Source: Termitomyces sp. T153
Lineage: Eukaryota > Basidiomycota > Agaricomycetes > Agaricales > Lyophyllaceae
DNA: 64,000 nt
Assembly (NCBI GenBank): GCA_018296165.2
Contig: JACKQL020000021.1
Coordinates: 806,001-870,000, forward strand
Direction: 5' to 3'
Shown: piece by piece, positions 1 to 64,000 of the stretch
How positions within the stretch are numbered: position 1 is the first letter of the stretch
How the letters are laid out: each line of letters opens with the position of its first letter
Notes under the pieces: model-generated
Told to the model about the DNA's origin: nothing
The model's input: only the letters and a program-made list of their open reading frames with translations
The model's database searches: none
Made by a program: the position numbers and the translations under genes

Positions 1-221
1 GCTAAACTGGATAAGGAAGTAGAAGGTGGTGAAAATAGGAAGGAATTACCAAAAACAGGTTGTACTAATATAATAGGCATGATCACTGCCCTTTCTGCTC
101 CAACAGCCTGGGATAATCAGTTCTGTCAGTGAAGTGCTAAACTGGGTAAGGAAGTCGAAGGTGGTGGAAATAGGAAGGAATTACCAAACAGGTTGTACTA
201 ATATAATAGGCATGGTCACCA
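1..221. repeat. Tandem duplication of about 86 bp
   Basis: Bases 1-86 and 136-221 are near-identical direct repeats, both starting gctaaactgg and running through aataggaaggaattacc. They are separated by about 49 bp. The repeat covers the end of exon 1 and the start of the intron of the antisense accessory gene remnant, so it is a local duplication inside a decaying element. Confidence 0.8.
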
Positions 222-475
222 CCCAAACCTGGGAAAGCCTTTGCAGTATTGCAGATCTCAATGACAGCCAAAGCAAACAATGGCAAGTTGCAGGACTGCT
301 GTAATTGTTTGGTTAGAGTCATGCTTCACTGCACACTTAAGGTTGGCAAAATGGTTGGGAGTGGCAAGGGTAGCCAGTGCAGAGGGTTGTGAAGCTTTGC
401 AGGGTGTAGTTGGGATAACAGCATGGACCGAAGGAGCTGTGGGGGTGAATGCCCAGACTAAAAGGGTGATTGATT
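1..475 (-). pseudogene. Antisense accessory gene of Gypsy element 0, exon 1 remnant
   Basis: Degenerate copy of the accessory gene that lies antisense to gag-pol in this Gypsy group; the rest is beyond the window start. The minus strand shows a TTPCK motif (about 395-405), a PNHFANLKCAVKHDSN stretch and, after a frameshift, AVIEICNTAKAF. These match the exon-1 segments TTPCK, PNFYGMLQHAVKYDAH and AVIGLCNTAAAF of the copy at 43073-44388. It lies left of the polypurine tract and 3' LTR of a plus-strand element, so it is antisense to that element like the other copies. No function is known. The homology is read by eye and is convincing at the motif level. Confidence 0.6.
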
Positions 476-594
476 AGGAGGGATTGAGCTAGAAAAACTT
501 TTTCTATTCAAAGGCAAGTGGGAATCAAATCTTGAGAAGGCTTACCTGAGTGGTTGAGCTGACTGAGGGCAGTCAGTAGTTGGTGTGGGGGAGG

Positions 595-1495
595 TGATAT
601 GGTGGTCTCAAACTCAAGACAAGAGGGAAAAGAAGTCCAACAACATTATATTATTATAAGATGATATAGTGTACAAAAAAGGCTGAAAACTGTAAGCCAA
701 TACAAATGTCAAAAACTGTAGATGTGGATGTACCTCAACAAAGTATAACCACTGCATAGAATAAATGAAAAAGCAGCCCAAAAAGCCAGTTGACAATACC
801 AAGGAAACAAGCCATCAAGATTGCAGGGCACAGGAGAAGTGGCATTTCCAGGGATCAGCAAACATATTGGCATGATTGACAACCTGAGTAGCCAATGCCA
901 AGATAGGTACTGGGTTAGACCATCAACATGTTAACAGCTGGTCCAGTGAGAAACTCCTGTTTGACTGCCTTGCCAGCTCACCATATCTATGGCTATGTCA
1001 CCATGGGGAGGAGGGAACTAAGGACTGGAAAGGTAAGGATAAACTGGGAGAAAAAGAAGGAAAAGGACAAACTATGGCTGCCAAGACCTGGCCATGTAGT
1101 GACTGCAATGCCCAGCCCACTAACTGGTGGACTGCATAACCAGACAAAGACAAAAGCATGCAGGAATAGGCTGGGTCCATGCACAAAGGAAGATGTATAA
1201 AAAGGGTGGGATTTTGAGAAGAGACTCCAAGCAAAGTACTAGCTATGGCCTAGAGATCCCTAGGGAGCAGATTTCTTAGGCCAACAAACTTTTACTTGCT
1301 TCATTATTATATTTTGCTTGAGCCTTGTGATCAGACTTGACCCAGTTGAGTTTGTAATCTAAATCATATAAAATCTACTTTCTACAACACTTTTGAGTGA
1401 GCTATGTGAAATGAAGTCCCAAAAAACTTTGTCAATCTGAGTTTTGGTTGATTGATCTAGTCCATCAGTACAATCAGAACTTATATTTTGCATCA
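595..1495 (+). mobile_element. 3' LTR of Gypsy element 0
   Basis: Starts TGATATGGTGG directly after a purine tract (582-594, gtgtgggggagg) and ends ...TTGCATCA, giving TGAT/ATCA termini. The inner motif ggctgaaaactgtaagcc is shared with the LTRs of elements 1 and 2. The preceding gactgagggcagtcag is the reverse complement of the sequence beside the element 2 LTR. The element is therefore plus-oriented with its body left of the window. Bases 1496-1694 after it hold no recognisable gene. Confidence 0.7.
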
Positions 1496-1699
1496 ATATG
1501 ATGGAGGAGGATCACAAAAATGAAGGAATTTTTGCTATAACCAAGCACTTCCGTCCTAATGCTCTACTCATTGAACACAGCCATTTTCTGTTGTATTGGA
1601 CCTGTTTACCTTCCTTGACTTTCAACTTAACAAGCCAAGTCTCTAACAACCATTTGCTTGGCTGGAGGACGTATGTAGGGAAATCATGCCCATTATCCA

Positions 1700-2818
1700 T
1701 GTCACGACCCGTTCCCTGGACCCCTGTACTTCACCCAACAAACCCCCGTCCCCCTGGAACCTCCCCTAACACTTTGTCAAACTTCTCCAGCACTCCATGC
1801 CTACTCCGGCTAACTCCGACGGCCCCCTGGCCAACTCCAATGTCTTCCCCACAGCTGCCAGCACTTCCCCTGGACTTCCTGAGCCCCTGAGACCACTCCT
1901 CCACCATGCCTGACCCCATTACACATCATCAACTCAACACCCTGGCTCCCCTGACTTACCCTGGAGTATCACAACAACCTCAGAATGGACTGTGTCAACA
2001 ATTGATCCCATCAACATATCAACATGGCCTGCCCTCTGGTTGTAACCGACACCCGTCAACTCTGTCAAGCTCCACCAAGCTCCACCACCACAGCCGACAT
2101 TCATGGAGCTCTTCAGTAGTTAGTATATAAGACGTAGAATAGCTCCTTGTACTCTAGTCTGGAGATTATCTACCTACCTGCCTTATCTGATGTGTTTCTG
2201 ATTGTTTCTTCTTGTGTTTTGTGTTCCATGTCTTGTTTTCCTTATTCTCAGTCTCCTGGTCTTATCCCATCTCTATTCCATTATCATGTTGTTATCGTTC
2301 CATGTCTCCGCCTGAATCTATTCTCATTCTTGTCTCATCTTTGTCTCATTTTGTTCAACTCCATCTCATCTCGTTGATTCTGTCTATCGTCTTCAAGTCC
2401 TCTTGACTATAGCGTCCTCACAAACTCTGCAGTTATGATTATGAACCTCTGACACTCTTTACCAACCCCGGACCCTGCTATATGCTCAGCTCTGAACCCA
2501 ATCAATCCCTGTTGATCCTCCATCAGAACTCCGGCTCTGCTCCTGTCATCCATGTAGCCTCCGCCTCCTCTGCACCTGCAATACTCACACATGGACTTAT
2601 GCCTGAACTCTGCCAAGCCCATCCCCCTTCCCTGCAACTCATCCTCTACTCCTCCGGACCTCCCTGGACTTGCCTGGATCAATTTCCTCTGGCTATCCTC
2701 ACAGGTCCCCAGTGTTTGGAACACCTCTGAGTGCCCAGTTGTCAGTGCAGGGAATCACGTCCGCCTAGTAAGGACTTGCCCAGTGTAGCTGAGCCCCCAT
2801 GGTCAGCAGAACCTGACA
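1700..2818 (+). mobile_element. Solo LTR, Gypsy family D
   Basis: Runs from TGTCACGACCC to ...AACCTGACA with terminal inverted TGTCA/TGACA, and is flanked by a perfect 5-bp target-site duplication atcca (1695-1699 and 2819-2823). The same LTR occurs at 12757-13834 (inverted), 34465-35611 and, 5'-truncated, before 58082. This copy keeps more CpG than the others, so it is probably the youngest. Open frames inside it are not regarded as genes. Confidence 0.9.
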
Positions 2819-2847
2819 ATCCACTCCTTTTGATTTAGTCTTATCTC

Positions 2848-3274
2848 TGTTGCAATCTGCTTTGCAGAGACACCATAAGTGTGCCTGTATCATTGTCATA
2901 TTCTTTCTTTATCTTTTCACTATATCACACTGGCCACCCTTGCATTGTTATAACCTACACAATGGACAATGGATGACATACTACATATATAGTAGAGTAG
3001 CAATAACAGGCACCCTCAGTCAATTATCTTATGGACTGAGGGTGAGCTATCATTTAACTACAAGGATGTCATCAAGGTACACACACACCTTATGGACTGA
3101 GGGTGAGCTATCATTAAATACATATACTTACTATACTAAATGTACCCTAAAGTGGATCACTTACTAGTGTCCATGTTTCTTAGGTACAGAATTTAGTTGA
3201 TTATCTTACGGACTGAGGTGGATCACTTACTAGTGTCCATGTTTCTTAGGTATACCCAAGTTTAGATTCCAACA
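2848..3274 (+). repeat. Copia 5' LTR, 427 bp
   Basis: TGTTGCAATC ... GATTCCAACA with TGTTG/CAACA ends. It is 60 bp longer than the 3' LTR because of an internal duplication around 3060-3120 that repeats ttatggactgagggtgagct. Confidence 0.9.
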
Positions 3275-3529
3275 GGCTATGGGAGTGTTGCTGCTCTAGG
3301 AACTCAGATCTGAACTTGTGCTTTACCCTATCTCCTGGACCATCTCTAATCTATGCACGGCTTGCATAGAGATCTCTTTGTCTTTCCCAACAATCTAATC
3401 TATGTGTGGCTTGCGTAAAAATCTCTCTTTGTATTCTTCAAATTGTGAAATTTCTTGCATTGAGAATACATCGTAACTACTTCTGATGGTGGAAAAGCAT
3501 CCTCTACCCCTCCTATGCCCTGAGATCCC

Positions 3530-4888
3530 ATGTTCAGCTCCAATCAGATTATCAAGATGCATTGGATCAACAATTCTTTGAATCCTCTGGTATTACCTCT
3601 GGGGAAAGTGACTGCAAGCTGGACAGGCCATACTCCTAACAAAGATGATGGGAAATGGTCTGACTGGTCATATAGTATGGGTCTGGAACTGTTGATGGCA
3701 CAGCTTTGGGAATATGTCTTCAACTCACCTGCCACTCCACATGCTACATGTGAAGCACATGCATACCATGCCCTTGAAGGAAATAATTGTCTTGCTTGTT
3801 CTTTCATAAAGAGGGCACTTTCCCCATCCAAGCAGAAACTGTGTGTGGAGGAATGAAATCCTCTGAGCTTGTGGCGCTACTTGAAGGAACAACATGGAGG
3901 CACTGTACCTGTTCAACAAGTGTGATTGCTCCAAGAAGCTCTGATGACAAAATGCTCCCCATCGGAATCACTAACAGAAACAGTGGACAGGATTTTCAAG
4001 AAAGTAGACCATGCCTTTGATGCTGATGAAGTCACAAAGGAGTTACTTTAGTCCATTGCTGTACTCTCAGCCCTATCCAACAGATCATATGCCCATATCC
4101 ATTCCATCATATTGCGTGACCTCACAGCTACCACTGACATTAAGAAATATGGCCCAGCTGAGATTCAACAATTCCTCAAGGGCAAGCAAACTCTGATTGA
4201 CACAGATAAAACAAGCACCACACCTGCCAACACAACACCAACTGCTTTTACAGCAAAGATCTCAAAATATGATAGGCTAATTTGTAGTGGATGTAAGTCC
4301 TGGGGACACCCCAACTTTAGGGGACACACATTACCTTGGTGTATCCTTGAAGGTGGCAGTATGGCTGGAAAGACTGTGGAGGAATCCAGGAAAGCCAGAT
4401 TGGCGCACTATGAAGCACAATGCAAGACAAAAGACAAAGTAGAAACAACATCAAGAATCATGGTAACCCAACCTGGCAGGTTGGCTTTCATCATTGAGGA
4501 TGATGCAGACACAATTGCAGCCCATATTTTGACCCAGGGAGGAAAGTTTACTGTTCCTGCAAAGGCCAAATTTGCTGGCCTTGCATTGGATGAGCTCCCA
4601 AGTGCAGGATTGGTTGAAGACATGGAAATGTTAGAATTCAACACCCTGGTTGCAGTCGAGGAGGAGCCACAAGTAGGAATTGACTGGTACAAACACACCA
4701 ACTGCAATCAAAACAACAAAACAGTCTTATCAAGCCCTACAATTCCCTTTTACATCTTGCCATTTTATCTTGATTCAGGCACAACAGAAGCATCAGTCTT
4801 TGCATGGAAGGAGGAGTGTCCGTCAAACTTGATAATGCCTTATATGTGCCAAAGTCCATGGTCCACCTATAATCTATCAGCAAGTTAG
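3530..4888 (+). pseudogene. Copia gag and protease remnant
   Basis: Gag-like open frames at 3530-3856 and 4112-4888. The second holds a zinc-knuckle-like cysteine/histidine cluster at about residues 59-78 (C-x2-C-x4-H ... C) followed by the motif GGSMAGKTVEE, which usually follows the knuckle in fungal Copia gag. A retropepsin-like DSGTTEASVF lies near residue 220. Frames are broken between the blocks, so no functional polyprotein can be made. Confidence 0.75.
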
Positions 4889-5039
4889 CCAAACGTGCTG
4901 GAATTGCTACTACATTCAATGAAGCAGGAGCCACACTTATCAAGAAATCGACTCAAACCCTCATAGCCACAGGATCTCTGCTTGCAAAAAAGGACCTTTA
5001 TGCCCTCAATCTATACCTTGATCATGCATTCACAGTACA

Positions 5040-6106
5040 TGCCACACCAGATCTCAGGACCTGGCATAACAGACTCAGACATGCAAATTATTAGGAAATA
5101 ATGCAGATGGCACATACCAGAATGATCAAAAGTATGCCTGGAACTTTCCCTTCAAAACTCCCAAAATGTAACCACTGCATTCTCAGTAAACAGGCATGAA
5201 TGCCTGTACCAAAGCAGAGGGAGGAAGGGCAAGGGGCATAAGGCAATGAAGAGGCTTGAGAAAGTCTGGGTGGACTTAACTGGTCAGGTGGCAGTGGTTT
5301 CACATACAGGAAATCTGTATGTTATGAACATTGTTGATGACAATAGCAATAAACCATGGTTGATTCTGTTAAAAACTAAAGGCAAAGCTTTTGGTGAACT
5401 GCAGGCTTGGGTATCAGCACACAAAAATGAAACTGGAGAGAAGCTTAAAGTTCTGTGGACCAGACACAATGGGGAACTCACTGGCTTGGAACATAAGGCC
5501 TGGTACAAATCAAGGGGCATTATACTTGAAGTCAGCACTGCTTACATGTCAGCACACATAGGATGGGTCAAAAGAATGCACTGAACCTTGATGGCGAAAG
5601 GTTGTTCTATGTGAGATGCTGTGAAGTGCCCACCTTTCTTATGGGATGAGTTTTATCTAACTGCAATGCACCTTCATGGTAAAACAAAAACTTTGGTCAC
5701 TGAGGAGGTCACACCAGATGAGCTCTGGTATGGAGGAAAACCAGATTACTCATACATCTGTGAGATAGGGTGTCAAGCATTTGTACTGATCCTCAATAAA
5801 CACAACCTAAAAATATATGAATGGTTGATTGAGTGCATTTCAATTGGCTATGACCTTAACTCAAAAGCATATAGATGCTATGAAAGGACGTCAAGGAAGG
5901 TATATAGTTCTTACCATGTTCACTTCATTGAAAGCCATGAAGATTCAACCACATCATCCCTGACAACATGCAAAGACCACACTGTTGACAAGCCTGATTT
6001 TCCATCCATAAACTCGATATTAAAGAACTCCTCTCTGAGCCCATCCTCCCAACCAGATGACAACGAGCGCATGCAAATTCCTAATATTGAGCCTGAGGAG
6101 CCATAA
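5040..6106 (+). pseudogene. Copia integrase remnant
   Basis: The GAG-pre-integrase motif DLRTWHNRLRHANY is at 5050-5091 and a C-x2-C motif follows near 5165. The core at 5246-5584 begins KVWVDLTG (first catalytic Asp). The second block reads WTRHNGEL where Copia integrases have T-D-N-G, so that Asp is lost. The segment 5621-6106 carries the C-terminal integrase region with an FLWDEFYLTAMHL-type helix and VYSSYHVHF. Several stops separate the parts. Dead integrase. Confidence 0.8.
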
Positions 6107-6509
6107 AGGTTGCCTGACAACCCTATACCACCAGCAAACAAAGAGGACCTGCACATTCAACCTCCAGCACACCAACAACAAATGCCTGCACCAGGAGAGG
6201 CGCCTTTTTGATGTTCAAACCACATACCAATACCAATGGTGAAGATTGCTCCAGAAGGTCAATTGGAATCATGACTGGAAAAAGCAGTTAGAGAATCAAA
6301 GGAAGCAGCCACTGGAATAAGAGATGCATGCATGGAGAGACGCAAGGCAATCGATGAACTTCAACAAGCAGCTGTGGAAAACAACAATGACATGGATGTG
6401 GGTGTGGATGGTGTTGATCAAATACTGATGGTGCTTAATGCATTTGAGGGCTGACCTGGTCTCAATCAGGGGGAGGACCCGGACACCCCAAAAACACTGG
6501 ATGAGGCAT

Positions 6510-8035
6510 GGGAGTCAACTGACTGGCTGAAATGGGAGGCATTGTATGGAGAAGAGATAAGTTCACTGAGAGGGATGGGAGTCTGGACACTGGTCCCTCA
6601 TGAGAATGTCCCCACAGGACAAAAGATTTTTAAGGGGCAACCGGTATTCACCATAAAGCACAACAAACATGGCAAGATTACCAGATGGAAGACATGACAT
6701 GTCCTTCAAGGATATACTATAATACAAGGATGAGACTATAACAAATCTACCTCACTGACAGCATGCACAGAATCCTGGTGAATCTTACTCCACATGGCAG
6801 CTACCCTAGGTTGGGATGCCACTCAGATCTATGTCAAGACTGCTTTCCCAAATGGAATCTTACCCAAAGACAAACAGATATACATGCAACAGCCAAAAGA
6901 ATTTGAGGAAGAGGGGAAGGAGAACTGGGTATGCAAGTTGTTGAGACCAATTTATGGGATGAAGCAGGTGGGGAGGATATGGAACAGAACATTGGATGAG
7001 GTCATGAGAAAACTGGGATTTGTTCAGTTGAAATGTGAGGCTTGCCTTTACTACTGGAAGACTAATCAGGGCACAGTAATTGCAGGGGTACACATTGACG
7101 ACTTCCTGTCAATTGCAGATTCAAAAGAAGCCAACAGTAACTTCAAGGAAGAGTTGAAGAGAACATGGACCATTTTGGACCTAGGGACACCACACCATAT
7201 TGTAGGGATTGTGGTTGAATGGGATCACCCAAAGAAGCAAGTCTTTCTCTCACAAACAGTCCTAATTGACTGACTAGTATCACAATATGGCCAGTCCATG
7301 GCATCACCTTTGGCAGTACCCATGGAGCCAGGACTGAAACTTCAACATGTTGATAGGTCAAAACTCATGCCCGATGAACTTGAAAAAATAAATCACATTC
7401 CCTATCAAAATTAAGTAGGCAGCTTGTTGTGGCTCACCATTTCTACAAGACCAGACATTCAGTATGTAGTCCAGCAACTCTCACAATTCCTTGACTGCTA
7501 CATGAGCATACATTGGCATGCAGCCATATAGGTGGTACATTATTTGAAGGGAACTCGTACTATGCAACTATGACTGGGAGGCGACGGGCCCATTAACCTC
7601 ATTGGTTTCACTGATTCAGACTGGGCAAATTGCCTCAACATGTGGCAAAGTGTTGGCAGCTATGCTTGGTCTTTAGGATCTGGACTAGTATTGTGGTTGA
7701 CAAAGAAACAATGAACAGTGGCTGCATCATCTTGTGAAGCAGAGTACATGGCGGCTTTTGAGGCTGCACAGGAATGTATTTGGTTGAGGATGGTGATGGA
7801 GGCTCTAGGATACCCCACAGGAGGAGCAACAACAATACTTTGCAACAACAATTCAGCAATAAACTTATCTGAAGACCCACACCTTCACTCGTGAGTCAAG
7901 CACGTTGACATAAAGTATCACTAAGAAATAGTCATGTGATATATTAACACAAAGGACAACATTGCGGATATGTTTACAAAAGCCCTACTGACTCCACAGT
8001 TTGCTCAGCAACCAGCTATCTTAGGTCTTGGGTAG
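6510..8035 (+). pseudogene. Copia reverse transcriptase and RNase H remnant
   Basis: RT begins near 6520 (WKWEALYGEEISSL-like). The longest open part is 6794-7273 with DVKTAFPNG-like and YGMKQVGRIWN motifs and the catalytic box VHIDDFL. The block 7580-8000 is RNase H, with TDSDWANC, SSCEAEYMA, KHVDIKYH and the terminal NIADMFTKAL motif. Stops occur at 6696, 7273, 7713 and elsewhere. The order after integrase confirms Copia. Confidence 0.9.
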
Positions 8036-8078
8036 ATGATTTTGCACAAGGAGGAGCAACACTTATGGTGAGGAGGAG

Positions 8079-8445
8079 TGTTGCGATCTGCTTTGCAGGG
8101 ACACCGTAAGTGTGCCTGTATCATTGTCATATTCTTTCTTTATCTTTTCACTATATCACACTGGCCACCCTTGCATTGTCATAACCTACACAATGGACAA
8201 TGGATGACATACTACATATATAGTAGAGTAGCAATAACAGGCACCCTCAGTCGATTATCTTATGGATTGAGGGTGAGCTATCATTTAACTACATATACTT
8301 ACTATACTAACTGTACCCTAAAGCGGATCACTTACTAGTGTCCATGTTTCTTAGGTACAGAATTTAGTCAATTATCTTACGGACTGAGGCAGATCACTTA
8401 CTAGTGTCCGTGTTTCTTAGGTACACCCAAGTTTAGATTCCAACA
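8079..8445 (+). repeat. Copia 3' LTR, 367 bp
   Basis: TGTTGCGATC ... GATTCCAACA, directly after the purine tract aggaggag. It lacks the 60-bp inner duplication of the 5' LTR and carries several point differences, so the insertion is not recent. Confidence 0.9.
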
Positions 8446-8450
8446 ATCTC

Positions 8451-8703
8451 TGACATCTACAGAATCCTTATTGCCTTACCTAACCGATCTACATATATAA
8501 GGGCCGGAGATACTAGGAGAGGGTAGTTTCTCGTAATTCAGGACTTATCTCAGTTCTATGTGATTCTCCAAGCTTTGTGTGACCCGACATCTGCTTACTA
8601 CAGCAACCTCGCATCACATGTTATGTCACAGTTCCCTTCTGGCTACATAGTCAGGCCTAGTCACGGCCAAACCACATACTTTCTGTGTCACCACTCTTAA
8701 GAG

Positions 8704-8737
<34 letters not shown>

Positions 8738-8797
8738 ATATATAGACTTCCTTCATCATCCATCAACTTAGCCTTGTTTAGTTGTTTGTCAGATGCC
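8451..8797. other. Non-coding spacer with TATC microsatellite
   Basis: No gene recognised. It contains a TATA-like acatatataagg near 8490 and a (TATC)n tract at about 8705-8740. CpG is frequent, unlike the flanking transposons, so this is probably host DNA or an old LTR remnant. Confidence 0.5.
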
Positions 8798-9239
8798 CAC
8801 TGCCTGCCGAAACCCGAGAATTACCCGATAGGTCAATGAAAATGAACATGTTCTTCAAGGTTTTGATGAACTCGAGGTAATGGAAGTTGAGCCAATCAGA
8901 GTCATGATTATGTATTCGATAATTCGATAATATCTGAGATCAGGTGGACAAGGATAAGGTCAGCCTATGACAAAACGTGCTGTAGAAAACAATTCGACAT
9001 TTCAAAACAGTACATGATCAAGAACATTATTTCCTTTCAAGCACCTTTCATATTGATACATAGACCCCTCTGACTTATCCTTGTTTATCTGATCTCTAGG
9101 ATGTTATCTAATACATACCCATGAATCTGATTGGCCTCAACGTCTCCTCACTCACCTCGACATCCATCACATCGACTTCATCAGAAAATTGAAGAATGTT
9201 TTCATGGGCTTATCGGGCAATTCTCGGGTCTCGGCAGTG
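8798..9239. mobile_element. Foldback / MITE-like element with long inverted arms
   Basis: Left arm from 8798 (cactgcctgccgaaacccga) and right arm ending at 9239 (tctcggcagtg) are reverse complements over roughly 200 bp with scattered mismatches. Matching blocks include acccgagaatt, gccaatcag, tatgtatt, gagatcag and acaaggataag. The centre is near 9020. No open frame fits a transposase. No target-site duplication is clear. It ends 96 bp before the P450 start codon. Confidence 0.75.
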
Positions 9240-9335
9240 ATCCATCGTTATGGAAACGTGCTGTATGAAAATAGCTGCAGTCCGTGATAACTGCCTCTTG
9301 CGCAGTCCAAGTTCGAGCTGCAAAGGAAACTCCTA

Positions 9336-11543
9336 ATGATCTACCAGCTCTTTTTCGCTGCCGCTTCCCTTACTATCCTCTTGATCCTTCTCTGGCGTGA
9401 GGACCTACACGGCCATGACGATGTCGCATTGGTACCCGGCCCAGACAGCGATTCTTTCCTTACCGGTCAGTGCAAATTTACTGCTTGACTAAGTCTAATG
9501 CTAACGAAAGGCAGGCAATATGCAGACTCTCGCCGCAGCGTCCAGTGATACAGCTGCACTAACTTGGTCGAAAGTTTATGGCGGGGTTGTCAAGCTCCAT
9601 GGTGTCGTCGGGGTCCGTCGTCATACTCTGCTTGTCTCAGACCCTGCCGCTCTCCGTCGCATCTTTGGTTCATCTGCGGGACAGTGGGATCTTAGACCCC
9701 GCGACCTGGCTTCCTTCAGGGAGAAGTTCGGACCCGGGGTTGCCGGCGTTGAAGGTGCAGACCATGTTCGACAGCGCCGAGTCATCTCGCAAGCATTTGG
9801 ACCTGCAGAGATTCGCAAAATGACTGCGTCAGTACAATCAGTCTCAAACAATGTATGGCGCTGCTTCCCTGAGCTCGTTTGGAGCTTTTTTTTCTTACCA
9901 ATTGGAACCACCCACATAGATGCGTTCAGCGTTGCGGAGAGCATGCTTCGAGCAGTCTGATACGGGTATGACTACAATGAACGTGCTTGACTGGACTAGG
10001 CGGTGTGCTCTAGACTCTCTCATGATGTTTGCCTTCGGCGTTTGTGTTGGCGCGATAGACGATCCCGTTAAGAGCCATGACATCTTGCATGCCTTTGATT
10101 TGATGCTGTAAGTAAGATTAGGTATCTCATTGGAAATGTATTGAAAGCTGACTCCTTGGACTTATCCTTATCAGCGAAGATTGCCTTGGGAAGACAGATT
10201 CTCTCCGCTTCTTCCTTCGTGAAACCGCACAGGCGGGCTGGCTTGCGAGTCTGGCTGGCATTGCACTCATTGACTGTAACTTCTTCCTTTCAGCCTTTAA
10301 AACTTTCAAACGAGCGGCTCAGTTCAGCACATGGGTTCGAGAGACAAGGGAACAAAATGGCAGCCTCAACAATGGCGACGACCTTCTCTCTGCCTTGGGT
10401 TCGCCACGGATTATTTGATCCCAATTTAGACACTAATCCTTCCGGACAGATCGAGCAAATCATTCACACTCAGCAAAGCATAGGCTTTCGAACGAAGAGA
10501 CAATTGCACAGATTAAGTTTGTAAGGTTTCCTCTCCTCGTGTGACGTTGCTAATATTTTCAGCTTATCAGCATGATCCTCTTTGCCGGTAAAAGTCTTAT
10601 TTTTTTTTCATAAATAGATGTTATTCGAAACACCGATTCAGGTCATGATACCGTTTCTACCACTCTCGCAATGCTGCTCAATGATCTGGCCAACCATCCT
10701 ACAGTTCAAGAACGTCTTCGCAAGGAAGTTAGCACAAAGCAAGTGGAGATCGGCGGAGACGATGTAACGTTCACTCAGGAAGATTACGATAATATGCCTT
10801 ACCTGAATGCTGTACTCAAGGTACGCCTCGTTTGATAGACCAATTTCGGCACTTTCAGCTGAGACTGCTCCATCCCAGGAAACAATGCGATTGAACCCTG
10901 TCCTTGGGCAAATCGCGCGCAGCAACCGTGCTGACGATGTTCTTCCTCTCACGGAGCCTATTGATACTCCCGATGGACGAACACTCACCGAGATCGCTGT
11001 CAGCAAAGGCACGTGGGTTGTCATCGATATCGCATCTTCTAATCGGAGGAAGGATGTGTGGGGCGAGGACTCTGAGTCTTTTGACCCAGAGCGATGGTTA
11101 AAAAGTGAGCAGAGCCTGCCTCTAACAAAAACGCCCGGAAATGTGTATGGAAACTTGATGAACTTTATGGCTGGGAGTACGTCTCTTCTAAGTATTTTAC
11201 CATACGAATTTCTGATAAAGTCCCGGTTATCTTCTAGATCGTACTTGCCCCGGGTTTGTTCTCCAGTCTTTGTTACTGTATGTTGATTTAAACTGACCCA
11301 ACTCTATTAGCTGGCGTATTGCTGTCCTCGAACTGCAGGCGTTCATATGTGACATAATCCAAGGCTTCCGTATCCACCCCATCCCCGGTTCAACTGTCGT
11401 ACGTGAATTCCATGGGGTTTCTATTCCAAAGGTACGTAAACTTCCCTTTCTCCATCCAGGCTCCGCCTAAACACTCTCCATAGGTTGCCGAAAAACCTAT
11501 AAAAGGAGGAGAAGTCCCGTTGATACTTGAGGCCCTCTCATGA
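9336..11543 (+). CDS. Cytochrome P450 monooxygenase, 11 exons, intact
   Basis: Exons, assigned by eye from GT-AG sites and frame: 9336-9465, 9515-9852, 9920-10107, 10175-10398, 10474-10520, 10563-10587, 10642-10820, 10879-11176, 11238-11253, 11311-11431, 11484-11543. They total 1626 nt and give 541 residues, normal for a fungal P450. An N-terminal hydrophobic anchor (residues 3-20) precedes a PGP hinge, indicating ER membrane attachment. Motifs in order: RQRR in the helix-C region, AGHDT (oxygen-binding I helix), ETMR (ExxR), FDPERW (PERF), and FMAGNRTCPG (heme loop with the Cys ligand). The reaction is predicted NADPH-dependent monooxygenation via a P450 reductase; the substrate is unknown. 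The exon 2/3 junction is the least certain. No biosynthetic neighbours are present; both flanks are repeats. CpG content is far higher than in the transposons around it. Confidence 0.93.
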
Positions 11544-11572
11544 CTTACTGTGTGTAGACAATTATAATGTAT

Positions 11573-12440
11573 TGATGCGTAATCGAAAGTTCAGCTGTGT
11601 TTTTCGAACTCAGCCAGATCTCCGATTCACAAAGATGCTCAGGCCTTTAGTTACACTAACTCGACTCAATAGAACGTAGTAAATGAATAAGATTTTATTT
11701 GATTTAGTTCACAAGAAAGACCGGGTCAGACTTGTTAAACGGGGTTCAATTAAAATGTTTCAAATAAACTAATAAACCCAAAGCCTCTTTATACTCGTGA
11801 GCCTAAGATAACTGGTTATCCGAGCCGTGGTACGTAGAATGCTTGGCCATCCTCCCCAAAACCTCGCTCCTTTTATACCTTTGCTATCTGCACACAGATC
11901 ATTGTGCCCCGCATGGTATCGGCCAATGTCCTAGTCATTTTCCAGGCTTGGCCTTTGTCCAGGCCTATTTTCCAGTTAAACTCTTTTTCCAGCCTCTTTT
12001 CCTCCTGTCTTTTCCTTCTTTTTTGTGACTTTGGCAGCTTCGGGGGTGCTGATGGCAGCTTCGATGATATTGGTGGTTAGGACAGTAAGGCAAACACGTT
12101 ATTTCGAAATAGGTGGTCGCGAGAGGGTCTTTTGTGGTACATAGATTACTTGGCCTAGATGACTGATCCCAGATTATGACCTGTGATTGCCGTCTCGGCT
12201 CGATACAGCCACTAGCTTGGTTCTTAGTCATTTAATTGACTTTTCGACCTTGACGTGTTCCTTTGGGCTTGTTATCTCAGTATTGCATTTCTTAGGGAGG
12301 CTTTTGGTGATTTTTCTTCAAAGTAAATTTTTCTGTGTCTACAGTTTTTGACACTCAGCTTACAGTTTTTGGCTGTTTTTGGTTTTATCTTTTTAGGATT
12401 TACTTCTTCAACCAGCCTCTGTTTTGAGGCCAGCATATCA
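11573..12440 (-). mobile_element. Solo LTR, element-2-type Gypsy
   Basis: TGATGCGTAATC ... GGCCAGCATATCA with TGAT/ATCA ends and a perfect 4-bp duplication gtat (11569-11572 and 12441-12444). Shared blocks with the element 2 LTR include cctttagttacact and ttttgaggccagcatatca. Orientation follows elements 1-3. The insertion leaves only 29 bp between the P450 stop codon and the LTR. Confidence 0.85.
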
Positions 12441-12444
12441 GTAT

Positions 12445-12751
12445 CATGATTCATTACTGTCAATGAGGACCTTGCCCTGTCTGCAAATATTGTACCTGTA
12501 ACTTTTCTCTTTCTGGCTTTGTTATCAGGAGTTGGGTGAAGTTCCCCGCTGTTTTGTGTCAGAGAAGAGCTCAGTCTTGTCATCTCCATGGGGGGTTTGG
12601 CAAATTACATCCACAGAGAGTCAGTCCATGGGAGGTCATGGAGGGGAGGAGGGCAAAGGTCCAGATGCAAGAATTTGGTCTCAAGTAGCTTTGGATTGCA
12701 TCCCTTCCAGAGCTCTGAGGGTGGGATGTCAAAGTCCAAGGTAAACTGCCT
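12445..12751 (-). pseudogene. Unidentified coding-like remnant
   Basis: The minus strand reads open in one frame from about 12660 with a single internal stop, into a stretch including the basic motif KARKRKV, up to the target site of the solo LTR at 11573-12440. I do not recognise the protein. It may be a piece of a host or transposon gene into which the LTR inserted. Confidence 0.3.
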
Positions 12752-12756
12752 ACAGC

Positions 12757-13834
12757 TGTCAGGTTCCACTGACCACAGGAGCTCAGCTTAGCTGGGCAAA
12801 TCCTTACTATGCAGACACAATGTCCTGTGCTTATGACCTAGCGCTCTGGGGATGGTTTGGACCTCAGATACTTGCAAGGAGAAGCTATGGGGAGTGGTCC
12901 AAGCAAGTTCAGGGTGGTCTGGGGAAGTCTAAGACCAAGTATATTAAACATTGGGCTTGGGCAGATGTCAGGTACAAATCCATAAGCAAGTGTATGGGCT
13001 GCAGAGTAAGCAGAGGCTTTATGAGTGATGGGAGCAGAGCCAGAGTGTGATGGGGGATCAATTAAGTGTGATGAGTTCCAGGGCTGAGTGTAGAGCGAGG
13101 TCTGGAGTTATCATATGAATGTTTGAAGGGTCATAGTGTGTGCACAGAGTTCATAATGATGTCAGAGTTGAAAGGAACTTAGGAATGATAAAGGAAACAG
13201 AGCCAGATGAGATGAGACAAAGTCAAGACAAGATGGAACTGAGAAAGAGATAGATTTGAGACTAAAGATAGAAACAGAGATGAGCCCAGGAGATGAAACA
13301 GAAGGAAACACAAGACACAGGTAACCAAGTAAAGCAATATCAAGACTGAGGTAACAGATGCTACTTTATGGTTTATATACTAAGTACTAGACCTCCTCTA
13401 GGGGTCAAAGGTGTGGCAGTGGGGCTCATCAGAGCTGTGTGGGGTTGACAGGTGTTGGGTCTGATTGGATGGTAGGCTGAGGCAATATTCTGATGGGAAC
13501 TGATGGGGACATGGTCCTCCTTGTGGTCATTGGAGAGCTCCAGAGGAGTTGTGTGGGTTGTAGGGGTCAGCCAATGATGTATGCCTGGGTCAGGGGACAT
13601 GTCAGAGAGCCTCAGGGCCTCATGGGGGAGGAGGGGTATCTGAGGAGGCCCACAAGGGATGCATTGGAGTCTGTCAGGAGGTTGTCAGGGTTTGCCAAGG
13701 AAGTGTTGGAGTTAGCTGGGACAAGTGCCATGGGTCAGCAAAGGCTGGAGTGAGTCAGGGGGTTGTTAGAAGAAGCTCCAGAGGAGCAGGGTGACCTGGG
13801 GGGAGGTCTGGGGGTCTGGGAGTGGGTCATGACA
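12757..13834 (-). mobile_element. Solo LTR, Gypsy family D, inverted
   Basis: Reverse complement of the family-D LTR: starts TGTCAGGTTCC and ends GGGTCATGACA. The flanking 5-mers acagc and atggc match at only 3 of 5 bases, so a target-site duplication is possible but eroded. It lies between the remnant at 12445-12751 and the 3' LTR remnant of element 3. Confidence 0.8.
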
Positions 13835-14148
13835 ATGGCAGTCACCCCCTAATGGTATATCACATGTGTTTGGCTGTGCCACTCCTTGGCTTATTTTTTT
13901 TGTTTGTGATGCCTCTGTTTTGAGGCTGGCATATCAACTTCCCTGCACTTATGAGATGACTGCCCTCAGTCATTACACCATGCTGATAAGCTGCTTGCAC
14001 CCTCATTCCCTTTTCATGATTGACTGAAAATTATTTTCCTTTCTGCAACATCCAGGAAAGAAAATTTTGTTCTCCACCTTTGTACTCAATTGTTTCCACC
14101 ACCCTTGCTTTAAAAGCACTCTTCTCAAGGTCTGCTTTCCCCATCACC

Positions 14149-15345
14149 ATGTTGTAAAAGGCCATTCCTACCACTCCCCAAAAATGCCTAATCCTAAAAT
14201 CCTTCACCTGCAGGTTGTGATCACAACCTTGCCTCATCCTGCTCCCTCACATTGTCATACCCTTTGCCACCTGACTTTTATGGAATGCTTCAACACACTG
14301 TCAAATGGGATGCTAATCAAGTCATCCTCACTGTCCTTCAGTGCCTGTTGTTTGCACAGGCCATAATTGGCTTGTGTAATATGGTGGCAGCCTTTTCCAG
14401 CACTCCTGCCAATCATGCTAGGTACCTGGGCTCTATTGGTTGGGTACACTTTTCCCTTTTCTTTCTTGCTTTCTTCTTCTCAGAAAAATCCCTCAGAACT
14501 TTGCTGATCAGGCCAATTTTCCCCTCCTGGCTGATCAGCAGGGCCTCTACAATGCCCTTACTGCTGTTTTGGTTGTTCTCAATTGCCAGGCAGCTGTCAT
14601 TTCTGCAGCTGTCAAGTTGTTTTTCTTGTTTGCTGATGCCATCATTCAAACTGAGGACAACTGCTGCAAAGTCCAGTGCCAACATGAGGCAGAAGCAGTG
14701 AGCTTGCCCCCATCTCTTCCTTCCTCTTAACCTTCTCTTACTTCCTTTTTCTCCTAGAAAGAACACCATGATCATGAAGGTTGTGATATCAAGATGTTGC
14801 ATCCATCTCCCACCCACTCTTCAAAACAAAAAGCTAATGTGAGCCTTCCCAGCCTCCAATCTTAACCTCCTCACTCATTGATTTGACACTGTCTCAGCTT
14901 TGATCTTAGCCAATTACAAGTCTGGCAGCAAGACAGCCCTCTACTTCTGGGCTAGATTGATGCCATCCTTGAGGCAAACCCTGTTGTCAATGGCCACAGT
15001 TTGGCCCCCTGTGAAAACCTCAAGAAGCAGTACAAGGCAGTGGAGCTTGCTGCAGAACAGCAGCTCCACCTCCTGGATGTGTCCCTTCAAATGTACAAGT
15101 TGATTATGGCTTGTCTCTCTCATCTGGACAAGGCCTTAGCCCCTGCCAACATCAATCTTGCCCATCCCCTCAACACACTCAATGTTTCATTCAAGGTATA
15201 ATTTCTTTTCATTCTGTCCTTCTTTCCCTCAGTTATTGGCCCAGTCCTCTAGTCAGTTCCCAAAGACTCTGACATCAAACTTGCCAACCCCCCTGCATCT
15301 GAACCCAAAGGTTCCTTGGAGCTTCCACTGACCCCTATATTGTAA
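14149..15345 (+). pseudogene. Antisense accessory gene of Gypsy element 3
   Basis: Homologue of the multi-exon gene at 43073-44388, antisense to the element's pol. Exons read: 14149-14443, 14497-14697 (201 nt), 14758-14838 (81 nt), 14910-15195, 15253-15345 (93 nt). The 55-nt exon 4 is missing by deletion. Lesions are a stop three codons after the start (14155-14157) and a 1-nt deletion near 14270. Introns keep gtgagc or gtac starts and cag or tag ends. Recognisable segments include YGMLQHTVKWDANQVIL, GLCNMVAAFSSTP and AEQQLHLLDVSLQMYKLI. It is tail-to-tail with pol. No known domain. Confidence 0.75.
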
Positions 15346-16385
15346 ACACTTGTTTTGCCTCTGCCTTACATAGCATAGCTGTACTCTTAGCTAGCCCTAC
15401 TACTAAAAAAACCCCTACATATCTCTATTCTATATCCCAATAATTAATGCCATTAACCCTGAAAATGTGTGACTTTAATAAGCTTTTACTTATTTTTGAT
15501 TTTGTTAAGTAAAACTCTTAATTTTTTGTCAATCTTTGGGGCTGTTTTCTGACCCCTCCATGTCATGGTCCAGAGGCTCATAAAGCCTTATAGAACCAAA
15601 TGACAGATCTGATATAGTATTTTCAGCAGGCTTTTGTAGTTCTTCCCTTAACTCTTTCATCTTTTCTGGAGTGATATCTACTGATTGCTCTAGGCTTTGT
15701 CATAGCTCCAATTGTCTGCAAGCTTTGTAAGGGACTACTCTAAAAGCTGCTACCCTGGTCTGCCAAACTGACCCATCCAGCTCTGCCACAATATAGTTAC
15801 CACCTCTGGTCTGGTAAGGCCAGCTACACACGCCCCTACCAATGACTCCAACATTGGGCTTGCCAATTCTCCATAGGCCAGGCTCAAGAGTGCCATGGAA
15901 ATATCAAAAGTCATCATGGTGTAAGCATCAGTGCTGCCTCTGCCTTGACACAGCCTGGTTAGAATATCTCCTCTTAACCCTTATTCTGTACTCCCAAATA
16001 ATGCCATTTTACCTGAAAATTGTGTGACTCTTAAGTTTTTAAGTTATTTTCTAAGCTCCATTCTTGAGTTCATCAATATTCAAGCTTATTACCTTGAACA
16101 CTCAATTCATGATCTGATGGCTCATGGAGCTTTATTGATCCAAATGATATGTCTGACATGGCCTTTTCAGAAGGTTTTTTAGAGTTTCTTCCTTAGCTCC
16201 TTCAACTTAGCTGATGTAATATCAACCCAATGCTCAAGGCTGTGAGGTAGTACCAATCATTTTTGAGCTTTATAGGGTACAGCCCAGAATGCTGCCACCC
16301 TGGTCTGCCACACTGATCCATCCAGCTCTGCCACAATATAATTACCACCTCTGGTTATAGCAATGACTACCATAGGCCCATGAAA
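15285..16385. repeat. Internal tandem duplication in element 3, about 550 bp
   Basis: About 15285-15830 and 15850-16385 are diverged direct repeats. Each holds the last exon and 3' flank of the accessory gene followed by the pol C-terminal segment (minus), for example ctctgccacaatatagttaccacctctggt and its near copy at 16325. The duplication therefore spans the tail-to-tail junction of the two genes. Confidence 0.7.
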
Positions 16386-18218
16386 TCATGGTAACATCTT
16401 GGCATTAAGTGAACTTTTAGTAAGCATGTTTTTGACCAAGACTAAGTCTTTGATTGAGTGCTTATGCTCTTCTGCAAACTTCAATACCCACTGGAGTGTG
16501 GCTTTTCCAACTTGTTCTCTCATTTCCTCCACATGTTGATGGTGCTTGGCTAATGCCCAAGCATGATAGCCAATCAATTCCTCTGTAGATAGTGACCCTT
16601 CTGGAAATTCAATTAACCAGGTAGCCTCTAGCAAATCTCAAGGTAGAGTTGGAAGAGCCCCAGTGACCATGAAGTATGGTGAACATCCAAATCTCTGATG
16701 GATGGCAATGCAATCACTCCACATAACATGGAAGAACAAACAGAACTACTTAGTCCAATCTTCACAAGCTTTGAACAAAGCTTGCCTGACATCCCAATGT
16801 GGCCTTTTAATTCTGCCATTGGCTGGGAAATTGGAAATTCCTCTAATTCCATATTTACTTTCCAGCCAGGCTAGGACTTTCTTAAATTGACCAGCATTAT
16901 TAGTGATGATTTCAGAAATGCAGCCCCAGCAACAGATCACATCTTCAAATAACCATTGGCCAATTGTTTTATAGTTCTCTTTGTGCAAGGGCTGCCCTTC
17001 CATCCAAGAAGACAATGCACACCTGCCATGGACAATGTACCTCCAGCCATTTGAAGCTGGAGTCATGTGCATGGTATCAATGTAGATTGTTTGGAAGGTA
17101 GAGGGTGTATAGGTCACTGTGGGGGCTCTGTTTATAACTGTCTTCTGATGTATCTGACAGTTGTGACAAGTCCCAACATACCACTGCACATCTCCATCAA
17201 TTCCTGGCCATCAAAATCACTCTTGTATCAACATTTTAGGTGCATAAGTCCCCCTATGCCCCAAGGCATCATGTGCTGATTTAAGCATGAACATTTGTCT
17301 ATTGATATTGACTACTAGCTTATGCCTGCCCTCATGATTGCACTTGTACAGTCTCTCATTTGGATCAAAGGAGAACTGTCTTGCAAACCTCTTGAACTTG
17401 TCTGGGTCCCAACTCTGCAAACCCTCAGGTTCTTTGCTTGGGTCTTGTAGCCAACTTTGTATGATTGGTAGCAAGTCATCCCACTGTCCACTCTCACCCC
17501 CTCTTCTATGCTCTAAGTAGGCTTGTAAGTCTGCTTTCTTGTTCTTCTCAGTATCCTCTGTAGGTAACAGAAGCTGAGAGAGGGATAGTGCTGCAACAGG
17601 ATCCATTCTGGATGTCTGCTGCTGACTTAGAACTGCCTTCCCAAGTTCCACTTCTTGAGACCTTGCTCTATCAAGTTCTTGTTCAAAGTCTGACACATCA
17701 GTAGCTACTGTTTGTAGATAGCCCCCTCTAGTGTCAATTTAATCTGCAAACTCTTCAAGAGCCAAGGGTTCCCAATCCTCACATCCTGGTTGATTGTTGG
17801 TTTTAGCTGGAATTCAAAGTGCATAGTCTTCAGATTGTCCACCAACTCTGAATTAACAGGTGGGTACTCCTCATCTCCTGGCTGCTTGAGCCTTCTAGAC
17901 AGGCCATCAATGCTAGATGTTTTTCCTGGCATATGCCTCAAGGTAAAATGAGAGAGTGGTCCATCCTCAATCCATCTCATAATAGTTGCATTAGGTCCTA
18001 CTCCAGGATTGCTTAGCATTCCCTTCAAATACTTGGCATCTGTTTCTACCACAAGTTTTTTACAGCCAACTAACCAATACTTATTGGCTTGCAAAGCACT
18101 CATCAAACCACAGAGTTCTCTCTAAGGTTGTGAGAACATTGCCTCTCTCTCATTTGAAGTAATGGATCCTAGCTTAGCACAGGTGCATTGCTTAGGATTG
18201 TCTGTATCTTCCTGGGAT
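15560..18218 (-). pseudogene. Gypsy element 3 RNase H-integrase remnant
   Basis: Minus-strand blocks: RNase H at 17705-18106 (LVVETDAKYLKGMLSNPGVGP-type), linker and integrase zinc finger at 17217-17696 (HDALGHRGTYA), core at 16746-17189 with IDTMHMTP and ITNNAGQF (the second Asp of TDNAGQF is now Asn), and the C-terminal region at 16386-16634. Frames are broken many times and the C-terminal segment is duplicated. Confidence 0.85.
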
Positions 18219-18223
18219 ATTCC

Positions 18224-18454
18224 TGTAACATTTCCATTATGGGTCACGCAACTTACAGTTCACACCTTGTAAATCAATACCAGTCAATTGGTTCTAATCT
18301 ACAAAGTATGAAGTAAGGTGCTGCCTTATGTAATGTCAGTACAGATATTTATGAGTAGTGTCATGTGATCATATGATGCTACCATATAATATAATATATA
18401 ATTAAATATGTGTTACTGATGGAATGCTAAGGAGGTAACAGGCACTCTGTTACA
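18224..18454 (-). repeat. 3' LTR of the TGTAAC element
   Basis: 231 bp, next to the purine tract at 18455-18469. About 85-90 percent alike, by eye, to the LTR at 30072-30289. Confidence 0.85.
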
Positions 18455-18776
18455 TACCCCCTCTTTTGAGTCTGTCAATGGACCCACACAAAATCAGAGT
18501 ACACAGTAGACAAAGAAAAGGGGCTGGGATACAGCATCCCACCCAAGAATCTCACTGGAATTCAAGTACAAACCCCTACACTGCACAAGTGGTAGGATCC
18601 AATGATCCTACTTGATAAATTGGACATAGCAGCATCCTAACATGCTGTCCAACTGCACTAGGCATTCAATGGGCACTCAGTGAGCCCATATATGTTAATC
18701 CAATATTACTGGTGAACTACAATAATAATTCACCTGGCCCATTCATCCATCTTCAAGGCCTCTGCTTCCTTGTTGC

Positions 18777-19423
18777 TCATAATGTCCACCCAGTGCTTTG
18801 ATACAGTGTTAGCCATATCCCACTTGATCCAGCCTCAGGAGCAGTTGGGGTAGCAATGTTAGTTGCTATGGCTGCATCTGAGGGGCTGGGGACAACCTGT
18901 GGAGTTGTCACTGGTTGGGGATTTGTGGGTGCCACAGAATCATTGGCATTGTCCAATTCCATGGACTCCTCTGTAGGTGCATACTGAGAGGATGCACCAG
19001 AGCTTGTAGCAGGGTCTGTAGTGGCTATTGCCACTGACAAAGAGGGCCCCTCCTCAGTTGGAGCTGCTTTTATGGGAGGGTCGATGGAAAATGGCTCCTC
19101 TACTTGTGCAAGCATGGCTCTCACTACCTCTGCAGGTCAGTGCAGGAGGTGAGTGAAGATGCTGGTCTCACTATAGCACAGCCATTTGGCCATGCTGTTT
19201 GGGGAGTGGCCTCTACTCTCATGGAGTTGAAGGAGCACCCAGAAGTGCTCCTGATCTTCAGTGGTGGGTGCATACCACCCATTGTACCCTTCCAAAGCAG
19301 TGGGCACACCAATGGTTTGGAGTCAACAATGACATTCATTGTCAACTCACATGAACAGGTCTGCATGCAATGTGCTCCCTGACCAGTAGTGATTGAGGAA
19401 GTATATACTATAAGTATACACAT
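18777..19423 (-). pseudogene. Unidentified coding-like region of the TGTAAC element
   Basis: Two abutting minus-strand frames: 19423-19124, with a cysteine-containing N-terminal half, and 19124-18777, rich in Ser, Thr, Pro and Ala and ending ...YQSTGWTL. Composition suggests a linker or tail region of a polyprotein. I recognise no domain and propose no function. The stretch 19424-19890 holds no gene I can support. Confidence 0.3.
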
Positions 19424-19892
19424 GATTCACTGAGGTGGGGGGCATGCAGTTTGCAAGGAGGTGACATATCACCTGCATCTCACTGAGATTATTGACTTGC
19501 ATAGGCAGCACTTGCAGTCTATGCAGAGTGAAGGTGTAAGGGGTGAAAGGATTAAATTTCCCTACATGAGTCCGGTAGTCATCAACTGCATCTCAATACA
19601 GCCAATGTTAGGGGATGTCCCACTTGTTTCCTCTTCTTCTCCAGTTCTTGTCAGATTTCCCCTGTTATAGTTTTCCTTCATTCTCCTTCCTTTTCCCTAT
19701 CTATTGGTCCTAGTTTCAGCCCTCAGGCTACACTGGTTCTCTGTCAATAATTCAGACAAGTGTGGCCCCTTTGACACTGCCACCCACTTATGTAACTGCT
19801 GACCAATTGCTGACATATCACTTTTGTCTTTTTTCTCTGTCATACTGTACAGTTGTTTCTCATGCTTCTGAAGCCTCTGAAGCATCACACTG

Positions 19893-20326
19893 GCCTAGGG
19901 AATCTCCAGACTTGTTCTCTTTGGATCTCCCTTTGCCAGGTGAGCAGTTATCTCAGTAAACACTGTACAGTACCAAATAGACTTTGGATCTCCCTTTGCC
20001 AGTTGTGTGATTGAGCCACAGCCTCCAGAGGTCACTCTTACAGCAGAACAAGTCTCTGGATTTGGTCTGGAAGCCAGAGGCCATTTACAATGGAGTTCTA
20101 CTTTTTGATTTGATTTCAGATTTGGTTGTTGTTGGGTGTTTTTTCCAGAAGCTCTAGAGTAAATATGAACACTAGCATTGGGAATCCTTAGACTTGTTCT
20201 CTTTGGATCTCTCTCTGCCAGGTGAATAGCTAAAACTCTAGAACTTCTTGTAGATGCTGAATTGACTTTGGATCTCCCTCTGCCAGTTGTGAAATTCAAC
20301 CACAGCCTCCAGAGGTCACCCTTGCA
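19893..20326 (+). repeat. Two partial chromovirus LTR copies in tandem
   Basis: About 19895-20042 and 20176-20326 repeat the same unit, each containing gacttgttctctttggatct and agcctccagaggtcac. They match the right-hand part of the minus-strand LTR at 35895-36168, whose end is ...CACTTACA. The second copy leads into the gag at 20444. Confidence 0.7.
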
Positions 20327-20443
20327 GCAGAACAAGTTGCTAGATTTGGTCTGAGAGCCCCCTTTTTAATTTCCTGAGTTTCTACTTGGTTCCTCAAAAC
20401 ATCTCTCCCCCACCAGTGTCTTAGTGCCCCCTGTGCTCCTCCT

Positions 20444-21718
20444 ATGACCCAACAAACCCCTCCAGCACCTCCCCCTGATGCTTCAATCCCCCAGGACAAT
20501 GCCTGGAATTGTTTGCTGTCTCTGGAGACACAGATTCAACTTACTCAAGCCTCCCTTACTTCCCACACCACTGAACTTACTGGGCTCCATCAAACCACTG
20601 AAGCAGTGTCTCCTTTCCCTCCAGCCCCTCTTGGAATGTCTCCTCCTTGCTCCTACTCTTCCTCCTGGATCCCCAGCAGCTGCAGGAAGGTTCTCTTCTG
20701 CACCTAGCTTGGAGGCCTTAGCACCCTGCTCTAAACTTCCTTGCCTTGCACTCCCTGACATATTTGATGGGGACCATAGAGTTGGAACATTTCCTCCAGT
20801 CTTGCATCACCTATATCCAGTTGAGTGGTGAAGCCTTCACCTCTGACACCTTAAAAATTGCTTGGGTTCTCTCTTACATGAAGGCAGGCTGAGCCTTGAC
20901 CTGCACACTGTGCATCCTTCAATGCCCTGGAGGAGTTGAGAGTTTTTCTGGCTGGCTGGAGTTTGAGAAGGAGTTCCAAGCTGAGTTATTTTCCCTTGAC
21001 CTTGCCCAGACCACAGCTCTTTCCCTTTGAGACCAAATCCAGTGTGGTCAAGGAAAGCAGTCACTGGACAAGTACATTGACCCTTTCAGTGCCTTAGCTG
21101 AACAGGTTGGCTATCCAGATGGTCTGCAACTCTGCCTCACCTTCTGTGATGGACTCCACCCCTCTCTCATGGATCATATTGATAGTATGGCAGAGGGGTG
21201 CTCAGATGATGAGCATGTCAATATCGGTACAAGGTGGCACATGAGCAGTGACAGTTGATGGAACTGCAATGTGAGCTGCGGCAGATGCAACCCTTGACCC
21301 TTCTTCTTTCTTGTGGTGGGTGCACCCCCTGAGCTCCCCCTTCCATGCCTGCTCTAGCAGCCCCACAAACTGGTGCAACTCTTCCCCTTTTATTCCATGT
21401 TGCTCCCTTGCACTCCTTACCCCAAGGAGTCCCAATGGATGTGGACACCTCCTGACAGTGGTCCTCTACTCCCCTATTGTGTCAAAGCTGTGGTTGTGTC
21501 AAAGCTGTGGAAAGGCAGTTCACTTTGCCTGCTACTGTCCCCAAGGGCTAGAAGTCTGCTACTTGTCTGCATCAGAGCAAGAAGAGCTGCTCATCCAACT
21601 CCTAGCAGCAAGGGATGCAACAGGAACCCCCTCTCCTGATGCACCTACAGCTGTCCACTCCAATGAAGCAGCTGATGTATTGGAGGACACTCCTACAGAG
21701 TTAGAGGAGGGGTTTTAA
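20444..21718 (+). pseudogene. Chromovirus gag remnant
   Basis: N-terminal segment with AWNCLLSLETQIQLTQASL, a capsid-like block (LPDIFDGDHRVGTF, then FTSDTLKIAWVLSYMKAG), and a C-terminal zinc knuckle CQSCGKAVHFACYC (C-x2-C-x4-H-x4-C) in the open frame 21311-21718. Gag binds and packages the element RNA. Stops at 20831 and 20892 and several frameshifts make it a pseudogene. Bases 21719-22050 continue coding-like but cannot be assigned. Confidence 0.75.
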
Positions 21719-22052
21719 AAGGGCAATGGATGAACTGTATACCACCATTGCCTAGTGCTAATCATTTCACTTTCCTATCTATAGAATCAAATATATCTGT
21801 TGCTGCTCTTGATACTACACCCAAAATGATAAGCCCCTCCTCCAACATACAAACCTCCTCTCCAGCTAAAGTCTCTGATGGAGACACACCTCAACACATA
21901 GGCTCCTCTCCCTTCTTCTTTGGAATTTCTGATGGAAGACTTGGAGACTGAGATGATGGTAAGTGCCAGTGCTGTGACTAAGACTGGCAATGCTGCTAAG
22001 GTAACTCTAGCTTTTTGAGGACTTGTTGCCCAATGACCAATTTTTGTTCCAG

Positions 22053-24762
22053 CACCCACCACACAAATTGGCAGTGACAATGGGGGTGGAGCATAGCAAG
22101 GGCTGCAGGAGCAATGTTTCTGCAAATCAAGGGGACATTGGAGTGGCCAGGCCTTCCACTCCCAAGCATGTGGCTAGCAGTGTCACTAAGAAGTTGGCAA
22201 CATTGCTAAGAGTGGTGAGAACCCCAAAGGGCAAGGCTAGAGAGGAGGAGGAGGAGGAGGAGGAGGAGGAGGAGGAATCCAAAGTAAGTCTTGGTTCTTT
22301 TGCTAATTCTTGGCTGTTATCATTAACACCTCTACAGGAAACTGTTGAAGATAGTTTTACTAACAAGTAGTTGGTGGCTCTTCTTTGCTGGTGAAAAGCC
22401 TCAACAGTGGTGGATACAGAAATGGGTGCAGGAGTAGTGTTGGAGAAGGCAAAGGGAAAGTCCATGGTGTTGCCTGAGGAGAGGCAATGATAAGACCCAC
22501 TTGTCACTGAGCACCATTTTTGGCATTTCTGATTGAACAGCAGCTGATTATTTGATATGGCACAAGTCACAACACTCAGCATGTGAGGCCTAGCTCCAAG
22601 GTCTGGATCAATGCAGCCTTTGCATGGGATGTTAGCAACCAAGAGACTTGTCAATTATGAGCCATATCATGTGGAGTCTGAACTTTGGGTCTAGAATGAC
22701 AAGGCCAAGACCTTTCTTAGCAACTAGTGCTAGTGGCTTGCTTGGCAACAACACAGCCTTTCACCCTAAAAATGGATATATTGACAGTCATGTGATTTCT
22801 TACTTATCATTTTTCTTGTCAAGCTTACAAACATACTTGAATGGCATTCACACTTCAGGTATTGGCATCAGACATGCTCTTTTGTTGAGATTGATTACCT
22901 TTATGCATCACATTGACTTCCCTTATATTTTTACTTGGTTACAGATTGACACCTCATATGTATCATAAACACTTTGGCAGACACTGTCACTAGTGACAAT
23001 TCTTATTCCCTTTCCCATACTATACTTTCAAACAGTATAAATACTGCCTGTACATAGAGACAAGACATGGAAAAAACAGAGTACAGTTTCCCTCTTTCTC
23101 TCTCTAAGCTTACCAGCTTAAGATATCACTTCTCTCTCTCTCTTTCTCTCTCTTTTGCTCATTATTGACAATGACTTAGCAACAGTCTTGCCAACTAGAC
23201 TTTGACTTTGTGTGGTACCAACTGCAGATGCCCTTAGCATGTATTTTGACTTAGTGATGCTAGCAACTATGGCTAGTGACTAGTTTATGTTTGTCCTCTC
23301 AGTCTCTATATTGTCACTCCCCTTTCTCTCCCCTACTCCCCTTTTGCCACTTAGTTTGCTCTTCCTTAGCAACACTTTTGTCTTCATCTGTTTTCCCTTG
23401 CTTTAACTAGCAACCCTCCATTACCATCTAGCAACTTAGGCTAGTGATAGCAACTTTTCTCACCTTGTACACTTTGCACCCTGTTTGCTCTAGTTCTCTG
23501 GGATGGTTACTGACTTACCCTCACATATTAATCTCCTACTGCCAGCTACCCTATCTAGTGACTAGTGTTAGGTCCTCTTTTTAGGTTTCCTGCATGGCAC
23601 TAGGTGGCATAGGAGCATATCAGCAAGCTTTCAAAGTTCATCAGAGAGTGGTAAGTGACTAGCAACTTTCTCCATTTGTTTCACTCAGAAATTCTCTCAA
23701 GTGCACCAACTGTTGGGCTGAGAACAACCCCAAGGGCTGCTGGTACCCTACTGGTGCCCAGCCCTGCTATTGCTGCAATAGCAGAGGGAAAGGCTGCTCC
23801 TATAGCAGCAAGTTGTCAAGGAGTACTGGCAGCAAGTTTGCCAAGAAAATTGCTGCAAAGACAGCCTCTGTTTGACAGGCCCAAGCATTTGTGGAGTAAC
23901 AGAGGAAGTTGGCAAAGAAGAAAGAGCCAATCCAGGTCAAGCATTCTAGCTTGAGCCTGCCTACATCACAGAATGGGGCAGTAGTGGGACATAGTGGTGT
24001 TGCTAAGGGCAGGCAGCAGGAGAAGAGTCATGAGGTGGTGGAGAGTGAGGAAGAGGGTGGTGACAAAGATAGCAGTAGCAGTAGCAACAACAACAACAAC
24101 ATGCCTTTGGCATGGAGATGGGCTGCAACTCCAAGTTCAGTTGCTAGCACCAAGCAGCAGAAGACGGTTGCTAGTGAAGAAGGAAGGGAGGAGCAGGAGG
24201 ATGTGGAGATGAGGGAGAAGACTCCCTTGGTAACAGTCACCAAGGTCAAGCTAGTGGTTAGTGGAGGGGAGGTTGAGGGCAAGCAGGAGGTGGAAGAGGA
24301 AGCAATGGAAGTGGAGAAAGCCAAGGAGAGCAATGAGGAGACAGTCATGCAACAACAGGTAAGTCTTCTTTTTAGCTAGATAACATTTGCTGACCTTTTT
24401 GCTAGGGGACTCAGACTAGCACACCACTGTGACAGATCAGCAATGACATGCTAGAGTGGCTAGAGGAAGACCTAGCCTTGCCAACACTACTAATGTCAGC
24501 AATGCCACTTCAAGGATACAATGATAGGGCAGCAGGGGTGGAGAGGCAGTTCTGGAGGGAGTTGGAGAGAGCTAGGGAGGAGTTGCTGGATGTGAGGGCA
24601 AGGTTTGCTATCACCAAGTGGTTGCTGGCAGCCATGGTGGGATACCAGGGCAACTGTCAAGCATCTCTGGCTTAGCAGGAGGCAAACAGGATTGGCAAGG
24701 AGGACTGGGAGGAGGAGGAGATGGAGGACATGCCCAGCAACAATGCTGACCTCAACATCTAG
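22053..24762 (+). pseudogene. Antisense accessory gene of Gypsy family F (Cys cluster, acidic, coiled coil)
   Basis: Multi-exon plus-strand gene facing the minus-strand family-F element tail-to-tail. Exons readable: 22053-22283 (basic, then poly-Glu), 22338-22487 continued at 23627-23650 (split by a solo LTR), 23689-24358, 24406-24762. The third carries a cysteine cluster C-x2-C-x8-C-x9-C-x-C-C-x6-C at about 23702-23804, then a Lys-rich linker, Ser/Asn runs and an acidic region. The last exon has a charged coiled-coil-like helix (WRELERAREELLDVRARF). In-frame stops at 22368, 23873, 23897, 24430 and 24673 show decay. The cysteine pattern recalls fungal zinc-cluster proteins, but this is only a resemblance. 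Confidence 0.55.
22488..23622 (+). mobile_element. Solo LTR, family F, inside the accessory gene
   Basis: TGATAAGACCC ... GGAGCATATCA, 1135 bp, with a perfect 4-bp duplication gcaa (22484-22487 and 23623-23626). It inserted into an exon between ...PEERQ and AFKVHQ. It includes a CT-rich tract at about 23093-23155. Orientation is opposite to the family-F element whose 5' LTR is at 28929-30000. Confidence 0.9.
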
Positions 24763-25279
24763 CAACAGCCACCCTCCTGTATATAAATTCTTAGTAGTAT
24801 CATATGGACACAGACTAGCCCCCTTGAGGGGCTGCATATCTCTTTGTACTTTGTAGACTGACCCCCTTAAGAGGCCCAAGGAAAATGTACCATATTGCCA
24901 TGGATCAGAAAGAATAAGAAAGATAAAATCATATGAACTAAAAGCAGAAAGTAAACACAAAAATAGAATGAGTTGGTATGCACTAGCCACTGTCACTTGA
25001 TGCTAGCAACTGTCCCTTGATGCTAGTGACAATAGAAGAAATGCTCAGTAAATCATCATGGCATGTAAACCCCCAGAGGTGTGCCAAGTGCTAGTGACAG
25101 ACAGCAAAGTGCAGCATCAAAAACCAGAAGATAGTAATGAAACTGTTTGTGAAGGGCTTTTATACAAGTGTAACATGATAAAAGAATAGCCAAACAAAAA
25201 GACTTAATGTTTTTGTATGGTATTTGACAGTTTTTCCAAATAACTAGTAAAGGATATATGTGAGATGATAAATGCAAAG
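24763..25279. other. Intergenic 3' region between accessory gene and pol
   Basis: No gene seen. It is the tail-to-tail gap of the family-F element, A/T-richer, with repeated ctagtgac and ctagcaac words. Confidence 0.5.
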
Positions 25280-25951
25280 TCAAGAAATGTTGCTAGAGCT
25301 TAGCAAAGGCTGTTTTAGTTTTCTTTGCTGGTGTTGTCCACCAGCTTCATCACCATCTACAAGATTGGTTTGCTCAAGTTTACAGAGGCAAGAAGTGTTG
25401 ATGTTCAAAGTGTCACTAGGCACTGAGATGTGTTTTCTAGCAAAATGAGGGACCAGGCAAAAAGCAGCTACTGGGCAATGCAGCACTGAACCATCTAGTT
25501 CACAAAGGATGTAAGCACCTCCACAGCTGTGAGAGATTACCACCAAAGGGCCTAAGTATTGAGGCCTCATCTTTTTGTTATGCATCACCTTGATCCTAAT
25601 GTGCCTCATCAATATGAGGTTGCCAGCTTAGAAGTTGTAGTCTCAAATTGTAGCAGCATGTTCTGCTTCAAAGCAAATGGCAGCTAGGTGATGAGTGCTA
25701 AGAATGTTCTCATGAAGGCAGTCAAGGTCCTCTTGGCAACATTGAAGATCTATTGCTCAGCATGCTATGAGGTCTGTTGTTGACAGAAACAAGTTCAGCA
25801 GCAGTTGCAAGCATGTTGCTCCAACTATGTCACACCTGTACTCCTTTCCTTTCAGTTGGTTTGTTAGCAACAAATTGTGCAGGAAATGGAATGTTAACAT
25901 AGGTGGGGGTAGTGCCTGTATTGCTTGTGTCAAAAGGTAATGTCTGTCCAA
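25280..25951 (-). pseudogene. Family-F integrase C-terminal remnant
   Basis: The frame 25612-25280 contains RPQYLGPLVVISHSCGGAYI and LCELDGSVLHCPVAAFCLVP. These match the integrase C-terminal segment of elements 1 and 2 (GPMVVIARTRGGNYIVAELDG). The frame 25951-25757 precedes it. RT, RNase H and the integrase core are missing, so a large internal deletion joins this to the protease region. Confidence 0.7.
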
Positions 25952-26008
25952 GAATCAAACAGTTAGAAGAATCAAACAGTTAGAAGAATCAGTGGAAACA
26001 AGATATGA

Positions 26009-27044
26009 TCATGGGGCTAAAGAAAAGTCTGAAAGATCACTGGTGATAGTGTATAGATAAGTTAAAGCAGGGTTTGTCTGTGTGGTGGAATCTGTAAGTA
26101 CAATGTCTTTGTCCAAATTGCAAGAAGCTATACACATTGATAGACCAGTTGAATGATCATAGCTAATAATGACCACTGTGTTGCTATTGTCATCATCAAT
26201 GTCTTCAGCAATGAAAGCAGTGGGGTGGTTCTGTTTCAAAGCAAACATTTTGACAATTGTTTCTTTTCAATTTGCCACATGGAAATGTTGGAATAGTTCA
26301 TTGCATGCCAGTGTTGGGATCCATAATAGTAATAGTGGTCTTGATGTCGCTAAGAGTGTTGACCACACTTCTAGTTAAAACATTGAATGGGCAACCAAGG
26401 AGAATGTCATAGGTGGGGGACTGTAAAATGTAAATCTGCAAATAAACTGTGATGTTGCCAATTGTGCAAGGAATGTTATGGGTCAATCCTAGCAATCAAT
26501 TCATTGTACTGTTGGTGCTCTGCATGTTCAAAATGATGCTGGGGTTGTAAGACAAACCAAGATCACTAGCAATTTCAGCAGACATGGAGATAATCTGTGA
26601 GCCACTATCAGTGATGCATTCTATTTCCTCCTTGTTATCAATCAGCATCATAATGGATTGAAGTGACTGGGAATTCTTAGTGACAGTGAGCACCATGGGC
26701 TCTTCTCCAGCAGGTAACAAATTGATGTAAGCCTTGATGGGGTCAACAGATGCAACTTGGGCCTAGTCTGAGGTAAGTCCATTAGCAGTGGTGATGTTAG
26801 ATCCTAGCAAAAACTGAGGTTCTTCTATGGCAAATGTTGGCAAAGCATCTTCAAAAATGTTGCTAGGGTCCTGTACTATGTTGGCACTCACCCCCACAAG
26901 TTGTTTGGGTGTGACAGTGCACCTGAACTGATTTCCAATATCCTGTGACACTGAGCAAAGTTCACCAACCAAGACTGTGACCTTGGTGCTGAATACCCTT
27001 TCAAAAACTGCTTTAGATTGCTCAATGTTGTAGATAGGTGGCAT
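26009..27044 (-). pseudogene. Family-F protease remnant
   Basis: Retropepsin-like block: ECITDSGSQIISMSAEIA with the catalytic D-S-G at about 26610, then YDILLGCPFNVLTRSVVNTL in the next frame, corresponding to VLLGRPFDT in element 1. This aspartic protease would cleave the gag-pol polyprotein. Stops and frame changes at 26496 and 26763 break it. Confidence 0.7.
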
Positions 27045-27194
27045 GGTGCAATATGCACTGTTGTTAGCTCTCTCTGGAGCAGCAAGATTTTGATGTGTGG
27101 GAGGGGCATAGCAACCTGGGATTTTAGAAAATGGGTGAACTGGGGGCTGAGTAATGGGTTCCTTAGTGACAGGCAGTTATTTGTTAGTGACTGG

Positions 27195-28541
27195 TCATTC
27201 AGATGCTTTGCCTTTGTCTGCAAGCTTAGCAGCAGGAGTTGGTATAGAGTCAGAAGGGGGATTAGTTACCAGAGTGTTGCTAGTTGCTGGTGTAGCCTTG
27301 AGGGTATTGTTTGCTGGTTGATATGCTGCATGGGGGACCTGTACACCATCAAACTTTTTGCCAGGTTGCCTAAATGCAAACAGTTCACGTTCCAAAGCCT
27401 TGATCCATTCTTCCTTGCTTAGCACTCAGCCCATAGCAATGTCCTGTTGCATTACCTCATGGATTAGCAACTGCTGCATAGCTGCTTACTCTGGGTCTGG
27501 ATTAGTGTTGGAAGAGAGTCTGCCAGTAACAATTTGTCCTCGATTAAGGCAGCACCATTTCTCAATACATTCCATGTAGAGCTGCTTGCCAAAATAGTTG
27601 GGAATCATAGTGCCAGGTGGTAGTATGATCTTGCCTTCAGCATTGCAACAGATCTTGCCTTGTTGAATCATATGCTCCATCTTGATGCAAGTGCTGTGGA
27701 CCATAGTGTGACCTGTTTTGCCATAGAAGTGGCAAGTGCTGCTAGTGAACTGTTGGTGGGGCTGGGCATTGTTGTTATTCAAGAGGGCTTTCAAACATTC
27801 CAAGGCACTGACAATTGCTGTGGTGGTTGCTAACTCAAGGGTTTTCCACTTAGGTGTAGGCAATGGCAAGACTGGGGTGTGAGCAACTGGCAATGAGGTG
27901 ATACTGGTGGTGCCATTGCTGGTCTTGGTTGTAAATGTGTCTGTGCCCTTTAAACTCCATTTAGCACCTTTGAAGACTTGATCAATATCATAGGGGTCCT
28001 CAGGATGGTGGTCAGGAAGCATGATTTCAAGACAGCAAATGATTTTAGACCATAGCAACATGGAGATACCTTGCTGGAAAAGACAATGTTCCTTGTTGCA
28101 ATAGAGCTTGTTGTTAGTGAGGAGCCATCTAGCAATGCTTTGGAAGTCTTGATAGTAATCTGAAAACCTGCCCAAAGTTGCTAAGCTGCTATTGAAAGTC
28201 TGATTGACAAGTTGTTTGAGGTTGCCAAGGTTGTATCAAGTGCTAGCGTCAGCACCAGGGTACAGCCTGAGTACTGCTGCCTTCCATTTCTGGTACATGT
28301 AAGGTCTAGTAGTATTGTTGAACAATAGTTACATTGTTGCCAAATTCAGATAAGCTGAGCCAGGTTTCTGCTGTGTTGTAGGATATGTATTGCACTGCAT
28401 ATTCCTCCTTCTGTGTATCATTGGTAATGCCACAGTTAGCAAAAAGGTATTCCAGTTCCTTGAAGTACTGGGGGAGTTCCCTGAGGAAACTCTCATCCCA
28501 TTTTGGTGCAGTAGTGTCATTGCATGGTGGCATTCTAGCAT
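27195..28541 (-). pseudogene. Family-F gag remnant
   Basis: The N-terminal capsid-like part at 28533-28306 (RELPQYFKELEYLF and AETWLSLSEF) continues at 28175-27486 with FSDYYQDFQSIARWLL and a broken knuckle CHFYGKTGHTMVHSTC in which one cysteine is out of place. It follows the 5' LTR and primer site at 28908-28928. Frames are interrupted, so it is dead. Bases 28542-28907 hold only the leader. Confidence 0.7.
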
Positions 28542-28928
28542 GCTAAGTGGCAGGGTTGTTGTTCATGGTAGTGGTTGTTGGTAGTAGTGGTGGAAAATGG
28601 TTCTGGGGGTTAGTTGGCAATGAGGGGATACAGTGGGCTTCTGGGAAGAAGATAGAGTCAGTTGGAGTTAAAGGCAAGAGAGGTGCATTGAGAAAACTTT
28701 TGGTAAATGCACCTAGGAAGTCAGCAAGGATTTTGCTAACATCACAAAGGTTCCTAGCAGTTTTGAGTTCGTTGGCAAGGGGTCATGGTCAAGTAGCTGG
28801 CAGAGAGTTCTGAGGAGTCAACAAAGAAGATTGTGGAAGTTTGCTAAAGATTTCCAAGTGATGTTTTGCTTGAGCTCTGGCTTCTGGTGGAATGGTTAAC
28901 TAAAGTACCCTCATGGTGTGCTCCAAAA

Positions 28929-30000
28929 TGATGTGCTCCTATGCTACCTAGTGCTATGTAGGAAACCTAAAAAGAGGACCTAACACTAGTCACTAGATAG
29001 GGTAGCTGGCAGTAGGAAGTTAATAGTGAAGGCAAGTTAGTAACCGTCCCAGAAAATGAGAGCTAAAGGTTGTGGTATGAACGAGAAGTAGAAAGAATTG
29101 CTATTGCTAGCTTAAGTTGCTAGATGGTAATGAGAGGTTGCTAAGCAAAAGAAGAGAAAAAGAATGAAGGCTAAAGAACTGCTAAGGAAAGGCAAAATAA
29201 TTGGTTAAAGGAGAGTTGGGAAACAAAGGGGATAGTGATAGTAAAGAGACTGGAGGAGAACAAATGCAATCTAATTGCTAGCCATAGTTGCTAGCATTGC
29301 TAAGTCAAAGTAACAATAAGGGCACCTGCAGTTGGTACCACACAAAATCAAAGTCAAAGTTGGCAAGACTGTCACTAAGTCATTGTTGGTGATGAATGAA
29401 AGAGCAAAATGAAATCTTAAGCTGGTAAGCTTATAAAGAGGGGGAAATGGTACTCTGTTTGTTGTTTTGTCTCTATGCACAGACAGTATTTATACTGTTT
29501 GTAAGTATAGTATATGAAAGGGAATAATAGTCACTGCCAGCGACAGTGTCTGCCAAAGTGTTTATGATACATATGAGGTGTCAGTCTGGTAACCAAGTAA
29601 AAAGTAAGCAAAGTCAATGTGATGCATAAGGTAATCAATTGCAAGAAAAGATCATGTCTGATATCAATACCTGAAGTGTAGATGCTGTTCAAGTATGTTT
29701 GTAAGCTCAACAAGAAAAATGATAAATAAGAAATCACATGACTATACATCCATTTTTGTAGAGGAAGCAGTGTTGTTGCCAGGAAAGTAGCTAGCAATTG
29801 TCACTAAGAAAGGTCTTGGCCTTGTTGTTCTAGACCCAGAGTCCAAACTCCACATAATACAGCTTGTTCCAGACCTCAGGGCTAGGCCTCACATGCTGAG
29901 TATCATAACTTGCATTGTGACTTGTGCCATGTCAATATAATTAGCTGCTGTCCAATCAGAAATATGGAAAATGGTGCTAAGCAACAAGTAGGTCTTATCA
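28929..30000 (-). repeat. 5' LTR of the minus-strand family-F element
   Basis: TGATGTGCTCC ... GGTCTTATCA on the plus strand, the reverse complement of 22488-23622. The adjacent minus-strand sequence tttTGGAGCACACCATGAGGG (28908-28928) matches the putative primer site of elements 1 and 2 (TGGAGCCCACTGTGAGGGG). No duplication is found because the left LTR is missing. Confidence 0.8.
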
Positions 30001-30071
30001 GTTGAACTTCTCTTTTGGACATTTGGCTTCTCACTCCACAAACAAGTACTTGCTTGTTTGACTTAGAAAAA

Positions 30072-30289
30072 TGTAACATTTCTGTTACAGGTTGTGCAGC
30101 TTACAGTTCACACCTCATAAGTCAAAACCAGTCAATTGATGCTAATCTACAAAGTATGAAGTAAGGTGCTGCCTTATGTAATTACAGTATGGATATTTAT
30201 GGGTAGTATCATGTGATGCTACCATATAATGTATAATTAAATACATGTTACTAATAGAATGCTAAGGAGATAACAGGCACTCTGTTACA
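30072..30289 (-). repeat. 5' LTR of the TGTAAC element
   Basis: 218 bp, TGTAACATTTC ... CTCTGTTACA. It is followed by the duplication attcc and the continuation of element 3 pol. Confidence 0.85.
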
Positions 30290-32123
30290 ATTCCAAAGCC
30301 CACTGCCATCCAAGAACTGTCGACTTATAGGACCACTGCCCCTCCTGACTCATAGTCAAGTGGTTTCAGAGGTGCACTTGCAGCTAGTAACTTCTTCAAC
30401 TGAGCCATTGCTGACTGCTGTTCCTTACTCCAAACAAATGGTGTGTGGTTTTGAGTCAACTTGATGGGTGCAGCCACTTTGGCATAGTCTTTAATGAACA
30501 TCCTAAAGGTACCACAAGTACCTAGGAAAGCTCTGACATCTGACTTGTCCTGGCAATCACCCCACCCCATAACAATGGCCAACTGCTTGGTCTCAGGTTT
30601 CTGTCCCTCATAGGAACACCTGTGTCCAACCACTACAATCTCATCTGCACAGACTACTGACTTCTTCCCAGAAAAGGTTCCTCCAGCATATTTGATTCTT
30701 TGTAACACTCTGTTTACATTTTGCAGATGTTCCTATACAAATTTCCTAATGCCTGGATTTTCTAGAATAACCTCATAGCCTCCATCTGGCATTTCATACC
30801 TGTGAGGTGGACCTCTAATTGGCACATCATCAATATATGGCCAAGTTACATGAAGTATCTCATCTTTCAAGATGAAGGTAATGTCATCATGAAAGATTGG
30901 TACTGAATTTGTCCAGCCCATGGGCAGGGTTACCAGCCTTAGAGCCCCAAAGGGTGTCTGAAAGGTAGTATAGTCCCTAGACCTCACATCCAACACTCTC
31001 TCATCATATCCCACATACAAGTCAAAGATTCCTCCACAAGCTCTGCTAGCAAAGTGACTAGCTAACTCTTCAGTTGCTGGTGGCAACCCAGAAAGTGCTA
31101 TGGTCACTTTGTTTAAAGGTTCCAAGGTGTGAACTATCCTCAAACTCTCACCATTCTTCTTCAATACTGTGAACCACTGGGATCTGTATGAAGAGTTGGA
31201 TAGCTCATACACTGTTGCCTCAATTTCCTGCTTTATCATCTGGCAGATTATATCTCTGAGTCCAAGAGCAATGGGAATGTTCTTCAATGCCCAGGGAGTG
31301 TGAGGGATTACTGGCATCACCAAAGGAGGGAAGAATTCCTCCTGAAGCCTACCTCTTTGAGAATCATCCCATACAAAAGCCTCATTCTGCAGCATCATTA
31401 GATGATGTACTGCCTTTATCTCCTTTGGGCACAAGAAACTATCACTATGTACTTGGTCAATGATCTCCTTGCACTCAGCAGTGTACCTCCCCTGTGGGTT
31501 TGAAGTCAGGTGGATTTGGGTGCAACTGTGGCATGTCTCCTAGTAGATCTCCAGTGATGCATCTTTCAATTCTAAACTCCTCAGGAGAGGTCCCTAGTAC
31601 AGATTTCACCTTCTTAGCAACAGGCTTGTATTTCTTAGAAAATACTTGTGCAGCTTCCCCACACCTGCTTCTAACTCTAGATTTTCCTGCTCAACTAAGA
31701 TCTCCTCCAACTTCTCTGGTATCTGACACAGCTGCCCATTTAAATAGGCTGACAATGTCTTCTCATCTCTTTTTCCAATACCTCCCTCTGCAGCAAAGGC
31801 CTGCAGATACACATCTCTCAACTCCTGGTTCTTGAATCCACTAGAATTTATAGTGGATCTAGTCACCACTACTTCTCCATTCTCCTTTTCTCCAATCATC
31901 ACTGCTACCTCTCTCTAGTCACTGACCAAATCATTGAGATTTAAAATTTTGGATCACTATCTCCTCCAACACCTATCTTTGGCACCTTCCCTCATTGAAG
32001 AGTGGGCAGGGCTGTCTGGTGACCAGTATTAGGATCTCTGATAGTCATGATGGCACTGCCATCTTCAAGATTTTGTATGTTGCTTTCTATCAGTGTGTCA
32101 AAAGGATGACCCAACAAGATCCC
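30290..32123 (-). pseudogene. Gypsy element 3 reverse transcriptase and protease end
   Basis: Continuation of element 3. RT frame 31434-30733 with RSQWFTVLKKNGESLRIVH, LPMGWTNSVPIFHDDI and the catalytic YIDD box at 30826-30837; thumb and connection at 30708-30325. The pol N-terminus is at 31902-31606. The segment 31930-32123 matches the protease end of element 2 and breaks off at 32123. Frameshifts between frames make it non-functional. Confidence 0.85.
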
Positions 32124-34464
32124 ATCACAATCCCCCCCAACCCTCTGGAGTTCATCCTCACACAATGCCAGCAGTCAGGTCAACACCTCCACCCATCACT
32201 GCAAGAATGTCTTAGAGAAGGACCTGGAGGTCCCCCCAGGCCCTCCCACCAAAGCTCCCATCCCAGAGGAGTACACATGTGGCCCTGGAGGGCCTGCTAT
32301 CAACCCTCTGCCCCATAGCCACTTGCTGGGCCCCACCCTTGATGAGAAGAAAGCCCTCTGCTTGCCTTTATCACATGCTGCCAAGGCCCCCACCCTCTGC
32401 CCATCCTGTGGGGGTCCCACCTTCATTGTGGACTGCCCCCCACTTCCTCCACTCTCCACTCTGGACCCCCAGCCTGACACCCTACCCCTGTGCCCCTCAC
32501 CCATCTGCTCTGCCACCCATGCCAGATCCAACCCTTGCTCCTCCAACATGCAGGCCACATGCTGATAAGACCCATTTGTTGCTGAGCACCATTTCCAGCA
32601 TTCCTGATTGAACAGCAGCTGATTATATTGACATGGCACAAGTCATAATGCAAGTCACAGTATGTAGCATGTGAAGCCTAGCTCCAAGGTCTGGAACAAG
32701 CCATATCACATGGAGTCTGGATTTTGGGTCTAGAGCAACAAGGCTGAGACCGTTCTTAGCAACTTTTCTGGCAACAACACAGCCTTTCCTCTAAAAATGG
32801 ACACATTGACAGTCATGTGATTTCTTATCATTTTTATTGTTGAGCTTACAAACATACTTGAACAACATCTACACTTCAGGTATTGACATTAGACATGATC
32901 TTTTCTTGTGATTTATTACTTTTACACATCAAATCAACTTCACTTACTTTTACTTAGTTACCAGACTGACACCTCATATGTATCATAAATACTTTGGCAG
33001 ACACTGTCACTAGCAGCAACTATTATTCCCTTTGTATACTATACTTACAAACAGTATAAATACTGCTTGTACATAAAGACTAAAAACAACAAACAGAGTA
33101 CTGTTTCCTCCTCTGTAAGCTTACCAGCTTAAGATTTCATTTGCTCTTTTGCTCACCATTGACAACAACTTAGCAACAGTCTTGCCACCCTTGACTTTGA
33201 CTTTGTGTAGTACCAACTGCAGGTGCCCTTATCATTATTTTGACTTAGCAATGCTAGCAATTATGGCTAGCAACTATTTTTGAGTTTGTCCTCCCTAGTC
33301 TCTTTATCATCACTTTCCCCATCATTTCCCCAACTCCCCTTTTTCTGCTTAGTTCTCCCTTTTTCAATGACTCTTTTGCCTTTGTTCTTTTTCCCTACTT
33401 TTGCCTAGTGACCTTTTGTTATTATCTAGCAACTTAGGCTGGCAATAGTGACTCTTTTCCACTTCTTGTTCACACCACAACCTTTGGCTCTTGTTCTCTG
33501 GAATAGTTACTGACTTGCCCTCTTTAGTAACTTCCTACTGCCAGCTACCCTGTCTAGTGACTAGTATTAGGTCCTCCTTTTTGGTTTCATGCACAGCACT
33601 AGGTGGCATAGGAGCACATCAACGCCAACTCAACAAGATTGGACACTTCTCATGCCTCATCCGACATGAAAGACACACTGAGGTGTCCTGATGAGAACCC
33701 TGTGTCAGTGCCTCAAATTTGCACTGCTCCCCATAACAAGCACAGAGGGCACACTACAAAATCAAGTCAGCCAAAACCTGGTACAATGACACTGGCCACT
33801 CACCAGAGCCTCCACTTGGCACCATTCAAGGGTCAGAGGACCATGCACTTGCCCCACTGCCTCTGCAAACTTCTCCAGGGTCACCTCCTACCTGTGCAAC
33901 CCACAGTGCCTCTGGAACAACCTGCACTTTCCCCAGATCAAAATTGGGCCTTGAGGAATGCACTGCCAGCACTGGGGCCAACCATGCTGGAGCCCTGCCC
34001 CAAGAAGAAACCTCCAAAGGACCTGCCACTGCTGTGGACAGCTCTGCAAAAGCTGAGGTCAGTAATGCATTACCTGCTAAGACCATCACAAGAAAACCTA
34101 CAACTGCAATACATGGATTCTATCCTGTCACAGTCCTGATGTTGATCTAACTCTTTATAGCACCCCTCCCACACCTCAATGCTGTTGTTGTCTGATGGCA
34201 GGGGAGTTGGAGATGCTGAGAATGCTGAAGACAAAGCTGAGGAAGACATGGAAAAGAGTTTTGGAAACTCTGAGGTACACCTGATGCCTTTTAATTGATT
34301 GGGAAGAACTCCCTAACAAACAGTAGCCATGCTTTGACTTCATTCCCCATGCTGCTGCCACTTGCTGTGGTTTGATCAATATTACTTGGCTTCAATTCCC
34401 ATGCCCTGCCAATTCCCAAACCATGCTCCATGTCTCAAGGGTCTTAATGCTAAAGGTGGGGTGA
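32124..34464 (+). pseudogene. 3' part of a plus-strand family-D element, unidentified coding
   Basis: Proline-rich coding-like sequence (KAPTLCPSCGGPTFIVDCP, about 32375-32430) is interrupted by a solo LTR (32563-33621) and resumes to about 34138, with possible further exons to 34275. It ends in the purine tract taaaggtggggtga directly before the LTR at 34465. No RT or integrase is visible and I do not recognise the protein. The element's 5' part was lost at the junction with element 3. Confidence 0.4.
32563..33621 (+). mobile_element. Solo LTR, family F
   Basis: TGATAAGACCC ... GGAGCACATCA, third copy of the family-F LTR. The flanks atgc (32559-32562) and acgc (33622-33625) are a 4-bp duplication with one transition. 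Confidence 0.8.
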
Positions 34465-35611
34465 TGTCATGACCCACTCCCTGAACCCCCAAACCTTGTT
34501 CCCAACCACCTCACTTCCCTGGAGTTCCCTCCAATGCCCCCTCAAACTCCCCCAACCTTTGTGCACCCATGGCGCCCACTCCAAGTAACTCCAATGCTTC
34601 TTCAGCAAACTCCAACAGCTCTCTGACTAATTCTAACATATTTCCCACAGCCTTTAACACTTCCCATGCCTCTCCTGAGACTCTGGGACTCTTCCCCACT
34701 GTTTCTGATGCTAGTGTATGTTACTGGCTTGCTATCCAGACTTACCTGACCAGCTCCAGAGCATCACAACAGCTCTGGGGCAGCTCACGTCCCATCTGAT
34801 TGCATCAGTATATCACCATGGCCCACCCTCTAATCACAACTGACACCTGTTGACTCCATGCGGCCCCAACAAGCCCCACTACCAGACTTGCTGCCCCTGG
34901 AGCTGCTCAGTAGTTTGTATATAAGTTGTAGAGTAGCATCCCATACTCTAGTCTTGATATTGCTTAACATTACCTATGTTCTGATTGTTTGTCTTTCTGT
35001 GTTTCATGTTATGTTTTCTCTTCTCTCAGTCTCCCAGTCTTATCTCAGTCTCCTGGTCTTGTCTTGTCTCTATCTCCATTATTGTCTCATTATCATTTTC
35101 TATCTCTGCTTCAATTTATTTTTGGTCCTCTCTCAATCTTGCCTTGACTCTGTCTCATCTCATTTAACTCTATTTCCTTTATTGTGCCCAAGTTCTTTCA
35201 ACTCTAATGCCATTACAAACTCTGCACTTATGATTACAATCCCAAACATTCTTAACCAACTCCAGACCTTGCTATTTACTTGGCCAAAACCCATCAACAT
35301 CAATTGATCCCCCATCAAACTGTGGCCCCACTCCCATCACTTGTGTAGCCTCTGTTTGCCCCACACTTCTAATACTCACTTCTGGACTTGTTGTGCCTGA
35401 TGCCCCTTCAAGTCCAACCCTTCCCTGCATCTTTTCTTAGACTTCCCCAGACCACCCCAGACTTGCTTGGACCACTCCCCTTTGCTTACTCTTGCAAGTA
35501 TCTGAAGTCTGGACCTCTCCAAAGTGCTAGGTTATCAGTGCAGAATGTTGCATCTGCCTAGTAAGAACTCACCCAGTTAAGTTGAGCCTCCATGGTCAGT
35601 GTAACCTGACA
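34465..35611 (+). repeat. 3' LTR, Gypsy family D
   Basis: TGTCATGACCC ... AACCTGACA, 1147 bp, directly after the purine tract at 34452-34464. No matching duplication follows; the next base begins chromovirus gag in the other orientation, so the right flank was rearranged. Most CpG present in the copy at 1700-2818 is lost here. Confidence 0.85.
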
Positions 35612-35894
35612 CACTGGGCAAGGAAGTTTAGAGCAGGGTGCTGAAACTTCCAAGCTAAATGCAAAAGAGAACCTTGCCACAGCTGCTGGGGGCTTAGAAG
35701 GAGAAGTAAGAGCAAGGAGGAGATGTTCTAGGAGGGCTTGGAAGGAAAGGAACACTGCTTTAGTGGTTTGATGGAGTCCAGTAAGTTCAGCAGTGTGGGA
35801 GATAAGAGAGGCTCAAATGAGTTGAACCTATGTCTCCAGAGATAGCAAACAACTCCAAGCATCATTCTGGGGGCTTGAAGCATCAGAAAGAGGT
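35612..35894 (-). pseudogene. Chromovirus gag 5' fragment
   Basis: The minus strand matches the gag start at 20478-20750: atgcttcaa-gcccccag, gtttgctatctctggagaca, and ctccatcaaaccactaaagcag. It directly follows the LTR at 35895-36168 and is cut off by the family-D LTR at 35611. Confidence 0.75.
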
Positions 35895-36168
35895 TGTAAG
35901 TGCAACCTCTGGAGGCTGTGGCTCAATCACACAACTGGCAGAGGGAGATCCAAAGTCTATTAAGCACAGTACAATGTCTACAAGTAGGACCACACACCTG
36001 GCAGAGGGAGATCCAAAGAAAACAAGTCTGAGGATCTCCAATGCCAGAGTTTGGAAAATCTACTCAAGTCACATGACCTTGCCATGTGGCTTCTGCACAG
36101 AACACACATGGCAACTGATCATGTGATTGGTCACATGATCAAACACATGCATCAGCAGTTTCCTAACA
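35895..36168 (-). repeat. Chromovirus LTR shared by two partial elements
   Basis: On the minus strand TGTTAGGAAACTGC ... CACTTACA, 274 bp. Upstream lies a chromodomain-ending pol with purine tract agaggaagggta; downstream lies a gag start. One LTR therefore serves as 3' LTR of one element and 5' LTR of the next. Confidence 0.8.
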
Positions 36169-36179
36169 TTACCCTTCCT

Positions 36180-37772
36180 CTAGCATGTGGCATCTTGATG
36201 CACTGAGTAGAAGAAGTCACAGATTGCCTGGTCAGCTGCTGAAAGGGGGTAGATGCCTCAGATGGCTCTTGGGGCATTGGGATGTCTGCAGTAGAAGTCC
36301 TGGACCAGAGCAGGTGCATGCACATTGGCCTGTGGTTCCCAAGAGATGTCCTCAATGCCATATCCCTTCTACTTCACCTTGAGCTGCAGCTTCCCTTGGA
36401 ATATCCTGCTATCCAAGGTTTCCTCCACCTCTTACTCCTCCTCATCATTGACCAGGACTGGTAGTGGGGGTGGCTTAGGGTGGTGGCTAGGAATTCGATA
36501 TTCTGGTGCTGGAAAAAGTTTGACAACATTGAAGACTGGGTGCAATTGGCATAGGCCTGCTGGGAACTTAAGTTGGTATGCTAAAGGCCCCACTTTCTTC
36601 TTGACCATGAAGGGGCCAAGATGACAATGTGACAGTTTTTGAGATGGCCTTGTGGTCTTAATATCTGAGCTATTCAAGTACACACAATCCTCTGGCTTGT
36701 AAACTGGGGCTGGTGTCTGGTGATGGTCATAGTAGTGTGCCATGTTCTCTTTGGCCTTCACCAATGCAGCTTTTGCCTCTTTCTGTGCCCTCTTCATCCA
36801 GTCCACAAACTCATTGACAGAGTCATTCTCAGAGGGGCATGCCTGAGGCTCAAATCCCATGCATGAGTGCTTGCCAGTGTCCAGGAAGAATGGAGTCATC
36901 TGCATGGAAGAGTGAATGTGGTTGTTGTACTGGAATTCAGCATCTGGCAGCAGCTCATCCCAGTCATCCTGCCTCTCATTACAAAACAGGCAGAGATACT
37001 GTTCCAGTTCCTAGTTAACTTGTTCTGTCTGCCCATCAGACTGAAGGTGATAGGCCATGGTAGTATAGAGCTTCACTTCTAGCAGGTGATACAGTTCCCA
37101 AGTGAACTCTGCCACAAACTGGGGGCCCCAGTCAGAGACATACACATCTAACAGACCATGAAGTTTCCAGACATTCTTCCAATACAGGCTGGCTGCTCCT
37201 AAGGCAGAGCATATTGTGTGAGTAGGGATGAAGTGGGCTTATCTACCATAGAGGTCCACCACTACCATCACTCCATCATATCCATGAGCATCTGGAAGTT
37301 CCACAATGAAATCCACTAATGCAACACTCCAGCAGGCAGCCAGAATAGGAAGCAGGTGGAGCTGACCCATTGGTGGCTAGTAGCAAGGCTTGGTGTGGAG
37401 ACAGAGTTCACAGTTGCTAGTGTAGGTGCCTATATATCAGGAGATCTGTGGCCACCAATAGTTCTAGGATACCAGCTCTAATGTCTTCCATCTTCCAGGA
37501 TGTCTAGCTACCTGAGAGTCATAATGTGGTTTTACAATGCACCAGCAAAGTTCTGGAATGTTAGGCATGTAAATGCATCCTCTGAAGGTCAGAAGCCCAT
37601 CCTGAAGACCCCACTCATCTGCATGCACTGACTTAACTCTGCTTGCCCATTGAGCTCATAGGGCCTGTGCAACCTGGGCAACTGCATCCTTCTGCACACC
37701 CTCTCAGTTCCCTCTTTGGATGTCCCTAAGGATGTTTGTCTCATACCCTTGAACTATGATCCCTTCTAGCAC
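36180..37772 (-). pseudogene. Chromovirus integrase and chromodomain remnant
   Basis: Minus-strand order: integrase zinc finger (about 37500-37390, NYWWPQIS and CELCLHTKPC), core with VALVDFIVELPD, YVSDWGPQFVAEF and YHLQSDGQTEQVN, the GPY/F region in the open frame 36905-36432 (HCHLGPFMVKKKVGPLAYQL, LHPVFNVVKL), and a chromodomain at about 36440-36230 (DSRIFQGKLQLKVK and KGYGIEDISWEP). Chromodomains steer such integrases to modified chromatin. Several stops. The fragment is cut at 37772 by element 1. Confidence 0.85.
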
Positions 37773-38365
37773 TGTAGTACTGGGTTAGAGTAATACTGAT
37801 AGTTCTGGGGCTTTCTTGAAGACTTAGGAAGTCCACTCCAATTCCACACTGATGTCTTGATAATTGTTTGAGGTTGAGGTTTACTTCCAAAATATTTCTA
37901 TTCTGAATGTAGAGGTGTTTCAACAAACTCCAGCCTAAGTGATTCACTCCCTGGGAACCACCAAGCCTTTGCCTATTAATTGCCTGTCCATTTGCTACTC
38001 TACTTGGACTATTTATACCTCTTTCTACAGTGCACAGACCACCCCCTACATGTGACTTTTGGTTCCATACTTTCCAGCCCCTTATTCATAACTGTTATTC
38101 TAATTCCTCCTTTTGGCATGCCTGTTTCAGTGCCACAGGCCAGTTCCTGGTTCCATCATTCCTCCTTTGCATTCTTAGCTTCCATTTGCCCCATTTATCT
38201 CTCCCTCCTTTGTATTTCTTCCATTCATATTCTTCTCCATTCAGTTTCTTCCCTTCTTCTTCCTTTATTTATTTCATATTCTTCCCCATTCAGGTTCTTT
38301 CCCATTCAGGTTCTTCCATTCATCTTCCTTTATTCATTTCATATTCTTCCCTTTTCAGGTTACAC
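37773..38365 (-). repeat. 3' LTR of element 1, truncated
   Basis: Matches 56086-56700 closely, then diverges. Its right end and exon 1 of the neighbouring accessory gene appear deleted. It includes a pyrimidine-rich minisatellite built on cattcaggttcttcc. Confidence 0.75.
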
Positions 38366-38378
38366 CTCTTCTATCCAG

Positions 38379-39373
38379 GTTTTTACAGACCAATCTGATT
38401 TCGAGCACATTTCTCAACAATTGGGCATCTACAAAGCCTTATACAGCATTCAGGAACTCATCAATTGCAGCCTTGCACAGTCTTCTGCCACTATCAAGAA
38501 TTGGTGCATTTTTGCTGACATCATTCTTAAAATAATCAAGGACCATTGTGTCAAAGAAGCTGCCGACTGAGCCACCAAAGAGGCTAAAGAACGTGCCAAG
38601 GTCCATCCTTCTATTCTCATTGCAACTCTATTCTGATGCCTCCTAGACCTGCCATTGTGATGACACTTGCAAAGCTCATGAACGCTGTCAGGAGCATGAT
38701 AGTGACATGGAGATGATGAGTGTGTCCTCTCCATGCCCTTCCAAGTGCAAGCCTAACGACGTGAGCCTCTCCTTTATTTTTAGAAATGCAAATTAATGAG
38801 TTATTTACTTGTTTCTTGCTCTTTTCCCTTTCCAATCAGCCTATGCCTGAGGTGGCACCAGAAGCCAAGAAACTCCATCTCCATCCTTCCATTGGTGCAT
38901 TCCTTTTACTTCTTTTATTTGAATCTTTCTTAATCCTTCTTCTTCAGCCTCATACCATCCCAACGGTTCATGTGCACAGGCTTTGTTGGACGAAACCAAT
39001 CACATCTTAGCCAAGGACAGCAAGGTTTCTTGCTCCATGCTATGTGACTATGCTCAGGCACTTGATCAAACTGCCTGCCAACAGCTTTTTGCCTTGGACA
39101 TTGCTCAGCAACTCTGCAAACAACTTATTGCCCATTGCAAGGCTGTTAGGACCGCACTCAATAATCATGACATTGCAGACACTGGCATCTTGATTTGTGA
39201 TCTGCAAGTCACCTCCAGTTTGCAATTGGTCTGTCTATTTCACTTATTCAGAACCTTCCTGTCACTTATCAATCTTTTCCCAGCCAGCTATCACCAAAAA
39301 TTCTTCTATTGAGGTCTCTGGAATGGATCCCAAAGTGGACAAAATAGCAAATGCTATTGAAGCAACATTGTAG
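38379..39373 (+). pseudogene. Antisense accessory gene of Gypsy element 1, exons 2-6
   Basis: Plus-strand exons: 38379-38600, 38647-38760, 38840-38894 (55 nt), 38948-39228, 39284-39373, all with GT-AG introns and consistent phase, ending in TAG. It is homologous to 43073-44388 although most residues differ: DQSDFEHISQQLGIYKAL aligns with NQADFPLLANQKGLYDTL. Only one in-frame stop is seen (38568-38570). Exon 3 is cysteine-rich (CHCDDTCKAHERC). Exon 1 is missing with the LTR end. The last exon ends about 430 bp from the pol stop, tail-to-tail. Predicted mostly helical, no known domain, no signal peptide visible. Confidence 0.75.
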
Positions 39374-39804
39374 TTGTTATAGCTTAGATTGCTAGGTCTT
39401 AGCCCCAATAGATTGTTGTATTTTGTGAGTTTTTGCTTTCTTTGCCTTGTTTCTTTCAAAACGGCTGCCCATGTTGAACTTCTTTGTTTGCTCATCATTG
39501 ATCATCTCCAATCAGCTTTGATCCCTGATTGAGTGATGCACCACAGCTCCTTTTGCAACTTTTCTTGCTTCTTTTCACCTTCCATGGTTTATTCTCAGTT
39601 TGCCATTTCTATTCTTGCTTTAACTCGCTTCCCTCATTTGTTCTCCTTTGTTTTGGCATATTGGCACTTTCTATACCCCCACTATTGTTTCCTAGCATTG
39701 TAGACATTGTATAGCAGTCTCCTAGCATAACTATACACCTTCTTCAATACATTTCCTCAACATGTCAACTTATTTTTGTAGTCCTTGAGGCTTTTGTCCA
39801 TAAC

Positions 39805-42006
39805 TTAGCTGGGTCCTGTGACTTGTGGGATTCCTTCATGCAGATGTATGCCCTGGAGGTAAAGATCCTCAACAATTCCCTCAGTCCTTTCTTCCATTAG
39901 CTCTTGTAGTTTAGATGGAGTGATATCAATCCATTCTTTTATACTGGTAGGCAGCATGATGTGTTGCCTAGCTTTGTAAGGAATGACCCTAAATGCTGCC
40001 ACCCTTTCTTGCCACACAGTACTATCCAACTCTGCCACTATGTAGTTGCCCCCTTTAGTTCTTGTGAGCACTACCATAGGTCCCCAATAGTGAGCAGACA
40101 TCTTCCCACTTAATGACTTGGCTGCCACCATATTCCTAACCAATACTAAGTCTTTTGGCTTGGACTTGTACTCTTCAATAGAGGTTTCATTTTCTCTTGT
40201 GAAGTTCTCTGCCCATTTCAACTTTTCCTTACTAACTCTGCTCCTCATCTCTTCTACATGCTGGTAGTGCTTTGCCAGTGCTTGAGCCCTTAAGCCAACT
40301 AGTTCTTCAGTAGACACTGGTCCTTCAGGCCAGTCCACTAACCAAGTTGCCTCCACTAAGTCCAATGGTAGAATAGGATGTGCTCCAGTTACTAAGAAAA
40401 AGGGGGAACACCCAAACCTCTTTCTAACTGTGATCCTGTCTGCCCACATTACATGCCAGAAGAACCAATACCACTTGGTCTTGTCTTCATAGGCTTTATA
40501 CAAGGCTTGCCTCACATCCCAATGTGGTCTTTCTATTCTTCCATTAGCTCTAGAATTATAGGGAGCAATAGTTATGCCCTGTATCCCATACTTCTTAGAT
40601 AGCCAATGTACCACCTTTGTAAACTGCCCAGCATTGTCTGTCACAATGTTGCTTATGCACCCCCATCTACAGATTACTTCTTCAAATAACCACTGCCCAA
40701 TCAACTTGTGGTCGTCCTTCCTCAAAGGTCTACCTTCCATCCATGAGGTTAAAGCACACCTCCCATGTACAATATATTTACACCCATTGGAACTTGGTAT
40801 CATATGCATGGTATCCAAGTGTATGGTTTCAAATATACTGGGAGTATAGGCTACCACAGGTTGCCTACACACTGCCACCTTCTGACAAACTTGGCAAGCA
40901 TGACAAGTGTTTGTGTACCACTTTACATCTGCTTCCATTTCTGGCCACCAAAACCTTTCCTCTAACAATGCTTTAGTTGCAAAGGTCCCTCTATGGCCTA
41001 GTGCATCATGGGCTGACTTCAACATGTACATCCTCCTGTCCTTCTCTATCACTAGCTTGTGTTTTCCTTCTTCTCCTCTTCTATAGAGCCTTCCTTTAAG
41101 ATCAAAGAAGAATTGTCTTGCAAACTTGAGAAACTGTCCTTCCTTCATCCTTAACACTTCTCTTGGTACTTTCCCAGGATGCCTAAGCCAGTCCTGTACT
41201 AGAGGCAAGAGACTGTCTAAGGTTTTCCCCTTCTCTGTTCTTCTTTCTTCTTGGTACTCTCCTACTGTAGAGGAAGAGGGTTCTTCTGATAACAAGAGTG
41301 TAGACAAAGTTAGAACTGCCACTGGATTCAAGGTAGCTCCTGCTTTATTACTCTTCTCTTGCAACCTTAAGCCTATTCCCTGCTCCCTGTCCCTACCCAA
41401 CTTCACTTCTTCTTGCACATCTTCTGGAGAGGTTGCTAGCAAGTAACCTCCTCTTGTGTCAATCTGGTCTATGAAGTCTTCCAACTTGAGGGGCACATAC
41501 TCCTCCCAACCAGGTACTTTGTTGATCTCATCTGGATATTCAAAGATCATTTGTTTGGGATCATCCAATAGTGACTGATCTACAGGAGCATACTCCTCAT
41601 ACCCTGGCTGCTTCTCCCTGCAAGATAAACCATCCATACTGAAAGTCTTCCCTGGGACATGCCTCAAGGTGAAGTGATACATAAGTACAGCTTCCACCCA
41701 GCACATTATAGTGGCATTAGGCCCAATCCCTGGATTGCTTAGCATCCCTTTCAGGTACTTAGCATCACTCTCAACAATAAGCTTCCTGCACCCTAGTAAC
41801 CAATAGCTGCTGACTTGTAAGGCTCTCATAAGACCATACAACTCCCTCTTAGGTTGTGAAAACCTGGCCTCTCTCTCATTCAGAGTGAGTGACCCTAGTC
41901 TAGCACAGGTCCTTATCTTGGGATTGCTACCATCCTCCTGGAAGATACCAAATCCAACAGCCATCCAAGAAGTGTCCACTGCCAAGATTACAGCACCTTC
42001 AGACTC
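39805..42006 (-). CDS. Element 1 RNase H-integrase (second part of split pol)
   Basis: Open frame of about 730 residues after removing the LTR-derived start. RNase H: LAVDTSWMAVGFG, REARFSQPKRELYGL and ESDAKYLKGM. Integrase zinc finger: HDALGHRGTF ... CHACQVCQ. Catalytic core D-D-E visible in HLDTMHMIPSS, TDNAGQFTKV and NGRIERPHWD. C-terminal GPMVVLTRTKGGNYIVAELD. It copies and inserts the element DNA. The first half is at 51908-53481. In this position it has no proper start because element 2 separates it from the RT. No internal stop. Confidence 0.9.
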   Translation of the reverse strand, partial: ESEGAVILAVDTSWMAVGFGIFQEDGSNPKIRTCARLGSLTLNEREARFSQPKRELYGLMRALQVSSYWLLGCRKLIVESDAKYLKGMLSNPGIGPNATIMCWVEAVLMYHFTLRHVPGKTFSMDGLSCREKQPGYEEYAPVDQSLLDDPKQMIFEYPDEINKVPGWEEYVPLKLEDFIDQIDTRGGYLLATSPEDVQEEVKLGRDREQGIGLRLQEKSNKAGATLNPVAVLTLSTLLLSEEPSSSTVGEYQEERRTEKGKTLDSLLPLVQDWLRHPGKVPREVLRMKEGQFLKFARQFFFDLKGRLYRRGEEGKHKLVIEKDRRMYMLKSAHDALGHRGTFATKALLEERFWWPEMEADVKWYTNTCHACQVCQKVAVCRQPVVAYTPSIFETIHLDTMHMIPSSNGCKYIVHGRCALTSWMEGRPLRKDDHKLIGQWLFEEVICRWGCISNIVTDNAGQFTKVVHWLSKKYGIQGITIAPYNSRANGRIERPHWDVRQALYKAYEDKTKWYWFFWHVMWADRITVRKRFGCSPFFLVTGAHPILPLDLVEATWLVDWPEGPVSTEELVGLRAQALAKHYQHVEEMRSRVSKEKLKWAENFTRENETSIEEYKSKPKDLVLVRNMVAAKSLSGKMSAHYWGPMVVLTRTKGGNYIVAELDSTVWQERVAAFRVIPYKARQHIMLPTSIKEWIDITPSKLQELMEERTEGIVEDLYLQGIHLHEGIPQVTGPS

Positions 42007-42010
42007 ATAG

Positions 42011-42862
42011 TGATGTGAAAGTAAGTTTGATGTCATTAATGATGTGATCAACTTATCAAACTTTCTATTCACAGTTTGTTTTGGAGGCTTTTAGTTACAC
42101 TCGAACTTACTTAGAACTTCAATAGAAGAGAAGCAAGTTAAATATTTTAATGATTTGATTCTAAGCTTGAGATGGTCTTGTGCTAAAGAAAGGGCTCAAC
42201 AGTATATTTACTACTCCCAAAGCAACTAATGCACTCTTAAGCCTAAGAATTCTGCTCCCTGAGGAACTCCAAGCCATGGTACATAGTCTGCTTGCCTTTC
42301 TCCCTATTCTTCCATCCTTTTTATACCCTGTTGTCTGTGCATGGACCAGTGCATTCCACGTGGTATTGTGCTGCGATAATTGGTCTGCATGTCATTTCTC
42401 CTGTGTCATTCCGTCCATCTGAGATTTCCATGGTTTTTACTCTTTCCTTCCCTACTCCTTTGTTTTTCTAACCATTTTATGGTCATTCTTTGGGACTCAA
42501 TAGTGTAGCTTAGAAATTTAAAATACACATGTCATGGTAGGTGTTTTGATCATTGGGATTGTTTTGCAGTTTATTGCAGAGGTTCATCAGCCTTGATGGC
42601 TGATCTTGGATTATGATCTGAGCATCTTGGCCTGAGCATTGCCACAGACTTGGCACTTTGTCAGTCTGATGTATTTGCATTGGTCTAGTCATCTTTTTCG
42701 TGTTACGAGGGTGGTAGTACTTATTGGTTTTTAAAGGTATGTTTTTGTGTCTACAGTTTTCAACATTTGGCTTACAGTTTTCAGCTGTCTGATGTAGAAA
42801 ACATTCTTTTAGTTTGTTCTGTGCACTTTTTGTCAGACCTCAGTTTTGAGGCCGGCGTATCA
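42011..42862 (-). repeat. 3' LTR of element 2
   Basis: 852 bp, TGATGTGAAAG ... GGCGTATCA, adjacent to the purine tract complement cctcccccacact. Differences from the other LTR are few and mostly transitions, for example ccaaagcaac against cctgaagcaac. Confidence 0.95.
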
Positions 42863-43072
42863 CCTCCCCCACACTTTCAGATGACTGCCCTCAGTCATTT
42901 TGTCATCCTTGGTAAGCCTACGTCTGTCCCTGCCCTTTTTTGATCCGAAAGATTTATTTTCCCTTTCTTTCAAAGTCAGAAAATAAATTTCCATCTCATT
43001 TTTCCTGTTTGATCACTCCCGCTGAAAGTTGTTTTATAAAGACCTCGCTGTGCCATTTGTTCTCTTTGACCA

Positions 43073-44388
43073 ATGTCCCCAAAAACTGTCCCAACCACCC
43101 CTTGCAAAATGCCTTCTTCCAAGGTTGTCTGTCCCCAAGTGGTGATTACCACATCACCTCGCCCAACCCCTGCTCCTCGTCATATGCCCTCACCTCCCAA
43201 TTTCTATGGGATGCTCCAGCATGCTGTCAAGTATGATGCCCATCAAGTCATCCTTGCCATCCTCCAGCGCCCTCTGTATGCACAGGCTGTAATTGGCTTG
43301 TGTAACACAGCAGCAGCCTTTTCTAGCACTCCCACTAATCACGCTAGGTACCTGGGCTCTATTGGCTGGGTACGCCTCTCATTTTCTTCCTCTTTCCTGC
43401 CCTCTTTTTCTTAATTCCCTTTTTAGACCTTTGCCAATCAGGCCGACTTCCCCCTCCTTGCCAACCAAAAGGGTCTTTATGACACTCTTTCTGCTACTCT
43501 GGACATCCTCAATTGCAAGGCTGCCGCAGACTCTGCCGCCGTCAATTCATTTTGTCTTTGCCGATGCCATTATCAAGACCAAAAACAAACATTGTAAACT
43601 CCAGTGTCAATGCGAGGCAGCTGCGGTGAGCCTGTCCATACTTCTCTCCATCAATATTTTCTCTTAAATTGTTCCTTTATCCAGAAACAACACCGTGAGC
43701 GCAAGGACCGTGACATCAAAATGTTGGGTCTGTCCTCCACTCATTCCTCAAAACAAAAAGTCAATGTGAGCCTTTAGCTTCCTGTCTTGACCTCCTCACT
43801 CATCGCTTTGATACCCTCAACTTGTTCCTCTCTTCTCCCCAGTCTGAACTTGATGGCAAGTCAAAACCGAAAAAAGTCAAAATTACTCCCTCTGTTGGTT
43901 TGTCTACCCCATCCCTTCTTTCTTTTCTGACTCCTATCTTACTTATTGCCCTAGCCAACTATAAGGCTGGCGGTGAGACCGCTCTCCTCCTTTTGGGCCA
44001 GATCAACGCCCTTCTTGAGGCTCACCCTGTCATTGATGGCCATAGTTTGGCTCCCCTCAAGGACCTCAAGAAGCAACATGACACGGTGGAGCTAGTGGCG
44101 GAACAGCAGCTCCACCTTCTGGACACAACCCTTCAAACATACAAGCTCATTGTGGCTTGTCTTTCCCATCTGGACAAAGCCTTATCCCCTGTCGACATTG
44201 ATCTTGCCAGTTTGCTCCTTACTGCACTCAATGTTTTATTCGAGGTATATTCTTTTTCTCTTCCCCCATCTTATGCCATTAACCTCATCTCTTAGTCAGC
44301 CTCCAAAGACTCTGATGTTGAACCTGCCAACCCTTCAGCAGCCGAGCCCCAAAATCCCCTGGAGCTTCCATCGACCCCTGCATTGTAA
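43073..44388 (+). CDS. Antisense accessory gene of Gypsy element 2, six exons, best copy
   Basis: Located between pol and the 3' LTR but on the opposite strand. Exons: 43073-43369 (99 codons), 43427-43625, 43685-43765 (81 nt), 43843-43897 (55 nt), 43955-44244, 44296-44388 (ends TAA). Introns of 51-77 nt have gtgag, gtac or gtat starts and cag or tag ends; intron 4 is 57 nt and frame-neutral. Exon 2 is 2 nt short against the 201-nt exon of element 3 (near 43545), a probable frameshift. Predicted product about 338 residues: Pro-rich N-terminus, helical middle (AVIGLCNTAAAFSSTP), charged KQHRERKDRD linker, then a long helical region with AEQQLHLLDTTLQTYKLIV. No family recognised. Its promoter would lie in or near the 3' LTR. 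Confidence 0.75.
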
Positions 44389-44596
44389 ACATATGCTTTG
44401 CTTCTGCCTTACATAGTGTCATTGTAATTTGAACACCCCCACTCGTACCAAAATTCCCTCTATATTCCTTATTTCGTAACCCTAAATCTAATGTCATTAA
44501 CCCTGAAGACATGTGACCTAAGTCCTTTTAACTTATTTTTGATTTTTAAGCAAAAACTTTGAACTTTTTCATCAACTTTTGGGGCTATTGTCCAAC

Positions 44597-47500
44597 TTAA
44601 ATTGTGTCATGGTCTAGAGGCTCATGAAGCCTTATAGATCCAAATGATAGACCAAACATAGCATTTATGGTAGGCCTTTGTAGTTCTTCCCTTAGCTCTT
44701 TCAACTTTTCTGGAGTGATGTCTACCCATTGCTCTAGGCTTTGGGATAACTCCAATCGTTTTTGAGCTTTGTAAGGAACTACTCTAAAAGCCGCAACTCT
44801 GGTCTGCCAAACTGGCCCATCTAGCTCTGCCACAATGTAATTACCACCCCTGGTCCTAGCAATTACTACCATTGGACCATGAAAACGAGGCAGCATTTTA
44901 GCACTGTGTGAACTTTCTGTAATCATATTCTTGACCAAGACTAAGTCCAAGGGCTTGAATTTGAAGTCTTTGATAGAGCTTTTGTGCTCTTCTACAAACT
45001 TCAAGGCCCATTGGAGTTTGTCCTTCCCAACTCTCTACCTCATCTCTTCTACATGCTGGTGGTGCTTGGCTAAAGCCCTAGCACAATACCCAATTAACTC
45101 CTCTGTAGATAATGGCCCTGCTAGTAATTCTATTAGCCAGGTAGCCTCTAGTAAGTCCAAAGGTAGAGTTGGATGAGCTCCAGTGACCATGAAGTATGGT
45201 GAACACCCAAATCTCTGCCGGATAGTAATGCAATCACTCCACATTACATGGAAGAAGAACCAAAACCATTTAGTGCAATCTTCACAAGCTTTAAATAAGG
45301 CTTGCCTGACATCCCAATGTGGTCTTTCAATTTTGCCATTAGCTTGAGAGTTGTATGGAGAGATGGCAATGCCTCTGATTCCATATTTACTCTCTATCCA
45401 AGCTGTGACCTTTTTGAATTGTCCAGCATTGTCAGTGATGATTTCTGCAATGCAACCCCAGCAACAAATCACATCCTCAAACAACCATTGACCAATTGTT
45501 TTATGGTTTTCTTTGCACAGAGGCCTCCCTTCCATCCATGAAGATAATGCACACCTACCATGGACAATATACTTGCAGCCATTTGAAGCTGGAGTCATGT
45601 CCATGGTATCAATATGAATTGTTTGGAAGATAGAGGGTGTATAGGTTACTGTAGGAGCTCTGTTTACAACTGTCTTCTGATGTATCTGACAGTTGTGGCA
45701 AGTTTCAACATACCATTGTACATCCCCATCAATTCCTGGCCACCAAAATTGTTCTTGTATTAACATTTTGGTTGCATAAGTCCCTCTATGCCCTAAGGCA
45801 TCATGAGCTGATTTAAGCATGAACATTCGCCTATCAATATTGACTACTAGCTTATGCCTAGCCTCATGATTGCGCTTGTACAGTCTTCCCTTTTGATCAA
45901 AGAAGAACTGTCTTGCAAACCTCTTGAACTTGTCTGGGTCCCATCCCTTCAAATCTTCAGGTTCTTTGCTTGGGTCTTGTAGCCAGCTTTGTACAATTGG
46001 TAGCAAGTCATCCCACTGTTCACTCTCACCACCCTTCCTATGTTCTAAGTAGGCTTGTAAGTCTGTTTCCTTTTCTTCCTCAGTACCTTCTGTGGGTAGC
46101 AGAGGCTGAGAGAGAGATAGTACTGCAACAGGATCTATTCTAGATGTCTGCTGCTGACTTAGAATGGCCTTCCTAAGTTCCACCTCTTGAGTCCTTGCTC
46201 TATCAAGTTCTTGTTCAAAGTCTGCTACTTCAGTGGCTACTGCATGTAGATAGCCACCTCTCGTGTCAATTTGATCTACAAACTCTTCAAGTGCTAAGGG
46301 TTCCCAATCCTCCCAGCCTGGTTCATTGTTGGTTTTAGCTGGATATTCAAAGTGCATAGTCTTTGGATTGTCCACTAATTCTGGATTAACAGGTGGGTAC
46401 TCCTCATCTCCTGGCTGCTTGATCCTCCTAGACAGGCCATCAACACTAAAGGTCTTCCCTGGCACATGCCTCAAAGTAAAATGATAGAGTAGTACATCCT
46501 CAATCCATCTTATAATGGTGGCATTGGGTCCTACTCCAGGATTGCTTAGCATCCCTTTCAAATACTTGGCATCTGTCTCCACTACAAGTTTTCTACGACC
46601 AACTAGCCAATACTTATTAGCTTGCAGGGCTCTCATTAAACCATAGAGTTCTCTTTTAGGTTGTGAGAACCTTGCCTCCCTCTCATTTAAAGTGATGGAT
46701 CCTAGCTTAGCACAAGTGTGTTGCTTAGGATTGTCTGGAGCTTCCTGGAATATTCCAAAGCCCACTGCCATCCAAGAAGTGTCAACTGATAGGACCACTG
46801 CCCCTCCTGACTCATAGTCAAGTGGTTTCAGAGGTGCACTTGCAGCTAGTAACTTCTTCAATTGAGCCATTGCTGACTGCTGTTCCTCACCCCAAACAAA
46901 TGGTGTGTGGTTTTGAGTCAATTTGTTGATGGGTGCAGCCACTTTGGCATAGTCTTTAATGAACATCCTAAAGGTACCACAAGTACCTAGGAAAGCTCTG
47001 ACATCTGACTTGTCCTGGCAATCACCCCACCCCATAACAATGGCCAACTGCTTGGTCTCAGGTTTCTGTCCCTCATAGGAACACCTGTGTCCAACCACTA
47101 CAATCTCATCTGCACAGACTACTGACTTTTTCCCAGAGAAAGTTCCTCCAGCATATTTGATTCTTTGTAACACTCTGTTTACATTCTGCAGATGTTCCCA
47201 TACAAATCTCCTAATGCCTGGGTTTTCTGGAATAACTTCATAGCCTCCATCTGGCATTTCATACCTGTGAGGTGGACCTCTAATTGGCACATCATCAATG
47301 TATGGCCAAGTTACATGAGGTATCTCATCCTTCAAGATGAAGGTAATGTCATCATGAAAGATTGGTACTGAATTTGTCCAGCCCATTGGCAGGGTTACCA
47401 ACCTTAGAGCACCAAAGGGTGTCTGAAAGGTGGTATAGTCCCTAGACCTTACATCCAACACTCTCTCATCATATCCCACATACAAATCAAAGATTCCTCC

Positions 47501-48440
47501 ACAAGCTCTGCCAGCAAAATGACTAGCTAACTCTTCTGTTGCTGGTGGCAACCTAGAATGGGCTATGGTCACTGTGTTTAAAGGTTCCAAGCTGTTAACT
47601 ATCCTCAAGCTCTCACCATCCTTCTTCAATACTGTGAACCACTGGGATCTGTATGAAGAGTTGGATGGCTCATACACTCCTGCCTCAATTTTCTGCTTTA
47701 TCATCTGGCAGATTTTATCTCTGAGTCCTGGAGCAATGGGAATGTTCTTCAATACCCAGGGGGTGTGAGGAATTACTGGCATCACCACAGGAGGGAAGAA
47801 TTCCTCCTTGAGCCTACCTCTTTGAGAATCATCCCATGCAAAAGCCTCATTCTGCAGCATCATTAGATGATGTACTGCCTTCATCTCTTCTGGCCACAAG
47901 AAACCATCACCATGTGCTTGGTCAATGATCTCCTTGCCCTTAGCAGTGTACCTCCCTGTGGGTTTGAAATTAGGTGGGTTTGGGTCTAACTGTGGCATGT
48001 CTGCTAGTGGATCCCCAGTGATACACCTTTCAATTCTAAACTCCTCAGGAGAGGTTCCTAGTACAGGTTTCACCTTTCTAGCAACAGGTTTGTATTTCTT
48101 AGAAAATACTTGTGCAGTTTCCCCCACACCTGCTTCGAACTCTAGGCTTCCCTGCTGTACTAAGATTTCTTCCAACTTCTCTGGTATCTGACACAGCTGC
48201 CCATTTAGATAGGCTGCTAATGTCTTCTCATCTCTTCCTCCCACATCTCCCTCTACAGCAAAGGCCTGCAGGTACACATTTCTCAACTCCTGGTTCTTGA
48301 ATCTACTATGATTCATAGTGTATCCAGTCACCATTACTCACCATTCTCCTTCTCCCCAATCATCACTGCCACCTCTCCCTGGTCACTGACCAGATCATTG
48401 AGATTTAAAATTTTGGATCACTATCTCCTCCAACACCTGC
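44597..48440 (-). pseudogene. Element 2 pol: RT-RNase H-integrase, near-intact
   Basis: Open for 1099 codons (48334-45035), then one TAG at 45032-45034, then open to 44597. RT: WFTVLKKDGESLRIVNSLE, LPMGWTNSVPIFHDD and catalytic YIDD at 47291-47302. RNase H: LSVDTSWMAVGFG, ETDAKYLKGM. Integrase: HDALGHRGTY ... CHNCQIHQ, then IDTMDMTPAS, TDNAGQF, NGKIERPHWD and GPMVVIARTRGGNYI. The start region has a 1-nt deletion near 48340 relative to element 3. Pol lies one frame back from protease (-1). Slightly damaged but all catalytic residues I can name are present. Confidence 0.9.
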
Positions 48441-49430
48441 CTTTGGCACCTTCCCTCTTTGAAGAGTGGGCAGGGCTGTCCAGCAACCAGTATTAGGATC
48501 TCTGATAGTTATGATGGCACTGCCATCTTGAAGGTTTTGTATGTTGCTCTCTGTCAGTGTGTCAAATGGATGACCCAACAAGACAGTATAAGCTGGCTTG
48601 ACAAAGATATGCACTTGTAGATAAATGGTGAAGCCTTCAGCAAAAGTAAATGGCACATTTTTGGCTAAACCAACTGATGTATTCACTTGACTGTTGGCAC
48701 TCTCCATCCTTGAGCATATATCTGGATCCCAAGTCAATCCTAAACGAAGTGCCTCATCTAGTGCCATACAGACTATCTGAGAACCACTATCTAGAATTGT
48801 CTCTACTTGTCCCCTCTGATTGACAATGGGGTTCAAGGATCTCAACACTTGCAAATCTCTTGCCATATACACCACTACTGGCTTTTCTCCTGGAGGGATA
48901 TTTTCCAAGTAAGTGGCTACACAATCCTGATGCACTACTGCACCAGTAGGCAAATCACCCTGTGTTCCATCTGCAATGAAATAGGTTGCCATTGGTAGGT
49001 CATTGACATCTACTTTGTCACGTGGTTTCTTCTCCCTTACAGTCTGCTGTTGAACTGCTGCCTTTGGGATATTGGGGTCCCTAGACTGAATCCCTGATTT
49101 GAGATACAATTTTTATATCATTGCTTCTCTTAATCCAGGAGCTACATCTAACAGTTCTCCAGTACTGAAAGGTACAGTAGCCTCCCAGAGCCTATCAATG
49201 GTCCTATCCCACTCCCTCCTCCTTGTTCCTGTTAAGGAACTTTTAACAGTGTCCTGCACTGGCAAGTCTGGTCCCTCATTAAGGGCTGGAACCTTCTCAA
49301 AAGGTAGGTCCAGTTTTGGTGCTGCTCTAGGTGGAATCACCAGAGTTAGCTTTTCTTTCCAGGGTTTTTCAGGGGTTCTCTATGGCAATGAGGATACTCC
49401 TGGTTGAGATGCCTCTTTCCTGATTGCCTT
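48405..49430 (-). pseudogene. Element 2 protease frame
   Basis: Retropepsin with ETILDSGSQIVCMALDEA (catalytic D-S-G) and YTVLLGHPFDTLTESNI, ending at TAA 48405-48407. One in-frame TAA at 49113-49115 separates the upstream linker (49340-49116). The frame is -1 to gag and +1 to pol. The protein cleaves gag and pol. Confidence 0.8.
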
Positions 49431-49441
49431 CATTGAGTTAT

Positions 49442-50913
49442 TTAAAAATCCTTAGAGGAAGATTTCTGTCCTTCAGGACTAGCTGTGTTCCTTGTGTTGA
49501 CCAACACACTGAGCATCTCAGCCATTTTATTGAAACCTTTCTCCAAGTCTCCCAAGCGGTCTGACTCCTTATATTGAATGCACTCTAACATGTCATCCCT
49601 TGTGTCCCTAGCAGAGTTTACATAGGTAGAGTAAGTGACTGTCTCTGGAGAGTCATCTTCTGGCCATCCAAAGTACATATTCACCTGCTTATCATGTACT
49701 TGTGCTAGTCTAGCATGAGGAGATATACCAGCAGGATCCCTAGGTAAAGGAGCACTATTAGGTAGTCTGGCTCTCCCTTCCAATAGGAGATCCATCCTTT
49801 TTGTACATCTCCCTTGATGACTTCACACTCTGAGATTCTATGTCCAGTTTGCCAACAATAGAAGCAAGTAACACCACTTCTCCCAGAAGTTGGAAATGTA
49901 GGAGGCCCTTCTGTCCTTATACCCTGGCTTCCTTTGGTATTGAAGAAGGTATTGCACATGTCCAACTGACCAGCTTGCAAAGCTTGCATGGTGCTCTGGA
50001 TGCTCCCCATTTGTTTCCCAATGGTAACCACAGCATCTTGGAGATGAGCCATTTTCTCCTCCACTTCCTCCTCCTTAATGTTCCCCCTACTAGTTTCTCT
50101 CTTTTCTATTTTCTCCTCTCTAGGGCTCCTTACAGTAGCACCATCTATCAAGGTCCCCACTACTGTCAGCACTTCTGATAGGTCATACTTGTTGTCCTTG
50201 TGCCTATTTCTAGCAGGGTCTTTGTAGTGGCCATATCTACTGATCAACCTCTCCTCAATCACATCTCCAAAAGCTGGTGTAAAGCACCCCAGGAATTTGT
50301 CTACCAGAGACCCATTCCCAGTGACATTAGCCAACTTCTTAGCCTCAGCTCTAAATTTCCTTATCAGAGAATGGATTTCTGTAGTGTCATTCCTACTAAG
50401 TCTGGCATGTTCTCTGCAGATTCTGTCCAGGTTTGCAACACTACCTGTGTCATCCACTGCTTCTGGATAAGACTCCTTGATCTCTTTCTCAAAAGCAGAC
50501 TAAGTATAGTCATCTCCAAAGGAATCAAAGCCCAGCCATTCCTGTTCAGTCTGAGCATCCACATACTCCAAGATTCTCTTTTTCCTTTCTTTATCTCCTT
50601 GGATCCCAGCATGCTCAAACAGAGAGATCATCCTTTGTAAAAAGCGACAAACCTCAGAGGGCTCAGTGTGCTTAAACTTAGGTGCATCCCTGCTGTCAGG
50701 CAGTGGTAGTTTGTATCTGATATTTTGCTCCATAATTGAGGCAGTAGAAACTGGTTGAGTAGTAGGGTACAGTTCTTTTGGTGAGCTTGAAATTACTTTC
50801 TCAGTCCGAAGCTTTCTCTTTCTGAGTAAGGTTTCAGGGTCAGGCAAAAAGGACTTTGAACCACTGCTATTGGTCCTAGTTTCTCTTTTCCTTAATGTAA
50901 CAGAGTTTTTCAC
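49442..50913 (-). pseudogene. Element 2 gag
   Basis: A conserved ATG at 50731-50733 (MEQNIRYKLPLPDSRDAP) aligns with the element 1 ATG. The open frame also extends upstream to 50913 with the conserved DPETLLRKRKLR. Capsid-like region, then zinc knuckle CFYCWQTGHRISEC (C-x2-C-x4-H-x4-C) near 49850. Lesions: a TAG where element 1 has Trp (about 50500) and a frameshift near 49790. It ends KDF-stop at a ggatttttaa site. Confidence 0.85.
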
Positions 50914-51051
50914 CTTGGTTGCAATAACTTCAGGTGTTTGGGGCCAAGACCCAGGTGGTGCAAAACTAATGTTTCACCAGGGTTGGACTTCCTCAAGAAA
51001 ATCCCAAAGTAAGTTTTTGTGCAACAAAAGCCCCTCGCAGTGGGCTCCAGA

Positions 51052-51903
51052 TGATGTGAAAGTAAGTTTGATGTCGTTAATGATGTGATCAACTTATCAA
51101 ACTTTCTATTCACAGTTTGTTTTGGAGGCTTTTAGTTACACTCGAACTTACTTAGAACTTCAATAGAAGAGAAGCAAGTTAAATATTTTAATGATTTGAT
51201 TCTAAGCTTGAGATGGTCTTGTGCTAAAGAAAGGGCTCAACAGTATATTTACTACTCCTGAAGCAACTAATGCACTCTTAAGCCTAAGAATTCCGCTCCC
51301 TGGGGAACTCCAAGCCATGGTACATAGTCTGCTTGCCTTTCTCCCTATTCTCCTGTCCTTTTTATACCCTGTTGTCCATGCACGGACCAGTGTGTTCTGC
51401 GTGGTATTGTGCTGCAATAATTGGTCTGCGTGTCATTTCTCCTGCATCATTCTGTCCATCCAAGATTTCCATGGTTTTTACTCTTTCCTTCCCTACTCCT
51501 TTGTTTTTCTAACCATTTTATGGTCATTCTTTGGGACTCGATAGTGTAGCTTAGAAATTTAAAATACACATGTCATGGTAGGTGTTTTAATCATTGGGAT
51601 TGTTTCACAGTTTATTGCAGAGGTTCATCAACCTTGATGGCTGATCTTGGATTATGATCTGAGCATCTCGGCCTGAGCACTGCCACAGACTTGGCGCTTT
51701 GTCAGTCTGATGTATTTGCATTGGTCTAGTCATCTTTTTTGTGTTACGAGGGTGGTAGTACTTATTGGTTTTTAAAGGTATGTTTTTGCATCTACAGTTT
51801 TCGATGTTCGGCTTACAGTTTTCAGCTGTCTGATGTAGAAAACATTCTTTTAGTTCATTCTAAGCACTTTTTGTCGGACCTCAGTTTTGAGGCTGGCATA
51901 TCA
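51052..51903 (-). repeat. 5' LTR of element 2
   Basis: 852 bp, same ends as 42011-42862. It is bordered on the left by the primer-like site and on the right by duplication atag and element 1 RT. Confidence 0.95.
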
Positions 51904-51907
51904 ATAG

Positions 51908-53490
51908 TCTATGGGTTTCAGGACTGCACAACTTGCTAACCTCCTCTTCATTTCCTTCATGGCTTCCTTCTGCTCCTCTCCCCAGACAAAGGCCACATCT
52001 TCCTTAGTCAACCTATTAATAGGTTCTGAGATCTTGGCATAATCTTGGATGAACATCCTAAATGTGCCACAAGTCCCCAGAAACTTTCTAACCTCTGAGA
52101 CATTATGACAGTCTCCCCAGCTCATGAACACTGCATATCTCTTTGTTTCTGGCTTGTGACCTTCATAGGAGCACAAGTGACCTACTACAGTTATTTCATC
52201 TGCACATAGCACAGACTTAATCCCTGAAAAGGTTCCTCCAGCATACTTGATGCGCTGCACAATCCTATTCACATTGCTCAGATGCTCCCATACAAAGAGC
52301 CTAATCCCCTTGTTTTCTGCAATGGTCTCATAACCTCCTCCTTCTAGCTCATACCTAGTCTCTGGTCCTCTTATTGGAACATCATCAATGTAAGGCCAAG
52401 TGAGATGGGGTATTTCTTCCTGCAAGATAGAGGTAACATCATCATGGAATATAGGAACTGAATTAGTCCATCCCATTAGTAATGTAACCAATCTCAGAGC
52501 TCCAAAGGGTGTCTGAAAGGTTGTATAATCTCTGGACTTGGGGTCCAAAGTTCTTTCATCATATCCAACATAGAGATCACACATGCCTTCACATGCTCTT
52601 CCAGCAAAGTGGTTGGTTAGCTCTTCTGTAGCAGGAGGTACTCCAGAATGTGCTATTGTGACCTTGTTTAGAGGTTCCAAACTATGCACAATCCTTAGAC
52701 TTTTCCCATCCTTCTTCAGAACTGCAAACCATTGTGATCTATATGAGGAATTTGACCTCTCATAAACCCTTGCTTCCAACTTCCTCTTAATCTCTTTGCA
52801 CAGATCATTGTACTTTCCAGGAGGGATGGGTCTGTTTTTCAACACCCATGGCTGGTGAGGTACTACTGGCATCACCACTGGTGGAAAGTATTCCTCTTTG
52901 AACTTCCCCTTCTGACTATCATTCCATGCAAAAGCTTCATTTTGCTGCATCATCAAGTGGTGCAGTAACTTTCTTTCTTCTGGCCATAGAAACTCCCCTT
53001 CATGTGCTTTGTCTATAATCTGTTTGCACTCCTCTGTGTACCTCCCAGTAGGTCTGAATTCAGGTGGATTTGGATTCAAAGGTGGCATATCCTTTAAAGG
53101 GTCCCCAATGATATTCCTCTCTATCCTGAACTCTTTTGGTGTAGTACCTAGGACTGGCCTAACTTTCTTGGCTACAGGCTTATACTTCCCAAACACTTGT
53201 ACTGTTTCTTCCTGGCTTTTCTCCCCCCCACTCTTGAATTCTTCAGGTAGGTATCCTAGCTCCCCATTCAGATAAGCTCCTAATAACTGCCCTGTCCTTT
53301 CTCCTGCTACTCCAGTGGCATGGTAAGCATACAAGAATGCATCCTTGAGTTCTTGCTGCTCAAAGCTCTTCTCCTTAACACAGTACCCCTTGATCCAGAA
53401 GCCCTCCTCTTCACTACCCTCTATCATTACTGCAGCCTCTCCTTGGTCAGGGATCAATTCCTCAAGGCTGACACTTTTCCCAAGTCTTCA
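51908..53490 (-). CDS. Element 1 reverse transcriptase (first part of split pol)
   Basis: Frame open from about 53487 to the element 2 insertion (…ASCAVLKPIDY). N-terminal region with DQGEAAVMIEG, then RT: SQWFAVLKKDGKSLRIVHSLE, LVTLLMGWTNSVPIFHDDV and catalytic YIDD at 52381-52392. Connection with YAGGTFSGIKSVLCADE. No ATG starts this frame at its 5' end; it overlaps the end of the protease frame and is -1 to it. It would be made as a fusion with protease. No internal stop. Confidence 0.9.
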
Positions 53491-54500
53491 TTTTTGTCAG
53501 GAGGTTTCTTCCCTCTCTCAAAGGTGGGTAGTGCAGTTCTCTTCCCAGTATTAGGGTCCCTGATGGTGATAATTGCACTCCCATCCTTCAAGTTTTGCAC
53601 ATTACTCTCTGTTGCTGTGTCAAATGGCCTCCCCAGTAGTACTGTATAGGCAGGTTTCTCAAATATATGCACTTGCAAGTATATTGTGAAACCTTCAGCA
53701 AACTTAAAGGGCACATTCTTAGCCATTCCCAAAGACTCATTGACTTGTTGATTGGCACTCTCCATGCACAGCCTTATGTCAGAATCCCAAGTTAGGCCCA
53801 AACTTAGAGCCTTGTCCAAGGCCATGCACACAATCTGAGACCCACTATCCAATATGGCTTCCACCTTAGCCTGGTCATTCACACTAGGGTACAGAGACCT
53901 TAACACTTGCAAGTCTCTAGCCACATAGACCATTTCTGGCCTATTCCCTGGTGGAAGCTGTTCCAAGAAGGTAGCAACACAGTCTTCATGAACCACTGAT
54001 CCCTTTGGAATCCCTTCTTCTTCACCCTTTGAGATATGATAACTTGGTTGAGGCAAGTCATCTATATTGACTTGTGTCATCACAGATTCCTCCTCACTAT
54101 CCTGCACAAAGACCTTGGCTGCTGACCATTCGGTAGCACCTTCTTTCTTTCTCCCGGTCTTCTCCAAAGCTTCCTGTATTGCTGGTACCTTCAACAGTTC
54201 CCTGGTAGAGACTGTTACTTCACTATGCAGTATTTTACTAACAATTTCTTCTTCCTTTCTTTGCCATATTCTGGGTTGATACAAGTCTTTCTTCTCATTT
54301 TGAAATTTTATCACTCTGTCTCCATTAACAGCAGGCACCTGCTCAAATGGCAGATTTCCTTTTTCTATCTCTATGACCCCTCTTTGCCTTCTTAGATCAC
54401 TCTCAGGTGGTAGTGGTGTCCTCAATTCAGGCTGGACCTTGCCATCTACCACCCTCCTTGAGTTCTCTAAAAACCCTCCTGCTTCTGCTGCTGGGTGCCC
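53454..54500 (-). CDS. Element 1 protease
   Basis: Open frame of about 340 codons beginning after a TGA near 54500 and ending TGA at 53454-53456. Central retropepsin: EAILDSGSQIVCMALDKA with D-S-G, and YTVLLGRPFDTATESNVQ. There is no ATG at the start of the frame, and gag lies in the +1 frame relative to it, so expression by -1 frameshift from gag is the simplest model. About 100 residues of linker precede the catalytic domain. Confidence 0.85.
   Translation of the reverse strand, partial: GHPAAEAGGFLENSRRVVDGKVQPELRTPLPPESDLRRQRGVIEIEKGNLPFEQVPAVNGDRVIKFQNEKKDLYQPRIWQRKEEEIVSKILHSEVTVSTRELLKVPAIQEALEKTGRKKEGATEWSAAKVFVQDSEEESVMTQVNIDDLPQPSYHISKGEEEGIPKGSVVHEDCVATFLEQLPPGNRPEMVYVARDLQVLRSLYPSVNDQAKVEAILDSGSQIVCMALDKALSLGLTWDSDIRLCMESANQQVNESLGMAKNVPFKFAEGFTIYLQVHIFEKPAYTVLLGRPFDTATESNVQNLKDGSAIITIRDPNTGKRTALPTFERGKKPPDKNEDLGKVSALRN
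53475..53481 (-). other. Putative -1 frameshift site, protease to pol (GGGAAAA)
   Basis: Minus-strand G-GGA-AAA in the protease frame, X-XXY-YYZ form, inside the window between the last pol-frame stop (TGA, about 53488-53490) and the protease stop (53454-53456). CAGCCT four bases downstream can pair with AGGCTG further on, giving a possible stem-loop. Inferred from sequence only. Confidence 0.6.
54470..54476 (-). other. Putative -1 frameshift site, gag to protease (GGGTTTT)
   Basis: Minus-strand G-GGT-TTT in the gag frame directly before an in-frame TAG (54467-54469), X-XXY-YYZ form; -1 gives GGG-TTT-TTA-GAG in the open protease frame. Element 2 has G-GAT-TTT-TAA at the same place. In element 1 a TAG at 54512-54514 precedes it, probably a later mutation. 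Confidence 0.6.
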
Positions 54501-54511
54501 TTCTCATAAAC

Positions 54512-56011
54512 CTAACTCCTAGTGGTTATTAGACTTGACACCAAGTTCTGCAATTCCTCTATCTTCTTCTCCAAGTCTTCTTTCTCTTTGGGCACTGCCT
54601 GCACATAAGTAGCTACACTTGGCATAGTTACTAAGGCTTCTTCTACCCAACCATAGAAGGCTGCAGCTTTTGTATCCATGATTGCATTGACCCTTTCTTT
54701 AGGAGGCACATTAGGTGGACTCCTGGGAATAGGATCCCCAGAAGGTAACCTAGGCCTGCCTTCAAAAAGAATGAGCTTTCCCTCTTGGAGTTGAGTTTTG
54801 AGGTATACACAATCATTGGTACAATGCCCTAGCTCCCAACAATGATAACAGTTTATCCCAGCAGCTGTATTGCTGTTGCCTTGGAACTGCATGGTCTGCA
54901 GAGTCTGTGCAGGTACCCCAATCCTATTCTGGAGTCCCCCTTGCACAGGAGTCTGACTTTTTGCCTTCCACTCATTGTTCATGGTCTGCATAAATCCCCT
55001 CAAGCTACTCATCTCTTTTCCCAAAGCCATAACTCCATCCTGAAGGTTGGCTAACCTTCCCTCAGTCTCCAAATCAGCCTCCTGTTTAACCTTGATCATC
55101 CCTGGCCCTCTTTCTTTTGTAGTTTCTTCACTCATGAAGGAAGTTCCAGAGTCTACTAAAATAGCCACTATGTTTATGACTTCTTTCAGATCAAATCTGT
55201 CATCTTTGTGTCTCTTCCTGTTAACATCACTATAATGTCCATATTTCTGTAATGCTTGGGCCAAGATGAGCTCCCTGAATGCTGGAGTAAAGCATTTAGT
55301 GAATTTCTCCACCAGTGCTCCATTCCCCAATACTCCTGTCAACTTCTTGGCCTCTGCTCTGAACTTCCTGACAAGTGCATGAATTTCTTCTGTGTCATTC
55401 TGACTTAATCTGGCATGCTCTTTGCAGATCTTGTCAAGCATGGCCACACTTCCTTCTTCAGATATTGCTTCTGGATAAGAACTCTGCACTTCTTTGACAA
55501 AGGTCTCCCAGCTTGATCCACCACTAAAACTGTCCAATCCTCTCCATTCACTGTCTGCTTCTGCATCCACATACTCTGTTACTTTTTCCTTTCTTTCTTC
55601 ATCATCATTTATTCCTGCAGCCTTGAAGAGGCTTTCCATCTTCCAGATGAAGCAGTGGACTTCTGATGGCTGAGTATGAGTGAAGCAAGGTGCATCACGG
55701 CTTGTAGACAGTGGTAACTTTTGTTTTGAAACTTCTGCTGGCATGTTGAATGTTTGATTTTGTAATGTCAATGTATTGTTATTTTTAGTGGTCTTCTTTC
55801 TGCTTGCTCTTAAAATTTGTTCAGGGTCCCCAACACTAGTTAGATTGAGTGCTGTAGTCTTGTTGCTGTGGGTTGTGGGCTTGTGAACTTGCTCTGTAGT
55901 GTTGACCCTTTGCTTTGGCACTGTTCTCTCCAGTCTTTCTGGGGTAGACCCTCTGAGTGCAAATGATATTTTGATTTTAGCTTGATGTGTGAACCCTGCT
56001 TGCTGGTCCAC
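54512..56011 (-). CDS. Element 1 gag
   Basis: Open for 499 codons to TAG 54512-54514. The first ATG is at 55742-55744 (MPAEVSKQKLPL), aligned with the ATG of element 2; the upstream open part has no ATG yet shares DPEQILRASRKK with element 2, so translation may start earlier at a non-ATG codon. Capsid-like region, a coiled region, and zinc knuckle CYHCWELGHCTNDC (C-x2-C-x4-H-x4-C) near 54830. It packages element RNA into particles. The TAG lies upstream of the expected frameshift site and may shorten gag. Confidence 0.85.
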   Translation of the reverse strand: MDQQAGFTHQAKIKISFALRGSTPERLERTVPKQRVNTTEQVHKPTTHSNKTTALNLTSVGDPEQILRASRKKTTKNNNTLTLQNQTFNMPAEVSKQKLPLSTSRDAPCFTHTQPSEVHCFIWKMESLFKAAGINDDEERKEKVTEYVDAEADSEWRGLDSFSGGSSWETFVKEVQSSYPEAISEEGSVAMLDKICKEHARLSQNDTEEIHALVRKFRAEAKKLTGVLGNGALVEKFTKCFTPAFRELILAQALQKYGHYSDVNRKRHKDDRFDLKEVINIVAILVDSGTSFMSEETTKERGPGMIKVKQEADLETEGRLANLQDGVMALGKEMSSLRGFMQTMNNEWKAKSQTPVQGGLQNRIGVPAQTLQTMQFQGNSNTAAGINCYHCWELGHCTNDCVYLKTQLQEGKLILFEGRPRLPSGDPIPRSPPNVPPKERVNAIMDTKAAAFYGWVEEALVTMPSVATYVQAVPKEKEDLEKKIEELQNLVSSLITTRS

Positions 56012-56085
56012 AAAGTTTTGAACTTGATAACAGTGCTTCTTCTTATAAACTTTCTAAGCCAAAGCCCCTCACAGTGGGCTCCAGA

Positions 56086-57126
56086 TGTAGTACTGGGTTA
56101 GAGTAATACTGATAGTTCTGGGGCTTTCTTGAAGACTTAGGCAGTCTACTCCAATTCCACACTGATGTCTTGATAAATGCTTGAAGTTGAAGGGGTTTAC
56201 TTCCAAAATATTTCTATTCTGAATGCAGAGGGGTCTCAACAAACTCCAGCCTAAGTGATTCACTCCCTGGGAACCACTGAGCCTTTGCCTATTAATTGCC
56301 TCCTATTTGCTACTCTACTTGGGCTATTTATACCTCTTTCTACAGTGCATAGACCACCCCCTACATGTGACTTTTGGTTCCATACTTTCCAGCCCCTTAT
56401 TCATAACTGTTATGCTAATTCCTCCTTTTGGCATGCCTGTTTCAGTGCCACAGGCCAGTTCTGGTTCCATCATTCCTCCTTTGCATTCTTAGCTTCCATT
56501 TGCCCCATTTATCTCTCCCTCCTTTGTATTTCTTCCATTCATATTCTTCTCCATTCAGTTTCTTCCCTTCTTCTTCCTTTATTTATTTCATATTCTTCCC
56601 CATTCAGGTTCTTTCTCATTCAGGTTCTTCCATTCATCTGTCCCCTCCCATTCATTCCATTCATCTTCCTTTATTCATTTCATATCCTTCCCCTTTCAGG
56701 TTCTTTCCCATTCAGGTTCTTCCATTCATCTTCATTTCCCTTCCCTTCATTCCATTCATTTCATATTCTTCCATTCATCTTCCTTTCCCTTCTCTTCATT
56801 CCATTCTTTCTCATTAATTCCCCCTTTACCTCCTTTCAGTCAACATTCCAATCTGGTTATTCTTAGATCAGATCTAGATCTTGCCAGAATTGATGCCACT
56901 CAGGTGCTTTTGCCAGTCCCATGCTTCCACTCCCATTACAGTGATTGGACTATCATTGAGTGTATAGTCTAGTATAGTCCTTGTCCTATCTTGTTCTGTC
57001 TTTTTTCTGGTGTATTTAAAGGGATAATGTTGCTGGGACTTGTTTTACCAGGAGGCTTACAGTTTTCAGCCTTAATAAATGTTTGTTTTGACTTCTGGTG
57101 TTTATTATGTTCCCAATAGTGTGACA
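56086..57126 (-). repeat. 5' LTR of element 1
   Basis: TGTAGTACTGGG at 56086 to about 57126-57129 (...GTGTGACAACA), about 1.04 kb. It is next to primer-like tcTGGAGCCCACTGTGAGGGGC (56066-56085). It contains ggcttacagttttcagc shared with element 2 LTRs and an expanded cattcaggttctt minisatellite (about 56540-56810). The right boundary is uncertain by a few bases. Confidence 0.8.
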
Positions 57127-57145
57127 ACATTGTATCAGCAGCCAC

Positions 57146-58082
57146 CCTGGATAACTCCAATGCTTCTCCAGCAAACCCCAATGGCCCCCTGGCTAACTCC
57201 AACACCTTCTCTGCAGCTGTTGTTGCTTCCCTTAACTCTCCTGAGCTCCTGGAACTCTCTCCCACCATTCCTGACCCCATCATGCATCTCTGGCTCACCA
57301 CCCTGACTCACCTGACCTCCTCTGGAGCATCACAACAACTCTGGAGCAACTCGCATCCCCAACTGATCCCATCAGAATATTGCCGTGGCCTGCTCCTTGA
57401 TTGCAACTGACACCCATCAACTCTGCATGGCTCTGTCAAGCCCTGCCACTACACCCACTGCCCCTCAGAGCTCTCCAGTAGTCAGTATATAATCTGTAGA
57501 GTAGCACCTTGTACTCTGGTCTTGATATTACATTAACTGATTACTTGTGTCTTGTGTCTCTTGTGTTTCTATTTTTATTTTAGTCTCAAATCTATCTCTT
57601 CTCTCAGTCTCAACTCATCTTGCCTCCATCTCATCTCAATTGTCTCTATCTCCTTTGTTTCTCTAAGCTCTTTTCATCTCCAATATCAGTACAAACTCTA
57701 TGCACACACTACAATTTCCAAACATTCTTATGACAACTCTGGACTTCATCCATTGCTTGGCCCTGGAACCCATTAAGTCTTGATTGATCCCCCATCAAAC
57801 TCCAGCTCTGCTCCCATCATCTGCAAAGCCTCTGCTTGCCCCACAGTCTATTTGCATGCCCGCAGACTTGTTCCTGATGCCTGCCCAAACTTAAATATAC
57901 TTGGTCTTAGACTTCCCCAGACCACTCTGGAATTACTTGGACCGCTTCCCTTGGCTTCCCTTCACAAGTCCCTCTGGTCCGTGCCAACCCTGAAGTGCTA
58001 GGTTATCAGCACAGAGCATCACATCTGCCTAGTAAGGACTTGCCCAGTGTAGCTGAGCCCCCGTAGTCAGTGGAACCTGACA
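57146..58082 (+). repeat. 5' LTR of a family-D-like Gypsy, left end missing
   Basis: Matches 34585-35611 from taactccaatgctt onward and ends AACCTGACA. The first roughly 110 bp of the LTR are absent where element 1 abuts. Internal sequence of a plus-strand Gypsy follows from 58083. Confidence 0.8.
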
Positions 58083-58114
58083 TAATATCAAGACTCTCCC
58101 TTACCCCATTGTCA

Positions 58115-60600
58115 ATGTCTGCATATAACCCCACATACAACCCTGCCGGCTACCTAACCAATGTCTATGGTTGGCCAGTCCCTAAAAACCAATATGCCCC
58201 ATTCTACCCAGGCCCCCCTGCAGATCAGTACGTTTCCTGCCATTGGACCCCTGACCCCAACCAGGCATTCTATGCCCCCTTTATCAGCCAGGGAATACCT
58301 CCAGGCTGGCACCACCCTCCAGCATTCTCCGCCGATGGCAGCTACTCCTGCATGTACCTTAAAAGATACTCTACAGTGCCCCCCAGCCCCGCCTACCTTC
58401 CTCCCACCCACTACTATGCATACCCAGCCCCTGCTGCAGCCCCAGCCCCTCTGGAGCACCCAGATAATTATTGTCCTCCTTGTTTGCCATTTTCTGCTCA
58501 AGTTCCTCCTTCCCCCAGACAGCAAAGGGTTGAAGCCTACATCCAACAGCATGACAAAGTCCTCCACTTCCTCTGTTTCTCCCCTGTGGAGTTTGCAAGG
58601 TGTGCTCACACCCTCCTTGTCAACAATAGGCTACCCTGACACCCCTGCAACAGTAGAAGTTTAGGCAGATTGGCTCCTTGACTTCCACAAATGCTACCTG
58701 CAAGGAAACCTCCCCAAAACTATGCAAGGCACCCTGGAAATCAATGCTAATTTATGGAACAAGCTCTATGCATTGGTCAAAGAAATCCACACCAGTCTGA
58801 ACCCCCGCCCATTGGAAGATCCTCTGAACTCCTCCTGCTCCTTCCATGTGCAATGTGAGGAACCTGTCAAGACACAAAGCAAAGCCCTGCCTTCCATTCC
58901 CCACTAGCAGAAAGAACTTAATATGGCCTCCAGCATCTTGAAGAACCTCAACCCTACAGAGGGATTGTTTGACCAACCTGCCGCCCATACCTTAGCCCTC
59001 TCCACTCATCCCCAGGCCAACTCTGTCCCCAGCGCCTTTCATACATGGAATCAACCTACTGCCCCCAAACTCCATGCACAATGGCCATCCCTGCGTGTTA
59101 ACAATGACAACTGGACTCTCTCCTATATTGACAAGCCTAGTAACCCCACTGATGAGCCCACCCCATGCAATGGCCCTCCCTGAGACAGGCCTCCCCACTT
59201 TGATCTCTGCACCCCCTGTGTCAATGCCCCTCCACCCTGCTAGAACATCCCAGTCCCTCCAAGACAGCCCATGGGCCCCAGAGCACCCTGACCCCCTTTC
59301 CTCATCAACCCCCCCTCATCCCCCACCCATTCTGATGCCCAACTCCCCCACCAATACAAATTACTTTGCACTCCCCACCCCCAGAGGACCCCATCCTCCT
59401 CAATGGGCTCCAGGGCCTCTCCTGGGCAATGCAGGCCAACCCCCCAGCAGAGGGCCTCCCAACGGCAGACCATCTGGAGGATGGGGCCTGGCCATGGACA
59501 ACTTCCCCCCCCCCAGCACAGAAATGAAAACAACTACTATCACTACTATAACACTGAATCCCCGCCCCAAACTCAAAATACACAGAACAATACTCATGAT
59601 GCACTAGCTCAGGAAGGAAAACTTGACATTCAAAAGCCTAAACCTTTCACTAGCTGCAACCCCTGGAAGTGGCACATCTTTCTAACACAGTGTCTAATGA
59701 TGTTCCAAGCTAAGCTCATTACCTTCCAGCTTGAGAGCTCACAAGTGGCCTTTGCTGTGTCATATTTGCAGGGTATTGCCTTTGACCATTATACTGTGCT
59801 ACTCTGGTTTGATCCCAACAACTCTGTACTCTCCAATTGGCTTGCTTTCACCCAGGAATTCTCTAGTAAGTTTGGCATCTTTGACACTATAGTGGAAGCA
59901 GAGAAGAACCTCTTCAACCTCCAAATGCATGACAACAAACACTTCATGACCTTCATTGTATGATTCAAACAGGAAGCCTACAAAACTGGGTGGAATTACA
60001 ACACTCTCCAATTTGCCCTGTTGCACTCTGCCTCAACAGATCAAGGACATCCTTTGTCTTGCGCCCAAGCAAACCACATATGATAGATACAAGGCACTTG
60101 TCACTCAGGTTGACCAGCATTACTGGAAAGACCAGAGTGAGAACACAGCACCACAGACCTCATGGAACACCTCCAGCAACACCAATTGGCAGACTGGAGC
60201 AACCAACAGCAATTGACCCTTGATCCCCATCAACCCTGCCAACCCCACACCCCATTTTTCCCCAGGCCAAGGGCCTTCCAGCACCAATCAACCTCTGAGA
60301 CAATGCCCACCTGCCCAACTCAATGCCACTGACCTCCACAAGGCCCTGGAACCCCTGGACACCAACCTTGACAACCTCAATGACACTCCAGATTTCACTG
60401 ACAAACATGAAGCCCTATGTGCAAACAAGATTTGAAATAGGCCATGGATTGACATACTGGAGGAGACTCAGGAGAAACAATGGAAGGAGGGCACATGCAT
60501 CCAATGTGGTGAGCAGAGACACTTTATCAGTAGCTATCCTAAATGCCAGGTAATGGGATGCACCATGCAGACTATTGACAGAGAAGACTGTGACTACCAG
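58115..60600 (+). pseudogene. Element 4 gag with long proline-rich N-terminus
   Basis: The ATG at 58115 opens a Pro/Tyr-rich segment to 58639 (NPTYNPAGYLTNVYGWPVP). Further Pro-rich blocks to 59560 follow in broken frames. The capsid core is in 59403-59963: GKLDIQKPKPFTSCNPWKWH, VAFAVSYLQGIAFDHY, and EFSSKFGIFDTIVEAEKNL. The knuckle at 60496-60549 reads CIQCGEQRHFISSY, with the last Cys changed to Tyr. The roughly 500 residues ahead of the capsid core are unusually long for Gypsy gag. Non-functional. Confidence 0.8.
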
Positions 60601-60779
60601 TTTATGGAAAACAAGTCAGCAGTTTAGGTCTTGAAGATGCACTAGACTGCAGACCAGACCCTGACATCTTCCCTGCCCTGGCCACACTTCTTTGCACAAT
60701 GATATTTGCCCTGGACAACTTCTTAGCATGCCTCCCCTCCCACTCCTCCACCACCCTCCTCCTCAGCACCACCCTCCCC

Positions 60780-61560
60780 TTCTCCAACAACTCTGTCCCC
60801 ACACTAGTCAACAGCAGTGCCACAGATAACTTCGTCAACAAATCCCTAGCAGCGCTTGCTCCCCAACACCTCTGATGCCTCCCCACTCCAATCCTCCTCA
60901 AGCTCTTCAACAGCAACCCCACCCCCGCCAGAGATATCACACACTGCCTGGAGATGACCATGACCTTTGCCAATGGACAACAACAAGAACTCTGATTACT
61001 TGTCATGAAACTACACCCCTCCACCCCCATCATCTTAGGCTTCTCATGGCTCCACTCCACCAATCCCTGCATTGACTGGCCCAGCCTCACTCTCTGCCTT
61101 TACTGGAACAACCCAACTGACTCCAGACTAGTGCCCTTCAATGTCTCACCCCCCTTCAAGAAACCCAAGACCACAATTGACCAACCCTGGACTCCCCTGC
61201 AGCTCTGCTTGAGGTCTGCACAGTTGTTCATTATCAGTGTCTGACTCGATGGCTTGCCCAAGGTCCTCCCTGCCCTTGTTGACAGCAGTGCCTCCAGCAC
61301 CTTTGTCAGCAGCCAACTTGACCTCCTATGCAATGACCTTGACAAACCCCTTGAGCTTCAACTCTTCAACAGGAGCCCTGCCATGACAGGAATCACTAAA
61401 TACCACGATAACACCCTCACCTTCAACAATGACCTGCAGTTTCAGGCCTGGCTTCTTGTCACCCAACTCTCTCTGTTGACTCCAATTGTGCTTGGACTTC
61501 TGTAGCTGCAAGACATCAACCCCAACATCAACTGGGAAAACCTCACTGTGTGATTCCTCA
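60780..61560 (+). pseudogene. Element 4 protease, two tandem retropepsin-like copies
   Basis: Copy 1 (about 60790-61110): LVNSSATDNFVNKSL, then PIILGFSWLHSTNPCIDW. The catalytic Asp is Asn (codon 60810-60812). Copy 2 (about 61254-61550): LVDSSASSTFVSSQL with Asp kept (61281-61283), then PIVLGLL and DINPNINWENLTV. The two follow the same layout, including LFN, ITxxx and LTFxN positions. Both are interrupted by stops. Confidence 0.7.
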
Positions 61561-61789
61561 GCTTCAAAGCAAGTCTAGCAGCTGCCATCCCCCTCCATCT
61601 CCAGTCTGTCTCAGGCTTTGATGTGCCCAACCCTGGCACCAGCACTTCCGGAGCAACCCAAAGCCCCTCAACTTTCAATGGCAACTGAGAAGGTGAAGGA
61701 AATGCAACCCTGCCAGTCGACATCAAAATCATCAGCGCCATCCCCTTTGCATGCATTTTACAAGATGGCACCCCCACCTTCCAGCTACA

Positions 61790-63303
61790 AATCATGCTAG
61801 CCTTACTGGAGGAGCATTTCTATGCAGAGACTACCTTGCCGGAGTGCAAAACAGAGGGGCAGATCCTATGCAAAGTGGTTCCGCCAGAGTATCATGAATT
61901 TGCTAACATGTTCTCTGAAGGGAGTGCAAAGGAACTTCTCCTGCACCACTCCTACAATTACAAGATTAACCTTGAAGAAGGTGCCTTGCCCATGTTTGGC
62001 AAGATCTACAACATGTCCAAGATCAAGCTCTGGGCCCTGAAAGAATACCTCAACAACATGCTCAGCAAAGGCTTCATACACCCATCAATCTCCCACCAGC
62101 ACTCTAGTCTTGTTCATCAAGAAGAAGGATGAATTACTCAGACTCTGTGTAGATTACTGGGGACTCAACAAAGTCATCAAAAAGAACCAGTATCCTCTCC
62201 CCCTGATCAGAGACCTTGTTGACTGCCTCCACAGTGCCAAGATCTACACAAAGATAGACCTCCATTCTGGCTACAACAACGTCTGGATTGCTCTGGAACA
62301 TGAATGGAAGACTGCCTTTTGCACCCACTATAGCTTTTTTGAGTACCTAGTAATGCCCTTTGGAATGACTAACTCCCCTGCCACCTTCCAGTACTTCATG
62401 AACAATGTCTTCCACAACATGAATGATGTTTTTGTCATTGTATACCTGGACAACATACTGATCTACTCAAATTTGCCTGAGGAGCATCCAGAGCATGTCT
62501 GCCACATTTTAGAACAACTCCAGGAGTACTATCTCCACACCAAACCTGAGAAATGCTCCTTCTCCACAACAGAGGTTGAATACCTCAGAGTCATTGTCAC
62601 TCCCAATGGTGTATGCATGGATCCCACCAAGGTCAAAGCCATACTCCACTGGCCTCTGCCATGGAACATCAAGGAGGTACAGTCATTCCTAGGGTTTGCT
62701 AACTTTTATCGCCAATTCATTGACAACTACTCTGGAATCACCAAACCCCTCAACTGACTCACATAGAGGAACACTCCTTGGGATTGGGACAGCAAGTGCC
62801 AGGGTGTATTCCTCCTCCTCAAGAAGGCCTTCACCTCTGCTCTGGTCCTCTGCCATTTTGACCCCTCCTTGCCAATTGTGCTCAAATGCGAGGCCTCTGA
62901 CTATGCCATCGCTGGAATACTCTCCCAGTCCGACTCCAGGGGCAAGGACCTCCACCCCATCACCTTCTACACCTGCTCAATGATCCCTGCAGAGCTCAAC
63001 TACAATATCTATGACAAAGAACTCCTCACAATTGTTGAAGCCTTCCATCAGTGGCGAGCCTATCTTGAGGGATCCCTGCACCACATTCAAGTCTACTCTG
63101 ACCACAACAATCTGCAATACTTCATGACCACGAAGCAACTCAGCTGCTGCCAAGCTCAATGGTCCAAAACCCTCTTGGAGTACAAATTTACCATCCACTA
63201 CCACCCCAGACAACTCGGCACAAAGCCCAATGCCCTCACTCAGAGGTCCAAAATATATCCAAAAAAGTCATTTGAAGCCAAGTGGAATGTGTTTAACCAT
63301 TGA
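61790..63303 (+). pseudogene. Element 4 reverse transcriptase and RNase H
   Basis: N-terminal RT region at 61794-62130 (VPPEYHEFANMFSEGSAKEL), a frame change, then 62110-62757: LCVDYWGLNKV (usual Arg now Trp), TKIDLHSGYNNVWIA, LVMPFGMTNSPATFQYFMN and VYLDNILIYS, where the second catalytic Asp is Asn (62452-62454). A stop at 62755-62757 follows. RNase H at 62869-63303: LKCEASDYAIAGILSQ, YDKELLTIVEAF and YSDHNNLQYF. No longer active. Confidence 0.9.
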
Positions 63304-64000
63304 GTGGTAATCCCCCCTGAACATCTACATGCTGTGCTGATTTTAAATAAAGAAGGAATGCTCCACCAAATCAGAAACCCACCCCCGGACTCCTTCTTCA
63401 CCCAGCATGACCCCCGCAACAACTCCGCCAATAAGTTGGACATCAAGGACCCCTTTACACTATCTCTAGACCACTGCCTCCTGCTCTGGAGTGGACAAAT
63501 CTATGCCCTGGACCACAAGTCCATTCACCTCAACATACTCTGGCAACACCATGACCACAAGCTCCACAGGCACTCAGAAATTTGTAAGACCCTTCAGCTT
63601 ATCTTCCAGACTTACTTTTGGCCAGGAATGAAGAAGGATGTCACATGATACATCAGGGCCTGCAAGCCTTGTCTCCAAGCCAAGGTACTCCACCACCACC
63701 CTCATGGACTCCTAAAGCCCCTCCCTGTCAGTCAGCGCCCCTGGTCCTTGATCTCAATGGACCACATTGTCAAACTCCCCAACTCCAAAGGTTTTGATGC
63801 AATCCTTGTCATCTTCTGCCACCTCACCAAACAAGCTCTTTTTGTCCCCTGCCACACCACTGACAATGCTCCAGAGTTTGCCAAATTATTCCTCAAACAC
63901 ATATTCTCCAAGCACAGACTCCCAGACAACATCATCTCCAACCATGAACCTCTATTTATCTCCCATTTCTGGCAATTGCTATGCAAGGCACTCAAAATAA
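63304..64000 (+). pseudogene. Element 4 integrase, partial
   Basis: The zinc finger region at 63304-63700 includes H-x-H in LWQHHDHKLHRHSEI, TYFWPGMKKDV, a stop at 63646-63648, and CKPCLQAK. The core starts LISMDHIVKLPNSKGF (first Asp kept). The second Asp is Asn in IISNHEPLFISHFW (63940-63942). Cut by the window end. Confidence 0.85.

Follow-up and report, generated by a model that had tools for sequence, protein, structure and literature searches.

How can a retrotransposon, which passes through RNA, carry a gene with introns? The question is raised by a Ty3/Gypsy element in the genome of Termitomyces, a mushroom that termites farm. The DNA studied here (the window) is a stretch of 64,000 nt, positions 806001-870000 of contig C21 in the Termitomyces assembly G000 (72.4 Mb, 307 contigs), and positions below are given in window numbering. 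An earlier note had proposed that a spliced multi-exon gene under selection lies in it between pol and the 3′ LTR, on the strand opposite to gag-pol. Additional antisense genes in this place are an established kind in plant Gypsy elements, called aORF-3R, with gene23 of Grande, RIRE2, the TRP28 ORFs of Retand and PvRetro13 as examples; a nuclear product and an own promoter have been reported for gene23, and the role of the Gypsy antisense accessory genes is still regarded as unsettled (PMC7264820). Several questions follow. Is the gene real, and is its product selected? Are its introns removed in one way only? What would it do for the element, or against it?

A spliced gene opposite to gag-pol

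The host of the gene, element 2, is a Ty3/Gypsy LTR retrotransposon with the order RT - RNase H - integrase, a Ty3-like RT, two LTRs, a purine tract and a candidate primer site (Table 1). The LTR pair (42011-42862 and 51052-51903) is 852 nt long with an identity of 94.8%, the termini are TG...CA with a 4-bp direct repeat (ATAG), the purine tract GTGGGGGAGG adjoins the 3′ LTR, and the candidate primer site starts with TGG 2 nt past the 5′ LTR. Its pol matches Ty3 Gag-Pol (E 2.7e-25), the PFV integrase (1.6e-10) and the Pfam domains RNase H and H2C2; no match to the Pfam RT and integrase-core models was found in it. The whole element is nested in pol of another element, with LTR matches at 37773-38328 and 56086-56643.

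Table 1. Features of the gene, its host element and the further gene copies in the window.
Feature	Position	Strand	Basis or remark
Ty3/Gypsy-type LTR retrotransposon (element 2), gene host	42011..51903	-	LTR pair and termini
3′ LTR of element 2	42011..42862	-	LTR pair comparison
TATA-like TTATAAAG, candidate own promoter	43034..43041	+	sequence match; 39 nt ahead of start codon
Six-exon gene of element 2	43073-44388	+	antisense to gag-pol; pol on one side, 3′ LTR on the other
Exon 1, 297 nt	43073..43369	+	alignment of copies and spliced aligner
Exon 2, 199 nt in window copy	43427..43625	+	alignment of copies and spliced aligner
Exon 3, form A, 81 nt	43685..43765	+	alignment of copies and spliced aligner
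Candidate donor B, GT	43728-43729	+	conserved in copies
Segment A, form-A-only part of exon 3, from candidate donor B	43728..43765	+	basic; ends KRKAN in many copies
Acceptor B, AG	43776-43777	+	conserved in copies
Segment B, coding-like 65 nt within intron 3	43778..43842	+	follows acceptor B
Exon 4, 55 nt	43843..43897	+	alignment of copies and spliced aligner
Exon 5, 290 nt	43955..44244	+	alignment of copies and spliced aligner
Exon 6, 93 nt including stop	44296..44388	+	alignment of copies
pol ORF (RT, RNase H, integrase) of element 2	45038..48337	-	protein and Pfam matches
Degraded gene copy in related element	14158..15342	+	three frameshifts, one stop; exon 2 201 nt
Diverged, partly matched gene copy in element 3 (second family)	38382..39217	+	exon 3 114 nt, exon 4 55 nt
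Gene remnant in element 0	71..443	-	sequence match

Various other repeats were seen in the window. The LTR ends of element 3 (38231-38361 and 56545-56814) hold short tandem repeats, with units of ~65 nt rich in TTCC/TTCATT, whose number is unequal between its two LTRs. A ~500-nt repeat occurs three times in both orientations (12757-13278, 35133-35611 and 57568-58082; identity 72-75%), and ~1-kb repeats with 79-82% identity lie at 22660-23622, 28929-30001 and 32562-33621, two of them as inverted arms ~2.6 kb apart. In the assembly at large, contigs C28, C44, C65, C166, C282 and C210 start 130-360 nt ahead of a pol match, and assembly breaks seem to fall inside these Gypsy elements.

When the protein of another copy was used as query, a spliced protein-to-DNA aligner recovered exons of 297, 199, 81, 55, 290 and 93 nt (the last given as 90 plus stop) between the pol end and the 3′ LTR; the five introns, at the boundaries that had been predicted from the letters, are all GT-AG. 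The aligner placed a single frame break in the window copy, in exon 2. Searching the genome DNA with the gene gave 43 matches, and the 16 copies keeping both gene ends, the window copy included, were aligned. Exon 2 is 201 nt long in 14 of the 15 others and 199 nt in the broken L022 and in the window copy, which is therefore frame-broken, as expected from the 2-nt loss already suspected in it. Conservation of the exon structure across diverged copies had also been claimed, and it is borne out by the splice dinucleotides (GT or AG), which are intact at 153 of 160 places in the 16 copies. The full series of exon lengths, 297/201/81/55/290/93, is complete in nine of the 16; one exon differs in six, and five differ in L022. 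Introns drift in length and sequence where exon lengths hold: between L009 and the copies L026 and L028, exons are 69% identical and introns 54-56% (54% for L028). Seven of the 16 are open over their whole coding length (337-338 aa). An open frame alone is no proof of function, because the open copy L014 has an intron 1 of only 25 nt and a GC donor at intron 5.

The further window copies that had been announced were all found (Table 1), although the element numbers of the earlier note seem not to run from left to right. The longer exons ascribed to the copy at 38382-39217 hold for exon 3, and exon 4 is as given in Table 1. An exon 2 of 222 nt would fit a donor lying 51 nt further downstream than the site that the aligner used in relatives of this element (171 nt). 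L039, L041 and L045, relatives of this copy, align without stop or frameshift. They belong with a second family (family 3), whose integrase region is ~64% identical and whose gene pieces are about a third identical, in the same layout, with an exon 3 of 114 nt and an exon 4 of 55 nt. The same layout is kept by a subtype with exons of 285/225/78/55/290 nt, represented by L033 (one stop) and L037, with L034 similar and bearing one frameshift. L052 (C73:25700-26900), a diverged relative, contains 443 open codons in a row, and no pol match of C73 is among the matches listed; it may belong to another element or have been domesticated.

Judged from these alignments, the existence of the spliced antisense gene itself is all but certain. 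The earlier argument on intron survival agrees with the orientation: introns antisense to the genomic RNA would be recognised for splicing in the antisense transcript alone, and the genomic RNA would carry them through reverse transcription. An own promoter is plausible, since TTATAAAG or a close match stands at -38 to -40 in 14 of the 16 aligned copies; the match was not found in the other two, L014 and L025. In L046 and L047 a CTATAAGG stretch is present in the same upstream region.

Selection on the product and the two candidate splice forms

Does the protein matter to the element, or only the transcript? Among the 21 pairs of the seven open copies, dN/dS is 0.09-0.19 in 17 between-subfamily pairs, 0.285 for L026/L028 and 0.72-0.97 in the three pairs of the near-identical L016-L018. 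The two other forward frames, in contrast to these low in-frame ratios, gave 0.98-2.07 in three test pairs. In the same pairs two of the reverse frames gave 0.87-2.34 and the mirror frame 0.17-0.29, a low ratio that is expected because this frame shares the codon third positions. Constraint is uneven: in five test pairs the ratio is 0.38-0.80 over the first 45 codons and 0.26-0.51 over the last 30, and in the middle of the gene it is 0.04-0.15 in those of the five where it was computable. For gene cores compared inside the subgroup to which the window copy belongs, the ratio is 0.27-0.57. The ratios indicate that coding selection acts on the product of the antisense gene, as had been suggested when a dN/dS check was proposed.

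It has been considered possible for antisense transcripts of other elements to supply double-stranded RNA for silencing or to cause promoter interference (PMC7264820), and the RNA rather than the protein might likewise matter here. An RNA-only role, however, predicts neither in-frame codon constraint, nor conserved splice sites, nor introns that drift faster than exons between subfamilies, and we consider it very unlikely.

The exon differences among L016, L017 and L018 are all transitions (74 of 74, summed over the three pairs), 58 of the 74 being of CpG type, and their introns show 4 differences per 876 compared sites. CpG is largely gone from the window copy, too (observed/expected 0.40 in exons). 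The transition-only changes in L016-L018 are decay after insertion, with which earlier selection is still compatible, and their pattern looks like methylation-linked decay.

Could the gene be no more than a captured host gene, hitch-hiking and decaying? Its introns are host-gene-like, several copies are decaying, the annotated relatives lack genomic context, and L052 stands as described above. Against this, the position of the gene is constant across two families and several subtypes, and between-subfamily dN/dS is far below 1, even though the three near-identical copies do show what post-insertion decay would give. The probability of such an origin as the whole explanation appears slight.

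The earlier interpretation of a spliced, selected antisense gene in diverged Gypsy families stands in its outline, but intron 3 is not a plain intron, its last 65 nt being coding-like. This segment B is left in intron 3 by the form-A gene model and read by several annotated relatives. It is 65 nt long in 19 of 24 copies, 59 nt in three copies of one subtype, and 64 and 61 nt in L009 and L022, which are both broken. Its pN/pS in six representative copies is 0.30 in one frame versus 1.17 and 2.11 in the others; over the 19 copies, codon position 3 is variable at 19 of 21 sites and positions 1 and 2 at 20 of 42 (Fisher p 0.0009, a guide value since the copies are related). Intron 3 has an identity of 0.64-0.75 versus 0.53-0.67 for the other introns in seven aligned pairs, a gap that is small in some, and 42 to 45 of 45 columns are variable in the other introns, which are unaligned, so that their variation is overstated. 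By its substitution pattern, segment B evolves as coding sequence. Exon 3 is constrained at its end as well, with an in-frame pN/pS of 0.28 over the final 39 nt.

Around these segments, both donors, A (after exon 3) and B, and acceptor B are conserved. Donor B is GT in 24 of 24 copies examined, lying in a codon that is mostly GGT, TGT in L025 and AGT in family 3; the GT is absent in the degraded window copy (14758-14842). From donor A to acceptor B the spacing is 10, 12, 13 or 14 nt. Because this is too short for an intron, segments A and B would be mutually exclusive unless the whole is retained. The family 3 counterpart of segment B is open and 56 nt long, the same length modulo three, and the stretch there reads, by eye, EMQINELFTRFSLFSLSHQ beside ASRLDLLAHRFDTLNLFLSSPQ.

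Alternative splicing may nevertheless be absent, with B (or A) always exonic or both retained, and the form A of the aligner wrong. Copies with an intron 3 of 69 or 78 nt read straight through in frame (by eye), and when 96 annotated Termitomyces proteins, which are gene models, were sorted by pattern, 12 held both segments, 19 A only, 24 B only and 41 neither; both observations count against an exclusive choice between A and B. In the 77- and 79-nt groups, however, read-through is out of frame, with a stop in the window copy and L028 (by eye), and yet A and B each hold their own frame even there. The spacing below intron size and the joint conservation of the three sites also speak against constant inclusion, which we think unlikely; a two-way splice at intron 3 is, from the same alignments, the likely state.

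How would the two forms differ? In form A, KRKAN together with KPKPKKVK gives a split basic, bipartite NLS-like motif (by eye). All 21 open-frame copies of the 24 have in form B a leucine-rich match to phi-x3-phi-x2-phi-x-phi, a kind of pattern that is common in helices and was matched by eye. The NLS-like and export-like labels follow general patterns judged by eye.

Probable exchange of gene cores and loss of the gene

Gene and pol of one element can differ in history, as their divergence and their trees show. The window element and L028 are 92-98% identical in pol, from 44811 on, whereas their gene cores are 59-66% identical; a pol dS of 0.065 stands against a gene-core dS of 2.07 between L014 and L028. 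The gene/pol ratio of dS ranges from 0.8 to 31.8 over 36 pairs, and was not computable in three, where the gene is saturated. Divergence jumps at two places: around codon 45, in exon 1, and in the stretch from the gene end to pol. Gene and pol trees of 13 copies reject each other, with L028 and L014 grouped in both. The simplest reading is that gene cores have been exchanged between elements as a cassette.

How regularly do the elements carry the gene? In the first 45 pol matches (identity of at least 84%; 104 of 1302 candidates scored; lists matched by eye), a gene match is near at least 31, six are without gene, six run off the contig and two are ambiguous. The gene thus lies opposite to gag-pol, in the space separating pol from the 3′ LTR, in most copies, which is the placement rule of the plant aORF-3R (PMC7264820). 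Gene-less copies have arisen by internal deletions that are independent across two families. In family 3, a common deletion in L040, L043 and L044 has brought the first ~50 nt of the gene next to the end of pol; this junction occurs at nine loci (eight without mismatch), nearly as often as the gene-bearing counterpart stretch with 10 (seven without mismatch), counts in which duplicated contig ends may figure twice. In family 2, another deletion is shared by L046, L047 and a third locus, L049 has a further deletion of the gene core, and in L048 and L050 gene pieces were looked for and none were found. Pol is open in several gene-less copies. Since gene-less derivatives have multiplied (nine and three loci), the gene is not needed in cis. 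It is a usual component that has been lost more than once; with multiplied gene-less elements, several of them with open pol, it may even be dispensable altogether.

Alternatively, the protein might be a self-encoded brake, for copy-number control or exclusion of related elements, with the deletions as escapees and cassette exchange changing who is restrained. The spread of gene-less derivatives suits this, as do differing gene cores on near-identical pol backbones and the conflict of gene and pol trees. There is a precedent in Ty1, which, according to PMC7055915, is controlled by an element-encoded trans-acting protein (p22/p18) whose gag source has spread by transfer and recombination; p22, however, is a piece of Gag from a sense transcript, unlike the unrelated antisense gene in Termitomyces. 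A pure brake should be lost often, and the survey above found the gene kept far more often than absent; strong purifying selection also argues against it. A brake of this kind is conceivable, with a probability that we put well below even.

Relatives, known systems and a possible role

What is the protein? A query with the product of one copy gave 72 relatives and a profile query gave 89 among the best 8000 candidates, in both cases all hypothetical proteins of Termitomyces. Sequence and fold searches gave no family or function for the antisense protein, and neither TRP28 (PF04195) nor bZIP models are among the Pfam matches of 59 members at E 0.1 (six families matched by any member). P0001, a form-B relative, was modelled with AlphaFold2 from 59 sequences (mean pLDDT 69.4). 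Prediction is good over residues ~40-190, which make up a small helical domain and a long helix (136-199), with segment B at the end of this helix; the ends of the protein are disordered.

Among known systems, the plant aORF-3R resemble the gene in position, orientation and presence (PMC7264820), but no sequence relation was seen among the protein matches, and the TRP28 domain was not matched. The main text of the Retand paper does not contain the word 'intron', whereas the Termitomyces gene has five introns and a conserved arrangement for alternative splicing. Fungi are no longer without a case: the earlier note knew of no described fungal family, but Boty of Botrytis cinerea is a Gypsy element with an antisense gene, brtn, between pol and the 3′ LTR, the same general kind (Zhao 2011, as cited in PMC7264820 and PMC8365987). 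By that description the likeness is one of position and orientation, and the host differs in being an ascomycete. No Botrytis proteins occur among the relatives listed, and brtn is reportedly absent from the most recent B05.10 annotation (PMC8365987).

The closest analogue, by comparison of descriptions, is HBZ of HTLV-1, which is also a spliced antisense gene and has two protein forms. HBZ (and APH-2/3/4) is likewise antisense, at the 3′ end of the provirus and nuclear, with spliced and unspliced forms giving two proteins; it differs in bZIP features, expression from the 3′ LTR and forms that diverge at the N-terminus (PMC10186651). The Termitomyces gene, unlike HBZ, gave no bZIP match; its candidate TATA box lies in the internal region, and its predicted forms differ in mid-protein.

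An outline of how the gene would work is as follows. It would serve Ty3/Gypsy elements as an accessory gene, with a transcription direction opposite to that of gag-pol and probably with a TATA promoter of its own in the interval from the 3′ LTR to the start codon. The product of ~338 residues is predicted to have a disordered basic N-terminus, a compact helical domain, a long helix, a basic NLS-like stretch, a second helical region and an acidic tail. Depending on the choice at intron 3, exon 3 would end with KRKAN, so that the bipartite NLS-like motif is completed with KPKPKKVK (A), or the leucine-rich stretch would lengthen the long helix and fit the spaced hydrophobic pattern (B). Acting in trans in the nucleus, the protein may then assist or adjust nuclear stages of the element, and gene-less copies would use the protein of other copies or do without. 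A trans-acting nuclear accessory protein is the best reading of the sequences and the most likely, which we rate at slightly better than even chances. More tentatively, and at somewhat less than even chances, the system may be an independently evolved, fungal HBZ/Rev-like layer of regulation: a multi-intron antisense gene in two Gypsy families, with a conserved splice switch between an import segment and a leucine-rich export or dimerisation helix, in an exchangeable hypervariable cassette that is lost from some elements, which then do without it in cis.

In the literature searched, we found no description of a selected five-intron structure, a conserved two-way splice, cassette-like exchange and multiplied gene-less derivatives in one lineage. 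In a single Termitomyces genome there are open copies of the gene, copies whose gene cores differ greatly on backbones that are almost alike, and, in two families, derivatives that have lost the gene naturally; together they offer a ready comparison for its role. If the two-way splice is true, an element that passes through RNA keeps a five-intron gene with regulated splicing, and it would owe this to the opposite orientation of the gene.
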